Below, in pieces: positions 1-64,000 of a stretch of 64,000 nucleotides of DNA. Below the pieces are notes generated by a model. The model had not been told where the DNA came from. It did not search any database and saw only the letters and a program-made list of their open reading frames with translations. This DNA is from Minwuia thermotolerans (lineage in GTDB: Bacteria; Pseudomonadota; Alphaproteobacteria; Minwuiales; Minwuiaceae). Location of the stretch: assembly GCF_002924445.1 (NCBI RefSeq), contig NZ_PIGG01000040.1:62001-126000 (forward strand), written 5' to 3'. The first letter of the stretch is position 1. Each line of letters opens with the position of its first letter. A program made the translations under genes and the position numbers.

Positions 1-2418
1 GCTGAAGTCATCGAGCTGTTCAGGCTCGAAGCCCAGCACGCGCAGGCAGAAATCTTCGCCGATGGTGTACTTGTTGAACGCGAAGCGGATGTCGAAGGCG
101 CTCTGCAGCCCCTCCTCGATGCGCTCCAGCACCGCCTCGTTGAAGCCCTTCTGCATCAGGCTTTCGAAGTTCACGCCCGGCGAACCGTCCAGGGTGCCGT
201 GGCCCACGGCGTAGTTGATGATGTCCTCGCACTCCGACTGGCTGTAACCCAGCTTCGCCAGGGCCGCCGGCACGGTGCGGTTGATGATCTTGAAGTAGCC
301 GCCGCCTGCGAGCTTCTTGAACTTCACCGTGGCGAAGTCGGGCTCGATGCCGGTGGTGTCGCAGTCCATGACCAGACCGATCGTGCCGGTCGGTGCGATC
401 ACGGTCGCCTGGGCATTGCGGAAGCCGTTGATCCTGCCCAGATCAAGCGCCCGGTCCCAGGCCCGGCGCGCCGCCTCGACCAGATCCTGTTCGGGGCAGT
501 CCGCCGCTTCCAGCGGCACCGGCGCGATGGCCAGATCCTCGTAGCCGTCGGTTTCGCCATAGGCGGCGCGGCGGTGATTGCGGATCACCCGCATCATCGC
601 GTCCGCATTGTTGGCGAAGCCCGGGAACGCGCCCAGTTCGCCCGACATCTCGGCGGATGTGGCGTAGGATTCGCCGGTCATCAGCGCGGTGATCGCGGCG
701 CAGATCGCCCGGCCCTCGTCGGAATCGTAGGCCAGACCCATGGACATCAGCAGCCCGCCGATATTGGCGTAGCCGAGGCCCAGGGTGCGGTACTTGTAGC
801 TCAGCTCCGCGATCTCCTTCGACGGGAACTGCGCCATCAGCACCGAGATTTCCAGTGTCACGGTCCAGAGACGGACGGCGTGCTCGAAGGCGGCGATATC
901 GAACCGGCCCTCGGCGTCGCGGAACTGCATCAGGTTGAGCGACGCCAGATTGCAGGCCGTGTCGTCGAGGAACATGTACTCAGAGCACGGATTGGAGGCG
1001 TTGATCCGCCCGTCATTGGGGCAGGTGTGCCACTCGTTGATCGTGGTGTCGTACTGGACGCCCGGATCGGCCGAGGCCCACGCGGCGTAGCAGACCTTCT
1101 CCCACAGTTCCTCGGCCGGCAGCGTGCGCGCGACCTCGTCCACGGTGCGGTATTTCAGCTTCCAGTCGCCCTTCTGCTGGACCGCGTTGAGGAAGGCGTT
1201 GGGGACGCGCACGGAGTTGTTGGAGTTCTGGCCGGAGACCGTCAGATAGGCCTCCGAGTCCCAGTCCTTGTTGTAGACCGGGAAGTCGATTTCGCGGTAG
1301 CCCTGACCGGCGAACTGGATGACGCGCTGTATGTAGTTTTCCGGGATCACGGCCTTGCGGGCGGCGATGATCTCGGACTTCAGCGCCGCGTTCTCCTTCG
1401 GATCCAGGCGGCGCTTGTCGTCGGGCGCGAAAGCGTCGTTCCAGCACGCGGCGATGATCAGGTTGAGGTGCTTGTTGGCGAGCGTCGAGCCGGAGACCAG
1501 CGCGGCCACCTTCTGCTCCTCGACCGCCTTCCACATCACGTATTCCTCGATGTCGGGATGATCGAGGTCCACGGTAACCATCTTGGCGGCGCGGCGGGTC
1601 GTGCCGCCGGACTTGATGGCCCCGGCGGCGCGGTCGCCGATCTTGAGGAAGCTCATCAGGCCCGAGGACTTGCCGCCGCCCGACAGGGGCTCGTTGGCGG
1701 CGCGGACAGACGAGAAATTGGTGCCGGTGCCGGAGCCGTACTTGAACAGGCGCGCTTCGCGGACCCAGAGGTCCATGATGCCGCCCTCGTTCACCAGATC
1801 GTCGGAGATCGACTGGATGAAGCAGGCGTGGGGCTGCGGGTGTTCGTAGGCGCTGCGGGACTGGGTGAGCTCACCGGTCTGGAAATCGACGTAGTAATGG
1901 CCCTGGGCGGGGCCGTCGATGCCATAGGCCCAGTGCAGGCCGGTATTGAACCACTGGGGCGAATTGGGCGCCGCCATCTGCCGGGCCAGCATGTAGCGCA
2001 TCTCGTCGAAATAGGCCTGGGCGTCGGCTTCGGCATCGAAATAGCCGCCCTTCCAGCCCCAGTAGGTCCAGGCGCCGGCGAGACGGTCGAAGACCTGCCG
2101 CGCGTCGGTCTCCCCGCCGAAACGGCGGTTCTTCGACAGTTTCGCCATGCCATCCTCGTCGGGTGCGCGGCGCTGCAGCCACAGCGGTACGTCGTCCTCG
2201 GCGACCGGCACGGTCTTCGCGGGTACACCGGCCCTGCGGAAGTATTTCTGGGCCAGGATGTCGGCGGCCACCTGGGAGAACTGCCGCGGCACCTGGAGCT
2301 CATCGAGCCTGAAGACGATCGAGCCATCCGGATTGCGGATTTCGCTGGTCGTCGTCCGGAATTCGATGGCGTCGTAAGGCGACGCGCCCTCGGTCGTGAA
2401 TCGACGCTCGATACGCAT
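1..2418 (-). CDS. nrdJ: Adenosylcobalamin-dependent (class II) ribonucleotide reductase, 5' part of gene, cut by left edge
   Basis: Reduces ribonucleotides to deoxyribonucleotides using adenosylcobalamin instead of an oxygen-made radical. The reading frame is open from an ATG at 2418 to the window edge, giving 806 residues; full-length alphaproteobacterial NrdJ proteins are about 1200 residues, so the C-terminal part lies outside. The family active-site signature NPCSE is seen with Asn476, Cys478 and Glu480, followed by DDTACNLASLNL. Other conserved family blocks are SPQWFNTG and GSGTGTNFS. The neighbouring hupE-type genes diverge from it and may supply cobalt for the cofactor. A pair of NrdR-box-like sites lies in the shared intergenic region. 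The long opposite-strand frame over this gene is a GC-rich shadow. Identity is very secure. Confidence 0.97.
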   Translation of the reverse strand, partial: MRIERRFTTEGASPYDAIEFRTTTSEIRNPDGSIVFRLDELQVPRQFSQVAADILAQKYFRRAGVPAKTVPVAEDDVPLWLQRRAPDEDGMAKLSKNRRFGGETDARQVFDRLAGAWTYWGWKGGYFDAEADAQAYFDEMRYMLARQMAAPNSPQWFNTGLHWAYGIDGPAQGHYYVDFQTGELTQSRSAYEHPQPHACFIQSISDDLVNEGGIMDLWVREARLFKYGSGTGTNFSSVRAANEPLSGGGKSSGLMSFLKIGDRAAGAIKSGGTTRRAAKMVTVDLDHPDIEEYVMWKAVEEQKVAALVSGSTLANKHLNLIIAACWNDAFAPDDKRRLDPKENAALKSEIIAARKAVIPENYIQRVIQFAGQGYREIDFPVYNKDWDSEAYLTVSGQNSNNSVRVPNAFLNAVQQKGDWKLKYRTVDEVARTLPAEELWEKVCYAAWASADPGVQYDTTINEWHTCPNDGRINASNPCSEYMFLDDTACNLASLNLMQFRDAEGRFDIAAFEHAVRLWTVTLEISVLMAQFPSKEIAELSYKYRTLGLGYANIGGLLMSMGLAYDSDEGRAICAAITALMTGESYATSAEMSGELGAFPGFANNADAMMRVIRNHRRAAYGETDGYEDLAIAPVPLEAADCPEQDLVEAARRAWDRALDLGRINGFRNAQATVIAPTGTIGLVMDCDTTGIEPDFATVKFKKLAGGGYFKIINRTVPAALAKLGYSQSECEDIINYAVGHGTLDGSPGVNFESLMQKGFNEAVLERIEEGLQSAFDIRFAFNKYTIGEDFCLRVLGFEPEQLDDFS

Positions 2419-2512
2419 GATACTCCCCCCTTCTGGTGCCCGCTTCGGCCCGGAATTTCCCTGATTTGCCCCGCGGCCGCCCCCAGCTCTGGTGTGCTGA
2501 GGGTCAGTCCGA

Positions 2513-2572
2513 CCACTACATATTGGGAGAAGCGTAGACTCACCGTCAACAGGAAAAAGCTAGATATGGTGT
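2513..2572. promoter_or_regulatory. Candidate pair of NrdR boxes between nrdJ and hupE
   Basis: Two sites resemble the NrdR box core CWATATATWG. CTACATATTG at 2516-2525 matches 9 of 10 positions, and CTAGATATGG at 2560-2569 matches 8 of 10 and continues with TGTGT as in the full box. Their starts are 44 bp apart, close to four helical turns, whereas published pairs are more often about 31 or 42 bp apart. They lie 95-155 bp upstream of nrdJ. NrdR is a known repressor of ribonucleotide reductase genes. Assignment here is by pattern only. Confidence 0.4.
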
Positions 2573-2684
2573 GTGACGTCCCGAGAACGCGGAAATCTGG
2601 GCGTCCAGGCGCTTTCGCTTGCCAACTTTCGCAAACCGGGGCAGCTTTTGCGCCGGCCCCGCCGACACCATGATGGAACTCGCC

Positions 2685-3269
2685 ATGATCCGCATCCTGT
2701 CCACCGCTTTCGCGCTCTGCCTGCTGGCGGCCGCGCCGGCCCTGGCCCACGAAGGCGGCGGGGCTGGCGGCGGCCTGGTGAGCGGCTTCCTGCATCCGAT
2801 CCTCGGCTGGGATCATGTCGCCGCGATGGTCGCGGTGGGGCTCTGGGGCGCGTTCCTGGGCCAGCCGGCCATCTGGCAGCTCCCTGTGGTCTTTCCGCTC
2901 GTCATGGTCTTCGGCGGCATTCTCGGCATCGCCGGCGTGCCGGTGCCGCAGGTCGAGACCGGCATCGCCGCCTCGGCCCTGATCCTGGGCGTTCTCATCG
3001 CCCTGGCCGCGAAGCCGCCGCTCTGGATGGCGTGGATCGTGGTCGGGCTGTTCGCGATCTTCCACGGCCATGCCCATGGCACCGAACTGCCCGAGGCGAC
3101 CAGCGCCGTGACCTATTCCATCGGCTTCGTCGTCGGCACCGGCCTGATGCACCTGGTGGGCATCGGCTTCGGCCTGCTGGCGCGCTGGCCCGAGGGCCGC
3201 ATCGCGGTGCGGGCCGGCGGCGGCGTCATCGCCCTCGCGGGCCTCGGGTTCCTGACCGGCACGCTTTGA
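2685..3269 (+). CDS. hupE: HupE/UreJ family metal (cobalt/nickel) transporter
   Basis: Predicted inner-membrane protein of 194 residues. It starts with a signal-like segment ending in APALA before a His-Glu-rich N-terminus (AHEGGG), then the family block GFLHPILGWDHVAAM and a second His cluster FHGHAHGTE. These histidines are typical of HupE/UreJ proteins, which move nickel or cobalt. Two further in-frame ATGs at 2670 and 2673 are possible starts; 2685 gives the cleanest signal sequence. The position next to a B12-dependent reductase suggests cobalt as substrate, which is inference. No cobalamin riboswitch box was recognised in the leader. The stop overlaps the likely TTG start of the next gene. 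Confidence 0.85.
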   Translation: MIRILSTAFALCLLAAAPALAHEGGGAGGGLVSGFLHPILGWDHVAAMVAVGLWGAFLGQPAIWQLPVVFPLVMVFGGILGIAGVPVPQVETGIAASALILGVLIALAAKPPLWMAWIVVGLFAIFHGHAHGTELPEATSAVTYSIGFVVGTGLMHLVGIGFGLLARWPEGRIAVRAGGGVIALAGLGFLTGTL

Positions 3270-3862
3270 GCCGGGGCTGGCGCGACCAACGGATCGCGGC
3301 GGCGGCCCTCGCCGCCGTTCTTCTGCCTGCGCCCGCCCTCGCCCACAGCACGATCGAGGGGATCGACGCCGTCTATGGCGGCTTTCTGCATCCCTATTTC
3401 GTGCCCCAGCACCTGCTGGCGCTGATCGCGCTGGCGCTGCTGGTGGGCGTCATGAAGTGGCGCGCCGCCGCGATCGCCCTGCCGGCCTACCTGCTTGCGC
3501 TGGTGCTGGGCCTGGGGCTCGGCGCGGCGGGCCTGCCGCCGCCGGAGCCGCTGATCGCCCTGCTGGCGCTGGCCATGCTGTGCGGCGCGGGCGCAGCCGC
3601 CGGCCTCCCGTCCCTGCCCGCCCTGGCCGCCATCGCCGGCGTGCTGATCGGCCTGACGGTGGGTCTGGATTCGGTTCCCGAGTCCGGGGTCCGGTTCGAC
3701 GTGCTGGCGGCCACCGCCGTCGGCGCGGCCATCCCGCCGGTCTGGCTGGGCTGTCTGCTGATCCGCTTCCGCCGGCCCTGGCTCCGGCTGGCGACGCGGA
3801 TCCTCGGCGCCTGGGTCGTGGCCGCCTCGGCCATGGTGCTGGCGCTGACGCTCACCGCCTGA
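3266..3862 (+). CDS. Second HupE/UreJ-like membrane protein
   Basis: A 198-residue membrane protein in tandem with hupE. The likely start is a TTG at 3266 that overlaps the upstream stop (TTGA), implying translational coupling. After a signal-like stretch ending PALA the protein shows AHSTIEGIDAVYGGFLHP, a diverged form of the HupE N-terminal block in which a Gly-Phe-Leu-His-Pro motif is kept, followed by several hydrophobic segments. I infer a paralogue or partner subunit of HupE. The start is not certain because no strong ribosome-binding site is visible. It converges on the next gene with an 11-bp overlap of coding ends. Confidence 0.65.
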   Translation: MSRGWRDQRIAAAALAAVLLPAPALAHSTIEGIDAVYGGFLHPYFVPQHLLALIALALLVGVMKWRAAAIALPAYLLALVLGLGLGAAGLPPPEPLIALLALAMLCGAGAAAGLPSLPALAAIAGVLIGLTVGLDSVPESGVRFDVLAATAVGAAIPPVWLGCLLIRFRRPWLRLATRILGAWVVAASAMVLALTLTA

Positions 3863-4505
3863 GGACCAGCGCGGCCAGGCCCGTGACCGCCGCCAGCGCC
3901 GGTATCGCCGCCTGCCAGGCGCCGTCCATCGCGTGGAGCGTGAGCGCACTGCCGGCGCACCACAGCAGGGGCAGCGGCGCGAGCAGCACTACCCAGCGCA
4001 GCGGGGCGACGAGAACGACGATGCCGAGAGTCGCCATCGCCGTCGGATCGGGCGCGACGCCGACGATCTCGGCGCCCGCGATCGGCCGCCCGGCGATGAC
4101 GGCCGTCAGGGGATGCAGCGCCACGGCGTAGACCAGCAGCCCGCGGCCGAGCACGGCGCCGCCCCGGTATTCCCTGCGCCAGGGCCTGAGCGCTGCGGCG
4201 GCGAGCAACAGGCCCTGGAGCGCGAAGAGCGGCGCGACATACTCCATGGCCCAGTTGATCGGGGCATAGCTCAGCCAGACGAACCGCCACCCCACCCAGA
4301 GCCAGGCGGCGGCCATCACCGCCAGGACAAGGGCGCGCCGGCGCGGTCCCGGCCACAGCAGCAGGACGATCGCCGCAAGGCCGAGCGCCAGCGTGACCGC
4401 GGGCAGAGGCCAGAGCGCCCGGTTCGCCAGTTCGAACAGCCGCCAGTAGACCTCGGCCGAGAACATCAGGAAATCGCGCAGGCTGTAGGTGGACCAGTCC
4501 GCCAT
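3852..4505 (-). CDS. DUF6064-like polytopic membrane protein
   Basis: Protein of 217 residues with an N-terminal WSTYSLRDFLMFS motif, then about six hydrophobic segments separated by short Arg-rich loops. The N-terminal pattern (tyrosine-rich motif, then SAEVYWRLFELANRALWP) resembles the uncharacterised DUF6064 family as I remember it. No catalytic motif is evident. Its ATG shares one base with the stop codon of the upstream aldo/keto reductase (TGATG), so the two are probably co-translated. No function can be given. Confidence 0.7.
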   Translation of the reverse strand: MADWSTYSLRDFLMFSAEVYWRLFELANRALWPLPAVTLALGLAAIVLLLWPGPRRRALVLAVMAAAWLWVGWRFVWLSYAPINWAMEYVAPLFALQGLLLAAAALRPWRREYRGGAVLGRGLLVYAVALHPLTAVIAGRPIAGAEIVGVAPDPTAMATLGIVVLVAPLRWVVLLAPLPLLWCAGSALTLHAMDGAWQAAIPALAAVTGLAALVLRR

Positions 4506-5413
4506 CAGAGATCCCGGAAATGCCGCACGATCGCGCGCCGCTGACGCTCGTCGGGCAGGACGCCCCTGGCCGCAGCCTTGTTCTGCCGGACATGGTCGAC
4601 GCGGGTGGTCGCCGGGATCGTCACGGTCACAGCCGGATGGGAGAGAATGTACTTCAGGATCACCTCCGGCCAGGCGTCCGCGCCGAGGTCCCGGGCGACG
4701 GCCGGCAGCGGCGCGCCCTGCAGCCGGCGGATCAGCGCGCCGCGCCGGAAGGGCCGGTTGACGATGACGCCGATCCCCTTCTCGCGCGCCAGCGGCAGGA
4801 TGCGGTCTTCGGGATCCGTGTCGGCGACATTGTAGCTGAGCTGCACGAAATCGATCGGACGCTCCCGCATGATCCGCTCCAGCAGGTTGTGGCGGCGGCC
4901 ATGGGAGGTGGTGATCCCCACGTAGCGGATGCGCCCCTCCGCCTTCATGGCGAACAGGCGCTCCAGGTGCTCCTGCCAGGCCAGCAGGTTATGCACCTGC
5001 ATGACGTCGAAGCCATCGACCCGCCACTCGGCGCGGGATTCGGCGATCTGCTCCGGTCCCTCGTCCGGCGAGGAGGTCCAGACCTTCTCGGCCGAGAAGA
5101 GCGTCTCGGGAAAGCCGAGCTTCTCCAGGCCATGACCGACAGTGTTCTGGGAGGAGCCGTACATCGGCGAGGAATCGATCATGCCGCCGCCCTCGTCGAA
5201 GAAGGCGGCCATGACGGCGGCGCACTGTTCCAGCAGGCGCGGGTCGCGGCCGACATTGAAGGTAATCCAGGTGCCCAGGCCCACCGCCGGCACCGCCTCG
5301 CCGGTCGAGGGGACGCGGCGCGTCGGACCGGGCGCGGCCTGACCGATCGCCGGAACGGGCAGGACGGCGGCGGCCAGCGCGCCGAGAAGCATCCGTCTGC
5401 GGCTGATCCTCAT
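4505..5413 (-). CDS. Aldo/keto reductase family protein with Tat-type signal
   Basis: A 302-residue protein starting with RISRRRMLLGALAAAVLP, a twin-arginine-like signal, suggesting export in folded form. The aldo/keto reductase fold is supported by GLGTW near the mature N-terminus, the catalytic Asp and Tyr region (MIDSSPMYGSS), a Lys in the barrel (AEKVWTSS) and a His region (MQVHNLLAW), with VGITTSHGR and a C-terminal cofactor-like segment (TIPATTRVDHVRQNKAA). Periplasmic aldo/keto reductases with Tat signals are known, but the substrate is unknown. An alternative start 21 bp upstream (at 5434) adds seven residues. The start region has been duplicated as a 35-bp direct repeat just upstream. 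Confidence 0.85.
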   Translation of the reverse strand: MRISRRRMLLGALAAAVLPVPAIGQAAPGPTRRVPSTGEAVPAVGLGTWITFNVGRDPRLLEQCAAVMAAFFDEGGGMIDSSPMYGSSQNTVGHGLEKLGFPETLFSAEKVWTSSPDEGPEQIAESRAEWRVDGFDVMQVHNLLAWQEHLERLFAMKAEGRIRYVGITTSHGRRHNLLERIMRERPIDFVQLSYNVADTDPEDRILPLAREKGIGVIVNRPFRRGALIRRLQGAPLPAVARDLGADAWPEVILKYILSHPAVTVTIPATTRVDHVRQNKAAARGVLPDERQRRAIVRHFRDL

Positions 5414-5515
5414 GGTCCGCGCATCCCCTTCCATGATTGCCTGCGGGATCCCTCCCCGTGGTGTGACGTCACACAAGCAGGGTCCGCGCATCCCCTTCCA
5501 TGATTGCCTGCGGGA
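5414..5515. repeat. Perfect 35-bp direct repeat at the 5' end of the aldo/keto reductase gene
   Basis: Positions 5414-5448 and 5481-5515 are identical over 35 bases, 67 bp apart. The gene-proximal copy contains an in-frame ATG and a GAAGGGG ribosome-binding-like sequence. The distal copy carries the same ATG, which opens a ten-codon frame ending in TGA (read on the minus strand). This looks like a recent local duplication of the translation start region. Confidence 0.9.
5461..5474. promoter_or_regulatory. Perfect 14-bp palindrome GTGTGACGTCACAC
   Basis: A perfect 14-bp palindrome lies between the two 35-bp repeats, upstream of the aldo/keto reductase gene. Its left ten bases also occur at 2571-2580, between nrdJ and hupE. 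The size and symmetry fit a dimeric regulator operator, but no regulator can be named. Confidence 0.4.
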
Positions 5516-5570
5516 CCATATTGGTTCGGGACCGCGCCGCGGCGAGCGCACGATCGCTTGAGCGACGGCG

Positions 5571-6434
5571 TCAGGCGGGAAGGCGGCGCTCGCGTCTCAA
5601 TCCGATCAGCGTATGGACAATCAGGGTGGCGAGGATGATCAGCCCGCCGATGAAACCCAGTTGCGTCGGCGCCTCGCTCAGGACAAGCCAGACCCAGAGC
5701 GAACCGAAGACCGTCTCCAGCAACAGAATCAGCCCGACCTCGCCCGCCGGCAGGTAACGCGGGCCGAGACTGATGGCGACATCGGCCAGCGGAATGAAGA
5801 CCAGCCCGGCGGCCAGCACGGCGAACCAGGCGAGGCCTGTTGCCGGCTCCTGAATGAAGAAGACTGCGGGCGCGCCGGCCATGAACATGCCGAGCGTGAT
5901 TGCCGGTATCATGTTCACCGCCCGTGACTTGCGGATCACCACGAAGGCCAGTGAGATGCCGATGACGCAGATCAGGGCGAAGAACTCGCCGAGCCCGGCG
6001 TTCAGCGAAATCTGCTCCCCCGCGACCAGGGCGACGCCGCCCAGCGCGACGACGGAGGCGACCCAGGTCCGCGGCGCCACCCGCTCGCGCAGGAATATCC
6101 GGCCGAAGATCGAGGAAATCAGCGGCGTGGTGGCAATGATCACCAGCACGTTCGCCGCCGCCGTATAGGTGTTGGCGGCGACGAAACAGTTGTTGGTCAC
6201 GCCATAGAGCACGGCCACCAGAATGCCCGGCCGGCCGATGGCGCGCATGCGGGCGAGGAATTCCCCGCGCCACCAGAGCGCCATCCCGACGCTCAGGGTC
6301 AGTCCGACGAACAGGCCGCGCCAGAAGATCACGGCTGGCGCCGGCAGCCCCGACATCTTGACGAGCAGCGCATCAGGGCTGAGCGCCATGACGCCGGCGA
6401 CCATGATCAGCAGTCCTTTCTGGCGCTCGGTCAT
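5571..6434 (-). CDS. DMT superfamily (EamA) transporter
   Basis: A 287-residue protein with about ten hydrophobic helices arranged as two EamA repeats, the usual size for drug/metabolite transporters. The start ATG at 6434 overlaps the stop of the MFS gene (ATGA); a longer in-frame extension exists upstream but would lie inside that gene. Recognisable family features are the early helix with SPDALLVKMSG, then FWRGLFVGLTL, and the repeated glycine/proline-rich helix ends. Together with the upstream MFS exporter it forms a transport unit. Substrate unknown. Confidence 0.88.
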   Translation of the reverse strand: MTERQKGLLIMVAGVMALSPDALLVKMSGLPAPAVIFWRGLFVGLTLSVGMALWWRGEFLARMRAIGRPGILVAVLYGVTNNCFVAANTYTAAANVLVIIATTPLISSIFGRIFLRERVAPRTWVASVVALGGVALVAGEQISLNAGLGEFFALICVIGISLAFVVIRKSRAVNMIPAITLGMFMAGAPAVFFIQEPATGLAWFAVLAAGLVFIPLADVAISLGPRYLPAGEVGLILLLETVFGSLWVWLVLSEAPTQLGFIGGLIILATLIVHTLIGLRRERRLPA

Positions 6435-7960
6435 TTCGCGTGCCCCTGCCACTTGACCATCCAGAAGAACGGTATCGTCGCCAGCGAGATGATGGCGAAC
6501 AGATAGAAGGCGTTGATGTAGCCGACCATCAGCGACTGCCGCGTGATCTCACCGGCCATCGCGGCGAGGCCGCTTTCGCTGTCGATGTTCCAGCCGCCGA
6601 TCACGGATGGAAAGCGCAGCACGTCGTTCATCGGCGAAATCTCCTCGGCCATGTTCGAATAGTTGTACTTCGACGTCCGTATGACCACCGCGACACTGAC
6701 CGAGATGAAGAAGCTGGAGCCGAAATTGCGGATCAGGTGAAACACCGAGCTGCCTTCGCCGGCCTTTTCGGGGCCCAGCGTGGCGAACGCGACCTGGGTG
6801 ACCGGCACCCAGCAGAGCCCGACGCCCAGGCCCTGCATGGCGCTGGTCCAGGCGACGTCCCAGCTGGTCAGGTTGATGTCGAAGCTGGCGATGTAGAGCC
6901 CGGCGACGCCCTGAAGACCGAATCCGACGGTCATCCAGAAGCGCGGATCGAGCCGCGAGGCCCAGATCATGACGATGAATCCGACCAGCGTGCCGAGACC
7001 GCGGGTCGCCAGCAGCCAGCCGATGGCGCCCTCCGGAAAGTCGCGCAGCTGCTGCAGCATGGGCGGGAACAGCACCATCGGCGTGAAGTTGAGCATGCCG
7101 AAGATCAGGATGAAGAACATCCCGAAAGCGAAATTGCGGTCCTTCAGCATCTGGAAGTCGAGGAAGGTCTTCTTCGACGAGGTCAGGCTGTGGCTGACGA
7201 AGATCCAGAAGGCGAGGGCCGCGATGCAGGCCTCGATGATGATCTCCGGGCTTTCGAACCAGTCGGCCCGCTCGCCCCTGTCCAGCATCAGCTGGGTCGC
7301 AGCCACCGCCACGCTGAGGGCGAGAAAGCCTGTCCAGTCGAGGCGCGCCTTGCCCGGAACGTCGAGATCCCGCACGAACATCAGGATGCCGACGATGGCG
7401 ACGAGGGCGCAGGGCACGACCATGAAGAAGACCCAGCGCCAGCCATAGGTCTCCGACAGGTAGCCGCCGAGCGTCGGCGCGATGATGGGACCGAGAACGA
7501 CGCCGACGCCGAAGACCGCCATCGTGGAGGCGTGTTTCTCCCGCGGGAAGGCCTGCAGCACGATGGACTGGCTGCCCGGCACCATCGGCGCGCCGAACAT
7601 GCCCTGCAACACCCGGTAGAAGACGATCTCGGGCAGCGAGTTGGCCATCCCGCAGGCCAGCGTGGCGCCGGTGAAACCCAGCGCCGAGATCAGCATCACG
7701 CGGCGCTGGCCCAGCCTGGCGATCAGCCAGCCGGTCATCGGCGTAACCACGGCGGTGGCCACCAGGTTGAAGGTCACGACCCACGCGATCTGGTCGGTGG
7801 TGGCGCCGAATGCGCCCTGCATCTTGGGCAGGGCGACATTGGCGATGGTCACCGTCATCGCATAGAGCATGGTCGACATGGTCAGCGTGAAGATCAGGCA
7901 CCCGCGCTCGAACGGGGTCATGGTCTGCGTCGGCGCCGGCTGACCGTCGGCCACGCTCAT
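6431..7960 (-). CDS. DHA2 family MFS efflux permease (EmrB/QacA type)
   Basis: A 509-residue inner-membrane exporter with about 14 hydrophobic helices. Family signatures include IANVALPKMQ in the first helix, the loop motif GWLIARLGQRRVM (MFS motif A), QSIVLQAFP, and the motif-C-like stretch VGVVLGPIIAPTLGG, typical of proton-driven antiporters. EmrB homologues usually pair with an EmrA membrane-fusion protein; none is present here. It is preceded by an SDR gene 31 bp upstream and overlaps the DMT exporter gene, suggesting one transcript. Confidence 0.92.
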   Translation of the reverse strand: MSVADGQPAPTQTMTPFERGCLIFTLTMSTMLYAMTVTIANVALPKMQGAFGATTDQIAWVVTFNLVATAVVTPMTGWLIARLGQRRVMLISALGFTGATLACGMANSLPEIVFYRVLQGMFGAPMVPGSQSIVLQAFPREKHASTMAVFGVGVVLGPIIAPTLGGYLSETYGWRWVFFMVVPCALVAIVGILMFVRDLDVPGKARLDWTGFLALSVAVAATQLMLDRGERADWFESPEIIIEACIAALAFWIFVSHSLTSSKKTFLDFQMLKDRNFAFGMFFILIFGMLNFTPMVLFPPMLQQLRDFPEGAIGWLLATRGLGTLVGFIVMIWASRLDPRFWMTVGFGLQGVAGLYIASFDINLTSWDVAWTSAMQGLGVGLCWVPVTQVAFATLGPEKAGEGSSVFHLIRNFGSSFFISVSVAVVIRTSKYNYSNMAEEISPMNDVLRFPSVIGGWNIDSESGLAAMAGEITRQSLMVGYINAFYLFAIISLATIPFFWMVKWQGHAK

Positions 7961-7991
7961 TCGGCCGCGGCCGGATGTCCGCCGCCCCGCC

Positions 7992-8735
7992 TCACGTCCT
8001 GAGCGTCAGGCCGCCGTCGACGGTCAGGCTGTGGCCGGAGACGAATCCGGCGTCGTCCGACGCCAGGAACAGCGCCGCGCGGGCGATGTCGAGCGGATCG
8101 CCCAGCCGCCGGAGCGCAGCCTTCTTCGCCCAGATCGCCGCGATATCCTCGTTGGCGAAGCTCTGCGCCGTCATGCCGGTCTGGATCGCGCCCGGCTCGA
8201 TGCAGTTCACGGTGATGCCGAACTTGCCGAGCTCCAGCGCCAGGGTCCGGGTCATGCCCACGACCCCGGCCTTGGAGGCGCAGTAGGCGGTGAGCCCGTA
8301 GTCGGTCATGCGCGCCATTACCGAGGCCGTCGAGATGATGCGGCCGGCAGGGCTGTCCTTCAGGTGCGGAATCGCCGCGCGGGCGAGCTTGAAGGCCGAG
8401 GTGAGGTTGACCGAGATGGTGATGTCCCACTCGCCGTCGGTCATGTGCTCGCCCAGCGCGTTCCGGCTGACGCCCGCATTGTTGTAAAGGATGTCGAGCC
8501 GGCCGAACCTGCCCACGGCGGCGTCCACGATCTTCTCGGCCGCATCCGGCTCGGCGATGTCCTGCTCCATCGCAGTGACGTAGGAATGGCCGTGCCTGGC
8601 GGCGAGATCCGTGCCCGGCCGGTCAACGGCCAGCACCATTGCGCCCTCGCGGGCGAAGAGATCCGCCGTCGCCTGTCCGATGCCGCTCGCCGCGCCGGTC
8701 ACGATCGCCGCGCGCCCTTCCAGTCTCAAAGCCAT
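7992..8735 (-). CDS. SDR family oxidoreductase
   Basis: A 247-residue classical short-chain dehydrogenase. The nucleotide-binding motif TGAASGIG lies near residue 13, followed by NNAG, the catalytic Ser in STASV, and YCASK (Tyr-x-x-x-Lys). The C-terminal FVSGHSLTVDGG is also typical. An Asp after the second beta strand (AVDRPG) suggests NAD(H) preference. The substrate cannot be read from sequence. It is 31 bp upstream of the MFS exporter gene in the same direction and may be the first gene of an SDR-MFS-DMT transcript. Confidence 0.92.
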   Translation of the reverse strand: MALRLEGRAAIVTGAASGIGQATADLFAREGAMVLAVDRPGTDLAARHGHSYVTAMEQDIAEPDAAEKIVDAAVGRFGRLDILYNNAGVSRNALGEHMTDGEWDITISVNLTSAFKLARAAIPHLKDSPAGRIISTASVMARMTDYGLTAYCASKAGVVGMTRTLALELGKFGITVNCIEPGAIQTGMTAQSFANEDIAAIWAKKAALRRLGDPLDIARAALFLASDDAGFVSGHSLTVDGGLTLRT

Positions 8736-8834
8736 GAAATGCCTCCCCTGTCCGTGGTCGCGGCCAGTCTATTGATCGCGGTCGGGGATAACACCGGTCA
8801 TTGTGCATGAGGCGGATGCGCCGGCCAGCCCGCC

Positions 8835-9767
8835 TCAGTAGCCCCGCTTCGGGTCCACGGTATTGAGCAACGGCTCGCCGGCCCGGTCGCGGCGGATGTT
8901 CCCGATCACCTGGTCGACCAGCGCGCGGGGATCGGAGAAGGCGGCGATGTGCGGCGTCACCGTGACCCGGGGATGGTCCCAGAAGCGGCTTTCGGGCGGC
9001 AGCGGCTCGGTGCGGAAGACGTCCAGCGTGGCCTCGGCGATCTGCCCGCTGTCGAGAGCGGCCAGCAGGTCTTCCTCGACCACGTGGCCGCCGCGGCCGG
9101 CATTGATGAAGGTCGCGCCCCGGGGCAGGCCGGACAGGAGATCCGCATCGACGATGCCCTCGGTCGCCGGGGTCAGCGGCAGCAGGCAGACGAGGATCTC
9201 GGTCCGCGCCAGGAAATCCTTCAGCCCGTCGGCGCCGTGGAAGCCGGTGACGCCGTCGATGGCCTTCGGCGTCCTGGACCACCCGGCGACATCGAAGCCC
9301 AAAAGGCCCAGGTGTTTCGCGGCGTCGCCGCCCAGTTCCCCCAGGCCCATGACGCCCACCCTGCGCTCGCCGGCGTGCGGCTGCGGCAGTTCGCGCCATT
9401 CATGCGCCTTCTGCAGCCGGTCGTATTCGCGGTGGCGGCGATGGTGCATCAGCACGTGCATGACCACCCATTCGCGCATGCGCAGCGCCATGTTGGGATT
9501 CACCACCCGGCAGATCGGCACGCCCTCGGGCAGTTGCGCATCGGCGAAGATGTGATCCACGCCCGCCCCCAGGGAGAAGATGGCGCGCAGGTTGGGCAGT
9601 CCGGCCAGCAGGCCGGTCTCCGGCTTCCAGACCAGCGCGTAGTCGATCTCGGCCACATCGCCGGTCTCGGGCCAGGTGCGGAAATCGAGGTCCGGCATTT
9701 CGGCCAGCAGGGTTTCCCGCCACCAGTCGTCCCGGTCGGCGTGCGAAGCGAACAGCAGCACCGTCAT
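8835..9767 (-). CDS. ghrA: D-2-hydroxyacid dehydrogenase, glyoxylate/hydroxypyruvate reductase A type
   Basis: A 310-residue NAD(P)H-dependent reductase of 2-ketoacids. It has the Rossmann motif GVMGLGELGGDAA with the following WSRTPK (Arg/Lys favouring NADPH), the catalytic Arg in INAGRGGHV, and the catalytic His in TPHIAAF; the length fits GhrA. Its ATG overlaps the stop of the upstream yejF-like gene (ATGA), so it is the last gene of the peptide-import operon. Activity on glyoxylate is typical of the family; the true substrate here is inference. Confidence 0.88.
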   Translation of the reverse strand: MTVLLFASHADRDDWWRETLLAEMPDLDFRTWPETGDVAEIDYALVWKPETGLLAGLPNLRAIFSLGAGVDHIFADAQLPEGVPICRVVNPNMALRMREWVVMHVLMHHRRHREYDRLQKAHEWRELPQPHAGERRVGVMGLGELGGDAAKHLGLLGFDVAGWSRTPKAIDGVTGFHGADGLKDFLARTEILVCLLPLTPATEGIVDADLLSGLPRGATFINAGRGGHVVEEDLLAALDSGQIAEATLDVFRTEPLPPESRFWDHPRVTVTPHIAAFSDPRALVDQVIGNIRRDRAGEPLLNTVDPKRGY

Positions 9768-11371
9768 TTCATCGACCTGTTCTCGAACGCGGCGGTGATG
9801 AGCTGTTTCGTGTAGTCGGTCTGCGGATCGTCGAATATCCGGTCCACGCCGCCTTCCTCCACGACCTTGCCGTCCTTCATGACCATCACGTGATCCGACA
9901 TGGCCCGGACCACCTTCAGGTCGTGCGAGATGAACATGTAGGCCAGGCCGTGGCGGTTCTGCAGATCGCGCAGCAGGTCGACGATCTGCGCCTGCACCGA
10001 CATGTCCAGCGCCGAGGTCGGCTCGTCCAGGACGATGAACTTCGGCTTCAGCGCGATGGCGCGGGCGATGGCGATGCGCTGACGCTGGCCGCCGGAGAAT
10101 TCGTGCGGATAGCGGTCCTGCATGTGGCCTTCCAGCCCCACCTCCTCCAGCGCCGCGGCGACGGCGCCGCGGCGCTCCGCCTTCGGCCCGGCCATGTCGT
10201 GGATCAGCAGCCCTTCCTCGATGATCTGGCCGACCGAAAGCCGCGGACTGAGCGAACCGAAGGGATCCTGAAAGACGATCTGCATCCGCCGTCTGAGCGG
10301 GCGCATCTGAGAGAAGCCATAGCCGTCGATGCGCTCGTCCTCGAAGGCGATGGGGCCCTCCGAGCGGATCAGGCGGAGCAGGGCCAGGCCGAGCGTCGTC
10401 TTGCCCGAGCCCGATTCGCCGACGACGCCGACGGTGCGGCCGGCGGGCACCGAGACGTCGATGCCGTCGACCGCCTTCACATGGCCGACGGTGCGCCGGA
10501 AGATGCCGCGCCGGATCGGGAACCAGACCTTCAGGGCCTCGGCAGCAACCACCGTCTCGGGCGTCGGGCCGGACCGCACCGGCTTGCCCTTCGGCTCGGC
10601 GGAAAGCAGCATCTTCGTGTAGTCGTGTTCCGGGTGGTCGAAGACCCGGGCGGTGGGCCCGTGCTCGACGATCTCGCCGTCGGTCATGACGCAGACCTTG
10701 TCGGCGATGCGGCGCACGATGCCCAGATCGTGGGTGATGAACAGGATCGCCATGCCGAGATTCTTCTGCAGGTCGATCAGCAGTTCCAGGATCTGCGCCT
10801 GGATGGTGACGTCCAGCGCCGTGGTCGGCTCGTCGGCGATCAGAAGGTCGGGCTCGTTGGCCAGCGCCATGGCGATCATCACGCGCTGGCGCTGTCCGCC
10901 CGAAAGCTGGTGCGGGTAGTCGGCCAGGCGGCCTTCCGGATCGCGGATGCCGACCAGATCGAGCAATTCGATTACCCGGCCTCGCGCCTGCTGTCGGGCA
11001 ACGCCGCGATGAATGGTGAGCACCTCGGCGATCTGTTTCTCGACGGTGTGCAACGGGTTCAGCGCCGAGAGCGGTTCCTGGAAGATCATGGAGACCCGCC
11101 GGCCGCGGATCGTCCGCATCAGCGCCTCCGGCGCGTTCAGCAGTTCCTCCCCCTGCAGGCGGATGGAACCGTTCGGATGACTGGCCTGGGGATAGGGCAG
11201 AAGCTGCATCACCGAGAGCGCCGTCACCGATTTGCCGGAGCCTGATTCGCCGACCAGCGCCAGGGTCTCGCCCTTGTCGATGGAGAATGAAACGTGGCGC
11301 ACCGCCTCGATCGCCGTCGGCCCGGCGCCGAACGTGACCGAGAGATCGTCGACCTGCAGCAGCCGGCTCAT
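9764..11371 (-). CDS. yejF: Peptide ABC transporter ATP-binding protein with two nucleotide-binding domains (YejF)
   Basis: A 535-residue fused ATPase. Each half has its own Walker A (GESGSGKS in the first, GESGSGKT in the second), a signature (LSGGQRQRV and FSGGQRQRI) and Walker B with DEPT. Each half also has the OppD/F-type tail region. This two-in-one layout distinguishes YejF from separate OppD and OppF. It powers import through YejB and YejE. Start ATG at 11371 overlaps the yejE stop, and its own stop overlaps the ghrA start. Confidence 0.95.
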
Positions 11372-12456
11372 GTGAAGGTCTTCCTCGGATCGAACGCGTC
11401 GCGCACGGCCTCGGCCATGAACATCACCAGCGTCAGCATGAAGGAGATCACCAGGAAGCCGGTGATGCCGAGCCAGGGCGCCTGCAGGTTGGCCTTGCCC
11501 TGGGCCAGCAGCTCGCCCAGCGACGGCGAACCGGGCGGCAGGCCGAGGCCCAGCAGGTCCAGGGCGGTAAGCGAGGTGATGGCGCCGGTCAGGATGAAGG
11601 GCATGAAGGTGATGGTGGCGACCATGGCGTTGGGCAGCAGGTGTTTGAACATGATCACCGCATTGGAGACGCCGAGCGCCCGCGCCGCGCGGACGTAATC
11701 GAAGTTCCGCGCGCGCAGGAACTCCGCGCGCACCACCGCCACCAGCGCCGTCCACGAGAACACCAGCAGGATCGCGAGCAGGGTCCAGAAGCCGGGCACG
11801 AACAGCGCAGAGAAGATCAGGATGATGAAGAAGAAGGGCATGCCTTCCCAGATCTCGATGAAGCGCTGGGCGACGAGGTCCAGCCAGCCGCCGTAATAGC
11901 CCTGCACCGCGCCGGCGGCGACCCCGATGATGGTGGAAAGGATCGTCAGCATGATCCCGAACAGCACCGACAGACGGTAGCCGTAGATCACCCTGGCCAT
12001 CACGTCGCGGCCCTGGTCGTCGGTGCCCAGCCAGTTCTCGGCCGATGGCGCCTGCGGGAACGGGCCCTCGGCCTTCGGCGTGCGGTAGTCGTATTCGATC
12101 AGCGGCCAGAGGGCCCAACCGCCGCCGGCCTCCAGCGCTTCCTGGAAGAACGGTTCCTTGTAGTTCGCCTCGGTCGGCAGGAATCCGCCGAATTCCTCGT
12201 CGGTGTAGACGAACAGGATCGGGAACTTCAGCTCGCCCTCGTAGGAAACGACAAGGGGCCGGTCGTTGGCGATGACCTCGGCGAACAGACTCAGGACGAA
12301 GACCACCAGGAACAGGATCGTCGACCAGTAGCCGCGCCGGTTGCGGCGGAAATTTTCCCACCGGCGGCGGTTGATCGGCGTGACCCGCAGGCCCAGCACG
12401 CGGTGCACCGCGGTGCCCGAATAGGTCTCGGGGAGGGTATCGGCGGTATCAGACAT
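11368..12456 (-). CDS. yejE: Peptide ABC transporter permease YejE
   Basis: A 362-residue inner-membrane permease of the DppC/OppC type. It has an N-terminal membrane segment after a [17 protein letters not shown] motif, a periplasmic domain, and the core permease helices with the ABC-interaction loop ([18 protein letters not shown]). [16 protein letters not shown] is a family hallmark. Its start lies within the last 8 bp of yejB. It forms the membrane channel with YejB for import of short peptides, by analogy with the Escherichia coli Yej system. Confidence 0.94.
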
Positions 12457-13552
12457 CGCGGCGCTCGAAATCGATGCGCGGGTCGACGAAGGCGTAGGTG
12501 ATGTCGCGGATGATGGTCATCACCAGCCCCAGCAGGGTGAAGGCATAGAGCGTGCCGAAGACCACCGGATAGTCGCGGTTGACGACGCTCTCGAAGCCCA
12601 GCCGGCCGAGACCGTCCAGCGAGAACAGCACCTCGATCAGGAATGTGCCGGTGAACAGCATGGCGATGAAAGCGGAGGGAAAGCCCGCGATGATGATCAG
12701 CATGGCGTTGCGGAAGACATGGCCGTAGAGCACGCGCCGTTCGGTCAGTCCCTTGGCTCGGGCGGTCTGGACGTACTGCATGTTGATCTGATCGAGGAAG
12801 GAGTTCTTCGTCAGCATGGTCAGGTTGGCGAAGGCCCCGATGGTCAGCGCGGCGACCGGCAGGCAGATGTGCCAGAAATAGTCGGCGATCTGCCCCATGG
12901 TCGAGAGTTCGTCGTAGTCCTCCGACACCAGGCCGCGAAGCGGGAAGATCTGCCAGTAGGAACCGCCGGCGAAAAGCACGATCAGCAGCACGGCGAACAG
13001 ATAGGCCGGAATGGCGTAGCCGATGACGACCACCGTCGAGGTCCAGACGTCGAAGGGCTGGCCGTCCTTGACCGCCTTGCGGATGCCGAGCGGAATGGAG
13101 ATGGAATAGGCCAGCAGGAAGGACCAGAGACCGAGCGAGATGGAGACCGGCATCTTGTCCAGCACCAGGTCATAGACCGTGCGGTCCCTGAAATAGCTCT
13201 CGCCGAAGTCGAAGACGGCGTAGTTCCCCAGCATGATCATGAAGCGTTCGTGCAGCGGCTTGTCGAAGCCGAACTGCTTCTCCAGTTCGGCGATGAACTC
13301 CGGGTCGAGCCCCTGCGCCCCGCGATAGGAGCTGTCGCCCTGCCCCGCGGCCTGGGAGGATCCCCCCGATGTCTCGGTGCCGCTGCCGCCGGTGACCCGC
13401 GCGCCGGCGCCGACGGCCGTGCCCTGGATTTCCGCGATGATCTGCTCGATCGGCCCGCCCGGCGCGAACTGGATGATGATGAAGTTCACCAGCATGATGG
13501 CGAACAGGGTCGGGAAGATCAGCAGGATGCGGCGCACCAGATAGGCGATCAT
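12449..13552 (-). CDS. yejB: Peptide ABC transporter permease YejB
   Basis: A 367-residue permease of the DppB/OppB type, starting [17 protein letters not shown], a typical opening. It has a Gly/Ser-rich insertion (around residues 45-70, [13 protein letters not shown]) in the first periplasmic loop before [18 protein letters not shown], and the coupling loop [17 protein letters not shown]. The insertion is longer than in OppB but such loops are common in YejB. It is followed by yejE with an 8-bp overlap. The 177-bp gap to the upstream binding-protein gene holds palindromic DNA. Confidence 0.94.
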
Positions 13553-13729
13553 GCGATGCGCCTCCCGGCCCGCTCAGCCTCCCGCCCCCTGGAAGAGGGA
13601 CGGCCGGGGAAGGGGTGGAAACCGCCCCTCGATCGCGACGGTCGCGCCCCTCCCGGCGCTACGCGCCGACCTCCCCCCATCCGGGGAGAGGTAGCGGACT
13701 TCCGAGGCGTCAAACCCGGCTTCTGCATC
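13553..13729. repeat. GC-rich palindromic intergenic DNA inside the yej operon
   Basis: This 177-bp gap splits the operon between the second binding protein and yejB. It contains two hairpins: CGGCGC/GCGCCG around a TAC loop (13654-13668) and CTCCCC/GGGGAG (13671-13688). The composition differs from the flanking genes and resembles dispersed extragenic palindromes, which can stabilise an upstream message end. No gene is seen. Confidence 0.5.
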
Positions 13730-15565
13730 TCAGCCGCCATTCCGGCCGCCCGTCGCGGCGGCCTTCGCCGCGTCGAACCACCAGCTGTTGACGACGCCCC
13801 GGTGGAAGGGCGGCTTCTCCGCCGCCGGCCGGCCGAAACGGTCCCAGAAAGCCAGGTTGTGTTCGCCCTTGTACCACTGGGGCACGATGTAGCGGTTCCA
13901 CATGATCACCCGGTCCAGCGCATGCAGCGCGGTCAGCAGTTCCTCCCGGCCTCCGGCGTTCAGCGCCGCCTCGATCAGCCGGTCGACAGCCGGATCACGC
14001 ACGCCGGCGTAGTTGTTGGTGCCGTCGATCTCCGCCTGTCGGCTGCCCCAGTAGCTCCAGAGCTCGCCGCCCGGCGTCTCGGGCGGCGAGAAGCGGGCGG
14101 TGACCGCGTCGAAGTCGTAGGATTTCACCCGCTCGACATATTGCGCCGGGTCGACAAGACGCGTGCTCGCGCGGATACCGAGGCGCTCCAGGTTCTGCAC
14201 ATAGGGACCGATGATCCTGTCGAAGCTGGGCTGGTAATTGAGAAACTCGATGGTGAAGGGCTCGCCTTCGGCGTTGCGCAGTGCGCCGTCCCGGATCTCC
14301 CAGCCGGCCGCCTTCAGCAGGCCGTGGGCGCGGCGCAGATTGGCGCGGATGCCGCCCTCTCCGTCGGTGGTCGGCGCCTTGAAGGGCTTTTTCATCACCT
14401 CGGGCGGCAGGTCCGCCGCGAAGGGCCTCAGGAGGGCCAGCTCCGCCTCCGAAGGCGGGCCGTCATGCGCCAGGTTCGAATTCTCGAAGATCGATTCCGT
14501 CCGCCCGTAGAGACCAAAGAAGATGTTGCGGTTGGTCCACTCGAAGTCGAAGGCGAGATCGAGCGCCTCCCGCACCCGGCGGTCGGCGAACTTCGCGCGC
14601 CGGGTATTGTAGAACCAGCCCTGCATGCCCGAGGGCCGTCCGTCCGGGATCGTCAGGCGGACGATGCGGCCGTCCTGCACCGGCTGCTTGTCGTCGTACT
14701 CCGTGGCCCAGCTCTTGGCGGTGAATTCCTCGCGGAAATCGTACTCGTCGGCGAAGAAGGCGAGAAGCGCGGAGGTGCGGTCGGCGTACCAGTCGATGCG
14801 GATGCGGTCGAAGTTCCACAGTCCCCGGTTCACCGGCAGGTCGCGGGCCCAGTAGTCCTCGACACGCGAAAGCGTCAGCGACGTCCCCTGGTCGACCTCG
14901 GTGATGCGGTAGGGCCCGGAGGCCAGTGGCGGATCGAGCGTCGTGCGGTCGAACTCGACCGTCTCGTAATAGGCCTTCGACAGGATCGGCAGGCTGCCGG
15001 CGAAGCGCACCAGCAGGTCGCGCGCCGCGCCTTCCAGCAGCCGGACACGGACGGTATGCGCATCCAGCGCCTGCGCCTCGGCGTGCTCGAAGATATTGCG
15101 CAGCACCGGGTGGCCCTTCCCCTTGATCGCGTTCAGGGAAAAGACGACGTCGGCCGCCGTGATCGCGGAGCCGTCATGGAAGCGCGCGCGCTGATCCAGA
15201 GCGAAGACCGCGGAACGGCCGTCCTCGGCGACGTCGGCGGTCTTCGCGATCAGCGCGTAGTGCGCGTCAGGCTCGTCATAGGAACGCGTCATCAGCGTGT
15301 CGTGCAGCCGGATCTCGTGCTGCTGGATCGAGGCCGGCTTGGAGCCGCGCAGGATGTAGAAATTCAGTGTGTCGAAGGTGCCGAGATCGCGCAGGCGCAG
15401 CGTGCCGCCCCTGGGCGCGTTGGGGTCGGCCCAGCGGAAATGCTCGAAATCGGCCGGATAGTCGAGAGCCCCGAAGACGGAAATACCGTGCCGCGGCTCC
15501 GCCGTCGCCGAAGCTGCCGCCAGCAGCAGGCCGACGGCCGCCAGTCCCGCCCTCGGCCACCTCAC
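13730..15565 (-). CDS. Extracellular solute-binding protein family 5, second copy (YejA-like)
   Basis: A periplasmic peptide-binding protein of 611 residues. The chosen start is a GTG at 15565 overlapping the upstream stop (GTGA). It is followed by a signal peptide (GLAAVGLLLAAASATA) and the mature region beginning EPRHGISVFG. An upstream ATG in frame exists but would put about 45 unlikely residues before the signal. Family-5 features are ADPNAPRGGTLRL, the LVRFAGSLPILSKAYYE region and the C-terminal WNRYIVPQWY block. It is a diverged paralogue of the neighbouring binding protein and shares its layout, so it probably provides a different peptide specificity for the same YejBEF core. Confidence 0.9.
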   Translation of the reverse strand: MRWPRAGLAAVGLLLAAASATAEPRHGISVFGALDYPADFEHFRWADPNAPRGGTLRLRDLGTFDTLNFYILRGSKPASIQQHEIRLHDTLMTRSYDEPDAHYALIAKTADVAEDGRSAVFALDQRARFHDGSAITAADVVFSLNAIKGKGHPVLRNIFEHAEAQALDAHTVRVRLLEGAARDLLVRFAGSLPILSKAYYETVEFDRTTLDPPLASGPYRITEVDQGTSLTLSRVEDYWARDLPVNRGLWNFDRIRIDWYADRTSALLAFFADEYDFREEFTAKSWATEYDDKQPVQDGRIVRLTIPDGRPSGMQGWFYNTRRAKFADRRVREALDLAFDFEWTNRNIFFGLYGRTESIFENSNLAHDGPPSEAELALLRPFAADLPPEVMKKPFKAPTTDGEGGIRANLRRAHGLLKAAGWEIRDGALRNAEGEPFTIEFLNYQPSFDRIIGPYVQNLERLGIRASTRLVDPAQYVERVKSYDFDAVTARFSPPETPGGELWSYWGSRQAEIDGTNNYAGVRDPAVDRLIEAALNAGGREELLTALHALDRVIMWNRYIVPQWYKGEHNLAFWDRFGRPAAEKPPFHRGVVNSWWFDAAKAAATGGRNGG

Positions 15566-17385
15566 TTGTAGGTCTCGGCCAGTTCGGCCGCCTTTTCGGG
15601 CAGGATCCACCAGGCGAACACGTCGACGCCGTAGTCCGGGTCGACCGGCGGGCGTCCGAACTTGTCCCAGTAGGCGATGCGCAGCGCCGAGATGTGCCAT
15701 TGCGGAATGACGATGTGCGAATGCAGCAGCACCCGGTCGAGCGCCCGGGTCGCGGTCACCAGCGCTTCCCGGTTCTCGGCGAAGATGATGTTGTCGATCA
15801 GCCTGTCGACCGCCTCGGACCGGATGCCGGCCAGGTTGCGGCTGCCGGGCCGCTCGGCGGCCTCCGAGCCGAAGAAGTCGCGCTGCTCGTTGCCGGGGCT
15901 TTCCGACTGCGGATAGGAGCCGACGACCATGTCGTAGTCGAAGTCGCGCACCCGGTTCTGGTACTGGGCGGCGTCGACGGTGCGCAGGCTGGCGTCAACG
16001 CCCAGACGCCTCAGATTCTCGATGAAGGGCAGCACGATGCGCTCGAACTGCGGGTCGGCCAGCAGGATCTCGAAGCTGACCGGTTCGCCCTCGGGCGTCA
16101 GCAGCGTCTTGTTCTCGAACTTGTAGCCGGCTTCGCGGAGAATCTGGAACGCCTTGCCGAGGTTCTCCCGGAGCGAGTTCTCCGCGGTCGACGGCGGCGA
16201 ATAGGGCTCGGTGAAGACTTCCTCGGGTATCATGCCCCGCAATGGCTCGAGCAGTTCCAGCTCGGCTTCCGACGGCAATCCCTGCGAGGCGAGTTCGGTG
16301 TTGGAGAAGAAGCTCTCGGTGCGTTCGTACTGGCCGTAGAACAGGTTCTTGTTGGCCCATTCGAAGTCGAAGGCATAGGACAGCGCCTCGCGCAGCGCCG
16401 GGTCCTGGAACAGCGGGCGGCGCAGATTGTAGATGAAGCCCTGCATGCCGGTGGGCCGGCTGTGAGGCACCAGTTCCACCTTCACGTCGCCGCGCTCGAC
16501 CGCCGGGAACTCGTAGGCGGTCGCCCAGTCCTTGGAGCTGTTCTCGGTGCGGTAGTCGTAGACATAGCCCTTGAACGCCTCCAGCACCGCGGTGCGGTCG
16601 GCGAAATACTCGTACTGCACCCGGTCATAGTTGTAGCGTCCGCGGTTGATGCCGAGATCCCGGCCCCAGTAGTCCTCGACCCGCTCCAGCACCACGCGCC
16701 GGTTCGGCTCGACGGCCGAAACCCGGTAGGGGCCGGAGCCCATCGGCGCCTCGAGGGTGGTGGCGCCGAATTCACGGTCGGCCCAGTAGGCCTTCGACAT
16801 GACGGGCAGCTGGCCCATGATCTGCGGCAGCTCGCGATTACCCGTTTCGGAGAAGTCGAAACGGATGCGGTGCGTATCCAGCACCTTCGCCTCGGTAACG
16901 TTGCGGTAGTAATAGCGGTAGAAGGGCTGGCCCTTGTCGCGCAGCACCTCGAAGCTGAAGGCGACATCCTCGGCAGTGACCGGGCTGCCGTCGTGGAAGC
17001 GCGCCTCGGGCCTCAGATTGAATATCACCCAGCTGTGGTCCTTCGGGTGCTCCACCGATTCCGCGATCAGGCCGTATTCTGTGGACGGTTCCCCCAGATG
17101 CTGATCCATCAGGGTCTCCACGGCCAGGCTGGCCGCGCCCGCCGGATTGCCCTTGGGGATATAGGGGTTGAGGGAATCGAAGCCGCCGAACGCCGACATG
17201 CGCAGCGTGCCGCCCTTCGGCGCGTCCGGATTGACGAAATCCAGGTGATCGAAGCCCCGCTCGTATTGCGGCTCTCCGATCAGGGACAGGGCATGAGACC
17301 TGACGATGTCGTCTTGGGCGCCTGCCGTCGCCGGAACGGCGAACAGCGTCGCCAGTAGCGCCCCCAGGAAGCCTCGCCGCACCAT
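15562..17385 (-). CDS. yejA: Extracellular solute-binding protein family 5 (YejA-like), first gene of the yej operon
   Basis: A 607-residue periplasmic binding protein with signal peptide (RRGFLGALLATLFAVPATAGA). The start at 17385 is preceded by GAGGTGAC, a good ribosome-binding site; a longer frame to 17466 is less likely. Conserved blocks are NPDAPKGGTLRM near the mature N-terminus, FNLRPEARFHDGSPVTAEDVAF, MGSGPYRV and a C-terminal HIVIPQWH block. It heads an operon with a second binding-protein gene, two permease genes, the fused ATPase gene and ghrA. It should deliver oligopeptides to YejBE. Confidence 0.93.
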   Translation of the reverse strand: MVRRGFLGALLATLFAVPATAGAQDDIVRSHALSLIGEPQYERGFDHLDFVNPDAPKGGTLRMSAFGGFDSLNPYIPKGNPAGAASLAVETLMDQHLGEPSTEYGLIAESVEHPKDHSWVIFNLRPEARFHDGSPVTAEDVAFSFEVLRDKGQPFYRYYYRNVTEAKVLDTHRIRFDFSETGNRELPQIMGQLPVMSKAYWADREFGATTLEAPMGSGPYRVSAVEPNRRVVLERVEDYWGRDLGINRGRYNYDRVQYEYFADRTAVLEAFKGYVYDYRTENSSKDWATAYEFPAVERGDVKVELVPHSRPTGMQGFIYNLRRPLFQDPALREALSYAFDFEWANKNLFYGQYERTESFFSNTELASQGLPSEAELELLEPLRGMIPEEVFTEPYSPPSTAENSLRENLGKAFQILREAGYKFENKTLLTPEGEPVSFEILLADPQFERIVLPFIENLRRLGVDASLRTVDAAQYQNRVRDFDYDMVVGSYPQSESPGNEQRDFFGSEAAERPGSRNLAGIRSEAVDRLIDNIIFAENREALVTATRALDRVLLHSHIVIPQWHISALRIAYWDKFGRPPVDPDYGVDVFAWWILPEKAAELAETYK

Positions 17386-17478
17386 GTCACCTCGCCCTGT
17401 TGTTATGTGTGCGCCCCTTGCCGGCGCATTATGACCAGAGTTGGGCGGCGGACGGAAGTACGGCAACCCCGCCCGGGG

Positions 17479-18255
17479 TCAGCCGCGGAGCAGTTCCAGC
17501 GCCCGGGCGTGGATCGCCGCGTCGCCGCAAGCCAGCGTACGGGCGCCGACGCCGAATTCGATCGCGCGGCCGTCCCAGTCGGAGATGCGTCCGCCCGCGC
17601 CTTCCACGACCGGGGCGAGAGCCAGATAATCGTGCGGCTTCAGGTCATCGTCGACGACAATGTCGACGAAACCCATGGCCAGCAGCCCGTAGGCGTAGCC
17701 GTCGGCGCTGAAACGCCGCAGGCCGACGCTCTCCGTCAGCCGCCTCAGCGCGGGGCCGTTCTCGCCTTCCAGGCACTCCGCGCCCCAGGTATAGAGCGCC
17801 GCCGCGCCCAGATCGGCGCAGGCGCGGGTGGTCACCGCACGGCCGTTGAATACGGTCGGGCGGCCGGAAACGCCCAGCCAGCGCTCGCCGTTGACGGGCT
17901 GGTTGATGACGCCGACCACCGGCTTTCCATAGCGGGTGAGCCCGATCAGGGTGACGAACTGCGCCGAACCGGTGATGAATGACTTGGTGCCGTCGATCGG
18001 GTCCAGGTGCCAGACCCACTTTGCATCGGGGTTCTCGGCGCCGAACTCCTCGCCGACGATGCCGTGGTCGGGAAAACGCTCGCCGATCAGGCCGCGCATG
18101 ACGCGCTCCGCGCCGCGGTCAGCCTCGGTGACCGGGCTCTCGTCCGCCTTGGAGACGATCTCGATGGGCTGGCGGAAGAGCGGCCGGATGAAATCGCCGG
18201 CGCGATCGGCCAGTTCGCCCGCGAAGTCCGCGAAGGTCTGGAGGTCGCCGGTCAT
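17479..18255 (-). CDS. hisN: Inositol monophosphatase family protein, histidinol-phosphatase (HisN) type
   Basis: A 258-residue Mg-dependent phosphatase. The metal-binding motifs of the family are visible: GEEFG (Glu), HLDPIDGTKSF (Asp, Asp, Gly-Thr), and LKPHDYLALAPVVEGAGG at the C-terminal site, where HD replaces the more usual WD. The overall pattern resembles proteobacterial HisN, which dephosphorylates L-histidinol phosphate in histidine synthesis, rather than inositol monophosphatase. No other his gene is near. The cytochrome c gene lies 21 bp upstream in the same direction. Confidence 0.85.
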   Translation of the reverse strand: MTGDLQTFADFAGELADRAGDFIRPLFRQPIEIVSKADESPVTEADRGAERVMRGLIGERFPDHGIVGEEFGAENPDAKWVWHLDPIDGTKSFITGSAQFVTLIGLTRYGKPVVGVINQPVNGERWLGVSGRPTVFNGRAVTTRACADLGAAALYTWGAECLEGENGPALRRLTESVGLRRFSADGYAYGLLAMGFVDIVVDDDLKPHDYLALAPVVEGAGGRISDWDGRAIEFGVGARTLACGDAAIHARALELLRG

Positions 18256-18276
18256 CGCGCTGTCCGGCGTCCCGAC

Positions 18277-18963
18277 CTATTCGCTGGTCGCGGCCTCGCC
18301 GTTCTCGGTCTGCTCCGCGGCGTTGTCGGCCGGCTGATCCGCGGCAGGCGCGGCGCCGTCATTGGCGGGCTGCCGGGCGTCGCCATCCTCCGACGCCGGG
18401 GCGGCCTCGCCTTCGGTGGCGGCAGGCGCCTCGGGCTCGGGCAGCGCGGCGTCGGCGTCCCCGAAGGAGCGGATGTAGAGCAGCAGGTCGGCGCGGTCCT
18501 CGGCGTCCTTGATGCCGGCGAAGGCCATCTTGGTGCCCTGGGCGTAGCCGCGCGGGTTGGCGATGAAGGCGTCGAGCTTCTCGAAGGTCCATTCGCCTTC
18601 CATGTCGGACAGGACGGGCGAATAGGCGAAGCCGCCATGGGAGGCGATGTCGTTGTGCAGCACGCCGAACAGGTTCGGGCCGACCTTGTTCGGCCCGCCC
18701 TCCTCGATCGTGTGGCACGCCTTGCACTTGTTGAAGTCGCTGGCGCCGGCGGAGGCGTCGGCATTGGCGAGCAGGACGGCCAGCGAAGGCGCCTCTTCCT
18801 CGGCCGGGGCCGCGCCGTCCTCGGCGATTTCGGGCACCGGATAGGCAACCTCACCGTGGCTGCCGGGATGGACCAGGATGTGCGAGACCTCGGTAATCAC
18901 GAATCCAATCAGGACGGTCAGCAATACCGCGCCCGCGATCTTGTTGAACTGCATGCTGTCCAT
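18277..18963 (-). CDS. Membrane-anchored class I cytochrome c (CycM-like) with acidic Ala-rich tail
   Basis: A 228-residue protein with an uncleaved N-terminal helix (AGAVLLTVLIGFVITEV). A linker leads to a single c-type heme site CKACH and GPNLFGV, with the Met ligand in GTKMAFAG. The core matches membrane-bound CycM/c552-type cytochromes that carry electrons to terminal oxidases. After the core comes an unusual tail of about 55 residues rich in Ala, Glu, Pro and Asp without hydrophobic residues, possibly disordered. Start ATG is at 18963. It diverges from kdsB. Confidence 0.92.
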   Translation of the reverse strand: MDSMQFNKIAGAVLLTVLIGFVITEVSHILVHPGSHGEVAYPVPEIAEDGAAPAEEEAPSLAVLLANADASAGASDFNKCKACHTIEEGGPNKVGPNLFGVLHNDIASHGGFAYSPVLSDMEGEWTFEKLDAFIANPRGYAQGTKMAFAGIKDAEDRADLLLYIRSFGDADAALPEPEAPAATEGEAAPASEDGDARQPANDGAAPAADQPADNAAEQTENGEAATSE

Positions 18964-19110
18964 TGCCGCGTCCCTTCCGGTTAGCCATGGCTGACTTGGC
19001 GGAATCCCCCTCGCCACCTCGCGCAAGGTGATAGCCTCTGGCCCCGCCCCTGAATGATGCGGTCTAACGCCGCATCGCGCCCTTTGGTAGAGCCGTCCAG
19101 AAGAACATTC

Positions 19111-19866
19111 ATGAATCCCGTGGTCCTGATCCCCGCCCGCATGGCCTCCAGCCGCCTGCCGGGCAAGCCGCTCGCCGAGATTGCCGGCCTGCCGATGATC
19201 GTGCAGGTCTGGAAACGCGGCATGGAGGCCGACATCGGCCCCGTCCTGGTCGCCGCCGCCGAGGCGGAGATCGTGGAAGCGGTACGCGATGCCGGCGGCG
19301 AGGCGGTGCTGACCGATCCGGGCCATCCATCGGGCTCCGACCGCATCTTCGAGGCGCTGTGCCGCGCGGACCCGGACGGCCGCCATGATTCGGTGGTCAA
19401 CCTGCAGGGCGACCTGCCGGCCCTGGACCCGGCGACGATCCGCGCCGCGCTGAAGCCCCTGGAAGCGGACCCCTCGGTCGACATCGGCACGCTGGTGGCC
19501 GAGATCCACGACCCGGCGGAGCTGGACGACCCCAATGCGGTCAAGGTCGTCACCGCCTTTGCCGACGGCGCCCGAACCGCACGGGCGCTGTGGTTTACCC
19601 GGCTGCGCGCACCCGGCGGGGAGGGCCCGCACTGGCACCATATCGGCCTCTACGCCTATCGCCGGGCAGCGCTGGAGCGCTTCGTGAAGCTGCCGCCCAG
19701 CCCGCTGGAGAAGCGCGAGAAGCTGGAGCAGTTGCGCGCGCTGGAGCATGGCATGCGCATCGACGCTGCCCGCGTCGACACGATCCCGCTGGGCGTCGAC
19801 ACACCCGAGGACCTGGAGAAGACGCGCCGGCTGTTCGCCGAACGCGGCGGGCCAGCGCCCAAGTAA
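19111..19866 (+). CDS. kdsB: 3-deoxy-manno-octulosonate cytidylyltransferase (CMP-KDO synthetase)
   Basis: Activates KDO with CTP for lipopolysaccharide inner-core synthesis. The 251-residue protein opens with [18 protein letters not shown], the nucleotide-binding block of the family. It also shows the HPSGSDR motif, VNLQGD, and HIGLYAYRR with [14 protein letters not shown], all diagnostic for KdsB. Start ATG at 19111 is chosen over an upstream in-frame codon because the family begins at this point. It is divergent from the cytochrome c gene; a 7-bp inverted repeat (19056-19076) lies between them. Presence implies an LPS-bearing outer membrane. Confidence 0.96.
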
Positions 19867-19928
19867 TTGGACACCCCGCCCCTTCGCTGGTCTAATTTCC
19901 CGACAGGGCCAGCAAGGGAGGAGCGGCC

Positions 19929-20852
19929 ATGAAGTTCGGCATTTCGCTTCCGGTCCGCGGCGACGACGCCAATCCGGAGACCTTCGACCGTGTCGCCGAC
20001 AAGGCGGAAGCGGCGGGACTCGACGCGCTCTGGGCCAGCGACCATCTGGTCATGGCGCCGCCGAACAAGTCGAAATATCCCGGCACGCCCGACGGCAGCC
20101 TGCCGCCGGCATGGAAGCGTTACTACTATCAGCCCTTCAGCGTGCTGAACTACCTGGCCGGCCGCACGCGCAATGTCCGCCTGGGCACCAGCGTGCTGAT
20201 CCTGCCCATGCGCAACCCGCTGGAGGTCGCCGCCCAGGTGGCGGAGCTGGACCGGGTCAGCCGGGGCCGGGCCAACTTCGGCGTCGGCGTCGGCTGGTTC
20301 GAGGACGAGTACGACGCGCTGGGCTATCCGTTCCGCAAACGCGGCAAGCGCGCCAATGACGGCCTCGCCATCTGCCGCAAGCTCTGGACGGGCGAGCCGG
20401 CGGCGCACGAGAGCGAGTTCTACAGCTTTTCCGGCTGCGTGGTCGGCCCGACGCCCGTGCAGAAGCCGCATCCGCCGATCTACATTGGCGGCCACTCGCC
20501 GGGCGCGCTGAAGCGGGTGGCGAAGTACGGCGACGTCTGGCACCCGTTCCGGGTCACCGACGCCCAGGTGAAGGAGCTGCGCGGCGACCTGGCGAAGGCG
20601 CTGGAGGCGGAGGGGCGGTCCATCGACGACCTGCCGATCTGTCCCAAGGTGCCCCTGGTCTTCCAGGAGGAACGGACCCAGGACGGGCAATTACCGACCC
20701 AGGGACGGCCGCAGGATATCCTCGACGCGCTGCGCCGCTACGAGGACGCCGGCGCGACCGAGTTCTGCTTCGACATCGTGCCCGAAACGCCGGAGAACGC
20801 CGAAGTGATCATCGACCGCATCATGGACGAGATCCGGCCGAAATTCGCCTGA
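19929..20852 (+). CDS. LLM-class oxidoreductase (luciferase-like, F420/FMN type)
   Basis: A 307-residue TIM-barrel flavin or F420-dependent oxidoreductase. It opens MKFGISLPVRGDD, then has ALWASDHL, RLGTSVLILPMRNPLEVAAQ, and FGVGVGWFEDEYDALG, the canonical luciferase-like monooxygenase blocks. The later IYIGGHSPGALKRVAKYGDVW is typical of the F420-associated subgroup. The start is preceded by GGGAGGAG. The cofactor and substrate cannot be fixed from sequence. It converges with the acyl-CoA ligase gene. Confidence 0.9.
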   Translation: MKFGISLPVRGDDANPETFDRVADKAEAAGLDALWASDHLVMAPPNKSKYPGTPDGSLPPAWKRYYYQPFSVLNYLAGRTRNVRLGTSVLILPMRNPLEVAAQVAELDRVSRGRANFGVGVGWFEDEYDALGYPFRKRGKRANDGLAICRKLWTGEPAAHESEFYSFSGCVVGPTPVQKPHPPIYIGGHSPGALKRVAKYGDVWHPFRVTDAQVKELRGDLAKALEAEGRSIDDLPICPKVPLVFQEERTQDGQLPTQGRPQDILDALRRYEDAGATEFCFDIVPETPENAEVIIDRIMDEIRPKFA

Positions 20853-20921
20853 CGGGCACGGCCCGGCGGCCTGCCGACCGCGCGGGCCTTCATGCCGAAG
20901 AGAACCCGCCGCGCCGGGCGA

Positions 20922-22580
20922 TCACGACAACTGCTGACGCAGCTTGTACTTCAGGATCTTGCCGCCGACGGTGGTGGGGAACGCGTCGACGGCGACGATG
21001 CGCTTCGGCGTCTCGAAGCCGGCCAGACGCTCCCGGGCGAACGCGATGAGTTCCTTCTCGTCCAGTTGTTTTCCCTTCGCCGCGATGATGCAGGCCGTGA
21101 CGGCCTCCCCCCAGCGGTCGTCCGGCAGGCCGATCACGGCGGCGCGTTCCACCGCCGGATGCTGCTGCAGCACCGCCTCGACGCGGATCGAGGAGACGTT
21201 CTCGCCGCCGGACTTCACGATGTCCTTGTAGCGGTCGACCATGATGCGGTGCTCCTGCTCGGCGTCGTAGGCGAAGCTGTCGCCGCCGTGGAACCAGCCG
21301 CCCCGCAGGGCCTCGGCCGTCGCCTCGGGGTCGCGGTAATAGCCCGAGAACATGGCCGGCGAACGATAGACCGCCTCGCCCGCCTCGAAGGGCTTGCCGC
21401 GCAGATCGTTGCCGTCCTCGTCCATCACCGTCGACGCCATGATCGGCGCCGGCTTGCCGACATGGTTGCGGCCGGGCGAGGTGCGGTGAAACAGATCCAG
21501 GTTCCGGTCGATGGGGAAGCGGTGGCAGGGCACGATCTCCGTCTGGCCCAGCATCTGGTAGATCTTCACGTCGGGCGCGCAGAGATCGCGGAAGGCCTTG
21601 ACCGAACCCGGCGCCATCGCCGCCCAGCCGTAGAACATGAGCTTCATCGCCGACAGGTCGTAGGCGCGCGGCGTCTCGTGGACGGCGGCGACCATGCTTT
21701 CGACGAATTGCGGCGAGCCGCCGAAGAGCGTCGTCACCCGCTCCGTCGAACAGAGACTGGCCATCGGATGGCCTTCCGGGGTCCGGCCGATCACCGCCGT
21801 ACCGCCCGAGAAGAGCGCCGGAAAAATGCAGATGTGGTCGCCGATGTGGAAGACCATCGGCGTGAACACGCCCAGGCGCATGTCGCTTTCGTGCTCGAGG
21901 CCCCGGCTGAGCGCGACCGCGCCGTCCATGGCGCACAGATAGGTGTAGGTGTGGGAAATCATCACCGCCTTCGGCGCGGCGGTCGTGCCGGAAGTGAACA
22001 GGATTTCCCAGATGTCGTCGCCGTGGATGGTGACGTCGGGTTCCCCGGCGGACTGCCGGTCGACGAACGTGTCGTAATCCGGAACCGCGCCGTCCCTGTC
22101 CCCGCCGATGATGACGACAGGCTCCGCGCCGGCCGCGGTGAACGCGCCGCCCAGCTTCTCCCACAGCGGCGCGTCGACGATGGCGTGGCGCGCCTCGACC
22201 CGCTGCAGCGCATCGGTGATCACGTCCGGCGCCATCATGGCGTTGACCGGCGCGGCGACCAGCCCGGCCTTGGCGATGGCGATTTTCGACAGCCAGCCCT
22301 CGACCGAATTGTCGCAGAGCATCGCGATCCGGCTTGCCGGCTCCAGCCCCAGCGCCAGAAGGCCGTTGGCCATGCGGTTTATCAGTTCGTTGGCGCGGGC
22401 ATAGGTGACGCGCGCGTTCTCCGGATTCACCGTGGCGTCCGGCCCGGCGACGATCGCCAGCTTGTCCGGGTCGTTCCAGGTATAGCGTTCGATGACGTCG
22501 CCGACGGAAACCCGGTTCCATCGCCGGTCGTTGCGCCGATTGTGGAAATTCTCGACGTCGAGGCCGAAATCGTCGGTCAT
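20922..22580 (-). CDS. AMP-dependent acyl-CoA synthetase
   Basis: A 552-residue adenylating ligase. The core motifs are LFTSGTTAAPKAVMISH (P-loop-like, with Ala in place of the usual Gly before the Pro-Lys), the QTE adenylate motif in MLGQTEIVP, WFHGGDSF, and the hinge and C-terminal lysine region (DRYKDIVKSGGENVSS, VGGKILKYKLR). It should activate a carboxylate to an acyl-CoA via an acyl-adenylate; chain length is not predictable. It diverges from an enoyl-CoA hydratase gene 106 bp away, consistent with fatty or aromatic acid breakdown. Confidence 0.93.
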   Translation of the reverse strand: MTDDFGLDVENFHNRRNDRRWNRVSVGDVIERYTWNDPDKLAIVAGPDATVNPENARVTYARANELINRMANGLLALGLEPASRIAMLCDNSVEGWLSKIAIAKAGLVAAPVNAMMAPDVITDALQRVEARHAIVDAPLWEKLGGAFTAAGAEPVVIIGGDRDGAVPDYDTFVDRQSAGEPDVTIHGDDIWEILFTSGTTAAPKAVMISHTYTYLCAMDGAVALSRGLEHESDMRLGVFTPMVFHIGDHICIFPALFSGGTAVIGRTPEGHPMASLCSTERVTTLFGGSPQFVESMVAAVHETPRAYDLSAMKLMFYGWAAMAPGSVKAFRDLCAPDVKIYQMLGQTEIVPCHRFPIDRNLDLFHRTSPGRNHVGKPAPIMASTVMDEDGNDLRGKPFEAGEAVYRSPAMFSGYYRDPEATAEALRGGWFHGGDSFAYDAEQEHRIMVDRYKDIVKSGGENVSSIRVEAVLQQHPAVERAAVIGLPDDRWGEAVTACIIAAKGKQLDEKELIAFARERLAGFETPKRIVAVDAFPTTVGGKILKYKLRQQLS

Positions 22581-22686
22581 GGCGTCCTCCCCAAGATGCC
22601 TGTGGCGCCAAGACTATGCCGGACTTGCCTTCGCGCCAACGGGCAGCAGATCAGGGTCGGGCCGAACGGGGAGAGGAAGAACCGGA

Positions 22687-23355
22687 ATGATCGTGAACAC
22701 CGAAATCACCGACGGCGTCGCCGTCATCACAATGGACGACGGCAAGGCGAACGCCATCGGCCACGAGATGCTGGACGCGCTGGAGCCGGCGCTGGCGAAG
22801 GCGGCGGAGACCGCCCGGGCCGTGGTCCTCACCGGACGCAAGGGCGTCTTCTGCGGCGGCTTCGATCTGAAGACGATGCAGGGCGCGACGCCCGACGAGG
22901 TGGACCGCCTGGTGCGGCGCGGCGGGCGGATGATCCAGACCCTCTACGGCTATCCGAAGCCGCTGGTGGCCGCGGCGAGCGGACACGGCATCGCGCTCGG
23001 CGCGCTGATGCTGCTGGCCTGCGACACGCGCGTGGGCGCGGGCGGCGACTTCAGATACGGCCTGAACGAGACGGCGATCGGCCTCGAACTGCCCGTGTTC
23101 GGGCTGGCGCTGGCGCGCGACCGGCTGGCGCAGGCAGAGATGACCCCGGCGGTGATCCAGGCCCGGCTCTATGACGCGGCGGGCGCAGTGGCCGCCGGCT
23201 ATCTGGACGAGGCCGCGGCCCCGGACGCCGTCATCGGCCGCGCGGTCGAGATAGCGAAGGCGCTCGGCGAGCTCCCGTCGGCGACCTATCACGCGACCAA
23301 GATCAACTGCCGCCGCGAGACCATGAACACCATCGCGGCCAGCCTGGCGGATTGA
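22687..23355 (+). CDS. Enoyl-CoA hydratase/isomerase family protein
   Basis: A 222-residue crotonase-fold protein. It shows ITMDDGKANAIG, the oxyanion-hole region FCGGFDLKTM, and SGHGIALGALMLLACDTRVGA. It is shorter than typical 255-residue hydratases and has LNETAIGLELP, lacking the usual pair of catalytic Glu in their standard context, so it may be an isomerase or hydrolase subtype. The start ATG at 22687 is preceded by GGGGAGAGGAAG. It is divergent from the acyl-CoA ligase gene. Confidence 0.9.
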   Translation: MIVNTEITDGVAVITMDDGKANAIGHEMLDALEPALAKAAETARAVVLTGRKGVFCGGFDLKTMQGATPDEVDRLVRRGGRMIQTLYGYPKPLVAAASGHGIALGALMLLACDTRVGAGGDFRYGLNETAIGLELPVFGLALARDRLAQAEMTPAVIQARLYDAAGAVAAGYLDEAAAPDAVIGRAVEIAKALGELPSATYHATKINCRRETMNTIAASLAD

Positions 23356-23410
23356 CGGCGGGGCCTGAGTCCCGCGCGGCGCGGAGACCCGCACGGCGCA
23401 ATTGAAGGAG

Positions 23411-24214
23411 TCAGTCCCGCACCGTATGCGCGTGATTGAGGGGGCCGTGGCCGGAGCCATAGCCCGGCGCGGTGCGGATCGCCTCCAGCACATAGGCCCG
23501 GGCGCGCTCGACCGCCGCCCGAAGCGGCATTCCCTGCGCCAGCCCTGTGGCGATGGCCGAGGCGGTGGTGCAGCCGGTGCCGTGAGTGTGCGGCGTGTCG
23601 ATGCGCCTGCCCTCGAAGACTTCGAAGCCGTCGGCGGTAGCCAGCAGATCCGTCAGCCGCGCGCCCTTCAGGTGCCCGCCCTTCAGCAGCACCGCCTTCG
23701 GCCCGAAGCCGAGCAGCCGCTCGGCGGCGCGCTTCATGGCGTCGAGATCCTCGATGGGCATATCGGCCAGCACCGCGGCCTCCGGCAGGTTGGGCGTCAG
23801 CACGTCGGCGCGGGGCAGAAGCTCGGCAATGACCACGTCGGTGGTGTCCGCATCGAGCAGGCGCGCGCCGCCCTTGGCGACCATGACCGGATCGACCACG
23901 ACCAGTGCGCCCTTGCCGTGATCGTCGATGCAGCGGACCACCGTCTCGATCACCGCGCGCTTGTGCAGCATGCCCGTCTTGATCGCGTCGACGCCGATGT
24001 CGGCGACGGTCAGCCGGAACTGCTCGGCGATGAAGTCGACGGGAATCTCGTGGATGGCGTGAACGGTGTGGGTGTCCTGCGCCGTCAGCGCGGTAATCGC
24101 CGTCGCCGCGTAGCCGCCCAGCGCGGTCACGGTCTTGATGTCGGCCTGGATGCCGGCGCCGCCGCCCGAATCCGAGCCGGCGGCGATCAGCACGCGTCCC
24201 TTCATCGCCGTCAT
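23411..24214 (-). CDS. thiD: Hydroxymethylpyrimidine/phosphomethylpyrimidine kinase
   Basis: Phosphorylates HMP and HMP-P in thiamine synthesis. The 267-residue ribokinase-fold protein has [18 protein letters not shown] near the N-terminus, [22 protein letters not shown], and the anion hole [14 protein letters not shown]. Start ATG at 24214 overlaps the glmM stop (ATGA), so it is the last gene of a folP-glmM-thiD unit. The C-terminal [11 protein letters not shown] is typical. Confidence 0.96.
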
Positions 24215-25566
24215 TCGTCGCTCGCTGCGGCGCGGGTGACGGCCTCCGCGATGTCGTCGACGATCTCGCGGATCACCGCCTCGTCCTCGCCCTCGCCCAT
24301 GACGCGGATCAGCGGCTCGGTGCCCGACTTGCGGATCAGCAGCCGCCCCGTCGCGCCCAGGCGCTTCTCGCCATCGGCAATGGCCTGCTTGACCTTCGGA
24401 TGCTCCAGCGGCGCGCCCTTGCCGAAGCGCACGTTCTTCAGGATCTGCGGCAGCGGGTCGAACAGGCGCACGGCCTCGGAGACCGGCTTGCCGCCCTCGG
24501 CGATCACCGCCAGCGCCTGCAGCGCCGCCAGGGTGCCGTCGCCGGTGGTGGCGTAGTCGCTCAGCACGATGTGGCCCGACTGCTCGCCGCCGACATTGTA
24601 GCCGTCGGCGCGCATGCGTTCGACGACATAGCGGTCGCCGACCTTGGTGCGGATCATCTGCAGGCCGAGGCCGTTCAGATAGCGTTCCAGTCCCATGTTC
24701 GACATCACGGTGGTGACCACGCCGCCGCCGCGCAACCGCTCCTCCTCGGCCCAGCGGCTGGCGATCAGCGCCATCAGCCGGTCGCCGTCGACCTCCCGGC
24801 CACGCTCGTCGACCATGATCATGCGATCGGCGTCGCCGTCGAGCGCGATGCCGACATCCGCCCCCAGCTTCACCACCTTCTCGCGCAGCATCGCGGTGTT
24901 GGTCGAGCCGCAGCCATCGTTGATGTTGAAACCGTTGGGCTTGTCGCCGATGGCGATGACGTCGGCCTCGAGCTCCCAGAGCGCGGTCGGCGCGACCTTG
25001 TAGGCGGCGCCATTGGCGCAATCGATGACGATCTTCAGCCCGTTCAGGCGCTTGCCGCGCGGGAAGGTGCTTTTCACGAACTCGATATAGCGCCCGCCGG
25101 CGTCATCCAGCCGCTGGGCGCGGCCCAGGTCCCGCGGCTTGGCCAGGCGTCCGCGCACGCCGTTGTCCATGCCCGCCTCGATCTCCGCCTCGGTCTCGTC
25201 GGATAGCTTGAAGCCGTCCGGCCCGAACAGCTTGATGCCGTTGTCATGGAACGGATTGTGGGAGGCCGAGATCATCACGCCCAGATCGGCGCGCAGGCTG
25301 CGGGTGAGAATGGCGATGGCCGGTGTCGGCAGGGGGCCGACCATGACCACGTCCATGCCGACCGAGGTGAAGCCGGCGGCCAGGGCGGGCTCCAGCATGT
25401 AGCCGGACAGGCGCGTGTCCTTGCCGATCACCACCCGGTGGCGGTGATTGCCGCGCATGAAGACCCGGCCCGCCGCCAGCCCGACCGAGAGCGCCCGCTC
25501 CGCCGTCATCGGCTCGTCATTGGCCCGGCCCCGGATGCCGTCGGTGCCGAAGTACTTCCGCCCCAT
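24211..25566 (-). CDS. glmM: Phosphoglucosamine mutase
   Basis: Converts glucosamine-6-phosphate to glucosamine-1-phosphate for peptidoglycan and LPS precursors. The 451-residue protein starts [12 protein letters not shown] and carries the phosphoserine motif ISASHNP with Ser102, the same number as in Escherichia coli GlmM. It also has the Mg loop DGDADR, GGEQSGH, and the phosphate-binding [12 protein letters not shown]. It lies 31 bp after folP and overlaps thiD. The folP-glmM pairing is conserved in many proteobacteria, usually behind ftsH, which is absent here. Confidence 0.97.
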
Positions 25567-25597
25567 GTTCCCTCCGATCGCTCGCTGGTGCCCCGCC

Positions 25598-26440
25598 TTA
25601 TCGATCAGACGGCGGCGGATGTCCATTGCGCGCGGCGTGGAAGACGGCGAGCGCCTGGACGGTTTCGGCCACGTCGTGAACCCGCAGGATGTCGGCCCCG
25701 CCGGCGGCGGCGGCCAGCGCTGCACCGATCGAGCCGCCGAGACGCCGGTCGGCCTGCTTCACGCCGGTCAGCCAGCCGATGAAGCCCTTGCGGCTGGCGC
25801 CCACCAGCAGCCGCACGCCGAGTTCGCGGAAGCGCGGCAGCGCCGCCATCAGCTCCAGGTTCTGACGGAAGGTCTTGCCGAAACCGATGCCGGGATCGGC
25901 GACGATGCGGCGGCGCTCGATGCCCGCCGCCGCGCAGGCGGCGATGCGCGCCTCCAGATAGCTCAGCACCTCGGCGGCGACGTCGTCATAGGTCGGGTTC
26001 TCCTGCATGTCCTCGGGCAGACCCTTCGCGTGCATCAGCACCACCTCGCAGGATGCGCCGGCGATCACGTCCAGCGCGGCCGCATCGAAGGTGAGCGCGC
26101 TGACGTCGTTGATCATCGGCGCGCCGAGCGCGAGGGCGCGGCGCATGATCTCCGCCTTGCGGGTGTCGACGGAGACCGGCGCCCCTTCGGCAAGCAGGAC
26201 TTCCAGCACGGGCGCGAGGCGCCGCCACTCCTCCTCCAGCGGGATCTCCGCGGCGCCGGGCCGGGTCGATTCCGCGCCGATGTCGACGAACGCCGCGCCG
26301 TCGGCAAGGTGCCGCCGGGCCAGCCCGATGGCCGCCGCCGGCGCCGCGGCGCGGCCGCCGTCGGAAAAGCTGTCGGGGGTCACGTTGACGATGCCCATGA
26401 CGGCCGGCGGGGCCGCGGCCTCGGACGCTGTCGGATGCAT
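25598..26440 (-). CDS. folP: Dihydropteroate synthase
   Basis: Joins the pterin pyrophosphate to p-aminobenzoate in folate synthesis. The 280-residue TIM-barrel protein has the two family signatures: [14 protein letters not shown] (near residue 16) and [11 protein letters not shown]. It also has [16 protein letters not shown] and GASRKGFIG. It begins 15 bp after the upstream cyclase stop, so it is probably on the same transcript as the coiled-coil/cyclase pair. Confidence 0.97.
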
Positions 26441-26455
26441 GACGATGGCGGCGCG

Positions 26456-28744
26456 CTATTTCTCGGTCATGATCCAGACGCCGTCCCAGTCGTCGCCGGG
26501 CGGCGCCTTCTTCATCAGTTCGCAGCGCTCGATGTACATGTTGCCGAGCTTGTCGGTCTCGTTCGCCTTCAGCGCTTCCCTGAAATAGCCGGTGGCGCGG
26601 TCCCATTCCTGCTTGCGGTACTGCTTGACGCCTTCATTGAAGTTGCCGAGCACGTCCATCAGGTTCGGGAAGGTCTCGTCGGTGTGGTAGTCGAGGCATT
26701 CGAACACGCCGACCGGCTTGGTCTTGCCCTTCACCACCACCTTGTCGACTTCGCGCAGGCGGTAGACGCCCTTCAGCTTGGCGACGGTGTATTCCGACAG
26801 CAGGATGCGGGCGTTGTATTGCTTGCACGCGCTCTCCAGCCGCGCGGCGAGGTTCACGCCGTCGCCGATCATGGTGTAGTCCATGCGCTTCTTGGAGCCG
26901 ATATTGCCGGCGACGATGGAATCGGTGTTGAGCCCCAGCCCCATGTCGACGGCCATCTCGCCCCGGGCCTCGCGCTGCCTGTTCCAGTCCCACAGCGTCT
27001 TGATCATGTTGATGCCGGCGCGGAGCCCCCGGTCCTCGTCGTCCTCATGGGGCAGCGGAATGCCGAAGGCCGCCATGATCGCGTCGCCGATGAACTTGTC
27101 GAGCATGCCGCCCTGGTCGGAGATGCAGTCGACCATCAGTTCGAAATAGTCGTTGAGCAGCGCCACGGTGCCCTGGGCGCCCAGCTTCTCGGTGATGGTG
27201 GTGAAGCTGCGCACGTCGGAGAACAGCACCGTCGCGATGGTGTCCTTGCCGCCCAGGATGTCGTCCTGGTTGCCGCCGGCCAGCATCTGGTCGGCCAGGC
27301 CCGGATCCATGTAGCGCGACAGCGTCGACCTGGCGCGCTTGGCGTCGGAGATATCCTCGATCATGACCAGCGTGCCGAGCGAGGCCCCCTCGCCCGACTG
27401 CATGGGCAGAACGGTCACGTTCACGGACGCCTTCTCGTCACCGATCTTGAGTTCGGTGTCGAGCATGCTTTCGCCCTCGTCGGTCTCGGCGACGCGGGCG
27501 ATCTTGTCGACCAGCCACTGGTTCTGCTCGCCGAACACCTCCTCGGGCTTCTTGCCCAGGATGTCCTTGGCCGAGGTACGCATGATGCGCGCGCCGGCGG
27601 CGTTGCAGGTCTTGTTCTCGCCATCCTCGTCGAAGGTGATCACGCCGTTCGACATCGATTGCAGCATGGACTCGTTGTAGTTCTTCATCGCCTGGACATC
27701 GCCGAACAGCTTGGCGTTCTCCAGGCCGATGGCGATCTGCGCGGTGAAGGCCTTCAGCCGGCTCTCGTCGTCGCTGGTGAAGGGCCCGCCCTTCTTGTTC
27801 AGCGCCTGGGTCACGCCGATCACCTTGCCGGCCTTGTTGACCACGGGCACGCACAGGATCGAGCGGGTGAAGAAGCCCGTCTGCTTGTCGAAGCCCGGAT
27901 TGAAGCGCAGGTCGGCATAGGCATAGGGGATATTCACCGTATCGCCGGAGGTGAACACCGCGCCGGCGATGCCGAGATGGTTCGGCAGCCGGATCTCGAC
28001 CGAATCCAGCCCCTCCCCCACATGGCTGAACAGCTCGTTGGTCTTCTCGTCGTTGATGAACAGCGTCGAGCGTTCCGCGTCCAGCATTCGCGTCGCCTCC
28101 GACATCACCCGCTGCAGCAGGCGCGTCAGTTCGAGTTCGGAGGTCATGTCGGAAACGATGTTGAGGAACTCGATCTCGCGCTGGCGCGTCGTTTCCATGC
28201 GCTCGACGAGCTGCATCGACTGCAGGGTGATGGCGCACTGGGTGGTCATGCCCTCCAGCACGGTCAGGTCCATCTCCGTGAACTGGCCTTCCTTCTTGTT
28301 CAGCACCTGGGCGACGCCGATCACCTCACCCTTGGCGTTGCGCACGGGCGCGGCGAGGATCGACTTGGTGGTGAAGCCGGTCTCGGCGTCGACGTCGCGG
28401 TTGAAGCGTTCGTCATTGTAGGCGTCGTGAATGATCTGGCCTTCGCCCGACTGGAAGGTGTGACCGGCGATGCCGACATTGTCCAGAATGCGGATCTCGT
28501 GACGCTTGAGGCCCTGGGCGACGCGGGAGAACAGTTCGCCCGTCATCGCATCGTGCAGGAACAGGGTGCCGCGCTCGGCCTTGGTCTCGGCGACCGCGAC
28601 GCTGACCAGCGTGTCGAGCACGGCGTCCAGCGTGTCCAGCGCGGCGACCTGGCGGGAAACGTCGAGCAGCATCTGCAGCTGCTTGATGTGCTCGGATTGC
28701 GAAAGGTTCTGGTTCTTTCGCGTGCCGCGCGGGTTCTCATACAT
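26456..28744 (-). CDS. Class III adenylate/guanylate cyclase with two GAF domains and a PAS domain
   Basis: A soluble 762-residue cyclase. Two GAF domains (about residues 38-185 and 210-360) share the GHTFQSGE/GAVFTSGD pattern and the IGVxQxLNKKxG strand; a PAS domain follows (about 365-480). The catalytic domain has metal-binding Asp510 (SDVRSF) and Asp554 (KFIGDAIM), Lys next to the second site, and the Thr and Arg of MIGDGVNLAARLE. Lys/Thr favours ATP, so cAMP is the likely product. A TPR-like helical pair follows, and the protein ends PPGDDWDGVWIMTEK, the same kind of tail as in the CHASE2 cyclase at 54.5-56.8 kb. It overlaps the coiled-coil gene by 8 bp and precedes folP by 15 bp. Confidence 0.93.
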   Translation of the reverse strand: MYENPRGTRKNQNLSQSEHIKQLQMLLDVSRQVAALDTLDAVLDTLVSVAVAETKAERGTLFLHDAMTGELFSRVAQGLKRHEIRILDNVGIAGHTFQSGEGQIIHDAYNDERFNRDVDAETGFTTKSILAAPVRNAKGEVIGVAQVLNKKEGQFTEMDLTVLEGMTTQCAITLQSMQLVERMETTRQREIEFLNIVSDMTSELELTRLLQRVMSEATRMLDAERSTLFINDEKTNELFSHVGEGLDSVEIRLPNHLGIAGAVFTSGDTVNIPYAYADLRFNPGFDKQTGFFTRSILCVPVVNKAGKVIGVTQALNKKGGPFTSDDESRLKAFTAQIAIGLENAKLFGDVQAMKNYNESMLQSMSNGVITFDEDGENKTCNAAGARIMRTSAKDILGKKPEEVFGEQNQWLVDKIARVAETDEGESMLDTELKIGDEKASVNVTVLPMQSGEGASLGTLVMIEDISDAKRARSTLSRYMDPGLADQMLAGGNQDDILGGKDTIATVLFSDVRSFTTITEKLGAQGTVALLNDYFELMVDCISDQGGMLDKFIGDAIMAAFGIPLPHEDDEDRGLRAGINMIKTLWDWNRQREARGEMAVDMGLGLNTDSIVAGNIGSKKRMDYTMIGDGVNLAARLESACKQYNARILLSEYTVAKLKGVYRLREVDKVVVKGKTKPVGVFECLDYHTDETFPNLMDVLGNFNEGVKQYRKQEWDRATGYFREALKANETDKLGNMYIERCELMKKAPPGDDWDGVWIMTEK

Positions 28745-29699
28745 TCTCGATCTCCTCCAGGCGGTCGCGGAGGCGCTGGATGGTCGTCCTGAGTTGCTTC
28801 AGTTCGTCCCTCTGCGCCCGCTCCATGGCCTGGCGTTCCTCGCGGTGTTCGCCGCGAATGGCGTCCATCTCGTCGCGCAGCGACTGGATGGTCTGTCTGA
28901 GCTGGCCGGCCTCGGCGGCGCCGAGCGCCTTCGCCCGCTGCGTCTCGGCCTGGCCCCGGCGGCGGATCTCGTCCATCTCGTCGCGCAGGTTCTGCACCGT
29001 CTCCTTGAGCTGCGCGATCTCCGCCGCAGCCGCCTGTTTCTCGGCCTGGACCAGCCGGCGCGTCTCCACGCGCTGATCCTCCAGCGTATCGCGCAGAGCC
29101 TGGGCGGTCTCCTTGAGCTGGCCGATCTCGGCCGCCGCGGCCTGCTTTTCCGCCTGCACCATACGCTGGGCTTCGGCGCGCTGATCCTCCAGCGTGTCGC
29201 GCAGCGCCTGCGCGGTGTCCTTCAGCTGGCCGATCTCCGCGGCGGCGGCCTGCTTTTCCGCCTGCACCATGCGCTGGGCTTCGGCGCGCTGGTCCTCCAG
29301 CGTGTCGCGCAGCGCCTGCGAGGTGTCCTTGAGTTGCTGGATCTCGGCCGCCGCGGCCTGCTTCTCCGCCTGCACCAGGCGCTGGGTCTCCGTGCGCTGG
29401 TCCTCCAGCGTATCCCGCAGCGCCTGGGCGGTGTCCTTGAGCGTGCCGATCTCGGAGGCTGCCGCCTGGCGCTCCCGCTGCGCAAGCACGGCGCCCCGCC
29501 GGCGCTCCTCCTCCAGCTCGTCCCTCAGCGCCTGGGCGGTGTCCTTCAGCGTGCGGATCTCGCCGGCGGCGTCGGCCTCCGCCTTCTGGACGCGGCGGCG
29601 GATCTCGACGTCCTTCTGCTCCAGCGTCTCCCGCATCGCAGACACTGTCCGCTGCAGGTGCCGGATATCGGCTTCCTTGTCCAGCGCCGTCAGAGCCAT
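28737..29699 (-). CDS. Coiled-coil protein built of exact 36-residue repeats
   Basis: A 320-residue, highly charged helical protein with no signal peptide or membrane segment. Its body is a tandem 36-residue repeat with consensus elements AAAAEIGQLKDTAQALRDTL, then EDQRAEAQRMVQAEKQ. About eight units run without insertions; the central four are nearly identical and the outer ones diverge. Gln, Ala, Glu and Arg dominate. Thirty-six residues equal ten helical turns, so the average coil may be close to straight. The start at 29699 follows GAGGCGGTC. Its last codons overlap the cyclase start by 8 bp (GTATGA), implying co-translation. I do not recognise a family; a scaffold or partner of the cyclase is inference. 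Confidence 0.85.
   Translation of the reverse strand: MALTALDKEADIRHLQRTVSAMRETLEQKDVEIRRRVQKAEADAAGEIRTLKDTAQALRDELEEERRRGAVLAQRERQAAASEIGTLKDTAQALRDTLEDQRTETQRLVQAEKQAAAAEIQQLKDTSQALRDTLEDQRAEAQRMVQAEKQAAAAEIGQLKDTAQALRDTLEDQRAEAQRMVQAEKQAAAAEIGQLKETAQALRDTLEDQRVETRRLVQAEKQAAAAEIAQLKETVQNLRDEMDEIRRRGQAETQRAKALGAAEAGQLRQTIQSLRDEMDAIRGEHREERQAMERAQRDELKQLRTTIQRLRDRLEEIENV
28754..29643. repeat. Tandem 108-bp coding repeat, about eight units, constant period
   Basis: The same phase mark (a CTCC-type tract followed by AGCGT) recurs at 28754, 28862, 28970, 29078, 29186, 29294, 29402, 29510 and 29618, each exactly 108 bp apart. No indels occur over nearly 900 bp. Units starting at 29078 to 29402 are the most alike. 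The repeat encodes the 36-residue unit of the coiled-coil protein. It is not a CRISPR array because units are contiguous and coding. Confidence 0.95.
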
Positions 29700-30132
29700 G
29701 GTCGACCGACCGCCTCGCTTGTGCAGATGGGATGGGCGAACTCAACCGGGTTCAATTACTTGTCGACACTATCATGTAGCCGGAATTCCTGAAAGATTCG
29801 TGGCCACGCGCGGGGCGCGGGCTGGACCGCCGGATTTCGCCCTGCACGCGCGGCCGGCCGCCGCCGCAGGACGGATCGGGCACCGCTGCGGCGAAGCCCT
29901 TCCCCGCCCGGTGATTGCCTGCTTTTTCGGCACTGCACAATCCTTCTGCAGATATATGGCCGAATTGCTGCCAATCGATGACATGCCTGATTCTTGTTCA
30001 TATTTTTATCCTTATTTTTTAGATAGTTAGAAAGAATGTTGCAGCGCACGGAAGTGGCCTCGGCCTTGCTAGGTCAAGCGCCAACGCCGCAAGGGGGCGG
30101 CGTCCCTTTGGGAATTGGGAGTGTTCAAGCAC
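29700..30132. other. 433-bp intergenic region between the coiled-coil gene and the TorF-like gene
   Basis: No convincing gene is present. It contains the divergent control regions. An AT-rich patch lies at about 29985-30035, unlike the surrounding DNA. A GCACTGCACAA sequence (29930-29940) and a TTGCAGCGCAC sequence (30039-30049) resemble the phasin-gene palindromes. A sigma-54-like promoter lies at 30055-30070. Confidence 0.6.
30055..30070 (+). promoter_or_regulatory. Candidate sigma-54 (-24/-12) promoter for the TorF-like gene
   Basis: TGGCCTCGGCCTTGCT has the GG and GC dinucleotides in the required register (ten bases between) and a full TTGCT -12 element; the -24 element matches TGGC only. 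The predicted start point would be near 30081, leaving a leader of about 52 nt before ATG 30133. Promoter function is inferred from pattern. Confidence 0.45.
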
Positions 30133-30849
30133 ATGAACTTCAAGGCACTCGCGGCAGCCACGGCTGTGGCCATGGCTGCTTTCGCGTTTTCGGGTCCGGT
30201 CCATGCCGAAGAGGAGGCCATGATCCCGGGCGAGTTCTCGGCCAATGTCGGAATCGTCACGGACTACCGGTTCCGCGGCATCACGCAGACCGACAACGAA
30301 CCGGCCATCCAGGGCGGGTTCGACTGGTCCCACGACAACGGCTTCTATCTGGGCACCTGGGCGTCGAACGTGAATTTCGGCAACGCCCATATCGAGATGG
30401 ACTTCTATGGCGGTTACGCCGGTTCGATTGACAACTTTTCCTACGATCTGGGTCTGATCTACTACTGGTATCCGGGCGCCAGCGCCAGGAACGACTTCGA
30501 CTTCGTCGAGGCCGCGCTGGGCCTGGGCTACGATTTCGAGCGCTTCTCCACCTCGCTGGGCTTCAACTACTCGCCGGAGAACTTCGGCAATTCCGGCGAC
30601 GCCCTGTTCATCGAAGGCGGCGTCGCCGTGCCCCTGCCCTATGAGTTCGAACTGGGCGGCACCGTCGGCTACCAGTTCATCGACGACGAGGCGACCTTCG
30701 GCGTGCCCGACTACCTGACCTGGTCGCTCGGGCTGTCGCGCTCCTACTGGGGCTTCGACTTCGCGCTCGACTATGTCGACACCGACGAATCCTCCTGCGG
30801 CGACGGCTGCGGGGCCACGGTGATCTTCTCGGTCTCGCGCAGTTTCTGA
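30133..30849 (+). CDS. TorF family putative outer-membrane porin/channel protein
   Basis: A 238-residue exported beta-barrel protein with signal peptide (LAAATAVAMAAFAFSGPVHA). The mature part begins with the family pattern FSANVGIVTDYRFRGITQTDNEPAIQGGFDW. Amphipathic strands rich in Tyr, Gly and Asp follow, and the last residue is Phe (SVSRSF), a mark of outer-membrane insertion. ATG 30133 is chosen over a TTG at 30115 because it directly opens the signal peptide with GGGAG upstream. A strong intrinsic terminator follows. The true solute is unknown. Confidence 0.88.
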   Translation: MNFKALAAATAVAMAAFAFSGPVHAEEEAMIPGEFSANVGIVTDYRFRGITQTDNEPAIQGGFDWSHDNGFYLGTWASNVNFGNAHIEMDFYGGYAGSIDNFSYDLGLIYYWYPGASARNDFDFVEAALGLGYDFERFSTSLGFNYSPENFGNSGDALFIEGGVAVPLPYEFELGGTVGYQFIDDEATFGVPDYLTWSLGLSRSYWGFDFALDYVDTDESSCGDGCGATVIFSVSRSF

Positions 30850-30895
30850 CCCGGGACCGCCCTCCCGGGGCCGCCGGCGACGGCGGCAGGCGGCA

Positions 30896-30924
30896 GGCCG
30901 GCCCGCATCGCGGGCCGGCCTTTT
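30896..30924 (+). terminator. Rho-independent terminator of the TorF-like gene
   Basis: A perfect 11-bp stem (GGCCGGCCCGC with GCGGGCCGGCC) around a three-base loop is followed by TTTT. It lies 47 bp after the TorF-like stop codon and well before the phasin promoter. Confidence 0.9.
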
Positions 30925-30954
30925 CCATCGTGTGGATGGGCCGCGAAGGGATTA

Positions 30955-30969
30955 TTGTGCACTGCACAA
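30955..30969. promoter_or_regulatory. PhaR-like palindrome TTGTGCACTGCACAA upstream of phasin 1
   Basis: A 15-bp perfect inverted repeat with 7-bp arms around one base. It lies 10 bp upstream of the -35 element of the first phasin gene. It resembles the TGC-rich sites bound by PhaR, the repressor of phasin genes in Paracoccus and Rhodobacter. No phaR gene is in the window. Confidence 0.55.
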
Positions 30970-30978
30970 AAAAACTGG

Positions 30979-31027
30979 TTGACGCAGGGGCGGGCAATGC
31001 CCATTATCCGGTCACGTTGCAGTGCAG
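30979..31027 (+). promoter_or_regulatory. Phasin 1 promoter with PhaR-like operator at the start point
   Basis: TTGACG (30979-30984), a 17-bp spacer and CATTAT (31002-31007) form a sigma-70-type promoter. TTGCAGTGCAG (31017-31027) follows 9 bp after the -10 box and fits YTGC-N3-GCAG. The same arrangement with the same spacing precedes the second phasin gene, which supports it. Confidence 0.65.
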
Positions 31028-31072
31028 CATAACCGGCAACCACATATTCCAGCCCGTCCGGAGGACAGACCG

Positions 31073-31489
31073 ATGACCAAGACCGCCAACCCCTTTGCCG
31101 ATTTCGGCAAGATGATGAAGGACATGAAGGCCCCGATGTTCGACGTCGACGCGTTCATGACCATGCAGCAGAAGAACTTCGAGGCGATGACCACCGCCAA
31201 CCAGCTCGCCATGGACAGCGTCCGCGCGGTCTTCGAGCGCCAGGTGCAGATCGCCCAGGAGTCCGTCGAGGAAGCCCAGACCGCCATCAAGAGCGCGGCC
31301 GAAGGCAAGACCAAGGTGGACGTCGACGAGCAGACCACGCAGGCCAAGGCCGCGATGGAGAAGGCCTCCGCCAATGTGCGCGAGCTCTCCGAGATGGTCT
31401 CCAAGTCGCAGAACGAGATCTTCGACGTCCTGCACAAGCGCATGCTGGACGGCATCGAGGAGGCGAAGGGCCAGTTCAAGCTGAACTGA
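31073..31489 (+). CDS. phaP: Phasin family protein 1
   Basis: A 138-residue amphipathic helical protein that would coat polyhydroxyalkanoate granules. Family features are the N-terminal NPFADF, the MQQKNFEAMTTANQLAMDSVRAVFERQ helix region, and a C-terminal MVSKSQNEIFDVLHKRM segment. It has no cysteine and no membrane span. The start at 31073 is preceded by GGAGGAC. A frame extending to 31022 would run through the operator and is not used. An intrinsic terminator separates it from phasin 2, which is the same length. Confidence 0.92.
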   Translation: MTKTANPFADFGKMMKDMKAPMFDVDAFMTMQQKNFEAMTTANQLAMDSVRAVFERQVQIAQESVEEAQTAIKSAAEGKTKVDVDEQTTQAKAAMEKASANVRELSEMVSKSQNEIFDVLHKRMLDGIEEAKGQFKLN

Positions 31490-31510
31490 ACCGCCTCACG
31501 ACCGCCTTCG

Positions 31511-31547
31511 AAAGGGTCCGCCGGGCAACCGGCGGGCCCTTTCTTTT
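31511..31547 (+). terminator. Rho-independent terminator of phasin 1
   Basis: A 14-bp stem with one G-U pair (AAAGGGTCCGCCGG against CCGGCGGGCCCTTT) closes on a GCAA tetraloop and runs into TTTCTTTT. It lies 21 bp after the stop codon. Confidence 0.93.
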
Positions 31548-31565
31548 GCAATCGCGAGAAAGAGA

Positions 31566-31615
31566 TTGACGCAACGGCAGGCGTTGACCATAAGCGGTTC
31601 GCGCTGCATTGCAGC
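31566..31615 (+). promoter_or_regulatory. Phasin 2 promoter with PhaR-like operator at the start point
   Basis: TTGACG (31566-31571), 17-bp spacer, CATAAG (31589-31594). The palindrome GCTGCATTGCAGC (31603-31615) contains CTGCATTGCAG, an exact CTGC-N3-GCAG match, 9 bp after the -10 box. The layout is superimposable on that of phasin 1. Confidence 0.68.
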
Positions 31616-31674
31616 ATCATCTGCCGCGCCGTGCGCCTAGCCGCGCCGCAACCCCCAGACCGGAGAGTCCCCCG

Positions 31675-32091
31675 ATGCCCGTTCCCGCCAATCCCTTCGC
31701 CGATCTCACGAAGACCCTGTCCGGATTCAAGTGGCCGGCGATGGACCTCAACGCCTTCACCGAGATGCAGCGCCGCAACTTCGAGGCCCTGACCCGCGCC
31801 AACCAGGTTGCGGTCGACGGCTTCCGCGCGCTGATCGAGCGTCAGGCGGAGATCGCCCAGACCTCGGCGGCCGAAGCCCAGTCGGCGATCCGCAATCTGG
31901 CCGAGGGCGGCAAGGGTCCCGATTTCGAGGCGCAGCTGACCACCGCCCGCGGCGCGATGGAAAAGGCCACCGCCGACCTGCGCGAGCTGCAGGATATCGT
32001 CGCCCGCTCCCAGACCGAGGTCTTCGACATCATCAACACCCGGATGATCGAGGCCGTCGACGAGATGCGCCAGCCCGCCGCCAAGGACTGA
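31675..32091 (+). CDS. Phasin family protein 2
   Basis: A 138-residue paralogue of the upstream phasin, sharing NPFADL, MQRRNFEALTRANQVAVDGFRALIERQ and the SQTEVFDIINTRM segment. It probably binds polyhydroxyalkanoate granules as well. Both proteins keep the same length with many charged substitutions, so this is an old tandem duplication with conserved spacing. It has its own promoter and operator, allowing separate expression. The start ATG at 31675 follows GGAGAG. Confidence 0.9.
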   Translation: MPVPANPFADLTKTLSGFKWPAMDLNAFTEMQRRNFEALTRANQVAVDGFRALIERQAEIAQTSAAEAQSAIRNLAEGGKGPDFEAQLTTARGAMEKATADLRELQDIVARSQTEVFDIINTRMIEAVDEMRQPAAKD

Positions 32092-32181
32092 CCCGCGCGC
32101 TCCACGGGCCCCTGTTCGGACACGCCGCGTCATGCTAATGCCGGTTCTCGGCGACAATTCCCTGTCCGGCGGGGCCCGTCC

Positions 32182-34107
32182 TTGGCGAAACACAGTTCGA
32201 AACTGAAGACCTTCGGCGCGCTGCTCTACGACGTGGCGATGGCGCCGGTGGCGTTCATCGCGGCGCTCATGCTGCGCTACGGCCTGGTCGGCTACGAGAA
32301 GACCTCCGGCTTCTGGCTTGAGGCCAGCGCCATGCTGGTTCCCATCGCCGCCGGGGTCTTCTTCCTGTCCGGGCTGCACCGCGGGGTCTGGCGCTATGTG
32401 TCCATGCGCGACCTCTCGGCGATCCTGCGCGCCGCCGTTCTGGTGGTGCTGATCTTCTTCCCGCTGCTGTTCGCCTACAACCGGCTGGAGGACGTGCCCC
32501 GGACGGTTCCCTTCATCAACCTGTTCGTGCTGATCGCCCTGCTCGCCGGCCCGCGCCTGCTGCTTCGGCTGGCGGCGGAAGGCGGCGTGGGCGCCCTCAC
32601 GGGACGGCGGCGGCCGCTGCCGGGACACGTCCCGGTGATACTTGTCGGCGCCGGACGGGGGGCGGAACTGTTCCTGCGCGAAATCGACCGCGGCGCGGCG
32701 CCCTATGACCCCGTCGCCATCCTGGACGACGACAGCGGCCAGATCGGCCGCACCATCCGCGGACGCAAGGTGGTCGGCAGTCTGGCCGATCTGGGCGATG
32801 TCGTGGAGACGCTCGGCGCCCGCGGACGTCGGCCGCAGCGCGTGATCGTCACCCGCCGGCGGCTGGAGCCCGACATGCTGCGCGATCTGCTGCAGCGCAC
32901 TCAGGACCTGGCCCTCCCGATCAGCCGCGTGCCCGATTTCAGCGCCCTGGAGAGCGGCGTCACCGACCGGGTCACAGTGCGCGAGATCGATGTCAGCGAT
33001 CTGCTCGGCCGGCCCCAGAAGGCGCTGGACCGTGACGCCATGCGGGGCCTGATTTCCGGCCGGCGCGTGCTGGTGACAGGCGCCGGCGGCTCCATCGGCA
33101 GCGAGCTGGTGCGCCAGATCGCTGCCCTCGCCCCGGCCAGCCTGGCCCTGCTCGAACTCTCCGAGTTCGCGCTCTACACCATCGAACAGGAAACCGGAGA
33201 GTCTTACCCGGAGCTGGAGCGGCGCATGTATCTGGCCGACGTCCGGGACGCCGAGCGGGTGGCCAATGTCTTCGCCGACTTCCACCCGGAAATCGTCTTC
33301 CACGCCGCGGCGCTGAAGCACGTGCCGCTGATGGAGCACAACCCGGACGAGGCGGTTCTGACCAACGTCATCGGCACGCGGCGCGTCGCCGACGCCTGCA
33401 TCCGCCACGACGTGGACGTCATGGTGCTGGTCTCCTCCGACAAGGCGGTGAACCCGGCCAACGTGATGGGCGCGACCAAGCGCCTGGCCGAGGCCTACGC
33501 CCAGTCCCAGGACATCGACCAGTCGCGCGAATCCGGCCGCGCCACGCGCTTCGTGACCGTCCGCTTCGGCAACGTGCTCGGCTCGACCGGCTCCGTGGTG
33601 CCGCTGTTCCAGCGCCAGCTCGCCCAGGGCGGACCGCTGACGGTCACCCATCCGGACATCACGCGCTACTTCATGACCATAAGGGAGGCGGTCGAACTGG
33701 TGCTCGCCGCTGCCGCCGGCAGCCGTCTCCGCCAGGACGACACGGGCCGCATCCATGTGCTCGATATGGGCGAGCCGGTGCGCATCCAGGACCTCGCCCG
33801 CATGATGATCCGCCTCGCCGGCCTGACGCCGGACCGCGACATCCGGATCGAGTATGTCGGCCTGCGCCCCGGCGAGAAGCTGCACGAGGAACTGCTGCAC
33901 AGTTCCGAGAAGCTGGACCAGACGGACATCGAGGGGGTCATGCTCGCGTCCCCGCGGGTTGTCGAACGGCAGATCCTGACGCGGGCACTGGACGAACTCG
34001 CCGGCCATGCCAGGGCGCGGCGCACCGACCGTACGCTGACCCTGCTCAGGGAGCTGGTGCCGGAATACAAGGAAGAGACGGAGCGGCAGCGCCACGCCTC
34101 CAGTTGA
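32182..34107 (+). CDS. Membrane-bound nucleotide-sugar 4,6-dehydratase/epimerase (CapD/WbpM/FlaA1-like)
   Basis: A 641-residue enzyme for surface polysaccharide sugars. Four N-terminal membrane helices (to about residue 125) precede a CoA-binding-like Rossmann domain and then a second Rossmann domain with TGAGGSIGSEL. The catalytic motif SSDKAVNPANVMGATKR has the Ser/Met/Lys arrangement typical of WbpM-type C6 dehydratases in place of the usual Tyr. FGNVLGSTGSVVPLF and GLRPGEKLHEELL are also family blocks. It likely acts on UDP-GlcNAc-type sugars. The start codon is TTG. It is the only glycan-assembly gene of its kind in the window. Confidence 0.93.
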   Translation: MAKHSSKLKTFGALLYDVAMAPVAFIAALMLRYGLVGYEKTSGFWLEASAMLVPIAAGVFFLSGLHRGVWRYVSMRDLSAILRAAVLVVLIFFPLLFAYNRLEDVPRTVPFINLFVLIALLAGPRLLLRLAAEGGVGALTGRRRPLPGHVPVILVGAGRGAELFLREIDRGAAPYDPVAILDDDSGQIGRTIRGRKVVGSLADLGDVVETLGARGRRPQRVIVTRRRLEPDMLRDLLQRTQDLALPISRVPDFSALESGVTDRVTVREIDVSDLLGRPQKALDRDAMRGLISGRRVLVTGAGGSIGSELVRQIAALAPASLALLELSEFALYTIEQETGESYPELERRMYLADVRDAERVANVFADFHPEIVFHAAALKHVPLMEHNPDEAVLTNVIGTRRVADACIRHDVDVMVLVSSDKAVNPANVMGATKRLAEAYAQSQDIDQSRESGRATRFVTVRFGNVLGSTGSVVPLFQRQLAQGGPLTVTHPDITRYFMTIREAVELVLAAAAGSRLRQDDTGRIHVLDMGEPVRIQDLARMMIRLAGLTPDRDIRIEYVGLRPGEKLHEELLHSSEKLDQTDIEGVMLASPRVVERQILTRALDELAGHARARRTDRTLTLLRELVPEYKEETERQRHASS

Positions 34108-34205
34108 GGCCGCCGCACGCCGGAAACAGTCCGTTTCCCATTGCCGCGATTGATGGCGCCGGGCCGCCTGCACATCTCCGCCGGCAACAGAGCAGGAGCG
34201 TTGCC

Positions 34206-35045
34206 ATGAGCGAATCCGATTTCCGAACCGTGCTGGGCGTGATCCCCGGCGTCGACGCGCAGGACGGGGCAGGCGTCAAGCTGAAGCGCAGCCTCGGCGG
34301 CCCCCGCCTGCAGCATTTCGATCCCTTCCTGCTGCTGGACGAGTTCCGCTCGGACCAGGCCGGCGACTACATCGCCGGCTTTCCCGATCATCCCCATCGG
34401 GGCTTCGAGACCGTGACCTACATGCTGGCCGGCCGCATGCGCCACCGCGACAATCAGGGCAATTCCGGCCTGCTGCAGAGCGGCGGCGCGCAGTGGATGA
34501 CCGCCGGCCGCGGCATCGTGCACTCGGAAATGCCGGAGCAGGAGGACGGCCTGATGTGGGGCTTCCAGCTCTGGGTCAACCTGCCGGCCGCCGACAAGAT
34601 GACGGCGCCGCGCTACCAGGACATCGAGCCGGGCGACATTCCGGAGGCCGAGCGCCCGGGCGGCGCACGCGTGCGCATCGTCGCCGGAGAGCTCGGCGGC
34701 GTCGCCGGACCGGTCAGCGGCATCGCCACGAAACCGCTCTACTACGATGTCGCCCTGCCGGCCGAAGGGCGCTTCGACGAGGCCGTGCCCGAAGGCCACA
34801 ACGCTTTCGTCTACGTCTATGGCGGCGGGCTGGACCTCGGGAGCCACACGCTCTCGGAAGGCCAGATGGCGCTGCTGACGGACGGCGCGCGGGTCGAGGC
34901 CCGGGCCAGGGGCGGCGAAGCAAGGTTCCTGCTCATTGCCGGGCAACCGATCGGCGAGCCGGTGGCCCGCTACGGTCCCTTCGTGATGAACACGAAGGAG
35001 GAGATCATCCAGGCCTTCCGCGACTATGAGGCCGGGAAGTTCTGA
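34206..35045 (+). CDS. Pirin family protein (bicupin)
   Basis: A 279-residue bicupin. The N-terminal metal site is visible as FPDHPHRGFETVTYMLAG with two His, and GIVHSEMPE provides a third; HFDPFLLLDEF is a pirin hallmark. Bacterial pirins can act as quercetinase-type dioxygenases or as regulators; the role here is open. The start ATG at 34206 follows AGCAGGAGC. It converges on the response-regulator gene, leaving only 7 bp between coding ends. Confidence 0.92.
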   Translation: MSESDFRTVLGVIPGVDAQDGAGVKLKRSLGGPRLQHFDPFLLLDEFRSDQAGDYIAGFPDHPHRGFETVTYMLAGRMRHRDNQGNSGLLQSGGAQWMTAGRGIVHSEMPEQEDGLMWGFQLWVNLPAADKMTAPRYQDIEPGDIPEAERPGGARVRIVAGELGGVAGPVSGIATKPLYYDVALPAEGRFDEAVPEGHNAFVYVYGGGLDLGSHTLSEGQMALLTDGARVEARARGGEARFLLIAGQPIGEPVARYGPFVMNTKEEIIQAFRDYEAGKF

Positions 35046-35052
35046 GCGGCGC

Positions 35053-36504
35053 CTACTCCGCCGCGGTGGCGGCGTCCTCTTCCTCCCAGGCGGCGCGCTT
35101 GCGGTAGATCGTCTGCGGCGCGATGCCGAGCAGCGCCGCGGCGGTGCGGATATTGCCGCCGCAGCGTTCGATCGCGTTCTCGATGTAGTCGCGTTCGACC
35201 GCGGCCAGCGGCCGGATCTCCTCGGACAGCGACTGCACATCGGCGCGGCGCTCCGGACGCGGCGGTCCCGCCTCGGGCTCCGCTGCGGACGCCGCAGCCG
35301 CCGGGGGCGGGGCCAGCGCCTCCACCTTCTGCAGGTTGGCCGGCAGCATCTCCGGCGTCACCGTCTCGGCGTCGTTCAGGACCACGATGTTGTGCACCGC
35401 GTTCTGCAGTTCGCGCACATTGCCGGGCCACTCATGCGCCATCAGAATCGCCGCGGCGGCCGGCCCGAAGGCGCGGAAGCTCTTGCCTTCCTGTTCGGCG
35501 TAGCGGCGCAGGAACGTCTCCGCGATCCGCAGAATGTCGTCGTCGCGCTCCCTGAGCGGCGGCAGGTGCATCGGGATCACGTGCAGCCGGTAGTAGAGAT
35601 CCTCGCGGAACCGGCCCGCCTTGACCTCCGCCATCGGTTCCTTGTTGGTGGCGCAGATCACCCGCACGTCCACCTTCTCGACCTTCGAGCTGCCGACCTT
35701 GCTGTAGGTCTCGGTCTGGATGAAGCGCAGCAGCTTGGCCTGCAGGTCCAGGTCCATCTCGCAGATCTCGTCCAGGAACAGCGTGCCCCCGTCGGCCATC
35801 GCCGCCGCGCCCTCGCGCTCGCCCAGGGCCCCGGTGAAGGCGCCCTTCACATGACCGAAGATCTCGCTCTCCATCAGGTCGTGGGGGATCGCGGCGCAGT
35901 TGATGGCGATGAAGGGCTTGTCGCGGCGCGGGCTGCGGTTCTTGATCGCCTCGGCGCAGACCTCCTTGCCGGTGCCGCTTTCGCCGGTGATGAAGACGGT
36001 GGCCTTCGACGACGCCGCGGCCTCGATGATGCGGTAGACCGCCTGCATGCACAGCGCGCTGCCGACGAAGCCTTCGAAACCGCCGCGGTCGATCTCCGTG
36101 CGGTAGGTCTCGACGATCTCCTTGAGCTTGGTCGTTTCCAGGACGTTGCGCAGCGTGACCTTCAGCCGGTCGGCGGTGAACGGTTTCACGATGAAGTCGG
36201 CAGCGCCCAGCCGCATTGCCGTCACCGCCGTCTGCACCGACCCGTGGGCGGTGATCACGATGACGCCGATCCCCTCGTCCAGCGAACCGATATGGCGCAG
36301 GATCTCCATGCCGTCCATGTCCGGCAGCCGGAGGTCCAGCAGGATCGCGTCGGGCCGCCCTTTCTCCAGTTCGGCCAGGGCTTCGGCGCCGGTTTCGACG
36401 TGGCGGATGTCATAGGGTTCGTCGCGCAGGAACTGGATGTAGCTCCGCGCCAGCGTCGGCGTGTCCTCGACGAGCAGAATCTGAGACTTCGCCGTGCGGC
36501 TCAT
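35053..36504 (-). CDS. Sigma-54-dependent response regulator, LuxO-like
   Basis: A 483-residue NtrC-family activator. Receiver domain with phospho-acceptor Asp57 ([11 protein letters not shown]). AAA+ domain with Walker A GESGTGKE (174-181), the sigma-54-contacting GAFTGA (221-226), Walker B TLFLDEI, and [11 protein letters not shown] Fis-type helix-turn-helix lies at the C-terminus ([21 protein letters not shown]). The segment [23 protein letters not shown] is close to Vibrio LuxO. The neighbour across a 121-bp divergent gap is a hybrid kinase with an Hpt domain, the expected phosphodonor. The likely targets are the -24/-12 promoters found near 30, 39.8 and 46.9 kb. Confidence 0.94.
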
Positions 36505-36625
36505 CGGCCTGTCGTCCCCCAAAGCGCTGAAGGCCGCGTCGGCGTCCGGCTTCTGCCGCCGTCCGGTTCACCGTTCCCCGCGACCGCCAATTTTCGGTCA
36601 TTGCCCGAAGTTGTCGCATGATAGA

Positions 36626-39600
36626 ATGTCGCTGACAATGCAGCTTCAAGGCCCAGAATCGGATCGCGCGGCCGCCGCTCCGGGCGCCCGGGACGTCAAG
36701 CGGACAGGCGTGAACAGAACGCTGGCGGTCCTGCTCGCGACCGTCATGGTTCTCCTCTCCACCACGGTCTTCTCGGTGCTGACGCTGCGCAAGGAATACA
36801 ACGCCAGTTCCAGCCGCTATGACAGCATCGTCTGGGGCGCTTCGCACACCCGCACGGAACTGTCGCTGTTCCTCGCCGCGCTCGATACCTACGTGCTCGG
36901 CACCTCGGGCATGAGCCAGGCCGAATTCCAGCAGCGCTACAGCTACCTGAAACAGCGCCTGCCCGTGTTTCTCCAGGCCATGCGCTCGGACCGGGACGAC
37001 GCGCTCGGCGCCGGCGACCTGGCGAGCGGCATCCAGGATCGTCTGCGCGCCAATGACGCCCGGCTGCACAATCTGGAAGCCGGCGACTACCGAGCCTACA
37101 ACCAGCTGCGCAACGACCTGCTGCCGCTGTTCAACGCGCTGCAGCAACTCTCCAATTCCTCGGAGCTGACGGTCACACAGTCGCGCGCCGACCGGTTGCG
37201 GCCGATCTATCTGGAACTGCTGATCTCGGCGGTCGCCACCATGGCGGCGGCGGCGCTGCTGGTGCTGCTGCTGATCCGGGAAATCCGCCGCACCACCCGA
37301 CTCTACCGCCAGGTCTCGGCCGCCGAGGCGCGCGCCAACGCCGCCCGAACGCAGCTGCTGGAAGCGATCGAGGCGATGAACGACGGGTTCGCCCTCTACG
37401 ACGAGAACGACCGTCTGATCCTGTTCAACACCAGGTACCGCGAGCTCTACAGCAGCGCCGGTCAGGCGGGCATCGAAACCGGCCAGCGCTTCGAGGACAT
37501 CATGCGGCGCACCGCCAGCCGCCACATCGTCGACGCCACCACCGACCCGGAAGCATGGGTCGCCTGGCGGGTGGCGCGCCATCGCGAGCCCGGCGGCCCC
37601 TTCGAGCAGGAGCTGGTGGACGGGCGCTGGATCCTGGTCGGCGAGTTCCGCACCGACGAGGGCGGCCGGGTGAGCGTGCATACCGACATAACCGCGCAGA
37701 AGGACAATGAAGAGGCCCTGCGCGAGGCCAAGGAGCGGGCCGAGGACGCCAATGTCGCCAAGTCCCGCTTCCTCGCCATGATGAGTCACGAGATACGCAC
37801 GCCCATGAACGGCGTGCTGGGCATGACCAACCTGTTGCTGGAGACCGGGCTGAGCGGCGAACAGCACCAGTACGCCGAGACCGTTCACAAGTCGGGCGAG
37901 GCGCTGCTGACGATCATCAACGACATCCTCGACTTCTCGAAGCTGGAGGCCGGGCGGCTGGAGCTGGAGGAGGTCGCCTTCGACCTGGAAGACCTGGCCG
38001 ATGGTGTGGCAGACCTGCTTTCGGCGCGCGCCTTCGAACGCGGCACGGAAATCGCCGTGATCTACGACCCGGATCTGCCCAAGCGCTTCTACGGCGACCC
38101 CACGCGTATCCGCCAGGTGCTGCTGAACTTCGCCGGCAACGCCATCAAGTTCACCGAGACCGGCGGCGTCACCATCGAAATCCTGCTGGCCGGCAGCGAG
38201 AACGACCGTCCGAAACTGCGCTTCAACGTCACCGACACCGGCATCGGCATTCCGCAGGACCGCCAGGACGCCCTGTTCCAGGAATTCACCCAGGTCGACG
38301 CCTCGACGGCCCGGCGCTATGGCGGCACGGGCCTCGGCCTCGCCATCTCCAGACGCCTGGTCGACCTGATGGGCGGGAATATCGGCCTGGACAGCGAGGT
38401 CGGCCGGGGCAGCACCTTCTGGTTCGAAGCCACGCTGGGCGTCGCGGACGTGGCCCACAGGGGCGAGGCCCACGAGATGGTGGACCGGCTGAGCGCCATG
38501 CTCAGGGGCCGGCAGGCGGCGATCCTGGCGACGAACCCTGTCCTGCGGGAGGGGATGGCGGCGCGCCTGCGCGGCCTGGGCCTGTCGATCGCCCACAACG
38601 CGGCTTCGCTCGATGCGCCGTCCCGCACCGTCGATCACCTGGTGATCGACGGGGGCCTGGCCGAACACGCCGGCGCCGCGGACATCGTCCGGCTGCGCAG
38701 CCGCGTCGGCGGCCGCATGGTGGTGGCGATCGACCCGTCCCAGCGCGGCCGCGCCGAGCAGATCCTGGCCCGGGGCTTCGACCAGTTCCTGCTGCGCCCG
38801 CCCCGGCCGCTCGCCCTCGCCCAGGCGCTGACCGGGCGCGACAGCGCCGCGGAAGCCCATGCCGCCGCCACGATCGAGCAGATCGGCGACGAGGCGGCAC
38901 TGGGCGCGCGGGTGCTGGTGGCCGACGACAACCGCATCAACCTGCAGGTCGCCAGGGTGATGCTGGAGAAGGCGGGCTACGCGGTCACCGCGGTCGAGGA
39001 TGGCGCTGGCGCCCTGGCCGCCATCGGCGAGAACGACTTCGAGGTGGTGCTGATGGACGTGCAGATGCCGGACATGGACGGCTTCGAGGTCACCGCCGCG
39101 ATCCGCGCCCTGGACGGCGCCAGGGCCACGACGCCCGTGGTCGCGGTGACGGCCAACGCCATGCCCGAACACCGCGAGGAATGCCTGTCGAAGGGCATGG
39201 ACGACTTCATCGCCAAACCCTTCGACAAGATCGAACTGCTGCAGCTCGTCGCCAAGTGGGCGCTGATTGGCGCCGCCAGTACCGGCGGCCCGCCGAACGC
39301 CGGAACGATGGCGGGGCCAGCGGCCGCCGATGCCGGGCCGGTTCCCGCCGGCGCGGCGCCGGAACCGGGGGGCGAGGTGGAAGGATCGATGATCGACCGC
39401 GCGATCCTCGACCAGTTCGGCGAGGATGTCGGTCAGGACTACCTGCCCGAACTGCTGCGCGATTTCATGCTGGATACCCAGGATCGGCTGGAACGGCTGT
39501 CCGAGCCTCTGGACGATGTCAGCGCCGACCGGCTGGGACGGGAAGCGCACAGCCTGAAGAGCAGCGCCGGCACCGTCGGCGCCGTGTCACTTTCCGAGGC

Positions 39601-39733
39601 AGCCGCAAAAATTGAACGATTGTGTGACGAAGGGCCACTGGAAGATGCCCGCCAGGCGATAGAGGAAATTCGCGCCATCGCGGAACGAACGCTGGCGGAG
39701 ATGGGCCGGATGATCGAGCAGCGGGCCGCCTGA
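36626..39733 (+). CDS. Hybrid sensor histidine kinase with PAS, REC and Hpt domains
   Basis: A 1035-residue membrane kinase. A cytoplasmic tail, a first helix ([20 protein letters not shown]), a helical periplasmic domain of about 160 residues and a second helix ([18 protein letters not shown]) form the sensor. A PAS-like domain (about 245-350) precedes HisKA with His388 ([12 protein letters not shown]). Then come HATPase motifs ([19 protein letters not shown]), a degenerate receiver-like stretch, an intact receiver with Asp811 ([12 protein letters not shown]), and an Hpt domain with His975 ([11 protein letters not shown]). This His-Asp-His chain should pass phosphate to the divergent LuxO-like regulator. 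The input signal is unknown. Confidence 0.94.
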
Positions 39734-39760
39734 ACGGGGCCCGCGCCCGTCACGCTTGCA

Positions 39761-39776
39761 TGGCGCGAAGCTTGCT
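39761..39776 (+). promoter_or_regulatory. Near-consensus sigma-54 (-24/-12) promoter of the RTX gene
   Basis: TGGCGCGAAGCTTGCT differs from the consensus TGGCACG-N4-TTGCW at one position only. GG and GC are ten bases apart as required. The predicted start point is 39787, which leaves a 63-nt leader before the RTX start codon. A sigma-54 activator gene lies 3 kb away. Confidence 0.75.
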
Positions 39777-39786
39777 TCATGAGACA

Positions 39787-39814
39787 TGGACGGATGATGA
39801 AAACGATCCGTCCA
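39787..39814 (+). promoter_or_regulatory. Inverted repeat at the predicted 5' end of the RTX message
   Basis: TGGACGGAT and ATCCGTCCA form a perfect 9-bp inverted repeat with a 10-base loop. It begins exactly at the start point predicted from the sigma-54 promoter, so the message would open with a hairpin. It could stabilise RNA or serve as an operator. Confidence 0.6.
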
Positions 39815-39849
39815 GCGCCTAGGATCGAGGCGAACCAGGGAAAGCCGTG

Positions 39850-42800
39850 ATGGAACAGCGCCCGGACAGCGCACGTACAATCGAGGCCGAAGCCGTCTTC
39901 AGCGAAAGCGAGACGGCCGGTTCGGCGTTCGTCGTGCCCGGCCTCGCCGCCTCGACGGCCCCCGAAGCGCCGACACCGCTGGTTCAGGCCCAGGCCACGG
40001 CCGGCGGCGAAGGACCGATCAGCGTGGAGAACGTGCGCGGCGAGGTTCTGATCATCGGCGTCGACGGCCGCCAGTTCCAGGCCGCGCCGGGTCAGAAGCT
40101 CAGCCCCGGCGACGTGGTCATGACCCAGGGCGACGGCGCGCTGGAGGTCACCCTGACCGACGGCACCAGGCTGTTCTTCGACAGCGAGAGCCGGGTGCTG
40201 ATCGAGGAACCGGCAGAGGCCGCGGCCAAGCCCCAGTTCTTCGTCATCCAGGGCGAGTTCTCTGTCGACAACCGCGATTCGACGGAGGGACCGGCGAGCG
40301 AGCTTCTGGTGCGGACGCCGGTGGCCTCCGTCAGCGTCAAGGGCGCGCGGATGATCGGCAAGGCCGCGCCCGAGGCCCAGGCCAATACCTTCGTGCTGCT
40401 GCCCAACGCGGGCGGCGCGGCCGGCGCGCTGGCCGTCGCCACCGCCGGCGCGGTGGTGACGCTCGATCAGCCGCTGCAGGGCCTGCAGGTGCTGTCGCTG
40501 TTCCGCGAACCGACCCGCATCCCCGAGGTCGACGCGCAGTTGCTCACCGCGGAGTTCGGCGACGGCGTGCTGGCCTATTCCGACATCGCCGGCGATTTCG
40601 AGATCGCGCGCACCGACACGGACGGATTCCTCAGCCGGCTGGGCGAGGTCTTCGGCATCACCGAGGCGCAGGCCGACCCGATCATCGAGGGCGGCGAGGC
40701 GGTCGGCGACGGCGGTTCGGACACGGAGGTGGTGGGCGACACCGGCGAGGACGAACTCGACGACCGCAATGACGAGGACGAGGTCGGCGACGACGGCGGC
40801 GACGACGGTGAAATCGATGTCGCCTTCGACGGCGCCGAGGAGGTCGATGTCGCCAATGGCGGCGTCTTCAACGTCACCGGCGGCGCCGGCGAGGACGTTC
40901 TGACAGTCGCCGCCGACCAGGTGAACGCCAATACCGTTACCCTGGAAGAGGTCGGCGGTCGCGCGGTGCTCGCCTTCGGCAACGGCGCGCAGGTGAACAT
41001 CGACGAGGTCGAGACCCTGGCGGTCAATCTGGGCGCGGCAAGCGACGAGATCGCCATCGGCAATCTGGGCGGAACCGACATTTCCGACAACACGGTGATC
41101 CTCGATCTCGGCGGCGGAGACGACTCGGTGGCCGCGGCCGATATCGGCAAGACGCTCGAGGTGACCGCCGGGACCGGAAACGACACGGTTGTCGCCGGCG
41201 CGCTGAACGATTCTCTGGACGGCGGCGCGGGAGACGACAGCCTGACGGGCAATGCCGGCGAAGACACCATCGACGGCGGCGACGGGAACGACATCTTCGC
41301 CGGCGGCGCGGGCGACGACTCGCTCACCGGCGGCGCGGGGACCGACCGCGCAGTCTATGCCGGCAGTTCCGCCGACTTCAATGTCAGCGCGGCAGACGAT
41401 GGCAGCATCATTGTGTTCGAGGACACCACCGACGCGGAAGGGACCGACACCCTCGCCAACGACATCGAAGCGGTGGAGTTCCAGGGCGACGCGCGGCTGC
41501 TCGACGTGGTCTTCGGCACGGCCGCCGGCGACAACCTGACAGGCGGCGGGGCCGACGAATTCCTGGCCGCCCTGACCGGGAACGACACTGTGGCCGGCGG
41601 CGGCGGCGGTGACGTGCTGGCCGGCGGCAGCGGCGCGGACCAGCTCTCGGGCGATGCCGGCGACGACCTGATCGGCGGCGAGGCCGGCGACGACACGATC
41701 ACCGGCGGTGCGGGCGACGACAGCCTGTTCGGCGGCGAGGGCGCCGACCAGGCCGGCTATGCCGGCAATGCGGGGAACTTCGTGGCGACCGGCGATGACG
41801 ACGGCAGCCGGCTCACCCTGACCGACAGCGTCGGTGGCGAGGGCGCCGACATCCTCGGCAGCGACATCGAAACCATCGACTTCGCCGATATCACCGTCGA
41901 CGTCGCCCTCGGCGACGCCACGGCGCAGAACCTGACAGGCGACGCCGGCAACAATCTCATCGGCGCCGGCGGCGGCGCCGACACCGTGGACGGCGGCGAC
42001 GGTGTCGACATCGTCTCCGGCGGCGGCGGCGCGGATTCCCTTGTCGGCGGCGCGGGCGGCGACAGCCTGTTCGGCGATGCGGGCGACGATACCCTGACCG
42101 GCGGCGCCGGCGACGACCTGCTCTCGGGCGGCGCGGCCACCGACCGGGTGAACTACACCGGCGAGAACACGGGATTCGCCTTCGCGGTCGACGAGGCCGC
42201 CGCACGCCTGCGGCTCACCGACACGGTGGGCGCGGAAGGCGCCGACGCGGTGGCGCTGGACGTCGAGACCCTGGCCTTCAGCGTCGAAGGCGCCAGCGAC
42301 GATGTGCTGTTCGACGTCACGGGCGGCACCGCCGCGGGCGAAGCGCTCGACCTCGGCGCGGACAACGACATCGCCACGGGTCTGGCCGGCGACGACACGC
42401 TGACCGGCAATGGCGGCAACGACATCCTGTTCGGCGGTTCGGGCGACGACGTCGCCGTCTATGCCGGGGCCATCGGCGGTTTCAACCTCGGTTTCTCCGA
42501 CGACGGCGCCTTCGTCTTCGTCGCCGACCAGTCCGGATCCGAAGGCTCCGACACGGTTTCCAACGATGTCGAGCAGTTCGACTTCGCCGGAGAGGTCTTC
42601 TCGATCCAGGGCGGCACCGCTGCGGGCGACACGCTCTCGGGCACCGTGGGACGAGACTTCATCGTCGGTCTGGCCGGACAGGACAGCATCACCGGCGAGG
42701 CCGGCGACGACCTTCTGGCCGGCGGCGGCGGCAACGACACGCTGGATGGCGGGGCCGGCGACGACACGCTGCAAGGGTCCGACGGCGACGATGTGCTGAC

Positions 42801-45471
42801 CGGCGGCGACGGGACCGACACCGCCGACTTCTCCGACGCCGGCGGCGCGGTCGATGTCGACCTGAGTACGGGCGCGGCGAGCGGCGACGGCACGGACACG
42901 CTGAGCGGGATCGAGAACATCGTCGGCGGCGCGCAGGCCGACACGCTGACGGGCGACGCCGCCGCCAATGCCATCGAAGGCGGCGTCGGCGGCGATTCGA
43001 TTGCCGGCGGCGCGGGCAATGACAGTCTGTCCGGCGACGCCGGCGGCGACACGCTGTTCGGCGGGCTGGGCGACGATACCTTCGATGGCGGCATCGGCTT
43101 CGATTCGGCCGACTACCGCGACAGCGCCACGCCGGTAAACGTCGACATGTCCGCCGGCGGCGGCGCGGGCACGGTCACCGGCGAAGGCACGGATGCGCTG
43201 ACCGCGATCGAGCGGGTCTTCGGTTCCGCCGGCAACGACACCTTCACCGGCAGCGACGGCGACGACAATTTCGTCGGCCGCGGCGGCGACGACCTGCTGA
43301 TCGCCAGCCTGGGCAACGACACGCTGAACGGCGCGGCCGGCAACGACACTGCCGATTTCTCCAACCTGACCGGCGCATTCCAGATCGACCTGACCGGCAA
43401 CAGCGCCACACTGGACGCGAACAGCTACACCGTTCTCGGTCTGGAGACGATCATCGGCACCGCGGGCGACGACACCATGAACGGCGATGCGGACAACAAT
43501 CGTCTCGAAGGCGGCCAGGGTGCTGATTCGATCGGCGGCGGCGGCGGCGCGGACACCCTGCTCGGCGGCGCCGGCAATGACACCATCGCCGGCGGCGACG
43601 GCAATGATTCGATCAATGGCGGCGCAGGCAATGACAGTCTCGACGGCGGCGCCGGCAACGACACGCTCGATTTCTCCGACGCCACCGAAGGCGTCGCCGT
43701 CGACCTTTTCGGCGGACTGGCGGCCAGCACGGCGACCGGCACCGACACGGTCACCGCCTTCAACGGCGTCACCGGCGGGGCGGGCGACGATTCGATCCGC
43801 GGCAGCGCCGACGCCGATACCATCGCCGGCGGCGATGGCGACGACCTGATCATCGGCGAGGGCGGCAACGACAGCCTGGACGGCGGCGCAGGCAGCAACA
43901 CGCTGAGTTTCGCCACCGCCTCCGCCGACCTGATCGTCGACATGACGGCGGGCACGGCCGCCAGCGCGGAGACCGGCTCCGACAACTTCGCCAACTTCAC
44001 CACGGTCATCGGCGGCGCGGGCGCGGACTTCATTTCCGGCGACGCCGAGCGCAATTTCCTTCTCGGCGGCGAGGGTAACGACACGCTGAACGGCGGCGGC
44101 GAGCGCGACACGCTGCGCGGCGGCGCAGGCGACGACCAGCTGAACGGCTCCGACGCGGAAGTGGACGTCGCCGACTATGCCGACGCCACCGAGGACCTGA
44201 CGCTAACGCTGGGAGCTGTCACGGACATAAGCACCACCGTGACCACCAACGACCTCGGCACCGACACGCTGTTCTCCATCGATGGCTTCCAGGGCGGGAC
44301 GGGCGACGATTCGATCACCGGCAATGCCGGGATCAACCGGCTCGGCGGCGGCGACGGCAACGATACGCTGATCGGCGGCGATGGGGCCGACGTGATGTTC
44401 GGCGATGCCGGGAATGACAGCGTCGAAGGCGGCAACGGCGACGACTTCATATTCGGCGGTATCGGCGACGACACGATCGACGGCGGCGCGGACGATCTTG
44501 GCGTCGCGGTCGACAGCATCGGCGACGTCATCAGCTATTTCGGTCTCGGGACCGGTGTGAATATCGACCTGACGGCCGGAACCGCGACCGGAATCGAAGC
44601 CGGTACGGACATCGTCACGAACTTCGAGGCGGCTGTCGGCACCGACCAGGGCGATACGCTGTCGGGTAATGCAAGCGACAACCTGCTGCAGGGCCGGCTG
44701 GGTGATGACAGCATTTCCGGGCTCGACGGCGACGACGACATCTTCGGCGACGAGGGTGACGACGTGGTCCAGGGCGGCGCGGGCGCCGATACCCTGCGCG
44801 GCGATCTGGGCAACGACACCATCGACGGCGGCGACGGCGACGACCTGATCCAGGCCGACCAGGACGACGACACGGTCTCCGGCGGTGCGGGCAATGACCA
44901 GATCTTCGCCGGCAGCGGCGATGACAGCGTGCTTGGCGAGGACGGCAACGACGCCGTCGAGGGCGGGGCCGGCTCCGACAGCCTGTTCGGCGGACTGGGC
45001 GACGATACCCTGACCGAGACCTCCGGCCAGAACCTGATGGATGGCGGCGCGGGCAACGATTCGATCACCGGCGCGGACAACCTGGACACGCTGTTGGGCG
45101 GCGAAGGCGCGGACACGCTGACCGGCGGCGGCGGGGCCGACGCCTTCCAGTACGATCAGGCCATCGGGCATCAGGACGTCATCACCGACTTCACGTCGGG
45201 CGAAGACCGCTTCCTGATCGACGGCGTGGCCTTCGACAATGTCGGCGGCGGCGCGAACACGCTGACCGACGGCGAGAGCTTCGTGCGCGTGGCCGAAGCC
45301 CTGATCGACGGCGACACCGAACTCGGCACCGGACAGGCGACCTTCGTCTTCGATTCGAACAACACGCTGCACTTCGACCCCGATGGCGACGGCGCCCAGG
45401 CGAGCTTCGAGATCGCCAGCGTGACCGTCTCCAACGGCACGCTCCAGGCCAGCGATTTCGAGATCCAGTAG
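39850..45471 (+). CDS. Giant type I-secreted RTX protein with N-terminal FecR domain
   Basis: A 1873-residue acidic protein without signal peptide. A FecR-like domain lies at about residues 55-185 (SVENVRGEVLIIG, then LSPGDVVMTQGDGALEVTL and PVASVSVKG). An acidic linker (EDELDDRNDEDEVGDD) follows. From about residue 330 to 1770 dozens of GGxGxDxLx calcium-binding nonapeptides run in blocks, broken by spacer modules (four of a YAG/YTG type, then seven of a DFSDA-VDL type). The C-terminus (DVITDFTSGEDRFLID to SDFEIQ) looks like a type I secretion signal. ABC, HlyD and TolC genes follow directly. Likely an adhesin or surface-layer protein; no protease or lipase motif was seen. A GTG at 39847 adds one residue. 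Confidence 0.93.
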   Translation: MEQRPDSARTIEAEAVFSESETAGSAFVVPGLAASTAPEAPTPLVQAQATAGGEGPISVENVRGEVLIIGVDGRQFQAAPGQKLSPGDVVMTQGDGALEVTLTDGTRLFFDSESRVLIEEPAEAAAKPQFFVIQGEFSVDNRDSTEGPASELLVRTPVASVSVKGARMIGKAAPEAQANTFVLLPNAGGAAGALAVATAGAVVTLDQPLQGLQVLSLFREPTRIPEVDAQLLTAEFGDGVLAYSDIAGDFEIARTDTDGFLSRLGEVFGITEAQADPIIEGGEAVGDGGSDTEVVGDTGEDELDDRNDEDEVGDDGGDDGEIDVAFDGAEEVDVANGGVFNVTGGAGEDVLTVAADQVNANTVTLEEVGGRAVLAFGNGAQVNIDEVETLAVNLGAASDEIAIGNLGGTDISDNTVILDLGGGDDSVAAADIGKTLEVTAGTGNDTVVAGALNDSLDGGAGDDSLTGNAGEDTIDGGDGNDIFAGGAGDDSLTGGAGTDRAVYAGSSADFNVSAADDGSIIVFEDTTDAEGTDTLANDIEAVEFQGDARLLDVVFGTAAGDNLTGGGADEFLAALTGNDTVAGGGGGDVLAGGSGADQLSGDAGDDLIGGEAGDDTITGGAGDDSLFGGEGADQAGYAGNAGNFVATGDDDGSRLTLTDSVGGEGADILGSDIETIDFADITVDVALGDATAQNLTGDAGNNLIGAGGGADTVDGGDGVDIVSGGGGADSLVGGAGGDSLFGDAGDDTLTGGAGDDLLSGGAATDRVNYTGENTGFAFAVDEAAARLRLTDTVGAEGADAVALDVETLAFSVEGASDDVLFDVTGGTAAGEALDLGADNDIATGLAGDDTLTGNGGNDILFGGSGDDVAVYAGAIGGFNLGFSDDGAFVFVADQSGSEGSDTVSNDVEQFDFAGEVFSIQGGTAAGDTLSGTVGRDFIVGLAGQDSITGEAGDDLLAGGGGNDTLDGGAGDDTLQGSDGDDVLTGGDGTDTADFSDAGGAVDVDLSTGAASGDGTDTLSGIENIVGGAQADTLTGDAAANAIEGGVGGDSIAGGAGNDSLSGDAGGDTLFGGLGDDTFDGGIGFDSADYRDSATPVNVDMSAGGGAGTVTGEGTDALTAIERVFGSAGNDTFTGSDGDDNFVGRGGDDLLIASLGNDTLNGAAGNDTADFSNLTGAFQIDLTGNSATLDANSYTVLGLETIIGTAGDDTMNGDADNNRLEGGQGADSIGGGGGADTLLGGAGNDTIAGGDGNDSINGGAGNDSLDGGAGNDTLDFSDATEGVAVDLFGGLAASTATGTDTVTAFNGVTGGAGDDSIRGSADADTIAGGDGDDLIIGEGGNDSLDGGAGSNTLSFATASADLIVDMTAGTAASAETGSDNFANFTTVIGGAGADFISGDAERNFLLGGEGNDTLNGGGERDTLRGGAGDDQLNGSDAEVDVADYADATEDLTLTLGAVTDISTTVTTNDLGTDTLFSIDGFQGGTGDDSITGNAGINRLGGGDGNDTLIGGDGADVMFGDAGNDSVEGGNGDDFIFGGIGDDTIDGGADDLGVAVDSIGDVISYFGLGTGVNIDLTAGTATGIEAGTDIVTNFEAAVGTDQGDTLSGNASDNLLQGRLGDDSISGLDGDDDIFGDEGDDVVQGGAGADTLRGDLGNDTIDGGDGDDLIQADQDDDTVSGGAGNDQIFAGSGDDSVLGEDGNDAVEGGAGSDSLFGGLGDDTLTETSGQNLMDGGAGNDSITGADNLDTLLGGEGADTLTGGGGADAFQYDQAIGHQDVITDFTSGEDRFLIDGVAFDNVGGGANTLTDGESFVRVAEALIDGDTELGTGQATFVFDSNNTLHFDPDGDGAQASFEIASVTVSNGTLQASDFEIQ
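41200..45150 (+). repeat. RTX nonapeptide repeat field and spacer modules
   Basis: The DNA is dominated by GGCGGC-GGCGACGAC-type units of 27 bp encoding GGxGxDxLx. Spacer modules of type A begin near 41350, 41755, 42150 and 42455. Type B modules begin near 42820, 43110, 43345, 43665, 43905, 44165 and 44525. The spacing drifts between about 240 and 400 bp. Confidence 0.85.
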
Positions 45472-45473
45472 CC

Positions 45474-46760
45474 TCAGTACGCTGCGAGGTTCAGCCGGCC
45501 CGTTTCGAACAGCACCCGGAAGACCTGCACCAGCGCGTCGTAGCGCGCGGCCGTGGCACGGCTGCGTGCGCCGTTGAGTTCGGCCTCGGCGTCGAGCACG
45601 TTGATCACCGACTCGCGGCCGGCGGTACGCAGCCTGCGCCGCGCGGTGAACAGTTCCGAGGCGATCGCCGCGGCGTTAGCGGCGAGGTCGGCCCGCTCGC
45701 GGAGCGTGATGAGCTGTTCCCAGGCGACCTCGACACGCTTGGCGATCTCCAGGCTCAGCGCCGCATGGTTCTCCATCGTCTCGGCGATCCGCCGGCCGGA
45801 GCGTTCGGTCGCGGCGGCGGTGGCGAATCCGTCGAACAGCTCCCACTCGGCGCGCAGTCCGACAAAGGCCTCCTTGCGGTTGCCGGGAATGCCCTCGGCA
45901 TCGTTCTCCATCGCCCCCTCGGCGACGATGTTGATCTGCGGAAAGAAGTCGGCCATGGCGACCTTGCGCTGCTGGCGGGCCTCGCCGATGGTCTCGTCGC
46001 TCTGCTTCATCAACGGGTTTTCGGCCAGAGCGATGTTGATTGCCGCCTGCAAATCGGGCGGCAGCAGGTCGTCCGGCGCCTCGGGCGGGGCCATCGAGCC
46101 GATCTCCGGAGCATGGTTGAAGACCGCGTAGTATTCGGCGATCGCTTCCCTCAGCCGCCCCTCCAGCCGCACCCGCGCTTCCTTGGCGGCCTGCAGACGC
46201 GACTTGGATTGCAAGACGTCGACCGACAGGCCGGAGCCCCGGCGCACGCGCTCATCCTCCAGGGCGAGCTGGCGGCGGATCGTCATTTCCGTCTCCAGCG
46301 CGATGTCCACCAGCTCGGTCTGCTTCAGGACGTCGAGATAGGCGGCGGTGCCGCGCAGCAGGATCTGCTGCTCCGCCCGCTCCAGCGCATAGCCCGACTT
46401 GAACTCGCGGGCGATGGCGCCCTTCAGCTGGCCATCGGTGCGGAAGCCGTCGAAGACCTTCTGGGTGACGGTGAAGCGGCCGATCTCGCGGCTCTGCTCG
46501 ACTGCCGGCTGTCCCGCGGCGCGGGCCACGGGGCTGTCGACGTTCTCGTAGCCGTATTCGCCGCTGATGCGGAGCTGCGGCAGATAGGGCGCACGGGCTT
46601 CGGTAACCGCCAGCTGCGACTGCTCGAAACGGCGCTCGGCCGCGCGAACGTCCGGATGGGCCTGGAGCACGATCTCCAGCTCCTCCTGCAACGGCGCGGC
46701 CCCGGCCGGCGCGGTCAATGCCAGCGCCACGGCGGCGCCTATTGCGAGATGACGGTACAA
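45474..46760 (-). CDS. TolC family outer-membrane channel of the type I secretion system
   Basis: A 428-residue outer-membrane efflux protein. After a signal peptide (AIGAAVALALTAPAGAA) it has two copies of the alpha-barrel repeat, with conserved EARAPYLPQLRISGEYGY and MADFFPQINIVAEGAM, and GLSVDVLQSKSRL. The start is a TTG at 46760 after GGGGATAGG; no better ATG fits the signal peptide. It converges with the RTX gene (stops 2 bp apart) and diverges from the ABC gene. It completes the export channel with HlyD and the ABC protein. Confidence 0.93.
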   Translation of the reverse strand: MYRHLAIGAAVALALTAPAGAAPLQEELEIVLQAHPDVRAAERRFEQSQLAVTEARAPYLPQLRISGEYGYENVDSPVARAAGQPAVEQSREIGRFTVTQKVFDGFRTDGQLKGAIAREFKSGYALERAEQQILLRGTAAYLDVLKQTELVDIALETEMTIRRQLALEDERVRRGSGLSVDVLQSKSRLQAAKEARVRLEGRLREAIAEYYAVFNHAPEIGSMAPPEAPDDLLPPDLQAAINIALAENPLMKQSDETIGEARQQRKVAMADFFPQINIVAEGAMENDAEGIPGNRKEAFVGLRAEWELFDGFATAAATERSGRRIAETMENHAALSLEIAKRVEVAWEQLITLRERADLAANAAAIASELFTARRRLRTAGRESVINVLDAEAELNGARSRATAARYDALVQVFRVLFETGRLNLAAY

Positions 46761-46871
46761 TCCGCGACCCTATCCCCTGCCGGCGGTCCGACCCGGACAC
46801 CGTCGGGAAATCCGCTGTCGCCGCCGCCGTTTATCGGGGCTATTTAACACGACGCGTGACTCGAGGCCAAT

Positions 46872-46887
46872 TGGCATCGAACTCGCA
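46872..46887 (+). promoter_or_regulatory. Weak candidate sigma-54 promoter for the secretion ABC-HlyD operon
   Basis: TGGCATCGAACTCGCA keeps the GG and GC with the correct ten-base separation and TGGCA of the -24 element; the -12 element is TCGCA instead of TTGCA. The predicted start point is near 46898 and the ATG is at 46927. Weaker than the RTX promoter. Confidence 0.35.
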
Positions 46888-46926
46888 TGAACCGTGGCGA
46901 CGCAACCGGGAGACGCAAGAGGATCG

Positions 46927-48636
46927 ATGGCTGACGGCCCGGAATGGCTGAGGGAGGTGCTGGCTCCGGTGCGCAGGCGCATCGGCGAGGTCATCGCCTA
47001 TTCGTCGATCATCAACCTGCTGGCGATCGCCGCCCCGATCTTCGTGCTTCAGGTCTATGATCGGGTGGTCTTCCACGGCGGGCTGTCGACCCTGCAGGGC
47101 CTGGTGATCGGCATGTTCGCCGCCATCGTCTTCGACTTCGTGCTGCGCCAGGGCCGGGCCCGGCTGCTGCGCTCGGCCGCCGTCGATATGGACGTGGAGC
47201 TGGCGCGCGCGCTCTACAGCCGCATCACCGCCGCGCCGCTGCCGGTGCTGGAAAGCCGGCCGACGGCCTACTGGCAGGCCCTGTTCCGCGATGCCGAGGT
47301 GGTCCGCAACGCCTTCTCCGGTCTGTCGGCAGTGCTGATCGCCGACCTGCCCTTCGCGCTGTTCTTCGCGGTGGTCATCTTCATCATCGCCCCGCCCGTG
47401 GCGTGGGTGCTGCTGGCGGCGTTCCCGCTGTTCATCGGCCTGGCCTGGTGGTCGGGGCGGGTGATGCAGGACGCCAACCGCGAGGAACGCGAGGCCAGCT
47501 TCGACCGCGACGCCGTGACCGCCGAGCTGATCGGCGGCCGGACCACGATCAAGGCGCTGGCGCTGAAGGGCCCGATGACCGAGGTCTGGGAGGCGCGCCA
47601 TGTCCGCGCCGTCGACGAATCGGTCCGGCGCGGGCGGCAGTCCGACCGCTTCGTGCACATGGGGCTGGGGCTGACGGTTCTGACCACCGTCGCGGTGACC
47701 GCTGTCGGCGCGGTGGCGATCCTCAACCAGGAATTGTCCATCGGCGCGCTGGTCGCGGCCAACATGCTGGGCGGGCGGATCGTCCAGCCCTTCCAGCAGC
47801 TGATCGGCAACTGGCGCACCTACATGGCGACACGGCAATCCCTGAAGCGGCTGGGCGAGGCCTTCGCCACCGCCGAGGAGCCCGCCCGCGGCGCCGTCCG
47901 CCCGAACGTGCGCGACGGCGTCCTGATGCTGGACGACGTTACCTTCGGCTATGCGCCGGACCGCCCGCCGGCGGTGCGGAACGTCAGGCTGAAGATCGGC
48001 AACGGCCTGCACGCGCTGGTCGGACCCAACGGTTCCGGCAAGACCACGCTGCTGAAGCTGATGCAGGGCCTCTACCGCCCCAGCCACGGCCGGGTGATGC
48101 TGGACGAGGCCGACATCGCCCAGTTCGGCCGCGAGGATCTGGCCCGCGCCATCGGCTATGTGCCCCAGCATACCTTCCTGTTCGCCGGCACGATCAGGGA
48201 AAACATTGCCATTGGCGATCCCGGGGCCGATGACGGGCTGATCGTCGACGCCGCCCACCTGGCCGGCGCCCACTCGGCGATTTCCGAGATGGCCGACGGC
48301 TATGGCGCACGCATCGGCGAGGGCGGCATGGACCTGCCCGGCGGCGTGCGCCAGCGCATCGCCATCGCGCGGGCGCTGCTGGGCAATCCGCCGGTGCTGC
48401 TGCTCGACGAGCCGTCGGGCAATCTGGACACCGAGGCCGCGAAGACCCTGGCGCGGAACCTGGAGGCGCTGGCGGAAGACCGCACCATCGTCGTCGTCAC
48501 CCACAGCCCCGTACTGCTGGAGGTCTGCCACAACATCATCGCGCTCGACGGCGGCCGCATCGTCGCCGCCGGCCCCGCCGGTCAGGTGCGCGAGCGCATG
48601 GAGGCGGCCCGGCGGCTTAAGGAGGTGGAGCGTTGA
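46927..48636 (+). CDS. Type I secretion system permease/ATPase
   Basis: A 569-residue half-transporter. The N-terminal membrane domain has about six helices and opens after IINLLAIAAPIFVLQVYDRVV, a mark of the PrtD/LapB-type RTX exporters. The ATPase domain has Walker A GPNGSGKTT and Q-loop YVPQHTFLF. The signature is [16 protein letters not shown] (Pro and Val replace the usual Ser and Gln), followed by Walker B VLLLDEPSGNLD. No peptidase C39 domain is present. It should recognise the RTX C-terminus. The stop overlaps the HlyD start. Confidence 0.95.
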   Translation: MADGPEWLREVLAPVRRRIGEVIAYSSIINLLAIAAPIFVLQVYDRVVFHGGLSTLQGLVIGMFAAIVFDFVLRQGRARLLRSAAVDMDVELARALYSRITAAPLPVLESRPTAYWQALFRDAEVVRNAFSGLSAVLIADLPFALFFAVVIFIIAPPVAWVLLAAFPLFIGLAWWSGRVMQDANREEREASFDRDAVTAELIGGRTTIKALALKGPMTEVWEARHVRAVDESVRRGRQSDRFVHMGLGLTVLTTVAVTAVGAVAILNQELSIGALVAANMLGGRIVQPFQQLIGNWRTYMATRQSLKRLGEAFATAEEPARGAVRPNVRDGVLMLDDVTFGYAPDRPPAVRNVRLKIGNGLHALVGPNGSGKTTLLKLMQGLYRPSHGRVMLDEADIAQFGREDLARAIGYVPQHTFLFAGTIRENIAIGDPGADDGLIVDAAHLAGAHSAISEMADGYGARIGEGGMDLPGGVRQRIAIARALLGNPPVLLLDEPSGNLDTEAAKTLARNLEALAEDRTIVVVTHSPVLLEVCHNIIALDGGRIVAAGPAGQVRERMEAARRLKEVER

Positions 48637-49922
48637 GCGCGCTGGACGACATGGCGGCCCGTCATCGCCCCCGCGGCGGGGTGATCCTGGCCCGGGCCGC
48701 GGCCCTGCTGATCCTGGCGCTGGCCGCCTGGGCGCTGGTCGCCGAACTGGACGAGGTGGCGGTGGCCGAGGGCCTGGTGGTGCCCCAGGGCGACGTGAAG
48801 ACCGTCCAGCATCTGGAGGGGGGCATCGTCGAGGAGATGCTGGTGTCGGAGGGCGACCGCGTCACGGCGGGCGAGCCGCTGCTCCGCCTCGCCCTCGGCA
48901 CCGACGCGCAGAGCCCCGAGGGGCTGCGCGTGCGCCTGGACGGTCTGTTGCTGAAACGCGAGCGCCTGCTGGCCGAGGCCGCGGGCACGGAGCCCGCCTT
49001 TTCCGCCGACATCGAGGCGCGGCGGCCGGATCTGGTGCGCGCCGAGCGCCGCGCCTTCCTGGCGAGCCGCTCGGAGTTCGAAAGCACCATTGCCGTGCTG
49101 GGCGAGCAGGCGCGCCAGAGCGAGGAGGAGGCGCGCGAATTCGCCGCCGCCCGCGACGCCCGGCGCGAGGAGATCGCGCTCGCCGAGCAGGCGCTGGCGA
49201 CGCTGGAGGATCTGGCGAAGGACAATCTCGCCTCCCGCCTGGAGGTCAATCAGAAGCAGGGCGAACTGGCGCGCCTCAGGGGCGAGATGGAAAGCCTGAA
49301 CGCCGCCATCAGCCGCGCCAACGCCGCTCGCCGGGAAGCCGTGGAGCGCCGCGAGGAAGCCTCGCGCGCCTTCCGCCGGAGCGCGCAGGCGGAGCTCTCC
49401 GAAGTCGAGGTCGATATCGCCACGGTCACGGACCGGCTGACCGGCGCCGACGATCAGCGCAGCCGCACCGTGGTGCGCAGTCCCATCGACGGGATCGTCG
49501 GCGAAATGAAGGTGACGACCATCGGCGGCATCGTCGGACCCGGTCAGCCGATCCTGGAGATCGTGCCGGTGGGCGGCAACCTGGTTGTGGAAGCCAGGCT
49601 CCGGCCCGCCGACCGGGGCTTCGTCGACGTCGGCCAGGACGCGACGGTGAAAATCTCGACCTACGACTTCATCCGCTTCGGCGGGCTGGAGGGCCGGGTC
49701 GTCCGCATATCCCCCGATTCCAACATCGACGAGCAGGGCCGGCCCTATTTCAAGGTCGTGGTGGAAACGGCACGGAGCTATCTGGGCGACGAGCCGGGCC
49801 GTCTGCCCATCGGGCCGGGCATGGAAGCCACCGTCGACATCCACACCGGCTCCCGCTCGGTCGCCTCCTTTCTGCTCCGGCCCGTCCTGCGCCTGCAGAG
49901 CGAGGCGTTCCGGGAGAGGTAA
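48633..49922 (+). CDS. HlyD family periplasmic adaptor of the type I secretion system
   Basis: A 429-residue membrane-fusion protein. One N-terminal helix (AALLILALAAWALVAEL) is followed by the half-lipoyl VKTVQHLEGGIVEEMLVSEGD, a long coiled coil (to about residue 265), the second half-lipoyl (VRSPIDGIVGEMKV) and a beta-barrel domain. The start codon is TTG (48633) overlapping the upstream stop as TTGA, with a perfect AAGGAGGT ribosome-binding site at 48619. It links the ABC protein to TolC. Confidence 0.95.
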   Translation: MSALDDMAARHRPRGGVILARAAALLILALAAWALVAELDEVAVAEGLVVPQGDVKTVQHLEGGIVEEMLVSEGDRVTAGEPLLRLALGTDAQSPEGLRVRLDGLLLKRERLLAEAAGTEPAFSADIEARRPDLVRAERRAFLASRSEFESTIAVLGEQARQSEEEAREFAAARDARREEIALAEQALATLEDLAKDNLASRLEVNQKQGELARLRGEMESLNAAISRANAARREAVERREEASRAFRRSAQAELSEVEVDIATVTDRLTGADDQRSRTVVRSPIDGIVGEMKVTTIGGIVGPGQPILEIVPVGGNLVVEARLRPADRGFVDVGQDATVKISTYDFIRFGGLEGRVVRISPDSNIDEQGRPYFKVVVETARSYLGDEPGRLPIGPGMEATVDIHTGSRSVASFLLRPVLRLQSEAFRER

Positions 49923-49928
49923 CAGGTC

Positions 49929-49963
49929 GGCGCGCGAGGGATGGCATGGCTGGCTCGCGCGCC
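49929..49963 (+). terminator. Stem-loop after hlyD
   Basis: GGCGCGCGAG and CTCGCGCGCC form a perfect 10-bp stem with a 15-base loop, 7 bp after the hlyD stop. Outer AGGTC/GACCT may extend it. The T-tract is short (TTCT), so termination is only probable. It also separates hlyD from the convergent small gene. Confidence 0.6.
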
Positions 49964-49981
49964 TTCTGACCTATGGCGTCG

Positions 49982-50404
49982 TCATCGCGGGGCGGGCGGC
50001 GGCAGAGGGGGCGGCGGCGCATCGCTGCGGTAGGCGTCTCTGAGCCGCTCTCTGAGCCGCCGGTCGACCCGGTCCTCGCGGCGGTCGTCGCGGCGGGCGT
50101 CGAGATCGTTCGGATCGCCCTGCAGCAGGTCCCGGCGTTCGTTCAGCCGGTCCAGCAGCCGCCCTTCCCGCTCCGCCGAATAGGCTTCGCGCTGGCTTTG
50201 GCGATCCCTGAAGTTCTGGCCTCGATCGAGGTTCCGGTCCCTGAAGCGCTCCTCGGGCGGCAGGCGGCGCTGCTTCAGGCGCTCGGTCCGCTCGCGGATA
50301 TCGGCGGCCGGATCGTCGCGCAGCTGTGCGGTGGCGGGCGGTGCGGGCGCCGCTGACCAGAACATGGCGAGGGCCGCCAGGACCAATGGGCCGGGATGTT
50401 TCAT
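49982..50404 (-). CDS. Small secreted, highly charged protein
   Basis: A 140-residue product with a signal peptide (LVLAALAMFWSAAPAPPATA). An Arg/Asp/Glu-rich mature part follows (ERFRDRNLDRGQNFRDRQ, then DARRDDRREDRVDRRLRERLRD) and a Pro-rich end. I do not recognise a family. The charged pattern suggests an extended helix in the periplasm. The ribosome-binding site is weak. It converges with the secretion operon and is next to the P450 gene, with which it may share only position. Confidence 0.6.
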   Translation of the reverse strand: MKHPGPLVLAALAMFWSAAPAPPATAQLRDDPAADIRERTERLKQRRLPPEERFRDRNLDRGQNFRDRQSQREAYSAEREGRLLDRLNERRDLLQGDPNDLDARRDDRREDRVDRRLRERLRDAYRSDAPPPPLPPPAPR

Positions 50405-50446
50405 CCGCTTCCATATCGGTCGAAATCCGCCTCGCGGAAGTGGCGG

Positions 50447-51658
50447 CTATCTCAGCTTGACCGGAAACTTGCGATAGCCCCGGAACCGGGCCCGGCCGCC
50501 GCGGACGAAATCGCCATTGCGCTCGATATGGCGAAAGCGCGCCAGCAACCGGCCGATGGCGATCTTCCCTTCCATCCGCGCCAGCGAGTTGCCGAGGCAG
50601 ATATGCGCGCCCCAGCCGAAGGCGAGGTGGCGGTTCGGCTCACGCGTGATGTCGAGGCGGTCCGGATCGGGGAAGACCGCCGGATCGCGGTTGGCCGCGC
50701 CGATGCCGAGATGGATCACGGTGTCGGCCTCCACCGCGCCGCCGTCGAACTCGACCCGCCGCGTCGCCCGCCGTGTGCCCAGCTGGTTGGAGCTTTCGAA
50801 GCGCAGGAACTCCTCGATGGCGCTGTCCATCAGGTCCGGATCGGCCCGAAGCCGCGCCATCTCGCCGGGAAATGCCAGCAGGCCGGCGACGCCGTTGCCG
50901 ATCAGGTTGGTCGTGGTCTCGTGGCCGGCGTTGAGCAGGAAGATGCAGTTCTGGATCAGTTCCTCCTCGCTCAGCCGCTCCCCGTCCACCTCGCCGGCGA
51001 TCAGGATCGAAAGGATATCGCCTTCGCCGGGATTGCGGCGGCGTTCGTCGATCAGGTCCTTGAGATAGGCCGAGAAGGCCGCCACGGCCTCGTTGCCGCG
51101 GCGCAGCTGTTCGTCGGAGATGGTCGGCTCCAGCGCGCCCAGGATCAGCATCGCCCAGTCGCGCAGCCGCTCCCGGTCCGCCGCCGGCACGCCCAGCATG
51201 TCGCAGATCACGCCGACCGGCAGGGCGAATGCGAAATCGCCGATCAGGTCCATCTCGCCGCGTTCCTCTGCGCGGTCCAGAAAACCGTCCACCAAGGCGA
51301 CGATCCCGGGCTCCATCGAACGCATGGCGCGCGGCGTGAAGGCCTGGGCCAGCAGCTTGCGCACGCGGGTGTGCAGGGGCGGGTCGTTGAACACCAGGCT
51401 GGTGGTGTGATGGACCAGCAGCGGCCCCTCGCCGAACTTCGGCCCGAACTCGCGGCGCTTGTCCGAGGACATGGTCCGGTCGCGGTAGCAGGCGATGACG
51501 TCCGCGTAGCGACTGAGGAAGACGGACCCGTCCGGCAGGCGGTGGACGGGGCTGTGTTCGCGCAGCGCGTGGTAGACCGGAAACGGATCCTCCAGGTACT
51601 CGGGCGTCAGCGCGTAGAGATTGAACGCTTCCGCCGTTTCCCTGGAGGCCGTGGTCAT
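50447..51658 (-). CDS. Cytochrome P450
   Basis: A 403-residue bacterial P450 monooxygenase, soluble, of the length seen in class I systems. The I-helix oxygen-binding motif is AGHETTT, the ExxR motif is EEFLRFES, and the heme loop is FGWGAHICLG with Cys354 as the iron ligand. It needs an external ferredoxin and reductase, and none is adjacent. Its ATG overlaps the stop of the upstream SDR gene (ATGA), so both probably act in one oxidation route. Substrate unknown. Confidence 0.95.
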   Translation of the reverse strand: MTTASRETAEAFNLYALTPEYLEDPFPVYHALREHSPVHRLPDGSVFLSRYADVIACYRDRTMSSDKRREFGPKFGEGPLLVHHTTSLVFNDPPLHTRVRKLLAQAFTPRAMRSMEPGIVALVDGFLDRAEERGEMDLIGDFAFALPVGVICDMLGVPAADRERLRDWAMLILGALEPTISDEQLRRGNEAVAAFSAYLKDLIDERRRNPGEGDILSILIAGEVDGERLSEEELIQNCIFLLNAGHETTTNLIGNGVAGLLAFPGEMARLRADPDLMDSAIEEFLRFESSNQLGTRRATRRVEFDGGAVEADTVIHLGIGAANRDPAVFPDPDRLDITREPNRHLAFGWGAHICLGNSLARMEGKIAIGRLLARFRHIERNGDFVRGGRARFRGYRKFPVKLR

Positions 51659-52407
51659 TTCGCCAGATATCCGCCGTCTATCGGCAGTTCGATGCCGGTG
51701 ACGAACTTGCCGGAATCGGCGACCAGATAGAGCACGCCTTCTGCGATGTCGCGGGCCTCGCCGATGCGCTTCATCGGCGTGTCGCCGATCATCCGCTTCT
51801 CGATCATGCCGGCGCCGAACTCCGCTTTCACCGAATCCAGCATGCCGGTCTCAATGAAGCCGGGATGGATCGAATTGACGCGGATCGGATAGCCCAGATG
51901 CGCGCATTCCATCGCCGCGGCCTTGGTCAGCGTCCGCACCCCGCCCTTCGAGGCCGAATAGGCGCCGATCATCGATGCGCCGACGATGCCGTAGATCGAC
52001 GAGGTCGAGACGATCGAGCCGCCTTCGGTCTTCATCGCGCGGATGCCGTGCTTGATGCCCAGAAAGACGCCGTCGATGTTGACGGCCATGTGCGCCTTCC
52101 ACTCGTCCAGCGCGATGTCTTCCAGCGGCGCGGTCTTGGGCCGGACCCCGGCATTGTTGAACAGGATCGAGACCGTCCCGAGATCGGCGGCGGCCTTCCC
52201 GAAGGCGGCGATCCACTGATCCTCGTCGGCGGTATCGTGGCGGAGGAAGACGCCGCCGCAGGCTTTCGCAACCTCCCGGCCCTTGTCTTCCTGGATGTCG
52301 GTGACCAGCACCTTCGCGCCCTCTTCCGAGAGCAGTTTCGCGGTCGCCGCGCCGAGGCCCGACGCCCCGCCGGTGACGATCGCGACACGTCCTTCAACGC
52401 GTCCCAT
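51655..52407 (-). CDS. SDR family oxidoreductase coupled to the P450
   Basis: A 250-residue short-chain dehydrogenase with TGGASGLG (nucleotide binding), an Asp after the second strand (VTDIQ, favouring NAD), NNAG, STSSIYG, and the catalytic YSASK. The C-terminal IDGGYLAK is usual. The sequence resembles alcohol or cyclic-alcohol dehydrogenases of the family. Its stop overlaps the P450 start, so a hydroxylation-then-oxidation pair is a fair inference. It diverges from the GST-like gene. Confidence 0.92.
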   Translation of the reverse strand: MGRVEGRVAIVTGGASGLGAATAKLLSEEGAKVLVTDIQEDKGREVAKACGGVFLRHDTADEDQWIAAFGKAAADLGTVSILFNNAGVRPKTAPLEDIALDEWKAHMAVNIDGVFLGIKHGIRAMKTEGGSIVSTSSIYGIVGASMIGAYSASKGGVRTLTKAAAMECAHLGYPIRVNSIHPGFIETGMLDSVKAEFGAGMIEKRMIGDTPMKRIGEARDIAEGVLYLVADSGKFVTGIELPIDGGYLAK

Positions 52408-52520
52408 GCATTCCCTCCCCTGAAATGACGGCCGCAGGATAATGCGCCCTTCCCCCGTTGGACAGGGCCTGCCGAGCCCCTATGCTCCAGGCGAGCATCT
52501 GCACCGGGGAGGCGCGTGAA

Positions 52521-53441
52521 ATGACCGATTTCATCCTGCACCACTACGACATGTCGCCCTTCGCGGAGAAGGCGCGGCTGATGATGGGGCTGAAAGGCCT
52601 GGCCTGGCGCGGCGTGGATATCCCGATGATCATGCCGAAGCCGGATCTGACGCCTCTGACCGGCGGCTACCGCAAGACGCCCGTGCTGCAGATCGGCGCC
52701 GATATCTACTGCGATACCGGTCTGATCGCGGACGAACTGGAGCGCCGCCATCCCGAGCCCGGCCTGATGAGCGGCGGCATCGGCCTGGCCCATGCGCTCT
52801 CGGCCTTCGCGGAGGGGCAGATGTTCTGGACCGTGGCCGGCTTTGTCATCGGCTCCAACGCCGACCGCATGCCCGCCGAGTTCCACGAGGACCGCGCCCG
52901 CATGCGCGGCGCGCCGGGGGCGAACGTCGAGAAGCTGAAGGCGGCGGTCGGGATGCACGAGGAACAGCTCAAGCCGCAGCTCGCCTGGGCGGCGGACCTG
53001 TTCGCCGACGGCCGCAAGTTCCTGGCCGGCGACGGCGCGGGACTGGCGGACCTGACCCTCTACCATGTCCTCTGGTTCCTGAAGGGCGGCGGCCGCGTCG
53101 GCCGGGCCTTGCTGGAGCCGCATCCGGCGCTCGGCGCGTTCATGGAACGCGTCGCCGCCATCGGTCATGGCGAGAAGACGGAAATGAGCGCCGAAGACGC
53201 GCTGGCGGCGGCAATGGCGGCAAGCCCGGAAAGCCCCGCCGGCGTCGACGGCAACGCCGAAGGCTGGAAGGCCGGCGATCGCGTGGCGATCGCGCCGACC
53301 GACTATGCCCGCGATCCGGTGCAGGGCGAGCTGGTGACCTACCATGGCGGGGAGATCGCCGTGCGCCGCACCGACGAACGCTGCGGCGAGGTGGTGGTCC
53401 ACTTCCCCCGGGTCGGTTTCGCGATCAAGCGCGCGGGGTAG
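52521..53441 (+). CDS. Glutathione S-transferase family protein with C-terminal extension
   Basis: A 306-residue protein. The thioredoxin-like N-domain is clear (LHHYDMSPFAEKARLMMGLKGL, then RKTPVLQIGADIYCDTGLIADELERR). The helical domain has ADLTLYHVLWFL. The final 55 residues (GWKAGDRVAIAPTDYA to FAIKRAG) form a beta-rich extension not found in ordinary GSTs. The active-site Ser or Cys of the family may be Ser12. The start ATG at 52521 follows GGGGAGG. It could conjugate or isomerise products of the neighbouring P450/SDR, which is speculative. Confidence 0.85.
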   Translation: MTDFILHHYDMSPFAEKARLMMGLKGLAWRGVDIPMIMPKPDLTPLTGGYRKTPVLQIGADIYCDTGLIADELERRHPEPGLMSGGIGLAHALSAFAEGQMFWTVAGFVIGSNADRMPAEFHEDRARMRGAPGANVEKLKAAVGMHEEQLKPQLAWAADLFADGRKFLAGDGAGLADLTLYHVLWFLKGGGRVGRALLEPHPALGAFMERVAAIGHGEKTEMSAEDALAAAMAASPESPAGVDGNAEGWKAGDRVAIAPTDYARDPVQGELVTYHGGEIAVRRTDERCGEVVVHFPRVGFAIKRAG

Positions 53442-53520
53442 ATCGACCGTCCCGAGGTCCCGGATCGCGGGGCGTCGCCCCTTGTCCCGGATGGCATCCT
53501 GGGCTGCGTTTCCTGGTGTC

Positions 53521-53552
53521 GTCCCGGCTGAACCGTAGCGGAACGCCGGGAC
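53521..53552. terminator. Hairpin between convergent GST-like and KPR genes
   Basis: GTCCCGGC (53521-53528) and GCCGGGAC (53545-53552) form a perfect 8-bp stem, with CCG/CGG pairing inside the loop. It ends directly at the KPR stop codon. The surrounding 110 bp look like an extragenic palindromic element. It may terminate from both sides; no T-tract is seen. Confidence 0.5.
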
Positions 53553-54500
53553 CTACTCCTGAGACGCCTTTGATCCCTGCCCCCCGAACGTCTTCTCGCG
53601 CTCCTTCACCAGGGCGGTGATGGATTCGTTGACCGGCGCCGGCACGCCGACCCTTAGGCCGGCGCGCGGAATCGCGCCGTTGATGACGTCGATCTCGGAG
53701 CGCCGCCCGGCCTGGTGGTCGAGCAGCAGCGAGGGCTTCGCGTCGGGGATTTTGGCGGCAAAGGCGCGGATATGGCGGGCCGGATCCTTCACTCCGGTGT
53801 CGATGGCCAGCGCCGAGGCGACGTTGAACGCCTCCTGCGCGCACCACAGCGAGACCACGCTGGCCTCGGGGCTGGCCATGGCCTCCCCGATCGTGAGGCC
53901 GGTCAGCGCGCAGGGACCGGAAAAGGCGACGTTGCAGATCAGCTTTTCCCAGATCATGCCGTCCAGATCGTCGAAGCACTGCGCCTTGAAACCGGCATCG
54001 GTCCAGACCGCTTCCAGATTTTTCAGTTCGTCGCTGGCGGGACCGCTGACCTCGCCCAGCCGCACGAGGTCCCAGCCATTGTGGTGGGCATGGCCGGGTT
54101 CCGGCACGGAGGCGCCGAAACCGCCGATGACGCCGATCTTCACGCGCTCGCGGCCGAGAATGCGCACGGCCCGCTCGGCGCTGCCCAGGCCGTTCTGGAT
54201 GGGCATGACGATGGTCTTCGCCCCGATCAGCGGCCGCGCCGCCTCCGCCGCCTCGGCCACATCCATCGCCTTCGTGGCGATGATGACGAGGTCGCATTCC
54301 GGCGCCTCGGCCGGATCGGTGGTGGCATTGACCGGCACGGTGCGTTCGCCCGAGGCGCCGGTCAGAGTCAGTCCCTTGCGGCCCATCGCCTCGACATGCT
54401 CGGCCCAGCGGTCGATGGCCCAGACCTCGTGGCCGGCGGAAGCGAAAAGTCCGGCATAGACGGAGCCGGTGGCTCCGCAACCCATGATCGCGATCTTCAT
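53553..54500 (-). CDS. 2-dehydropantoate 2-reductase family protein (KPR/PanE-like)
   Basis: A 315-residue NADPH-dependent reductase. It opens with KIAIMGCGATGSVYAGLFASAGHEV, then has IIATKAMD, IQNGLGSAE, and the catalytic Lys in WEKLICNVAFSGPCALTG with the later SEIDVINGAI. These are the PanE/ApbA blocks. Ketopantoate reduction leads to pantothenate, but this family has several paralogues of unknown substrate in alphaproteobacteria. It begins 19 bp after the CHASE2 cyclase stop, so it is likely the last gene of that operon. Confidence 0.88.
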   Translation of the reverse strand: MKIAIMGCGATGSVYAGLFASAGHEVWAIDRWAEHVEAMGRKGLTLTGASGERTVPVNATTDPAEAPECDLVIIATKAMDVAEAAEAARPLIGAKTIVMPIQNGLGSAERAVRILGRERVKIGVIGGFGASVPEPGHAHHNGWDLVRLGEVSGPASDELKNLEAVWTDAGFKAQCFDDLDGMIWEKLICNVAFSGPCALTGLTIGEAMASPEASVVSLWCAQEAFNVASALAIDTGVKDPARHIRAFAAKIPDAKPSLLLDHQAGRRSEIDVINGAIPRAGLRVGVPAPVNESITALVKEREKTFGGQGSKASQE

Positions 54501-54519
54501 GAAAACGCTTCCGCTGCTG

Positions 54520-56808
54520 CTACTTGGAGGTCGCCCGGTAGACGCCGTCCCACTCCTCGGGCGGGGGGTTCTCCTTGTACTCGTCGAGACGCGCCTGGTA
54601 GATGTCATCCCAGAGCACGCTCATGTCCGGGCGCATCTCGCGGCACTTGTCGAGATGGCGCTGGCTGTCCTCGAAGCGCCGCTCGCGATAGGCCCGGATC
54701 ATCTCGTCGGTTTCCTTGTAGAGCGCCTGATAGGCCGGGTCCTGCGCCATCTCCGGGCCGCCCAGCATGGTGAAGATCCGGACCGCCTCGTCCTTGCCCT
54801 TCACCGCGATCAGGTCGAGTTCCAGGATGGCGTAGTCCCGCACCTCGTTCGCCGTCAGTTCGCCGATCACGTTCTGGACGCCATAGGACTTGGACTGGCC
54901 CTCGATGCGCGCGCCCAGGTTCACGGCATCGCCCAGCACCGAATAGTCGAAACGCTGTTCGGAGCCCATGTTGCCGACCACGCATTCGCCCGTGTTGACG
55001 CCGATGCCGATCTTGATGGGAATGAAGGGCCGGCCATCCTCCTTCGCGTCGACTTCGAGCCGCTTGTTCAGCTCGATCAGGTCGGCCTGCATCATCAGGC
55101 AGCTTTCGCAGGCGTGGCGGGCGTGATCCGGATCGTCCAGCGGCGCGTTCCAGAACGCCATGATGCAGTCGCCCATGTATTTGTCGATGGTGCCGTGATT
55201 GCCCATGATGATGTCGGTCATGGGCGTCAGGAACTTGTTGATCAGCCGGGTCAGGCCCTGCGGATCGCCCTTGAAGCTCTCCGATATCGGCGTGAAGCCG
55301 CGGATGTCGCAGAACAGGAAGGACATCGACTTGGTCTCGCCGCCGAGGGTGAGCTTGGTGGGGTCTTCGGCGAGCTGCTCGACCAGGGCCGGCGAGAGAT
55401 ACTGGCTGAAGGCGCCGCGCACCTGCTTCTTCTGCTCCTGCTCGCGGGCGTATTTCTGATAGACCAGCAGCACGAACAGGATGAACAGCGCCGCGACCGG
55501 CGTCAGCCCGTCGATCAGGATCGATTCCTCGATGAACAGATAATAGCTGGCGCCCATCAGGATCAGGCAGAAGGGCACGAAGAACAGCGCCGTGGTCATG
55601 GCCGAGAGCCGGGGCACGAAGCTGATCAGCACGATGCCGGCGAACAGGATGATCGCCAGCTCGATGGCGTTGGCGATCGACGGCCGGATCAGGAAGGCCT
55701 GGTTTTCCACCATGTCCAGCACCTGGGAGTGGACCTCCACCCCGGGCATGGCGCCTTCCAGCGGGGTCGCCCGGATATCCTTCAGGCCCTCGGCCGAGGT
55801 GCCGATCATGACATACTTGCCCTGGATCTTGCGGAACAGCTCCTGCTGGCGCTCGGGCGGCAGCTCGCCCGCCTTGATGATGTCCTTGGCGGAGATGAAG
55901 ATGTCGGGCTCGTGCTCGGAGAAGCGCACCCAAAGGATGCCGTGTTCGTCGGTCGGGATCACCACCTCGCCGGATTCGTTGACCTTGGAGCGCATCTTGA
56001 TCCGGCTGATGCCGGAGGCCTCGTTTGCCTTCTCGACGATGAAGCCCTTCTCGCCATGACCGAGCCGCAGCATCTCCAGCGTCAGCGCGGGGTAGACGTT
56101 CTGCTCCTTGTAGTCGCCGGGCGGGCCGACGCGGATCATGGCGGGCACGCGGCGCACCACGCCGTCGGAACTCGGATCGATGGAGAAGACGCCGAAGCCG
56201 GGCGTCGCCTGCTGCAGCACCTCGGTGTTGTAGACGAGGTCGCGGTAGAGCGGCAGCCACGCCTTGCCGTTGCCGTTTCGGTAGCCCAGGCGGGGCTCTG
56301 CGGGCAGCGGCTGCTCGCGATTCTCGATCTCCCGGTAGAACGCGGCGCCGCCGAGAACCACCGGGCTCTGGCCGATCACCGAGGCGAAGATCTGGTCGTT
56401 GCTCGGCATCCCCTTCAGCTGGGCGACCATTTCCGGCGGCAGGTTCTGGTTGGTGGTCGCCCATTCGGCAGGCGAGAGCTTGTCCTTCTCGGGGAAGGTG
56501 ATGTCGAATCCGACCACACGCGCGCCGAGCTGACCCAGGACCTGGACCATCACGGCGAGATCATAGCGCGACCAGGGCCACTGGCCGAGCTCCTGCAGGC
56601 TTTCCTCGTCGATGTCGACGATGACGGTGTGGCGCTCCGGCGGGACGTAGTTGTCGACCTTCTGGAACTGGTCGAACCAGATGTTCTCGCGCAGGATCTT
56701 GGTCGCCGACGGGTCGGCGATGCGGATGGCGACGATGCCGCCCAGCACGACGAACGCCAGCCACCGGACCGAGGCGAACTTCCACAGCCTCCTGACGATC
56801 TTGCCCAT
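54520..56808 (-). CDS. CHASE2-domain adenylate cyclase, class III
   Basis: A 762-residue membrane cyclase. One N-terminal helix (WLAFVVLGGIVAIRI), an extracytoplasmic CHASE2 domain (about residues 40-370, with VDIDEESLQELGQWPWSR and GFDITF), three C-terminal helices, then the cyclase domain. Metal-binding Asp501 (CDIRGFT) and Asp547 (KYMGDCIM) are present; the transition-state Asn/Arg are in GDAVNLGARIE. Ser replaces Thr at the purine-selecting position. A TPR-like tail ends PPPEEWDGVYRATSK, matching the tail of the GAF cyclase. The start at 56808 follows GGAGGGG. It is preceded by a secreted protein gene and followed by the KPR gene. Confidence 0.94.
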   Translation of the reverse strand: MGKIVRRLWKFASVRWLAFVVLGGIVAIRIADPSATKILRENIWFDQFQKVDNYVPPERHTVIVDIDEESLQELGQWPWSRYDLAVMVQVLGQLGARVVGFDITFPEKDKLSPAEWATTNQNLPPEMVAQLKGMPSNDQIFASVIGQSPVVLGGAAFYREIENREQPLPAEPRLGYRNGNGKAWLPLYRDLVYNTEVLQQATPGFGVFSIDPSSDGVVRRVPAMIRVGPPGDYKEQNVYPALTLEMLRLGHGEKGFIVEKANEASGISRIKMRSKVNESGEVVIPTDEHGILWVRFSEHEPDIFISAKDIIKAGELPPERQQELFRKIQGKYVMIGTSAEGLKDIRATPLEGAMPGVEVHSQVLDMVENQAFLIRPSIANAIELAIILFAGIVLISFVPRLSAMTTALFFVPFCLILMGASYYLFIEESILIDGLTPVAALFILFVLLVYQKYAREQEQKKQVRGAFSQYLSPALVEQLAEDPTKLTLGGETKSMSFLFCDIRGFTPISESFKGDPQGLTRLINKFLTPMTDIIMGNHGTIDKYMGDCIMAFWNAPLDDPDHARHACESCLMMQADLIELNKRLEVDAKEDGRPFIPIKIGIGVNTGECVVGNMGSEQRFDYSVLGDAVNLGARIEGQSKSYGVQNVIGELTANEVRDYAILELDLIAVKGKDEAVRIFTMLGGPEMAQDPAYQALYKETDEMIRAYRERRFEDSQRHLDKCREMRPDMSVLWDDIYQARLDEYKENPPPEEWDGVYRATSK

Positions 56809-56845
56809 CTGTCCCCTCCTGCCGTTGCCGGCTGTCCTCAGACCT

Positions 56846-57316
56846 TCATTCGATGACGATCCGGTGTGCAAAATTGCTGCCATCCGAGACCGTGACCTGG
56901 GTAAAGCCCATCATCTTCACTAGATCGAGAAAGGTGAAGATTTCCTCCACCTTGAGATCGCGGAACAGCGGCGTCCCCCGCGAGATCGCCGTCAGCTGCG
57001 CCAGCACGGCGCGAGCCTGATGGATCGTGCGGAACCCGCCCGGTCCGGTAGCGACCAGCAGCAGCTTCTCCGAATCGGCGCCTTTCGCGAACAGGGCGTA
57101 GGGCGGCGTGTAGGCGCGGCCGAACTGCTCCTGCGTGAACCCGGTGATGAAACTCAGCCGCACGCCGCGGTCGGCGTCGGGCATCATTTCCGCCCGGCTG
57201 CCATAGACTTCCTCCGTTACCGGACCGGGATAGTAGTAGCCCTCGTGGCGATCATCCGCCGAGACGGCGGCCGGAACGGCGAGCAGGATGGCGATGGCGA
57301 GCAGGCGCTGGATCAT
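56846..57316 (-). CDS. Conserved small secreted protein upstream of the CHASE2 cyclase
   Basis: A 156-residue protein with signal peptide (RLLAIAILLAVPAAVSA) and mature start DDRHEGYYYPGPVTEEVYGSRAEMMPDADR. It also has YALFAKGADSEKLLLVATG and a C-terminal DGSNFAHRIVIE. I recall very similar proteins in other alphaproteobacteria, sometimes labelled molybdopterin-guanine dinucleotide biosynthesis protein A; I see no such nucleotidyltransferase motif and think that label wrong. It lies 37 bp before the cyclase in the same direction. A periplasmic partner or signal-binding role for the CHASE2 domain is speculative. Confidence 0.85.
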   Translation of the reverse strand: MIQRLLAIAILLAVPAAVSADDRHEGYYYPGPVTEEVYGSRAEMMPDADRGVRLSFITGFTQEQFGRAYTPPYALFAKGADSEKLLLVATGPGGFRTIHQARAVLAQLTAISRGTPLFRDLKVEEIFTFLDLVKMMGFTQVTVSDGSNFAHRIVIE

Positions 57317-57444
57317 GCGCCGGATGATCGCCCCTCTGCGGTGCGGGCGCAAGCGGGGAGCAGCGGCTGGCGCTCGCCGCGCCCCCGGTTATAGTGTCGG
57401 CGCGCCGGGCGGGGGACCGGCAGCGGCAGAGGGGAAGTCAGGGA

Positions 57445-58212
57445 ATGGCGTTGGAACGCATCTCGTTCAAATGGGCGCCGACGCCCGCGGCCGAGAACGC
57501 CGCCGAGCAGCTCATCGAGCACTACGGCGACTGCCCGGCGAACGAGGCCGACGTCATCGTCGCGCTGGGCGGCGACGGCTTCATGTTGCAGACGCTGCAC
57601 GACTACATGCATCGCGACATCCCGATCTACGGCATGAACAAGGGCACGATCGGCTTCCTGATGAACGAGTTCCAGGAAGACGGCCTGCTCGAACGGCTCA
57701 ACGCCGCGACAATGGCGGAGATCCATCCCCTGCGCATGGTCGCCGAACCAGAATCCGGCGGCAGCCAGGAAGCCCTGGCGATCAACGAGGTCTCGCTGCT
57801 GCGCCAGACGCGGCAGGCGGCGAAGCTGAGGATCAGCATTGACGGCCGCGTGCGGATGGAGGAGCTGATCTGCGACGGCATCCTGCTGGCCACGCCCGCC
57901 GGCAGCACCGCCTATAATCTCTCCGCACACGGGCCCATCCTGCCGCTCACCGCGGGCGTGCTGGCACTGACGCCGATCAGCGCCTTCCGGCCCCGCCGCT
58001 GGCGCGGCGCCCTGCTGCCGAAGGACGCCCATGTGGTCTTCGACGTGCGCGAGATCTACAAGCGCCCCGTCAGTGCCGTCGCCGACACCTTCGAGGTGCG
58101 CCACGTCAAGCGCGTGACCGTCAGCGAGGCCAAGGACGTGACCATGCGGCTGCTGTTCGACAGCGAGCACAGCCTGGAGGAGCGCATCCTCAACGAGCAG
58201 TTCGTGCCATGA
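57445..58212 (+). CDS. nadK: NAD kinase
   Basis: Phosphorylates NAD to NADP. The 255-residue protein has the GGDG motif ([12 protein letters not shown]), then [44 protein letters not shown] and [10 protein letters not shown]. All are standard NadK blocks. The start ATG at 57445 follows a weak AGGG. It diverges from the cyclase operon. Its stop overlaps the start of the next gene (ATGA). Confidence 0.95.
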
Positions 58213-58895
58213 CCGATCCGGCCCTGAAGGCGCGCATCGACCATGCGCTGAGATACCCCTTCGATCCGCCGGGCCGCAGCTATCTGTTCCGCGACGGACG
58301 GATGGAGGAGATCGAACGCTTCGAGGCCGAGGGCCGGGTGCCGGTGGTCGCCTCCGGTTCCAACGGTTCGCCGCTGCGGCTGCGGGAGAAATACGGCGAC
58401 GCCGGCGAGATTCCGGTCAGCTTCGGCACGATCCGGGACCTGGTGCCGGTTTTCGCCGCCCGGATCACGTCCTACGGCTCGGTGCCGGCGACACTGGCCG
58501 TGCTGGAAGGCGAACGCGCCGGCGTCCACGTGACCTGGCTGACCGAGGGCCAGCTCGAGATCATGCACGAAACCGAATCCGTGGGCCGCGGTTACGCCTA
58601 TTGCCGTCTCGACGGCTTCGAGCTTGATCTCGGGCCCCATGGCCGCCCCGAAAGCGCCTTCGCCTATATTGCGCTGCACGGCGCCTTCGCCCCGGACGGC
58701 CGCGCCCTGCCTCTGCACCAGGTCAGCCAGCACGAGGCGCAGGCCCACGCCGCCCGCCTCGCCGCCCATGCGGGCGAACTGCACGAGTTCGTCGGCCGCA
58801 ACCTCGCCGATCTGGAACACCGGGGCCGGGCCAACGACGCGCTGGGCCGCTTCGGCCTGCCTGTAGCACATCCCCGCATCGTGCGGCTGATCTGA
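58209..58895 (+). CDS. Uncharacterised protein coupled to nadK
   Basis: A 228-residue soluble protein translationally coupled to nadK by ATGA. It contains [15 protein letters not shown], then [33 protein letters not shown], and [13 protein letters not shown] with [10 protein letters not shown]. The GSN-SP motif and the later Glu-Thr-Glu are faintly like gamma-glutamylcyclotransferase-fold proteins, but I do not recognise a family with confidence. A short Ala/His-rich helix ([20 protein letters not shown]) follows. No function assigned. Confidence 0.8.
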
Positions 58896-58925
58896 GATGG
58901 GCCGGCGGCCCGATTGGACGGAATC

Positions 58926-59690
58926 ATGCTGAGCGTCCGCGAGGTCAGCCACACATACGGCCGCAGGACGGCGCTGGAGGCAGCGACCTTCGACGTGCCG
59001 GCCGGCGCCTTCGCGGTGCTGCTGGGCCCCAACGGGGCCGGCAAGTCGACGCTCTACGCACTGCTCACCCGGCTGCTGCCGCTGCAGACCGGCCGCATCG
59101 AGGTCGCCGGCCACGGCATCGGGGACGCCCCGCTGGCGGCGCTCGCACGGATGGGCGTGGTGTTCCAGTCACCAACCCTCGATCTCGACCTCGGCGTGCA
59201 GCAGAACCTGGCCTATTTCGCCCGGCTGCGCGGTTTGCCGGCGCGGACCGCCCGCGCCCGCATCGATTCGGAGCTGGAGCGTCTGGGCCTGGCCGAACGG
59301 CGGACGGAAAAGGTCCGCCAGCTCAACGGCGGCCACCGCCGCCGTCTGGAGATCGCCCGCGCCCTGCTGCACGAACCGGACGTCCTCCTGCTCGACGAGC
59401 CGACGGTGGGGCTCGACATCCCGACCCGCCGGCGGATCGTCGACGACGTGCACGCGCTGGCCGCCGACAAGGGGGTCACGGTGCTCTGGGCGACCCATCT
59501 GATCGACGAGGTCCGCGCCGGCGACCGCGTGATCGTGCTGCACGAGGGCCGCGTCAGGGCGAGCGGAGAGATCATGGCCCTGCTCGACGAACATGACGCC
59601 GACGACATCTCGGCGCTGTTCGACGACCTCACCGGGCGGGAGCGCCAGCCGCCCATGCGCGGCGTCAGCCGCCGCGAGGCCGCGCCGTGA
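58926..59690 (+). CDS. ABC transporter ATP-binding protein (PQQ-alcohol-dehydrogenase-associated type)
   Basis: A 254-residue ATPase with Walker A LGPNGAGKSTL, Q-loop GVVFQSPTLDLDLGVQQNL, signature LNGGHRRRLEIARALL (LNGGH for LSGGQ) and Walker B LLLDEPTVGLD. The DLDLGVQQNL block resembles ATP-binding subunits found with PQQ-dependent alcohol dehydrogenases, which often export or condition a redox partner. No PQQ enzyme is in the window. The start ATG at 58926 is used. It overlaps the permease gene (GTGA). Confidence 0.85.
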   Translation: MLSVREVSHTYGRRTALEAATFDVPAGAFAVLLGPNGAGKSTLYALLTRLLPLQTGRIEVAGHGIGDAPLAALARMGVVFQSPTLDLDLGVQQNLAYFARLRGLPARTARARIDSELERLGLAERRTEKVRQLNGGHRRRLEIARALLHEPDVLLLDEPTVGLDIPTRRRIVDDVHALAADKGVTVLWATHLIDEVRAGDRVIVLHEGRVRASGEIMALLDEHDADDISALFDDLTGRERQPPMRGVSRREAAP

Positions 59691-60490
59691 CGAGCCGCTG
59701 GCTCCTGCCCCTGCAGGGTATCCTGATCCGGGAGGCGCTGCGCTTCCTGCAGCAGCGGGAGCGGTTCTTCGCCGCCCTGGTCCGGCCGGTGATCTGGCTG
59801 GTGATCTTCGCCACCGGCCTGCGCGCGGCCATGGGCGGGAACCTCGCCGGCCCGGACGGACAGCCGATCCCCTACGAGCTCTACATCGCGCCGGGGCTGT
59901 GCGCGATGGTGCAGCTCTTCAACGGCATGCAGAGCTCGCTGTCGCTGGTCTACGACCGGGAGATGGGTTCCATGCGGATGCTGCTGACCACGCCCCTGCC
60001 GCGCTGGTATCTCATCTTCTGCCGACTGCTGGCCGGGACCGTGGTCTCGATCCTGCAGGTCTACGCGTTCCTGATCGTCGCTCTGCTGTTCGGTGTGGCG
60101 ATCCCCTGGGCGGGGCTGATCGCCGTGCTGCCGGCGCTGGTGCTGACGGGGCTGATGCTGGGCAGCCTCGGTCTGCTGCTGGCCGCGCGCATCCGACAGC
60201 TCGAGAACTTCGCCGGCATCATGAATTTCGTCATCTTCCCGATGTTCTTCCTCTCGCCGGCGCTCTATCCGCTGGACGGCATGCGGGCGAGCAGCGAGGT
60301 TCTCTACTGGCTGGCCCAGATCAACCCGTTCACCCACGCGGTGGGCCTGTTGCGCGGCGCGCTCCACGCCGGACTGGACGCGGCCGCACTCGGATTCACG
60401 CTGATCGCGCTCGCCATCGCCGGCGGCTTCGCCATGTGGGCCTATACGCCGGCGCGGGGGCTGCGCGGCGGCGGCCCGCCGGGCCGGTAG
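59687..60490 (+). CDS. ABC-2 type permease (PedC-like)
   Basis: A 267-residue inner-membrane protein with about six helices. It opens LLPLQGILIREALRFLQQRERFFAALVRPVIWL and has MVQLFNGMQSSLSLVYDREMGSMRMLLTTPLPRW, followed by helices and NPFTHAVGLLRG. The strand MQSSLSLVYDREMG is highly like PedC-type permeases. Its GTG start overlaps the ATP-binding gene stop. The two likely form an exporter; the cargo is unknown. Confidence 0.87.
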   Translation: MTSRWLLPLQGILIREALRFLQQRERFFAALVRPVIWLVIFATGLRAAMGGNLAGPDGQPIPYELYIAPGLCAMVQLFNGMQSSLSLVYDREMGSMRMLLTTPLPRWYLIFCRLLAGTVVSILQVYAFLIVALLFGVAIPWAGLIAVLPALVLTGLMLGSLGLLLAARIRQLENFAGIMNFVIFPMFFLSPALYPLDGMRASSEVLYWLAQINPFTHAVGLLRGALHAGLDAAALGFTLIALAIAGGFAMWAYTPARGLRGGGPPGR

Positions 60491-60501
60491 GGGCCCGGCC
60501 C

Positions 60502-61962
60502 TCACAGCACCCGGAAGTCGGTCGCCGCCGAAAGCCGGCGGTGCCCGGGCCGGTGCGCCACGAAGTCCGCAAAGGTCAGCGCCAGCGCATCCGCGGCATC
60601 GGGCGAAGCCAGGCCGCGGCGTTTCATGTCCTCCTTGCGCTCCAGCCGGATGCGCCCCCTGGCGTCGAAGCCGTATTCGGGCCCGGCGAGATCGGCGGCC
60701 AGCCCCCGGTCGTCGGGCAGCGCCGCGGTCTTCAGCCATTGCCGCATGCGGTCCCACATCTCGGCGCGGCGGTTGAGATAGTCCCGCCCGCGCCGCGCGG
60801 CCTCGCCGCCATTGACGTCGTGGACCCGGTGGCCCAACTGGCGCAGGCGGTCGACCACGCCGCCGCCGACGCCCGCGCCGTCGACGAAGACCGCGTCGGG
60901 CCGGTCGAGGGCGATACGCTCGGCCACGCGGGCGGCGAACTGCATCAGGTCGAGGCCACGGTGGCGGCGGATCGGGCCGCAGAGCGCCTCGCCCTGACGC
61001 AACAGGATCACGGACTGATCGTCGCCGAAGCGCGCCACGTCCACGCCCATGATCCGCGGCGATTCGGGATCGGGCGTCGCTTCGCGCGTCCGGGCGCCGT
61101 CCACCAGCCCCTGAGCGATGAACTGCCGCGAGGAGGAGCGCGGAAACTCGCCCTTCACCCGGACCCTGACGAAGTCGCTGTCGGCGCCGTAGTCGGCGAT
61201 CCAGCGTTCGATCTGGGCCAGGTTGGTCAGCCGGGTTTCCCGCGAATCGACGTGGCGGGTAATCCAGCGGTGACGCCGGCGGCCGAAGCATTCGCGGAAC
61301 CGGCCCGTCGTCTGGGTCGGATTGCCGAAGACGGCCCAGACGATCTCCGTTTCCCGGTCGGTCAGCGCGCCCTCCGTCACCTCCCAGACCGGATCGGGGA
61401 TGGCGCTGGCCTCGTCGAAGACGATGACGATGCGCCGGCCATTGTTGTGCAGCCCGGCGAAGCTCTCCGTCTGGTTCAGGGACCAGGGCACCATGTCGAC
61501 GCGCCAGGTCTTCGCCGCCTCCGCATCCTTTGCCTGGATGGCGGTGGCCGCGAGGCGGAAGAGGTGGCGCGCGCGGGAGAGCCGGAACCACTTGGCGAGC
61601 TCCGCCCAGGTCTTGGTCTTGAGCTGGATCTCGGTATTGGCCGTGACCACGCCGCGCGTGTCGCAGCCGGTCGCCATGGCCCAGATCACCAACCAGGCGA
61701 CCAGCGCCGACTTGCCGACGCCGTGACCGCTGGCGACCGCGACCAGCACGGGCTCGCCTGCCGCCTCGCGCCCCCGGCGGCGCAGCCTCTCGCCGATGGC
61801 GTCGAGCACCGCGCTCTGCCAGCGCTCCGGCCCGCGGGCGCGGTGCAGCGGCGTGCCGATGATGCCCCAGGGGAAGGCCCAGCGGACAAAGCCGACCGGG
61901 TCGTGGCGGAACTTGGCGAGACGCTGGTCGATGGCGTCGGCGGCGGCGGTACTGGCGGTCAA
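60502..61962 (-). CDS. Phage terminase large subunit-like protein, orphan
   Basis: A 486-residue packaging-motor-like protein. The ATPase part has Walker A GHGVGKSALV (about residue 80) and Walker B IVIVFDEAS. The nuclease part has GVDVARFGDDQS, VFVDGAGVGGGVVDRL and DAADALALTF, matching RNase H-type terminase nucleases. All motifs look intact. No other phage gene (small subunit, portal, capsid) is visible, and the flanks are ordinary metabolic genes. It may be a prophage relic, part of a gene transfer agent locus elsewhere, or a domesticated nuclease. Confidence 0.88.
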   Translation of the reverse strand: MTASTAAADAIDQRLAKFRHDPVGFVRWAFPWGIIGTPLHRARGPERWQSAVLDAIGERLRRRGREAAGEPVLVAVASGHGVGKSALVAWLVIWAMATGCDTRGVVTANTEIQLKTKTWAELAKWFRLSRARHLFRLAATAIQAKDAEAAKTWRVDMVPWSLNQTESFAGLHNNGRRIVIVFDEASAIPDPVWEVTEGALTDRETEIVWAVFGNPTQTTGRFRECFGRRRHRWITRHVDSRETRLTNLAQIERWIADYGADSDFVRVRVKGEFPRSSSRQFIAQGLVDGARTREATPDPESPRIMGVDVARFGDDQSVILLRQGEALCGPIRRHRGLDLMQFAARVAERIALDRPDAVFVDGAGVGGGVVDRLRQLGHRVHDVNGGEAARRGRDYLNRRAEMWDRMRQWLKTAALPDDRGLAADLAGPEYGFDARGRIRLERKEDMKRRGLASPDAADALALTFADFVAHRPGHRRLSAATDFRVL

Positions 61963-62036
61963 GGCGGCACCCCTGGCTGGCGGTCGGAACGGACCTTCAG
62001 CCTAGGCGGACGGCGCTTAAGCGTGCCGGGTTTCGC

Positions 62037-63284
62037 TCAATAGACCGCCTTCGCCGCCGATGCCCCGCCCTCGCGGCGGACGGCGTCCACCGCCTCGGCG
62101 AGATCGGCGAGATAGGCTTCGCGCGCCCGCGCATGCAGCATCGACAGCATCAGGTGCAGCCCGCGCGGGTCCTGGGTCCGCCCCGGCAGCCAGCCCTTCG
62201 CAGCCATGCGGTCGGCGGCGGCGAAGATATCGAACCCGTCCGCGCCGAAGTTCAGGATCGTCAGGTCCGGCTCGGCCAGCATGTGCAGCCCCTCGACCGC
62301 CTCGATCCCGGCGCGGTAGGCGCGCGCCATCTTCAGCAGATCGCGGGCGACGGCGCAGTAGCCTTCCCGGCCCAGATGGTTCAGCACCGCCCAGGCCCCG
62401 GCGACCGCGCCCGCCGGCCGCGTGCCGGCAATGGTGTGGGTGACGAAGCGGCCATTGGCCCAGACGTCGAAATCGAAGGCACTGCGCGCCATGTCGTCGG
62501 CGTCGCGGAAGAAGACGGTGGATGCCGGCTTGGGGCAGAAGCCGTACTTGTGCAGGTCCGCAGAGATCGAGCGCACGCCCTCGACCTGGAAGTCGAAGTC
62601 CGGCAGGTCTTCGCCATTGGCCTTCGCGAAGGGGATCAGATAGCCGCCGACACAGGCGTCGACATGCAGCCAGATCCCGCGCTCGCGCGCCACCGCCGCC
62701 ACCTCCGCGACCGGATCGATGACGCCGAAGGGAAAGCACGGCGCGGAGGCGACCATCATCATGGTGCGCGCGTCGGCGGCATCCGCCATCGCCGCCGGAT
62801 CGGCGCGGCGGCTCTGCGCCAGACCAACGCGCCGCATCTCGATCTCCATCGCCTGTGCGGCCTTGTCGAAGGCGGGATGGGCGCTTTCCGGCATGACGAT
62901 GTTGAGCTGCTGGCCGGCCTTCGATCCGGCGGCGCGGTGGGCGTCGCGGGCGGCCTTCACCGCCATGAAGATGCTCTCCGAGCCGCCCGTGGTCATGTGG
63001 CCGTCCGCGTCCCCGGGCGCATGGAAGAGATCGAGCGCCATGTCGATCACCTCCCGCTCCATGCGGCCGACGGACAGGAAGGCGCGTTTTCCGCCCAGCG
63101 CGTTCTCGGTGAAGAAGCGGTTGAACGCGGCCTGACCGATCTCCGCCGCGCTGTCCGTCGCCCGGAAGACGTAAAGCGGGGTCCGCCCCGCCCGCCAGTC
63201 GATGTCGCCGGCCTTCATCGCCTCCATGGCGTCGAGCAGGTCATCGGCATCGGTTCCGTGGTCGGGGAAGGTGGTCCTGGTCAT
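62037..63284 (-). CDS. Pyridoxal-phosphate-dependent decarboxylase/lyase family protein
   Basis: A 415-residue PLP enzyme of the group II decarboxylase/sphingosine-phosphate-lyase-like family. TTGGSES binds the phosphate, HVDACVGGY contains the cofactor-contacting Asp, and SADLHKYGFCPKPAS holds the catalytic Lys. The start ATG at 63284 is near GGGGGAAG. Substrate could be an amino acid or phosphorylated amine; it cannot be told from sequence. The acyl-CoA ligase lies upstream in the same direction. Confidence 0.9.
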   Translation of the reverse strand: MTRTTFPDHGTDADDLLDAMEAMKAGDIDWRAGRTPLYVFRATDSAAEIGQAAFNRFFTENALGGKRAFLSVGRMEREVIDMALDLFHAPGDADGHMTTGGSESIFMAVKAARDAHRAAGSKAGQQLNIVMPESAHPAFDKAAQAMEIEMRRVGLAQSRRADPAAMADAADARTMMMVASAPCFPFGVIDPVAEVAAVARERGIWLHVDACVGGYLIPFAKANGEDLPDFDFQVEGVRSISADLHKYGFCPKPASTVFFRDADDMARSAFDFDVWANGRFVTHTIAGTRPAGAVAGAWAVLNHLGREGYCAVARDLLKMARAYRAGIEAVEGLHMLAEPDLTILNFGADGFDIFAAADRMAAKGWLPGRTQDPRGLHLMLSMLHARAREAYLADLAEAVDAVRREGGASAAKAVY

Positions 63285-63309
63285 CGGGAGCTTCCCCCTC
63301 TGCTCTGCG

Positions 63310-64000
63310 CTAACTCACCTGCCGGCCGATCTCTTCCCAGTAAGGCTTGCGCAGTTCGCGCTTGAGGATCTTGCCCGTCGGGTTGCGCGGCAGTTCGTCG
63401 ACGAAGTCCACCGATTTCGGGCACTTGTAGTGCGCGATGCGCTGGCGGGCGTAGTCGATGACCTCCGCTTCGGAGAGCGCCGCATCGGGCTTCTTCACGA
63501 CGACCGCCTTCACCGCCTCGCCCCAGCGCTCGTCGGGCACGCCGATGATGGCGACGTCGGCGATCGCCGGATGGCCGAACAGGGCGCTCTCGATCTCGGC
63601 GGGATAGATGTTCTCGCCGCCGGAGATGATCATGTCCTTCACCCGGTCGTAGATGTAGAGGAAGCCTTCGTCGTCGAAATAGCCGGCGTCGCCCGACCAG
63701 AGCCAGCCGTCGCGCAGCGTCTTCGCCGTCGCCTCGGGCAGGTTCCAGTAGCCGGCCATCAGCGTGTTCGACTTCAGGATGATCTCGCCCACCTCGCCTG
63801 TCGGCACTTCGTTGCCGTCCTCGTCGACCACCTTCACCTCATAGCCCGGCGCCGGCTTGCCGCAGGACTTCAGCCGTTCCGGCTTCGACAGGTCGTGATC
63901 GGCCTTGGGCATGTAGACGCCGCCGCCGTTGGATTCGGTCATGCCGTAGGCCTGCCCGAAGACAGGGCCGAAGACCTCCAGCGCCTGCTTCAGCAACTCG
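63310..64000 (-). CDS. Acyl-CoA synthetase, C-terminal part, cut by right edge
   Basis: The frame is open to the window edge; 229 residues are visible. They hold the adenylate motif GMTESNGG, then GEVGEIILKS, WLWSGDAGYFDDEGFLYIYDRVKDMIISGGENIYP, and the C-terminal lysine motif NPTGKILKRELR. This is the C-terminal half of an AMP-forming ligase for fatty or other acids. It is not a copy of the ligase at 20.9-22.6 kb, which differs at many positions. It is 25 bp upstream of the PLP enzyme gene in the same direction. Confidence 0.95.
   Translation of the reverse strand, partial: ELLKQALEVFGPVFGQAYGMTESNGGGVYMPKADHDLSKPERLKSCGKPAPGYEVKVVDEDGNEVPTGEVGEIILKSNTLMAGYWNLPEATAKTLRDGWLWSGDAGYFDDEGFLYIYDRVKDMIISGGENIYPAEIESALFGHPAIADVAIIGVPDERWGEAVKAVVVKKPDAALSEAEVIDYARQRIAHYKCPKSVDFVDELPRNPTGKILKRELRKPYWEEIGRQVS

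Follow-up and report, generated by a model that had tools for sequence, protein, structure and literature searches.

A coiled-coil protein with an invariant 36-residue unit, encoded directly upstream of a GAF-GAF-PAS class III cyclase, as its putative dedicated partner

Introduction

On the minus strand of a 64,000-nucleotide stretch of the genome of the alphaproteobacterium Minwuia thermotolerans (the window), the gene for a 320-residue coiled-coil protein (the rod) runs into the start of a cyclase gene. A first-pass annotation made from the DNA letters had described the rod as a repeat protein of unusual helical period that is coupled to the cyclase. This raises the question whether the rod is an ordinary coiled coil that happens to lie next to a signalling enzyme or a dedicated partner of that enzyme, and in the latter case what it might do there.

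Results

The rod is built from 36-residue units in constant phase

Self-comparison of the rod gave identities of 0.61, 0.55 and 0.51 at lags of 36, 72 and 108 residues, respectively, and of 0.20 or less at every other lag tested (up to 119). The protein opens with 10 residues outside the repeat, continues with eight full 36-residue units and closes with a half-unit of 22 residues, without insertions or deletions (Table 1). The nine phase marks previously placed exactly 108 bp apart correspond to the nine unit starts, which are spaced by this distance throughout, and TRF reported a 108-bp array with 0% indels. Units 3 to 6 share pairwise identities of 81-94% and are clearly recent duplicates, as judged from their sequences. 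Identities involving the outer units fall to 19-64%, with the phase kept.

The constant spacing was found throughout the family. In 87 rod proteins, unit spacing was exactly 36 residues in 392 of 392 cases, so that the description of the repeat as indel-free holds well beyond the window. This result was not forced by the method, because the unit parser allows any spacing of at least 20 and did report a spacing of 38 in a fusion protein described below. Shuffled rod relatives, used as a control, contained no adjacent unit pairs at all. Together with the 392 identical spacings, this argues that the 36-residue repeat is not due to chance. One further homologue (L213), with a single spacing of 72 that fits a missed sub-threshold unit, was kept out of the 87. 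The number of units per rod ranged from 3 to 12, and an unparsed 544-residue frame with lag 36 (L042) would equal about 15 units.

Table 1. Positions of the rod gene, its units, the partner cyclase and its domains in the window.
Feature	Position	Strand	Basis
Rod gene, 320-residue coiled-coil protein with 36-residue units	28737..29699	-	ORF and self-comparison; AlphaFold helix 2-319
Unit 1, residues 11-46, N-terminal unit	29562..29669	-	Self-comparison
Unit 2, residues 47-82	29454..29561	-	
Unit 3, residues 83-118	29346..29453	-	
Unit 4, residues 119-154	29238..29345	-	
Unit 5, residues 155-190	29130..29237	-	
Unit 6, residues 191-226	29022..29129	-	
Unit 7, residues 227-262	28914..29021	-	
Unit 8, residues 263-298, last full unit	28806..28913	-	
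Half-unit 9, residues 299-320, C-terminal cap, 22 residues	28740..28805	-	
Partner cyclase, 762 residues, GAF-GAF-PAS-class III cyclase domain	26456..28744	-	Pfam
GAF-A, residues 39-174	28223..28630	-	Pfam
GAF-B, residues 208-343	27716..28123	-	Pfam
PAS, residues 358-470	27335..27673	-	Pfam
Class III cyclase domain, residues 504-677	26714..27235	-	Pfam
8-bp overlap ATGTATGA, cyclase start codon precedes rod stop codon	28737..28744	-	

The helical period is 3.60, not 3.50, residues per turn

The hydrophobic spectrum of the window rod peaks at 3.60 residues per turn. Averaged over the family, hydrophobic power was 17.9 at this period versus 0.7 at 3.50, the period of a heptad coil. The suspicion that this is not a normal left-handed heptad coil was thus borne out for the whole family. 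Core positions within a unit follow each other in steps of 3-4-3-4-3-4-4-3-4-4, which corresponds to two heptads plus two hendecads. Single-chain AlphaFold models predicted an unbroken helix from residue 2 to 319 in the window rod (pLDDT 88) and from residue 6 to 141 in a rod of four units (pLDDT 94).

An undistorted helix has 3.62 to 3.65 residues per turn. Since 36 residues make ten turns, the supercoil would have a pitch three to six times that of a heptad coil, and the rod would be nearly straight. At 0.15 nm per residue, a unit would measure about 5.4 nm and the window rod about 48 nm.

The two parts of the unit differ in character. Positions 1-20 have beta-branched residues at a, leucine at d and opposite charges at g and e', while positions 21-36 have a weak, partly polar core, and the register in this second half is uncertain. 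Attractive charge pairs between residues i and i+5 occur almost only at positions 1-6 and 15-20, and these would be the g-e' pairs predicted for a parallel, in-register dimer.

The neighbouring gene encodes a putative adenylyl cyclase

The rod gene had been reported to overlap the start of a gene for a GAF-GAF-PAS cyclase. Pfam confirmed the domains, and the two genes share 8 bp. An in-frame cyclase ATG ahead of the rod stop codon was found in 51 of 86 homologous pairs. An open frame of 1114 residues antisense to the cyclase (25448..28792, plus strand) was dismissed as an artefact of high G+C content and does not represent a gene.

Residues D510, D554, K550, T624, N631 and R635 were invariant in 12 cyclase orthologs. 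We take D510 and D554 to be the metal-binding aspartates, K550 and T624 to select adenine and N631 and R635 to stabilize the transition state, as in a Lys/Thr-type adenylyl cyclase. The NKFDE motif is complete in GAF-B (N316, K317, F322, D326, E327) and invariant in the same number of orthologs, whereas GAF-A has N149, K150, F155 and D159 and lacks the final E. This motif marks most characterised GAF domains that bind cyclic nucleotides (PMC4411481). Among solved structures, CyaB2 (1YKD) was the best match to the GAF tandem. By domain order, catalytic residues and the presence of NKFDE in one GAF domain, the partner has the sequence hallmarks of a CyaB1-type adenylyl cyclase.

Rod and cyclase genes occur together

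A scan of genome contigs yielded 80 named loci with cyclase orthologs. In 74 of the 74 loci with enough upstream sequence, a rod gene was present directly upstream on the same strand; the other 6 were cut off by contig ends and were not counted. One locus (L060) that had seemed to hold a cyclase without a rod was dropped from the list of exceptions, because a six-unit rod is present upstream and had been missed only through the way ORFs were picked.

For the reverse search, a profile built from 20 rods (A2) was run on 385 genomes of the class and matched 32. Apart from a contig-edge fragment in G282, cyclase orthologs in this sample scored above 1000 bits and were clearly separated from the paralogs, which stayed below 960 bits. 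Rod and cyclase ortholog occurred together in 31 of the 385 genomes, and a cyclase ortholog without a rod was found in none of them. The sole genome with only a rod (G372) was not retained as a counterexample, because a GAF-A remnant of the cyclase lies directly behind the rod. In G201, G203 and G282, rod and cyclase seem to be separated only because contigs break within the cyclase gene or shortly ahead of it.

A search of 398 genomes sampled from the phylum added 22 rod genomes, and a cyclase adjoined the rod in every one of the 20 regions directly inspected. Among the few further matches, G548, G570, G426 and G500 belong to genus group g335, as do the inspected G418, G507 and G599. The first-pass annotation had asked whether homologues always precede a cyclase gene. 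In the class sample and in the inspected phylum regions, no homologue was found without the partner cyclase or its remnant.

In a quick maximum-likelihood tree, all 47 rod-paired cyclases had a single origin and formed one clade (SH-aLRT 100), with 14 rod-less paralogs outside. Twenty-nine cyclase positions were specific to this clade. They include F193, V197 and T201, which are spaced four apart on the helix between the GAF domains and suggest themselves as a candidate docking face. Pairs were found in Pseudomonadota and in records labelled Thermodesulfobacteriota, Myxococcota, Nitrospirota, Verrucomicrobiota, Planctomycetota and Actinomycetota; many of the carrier genomes were binned from metagenomes, and some of the taxon labels are questionable and may be wrong. 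No cyclase was found on plasmids at E<1e-100. We also note that several carriers (L104, L121, L105, L108, L092, L096 and L101) are named as, or resemble, magnetotactic bacteria (Magnetominusculus, Magnetovibrio, Magnetococcales), which may be a coincidence of sampling.

The generic coiled-coil matches of the rod would fit an ordinary heptad coil with a chance neighbour. This explanation is refuted by the period of 3.60 rather than 3.50 and by the conservation of the pairing over many families and several phyla, and we consider it highly improbable. Overall, the genomic data strongly support a functional pairing of rod and cyclase.

In one genome (G414, L223:3225-5936), rod and cyclase form a single frame of 903 residues, with the rod N-terminal to GAF-A. 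Its rod is degenerate and has three units, spaced 36 and then 38 residues apart, the third of which is without the invariant arginine. This was the only fusion seen and may be an assembly error. It nevertheless bears on the question of whether the two proteins touch. The rod could be an effector or regulator of a process shared with the cyclase and be co-expressed without binding it, since contact is not provable from genomic linkage alone. Mere co-expression is countered by the natural fusion, by a pairing that is strict from either side and by the absence of any other neighbour shared by all loci, and we regard it as improbable.

Rods vary in length and have conserved side faces and fixed ends

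The consensus of the unit was E-I-x-Q-L-K-x-T-(I/A/V)-x-A-L-R-D-E-L-E-x-L-R-F-E-K-x-x-A-V-Q-x-A-V-A-x-x-x-D. Several residues outside the core (E1, T8, E17, Q28) match the core leucines in conservation, and R13 was present in 99% of units; in 20 aligned proteins, each of the four units had it.

Such recurrence of the same non-core residues might indicate that a cyclase dimer or some other partner binds to each unit, always on the same face. Because of the ten-turn period, successive sites would face nearly one way and form a straight row with a pitch of about 5.4 nm, in which the freely varying number of units would set the number of enzymes. If so, the rod would be a length-coded, multi-enzyme source of cAMP. 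However, otherwise similar cyclases go with rods that differ about fourfold in unit number, and no matching change is seen in the enzyme. The conserved residues could instead serve contacts between the coils, and the differences of the N- and C-terminal units from the internal ones suit docking at an end. We rank this arrangement second, as possible but rather doubtful.

The conserved residues form two side stripes, E1-Q4-T8-A11-E15 and R13-E17-21-Q28, which would be unusual for an isolated dimeric rod. At position 21, which lies opposite the core, 69% of units carry a hydrophobic residue. These features would fit a side-by-side or end-to-end association of rods into a cytoskeleton-like fibre with the cyclase as a client. 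Known filament formers, though, gave no match beyond generic coiled-coil scores, rods can be as short as 3 units, and the rod always occurs with a cyclase and never alone. Assembly into fibres comes third in our ranking and seems unlikely, even though the conserved side faces leave room for both this and the row of docked enzymes.

Within a genus, rods of 9 and 10 units differed by exactly 36 residues. Units were more similar within a protein (0.49) than internal units were between proteins (0.38). Similarity was also higher between first units across species (0.37) than between first and last full units (0.29). A distinct spacer signature marks the last full unit; in the window rod it is found in the second half of unit 8, and most homologues end in a truncated final unit of 21-24 residues. 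The pattern of unit similarities and the special last unit indicate that rods evolve by gain and loss of middle units between fixed end caps. Rod length is free and phase fixed, which makes the rod a natural experiment in coiled-coil design. It predicts that insertions of 36 residues are tolerated and that insertions of 1, 3 or 4 residues are not.

Surrounding genes

In about 18 of the 80 loci, the rod-cyclase pair is closely followed downstream by a gene for a CHASE2-type protein, in some of them with an ABC exporter. We considered both as members of the module, since they recur near some alphaproteobacterial loci, and set them aside because they are absent from most wider flanks; these genes may be loosely linked to the pair at the regional level. 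Both kinds of protein are likewise encoded in the window, where a second cyclase combines CHASE2 and class III cyclase domains (54520..56883).

Other genes in the window are recorded here in their own right. A large RTX protein of 1874 residues with a FecR domain and many calcium-binding repeats adjoins a complete type I secretion set (39847..49922 in all), which comprises a TolC-like protein (45474..46760, minus strand), an ABC exporter (46894..48636, plus strand) and HlyD (48633..49922, plus strand). A sigma-54 response regulator (minus strand) and a large hybrid histidine kinase, the latter containing receiver and Hpt domains, lie back to back (35053..39733). Two adjacent phasin genes (31022..32091) share about 49% identity.

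Discussion

The explanation that we favour, and hold to be reasonably probable, is that the rod is a dedicated parallel coiled coil that binds the cyclase through its C-terminal end and positions or regulates it. Rod and cyclase would together form a dedicated two-protein module for cAMP signalling. The rod would be an in-register parallel homodimer, with Ile, Val or Ala at a and Leu at d in the first half of the unit, and with Glu at g facing Lys or Arg at e'. Its C-terminal cap would bind the cyclase dimer at the N-terminal end, where GAF-A lies, in the arrangement seen in the natural fusion. The special end cap fits this assignment, and the choice of end follows from the order of the two parts in the fusion. 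The docked rod would fix the position or the conformation of the cyclase, with GAF-B as the sensor of cyclic nucleotide. With the phase fixed, the conserved side face of each unit would point the same way, and the length of the rod would not be critical. Physical binding and the exact role of the rod, including the scaffold, spacer or localisation function suggested in the first-pass annotation, are what we infer from this pattern.

If this explanation is true, the obligate rod partner of a soluble cyclase would be a bacterial means to place or control a cAMP source, comparable in purpose to the anchoring proteins of eukaryotes.

Searches with the rod against Pfam, NCBIfam and PDB gave no family match above the curated cut-offs and no relative of solved structure, only scattered generic coiled-coil scores, and our search of the literature for a coiled coil with a cyclase or for a 36-residue repeat found no description of the rod or the pair. 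Several known systems are comparable in part. In Pseudomonas aeruginosa, FimV and FimL are required for the activation of CyaB, a case of a non-enzymatic scaffold controlling a class III cyclase; the proteins there are different, are not encoded as an adjacent pair and have no 36-residue repeat. Tropomyosin on actin is a long dimeric coil whose near-integral sequence repeat matches its partner and offers it equivalent sites. In contrast to tropomyosin, to which we found no sequence relation, the rod would have a cyclase as its partner, and the number of its units is not fixed.

The partner cyclase resembles CyaB1 and CyaB2 of Anabaena in the order GAF-GAF-PAS-class III cyclase and in the presence of the lysine and threonine at positions 550 and 624. 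It differs from them in the incomplete NKFDE motif of GAF-A and forms a clade of its own relative to the sampled paralogs. To our knowledge, neither CyaB1 nor CyaB2 has a rod dedicated to it.

With respect to the coil, the 36/10 periodicity of the rod equals the 18/5 (3.6 residues per turn) of non-heptad coils that combine heptads and hendecads, and can be reached as 7+7+11+11. Delocalised stutters of 14+4=18 have been described in coiled coils (PMC9369452). Unlike other coils of heptads and hendecads, the rod has a superperiod fixed at 36 in the units of every homologue, together with conserved surface residues. The architecture of the cyclase is a known one, whereas a rod that is dedicated to such an enzyme and keeps a 36-residue unit invariant is, as far as we found, new.
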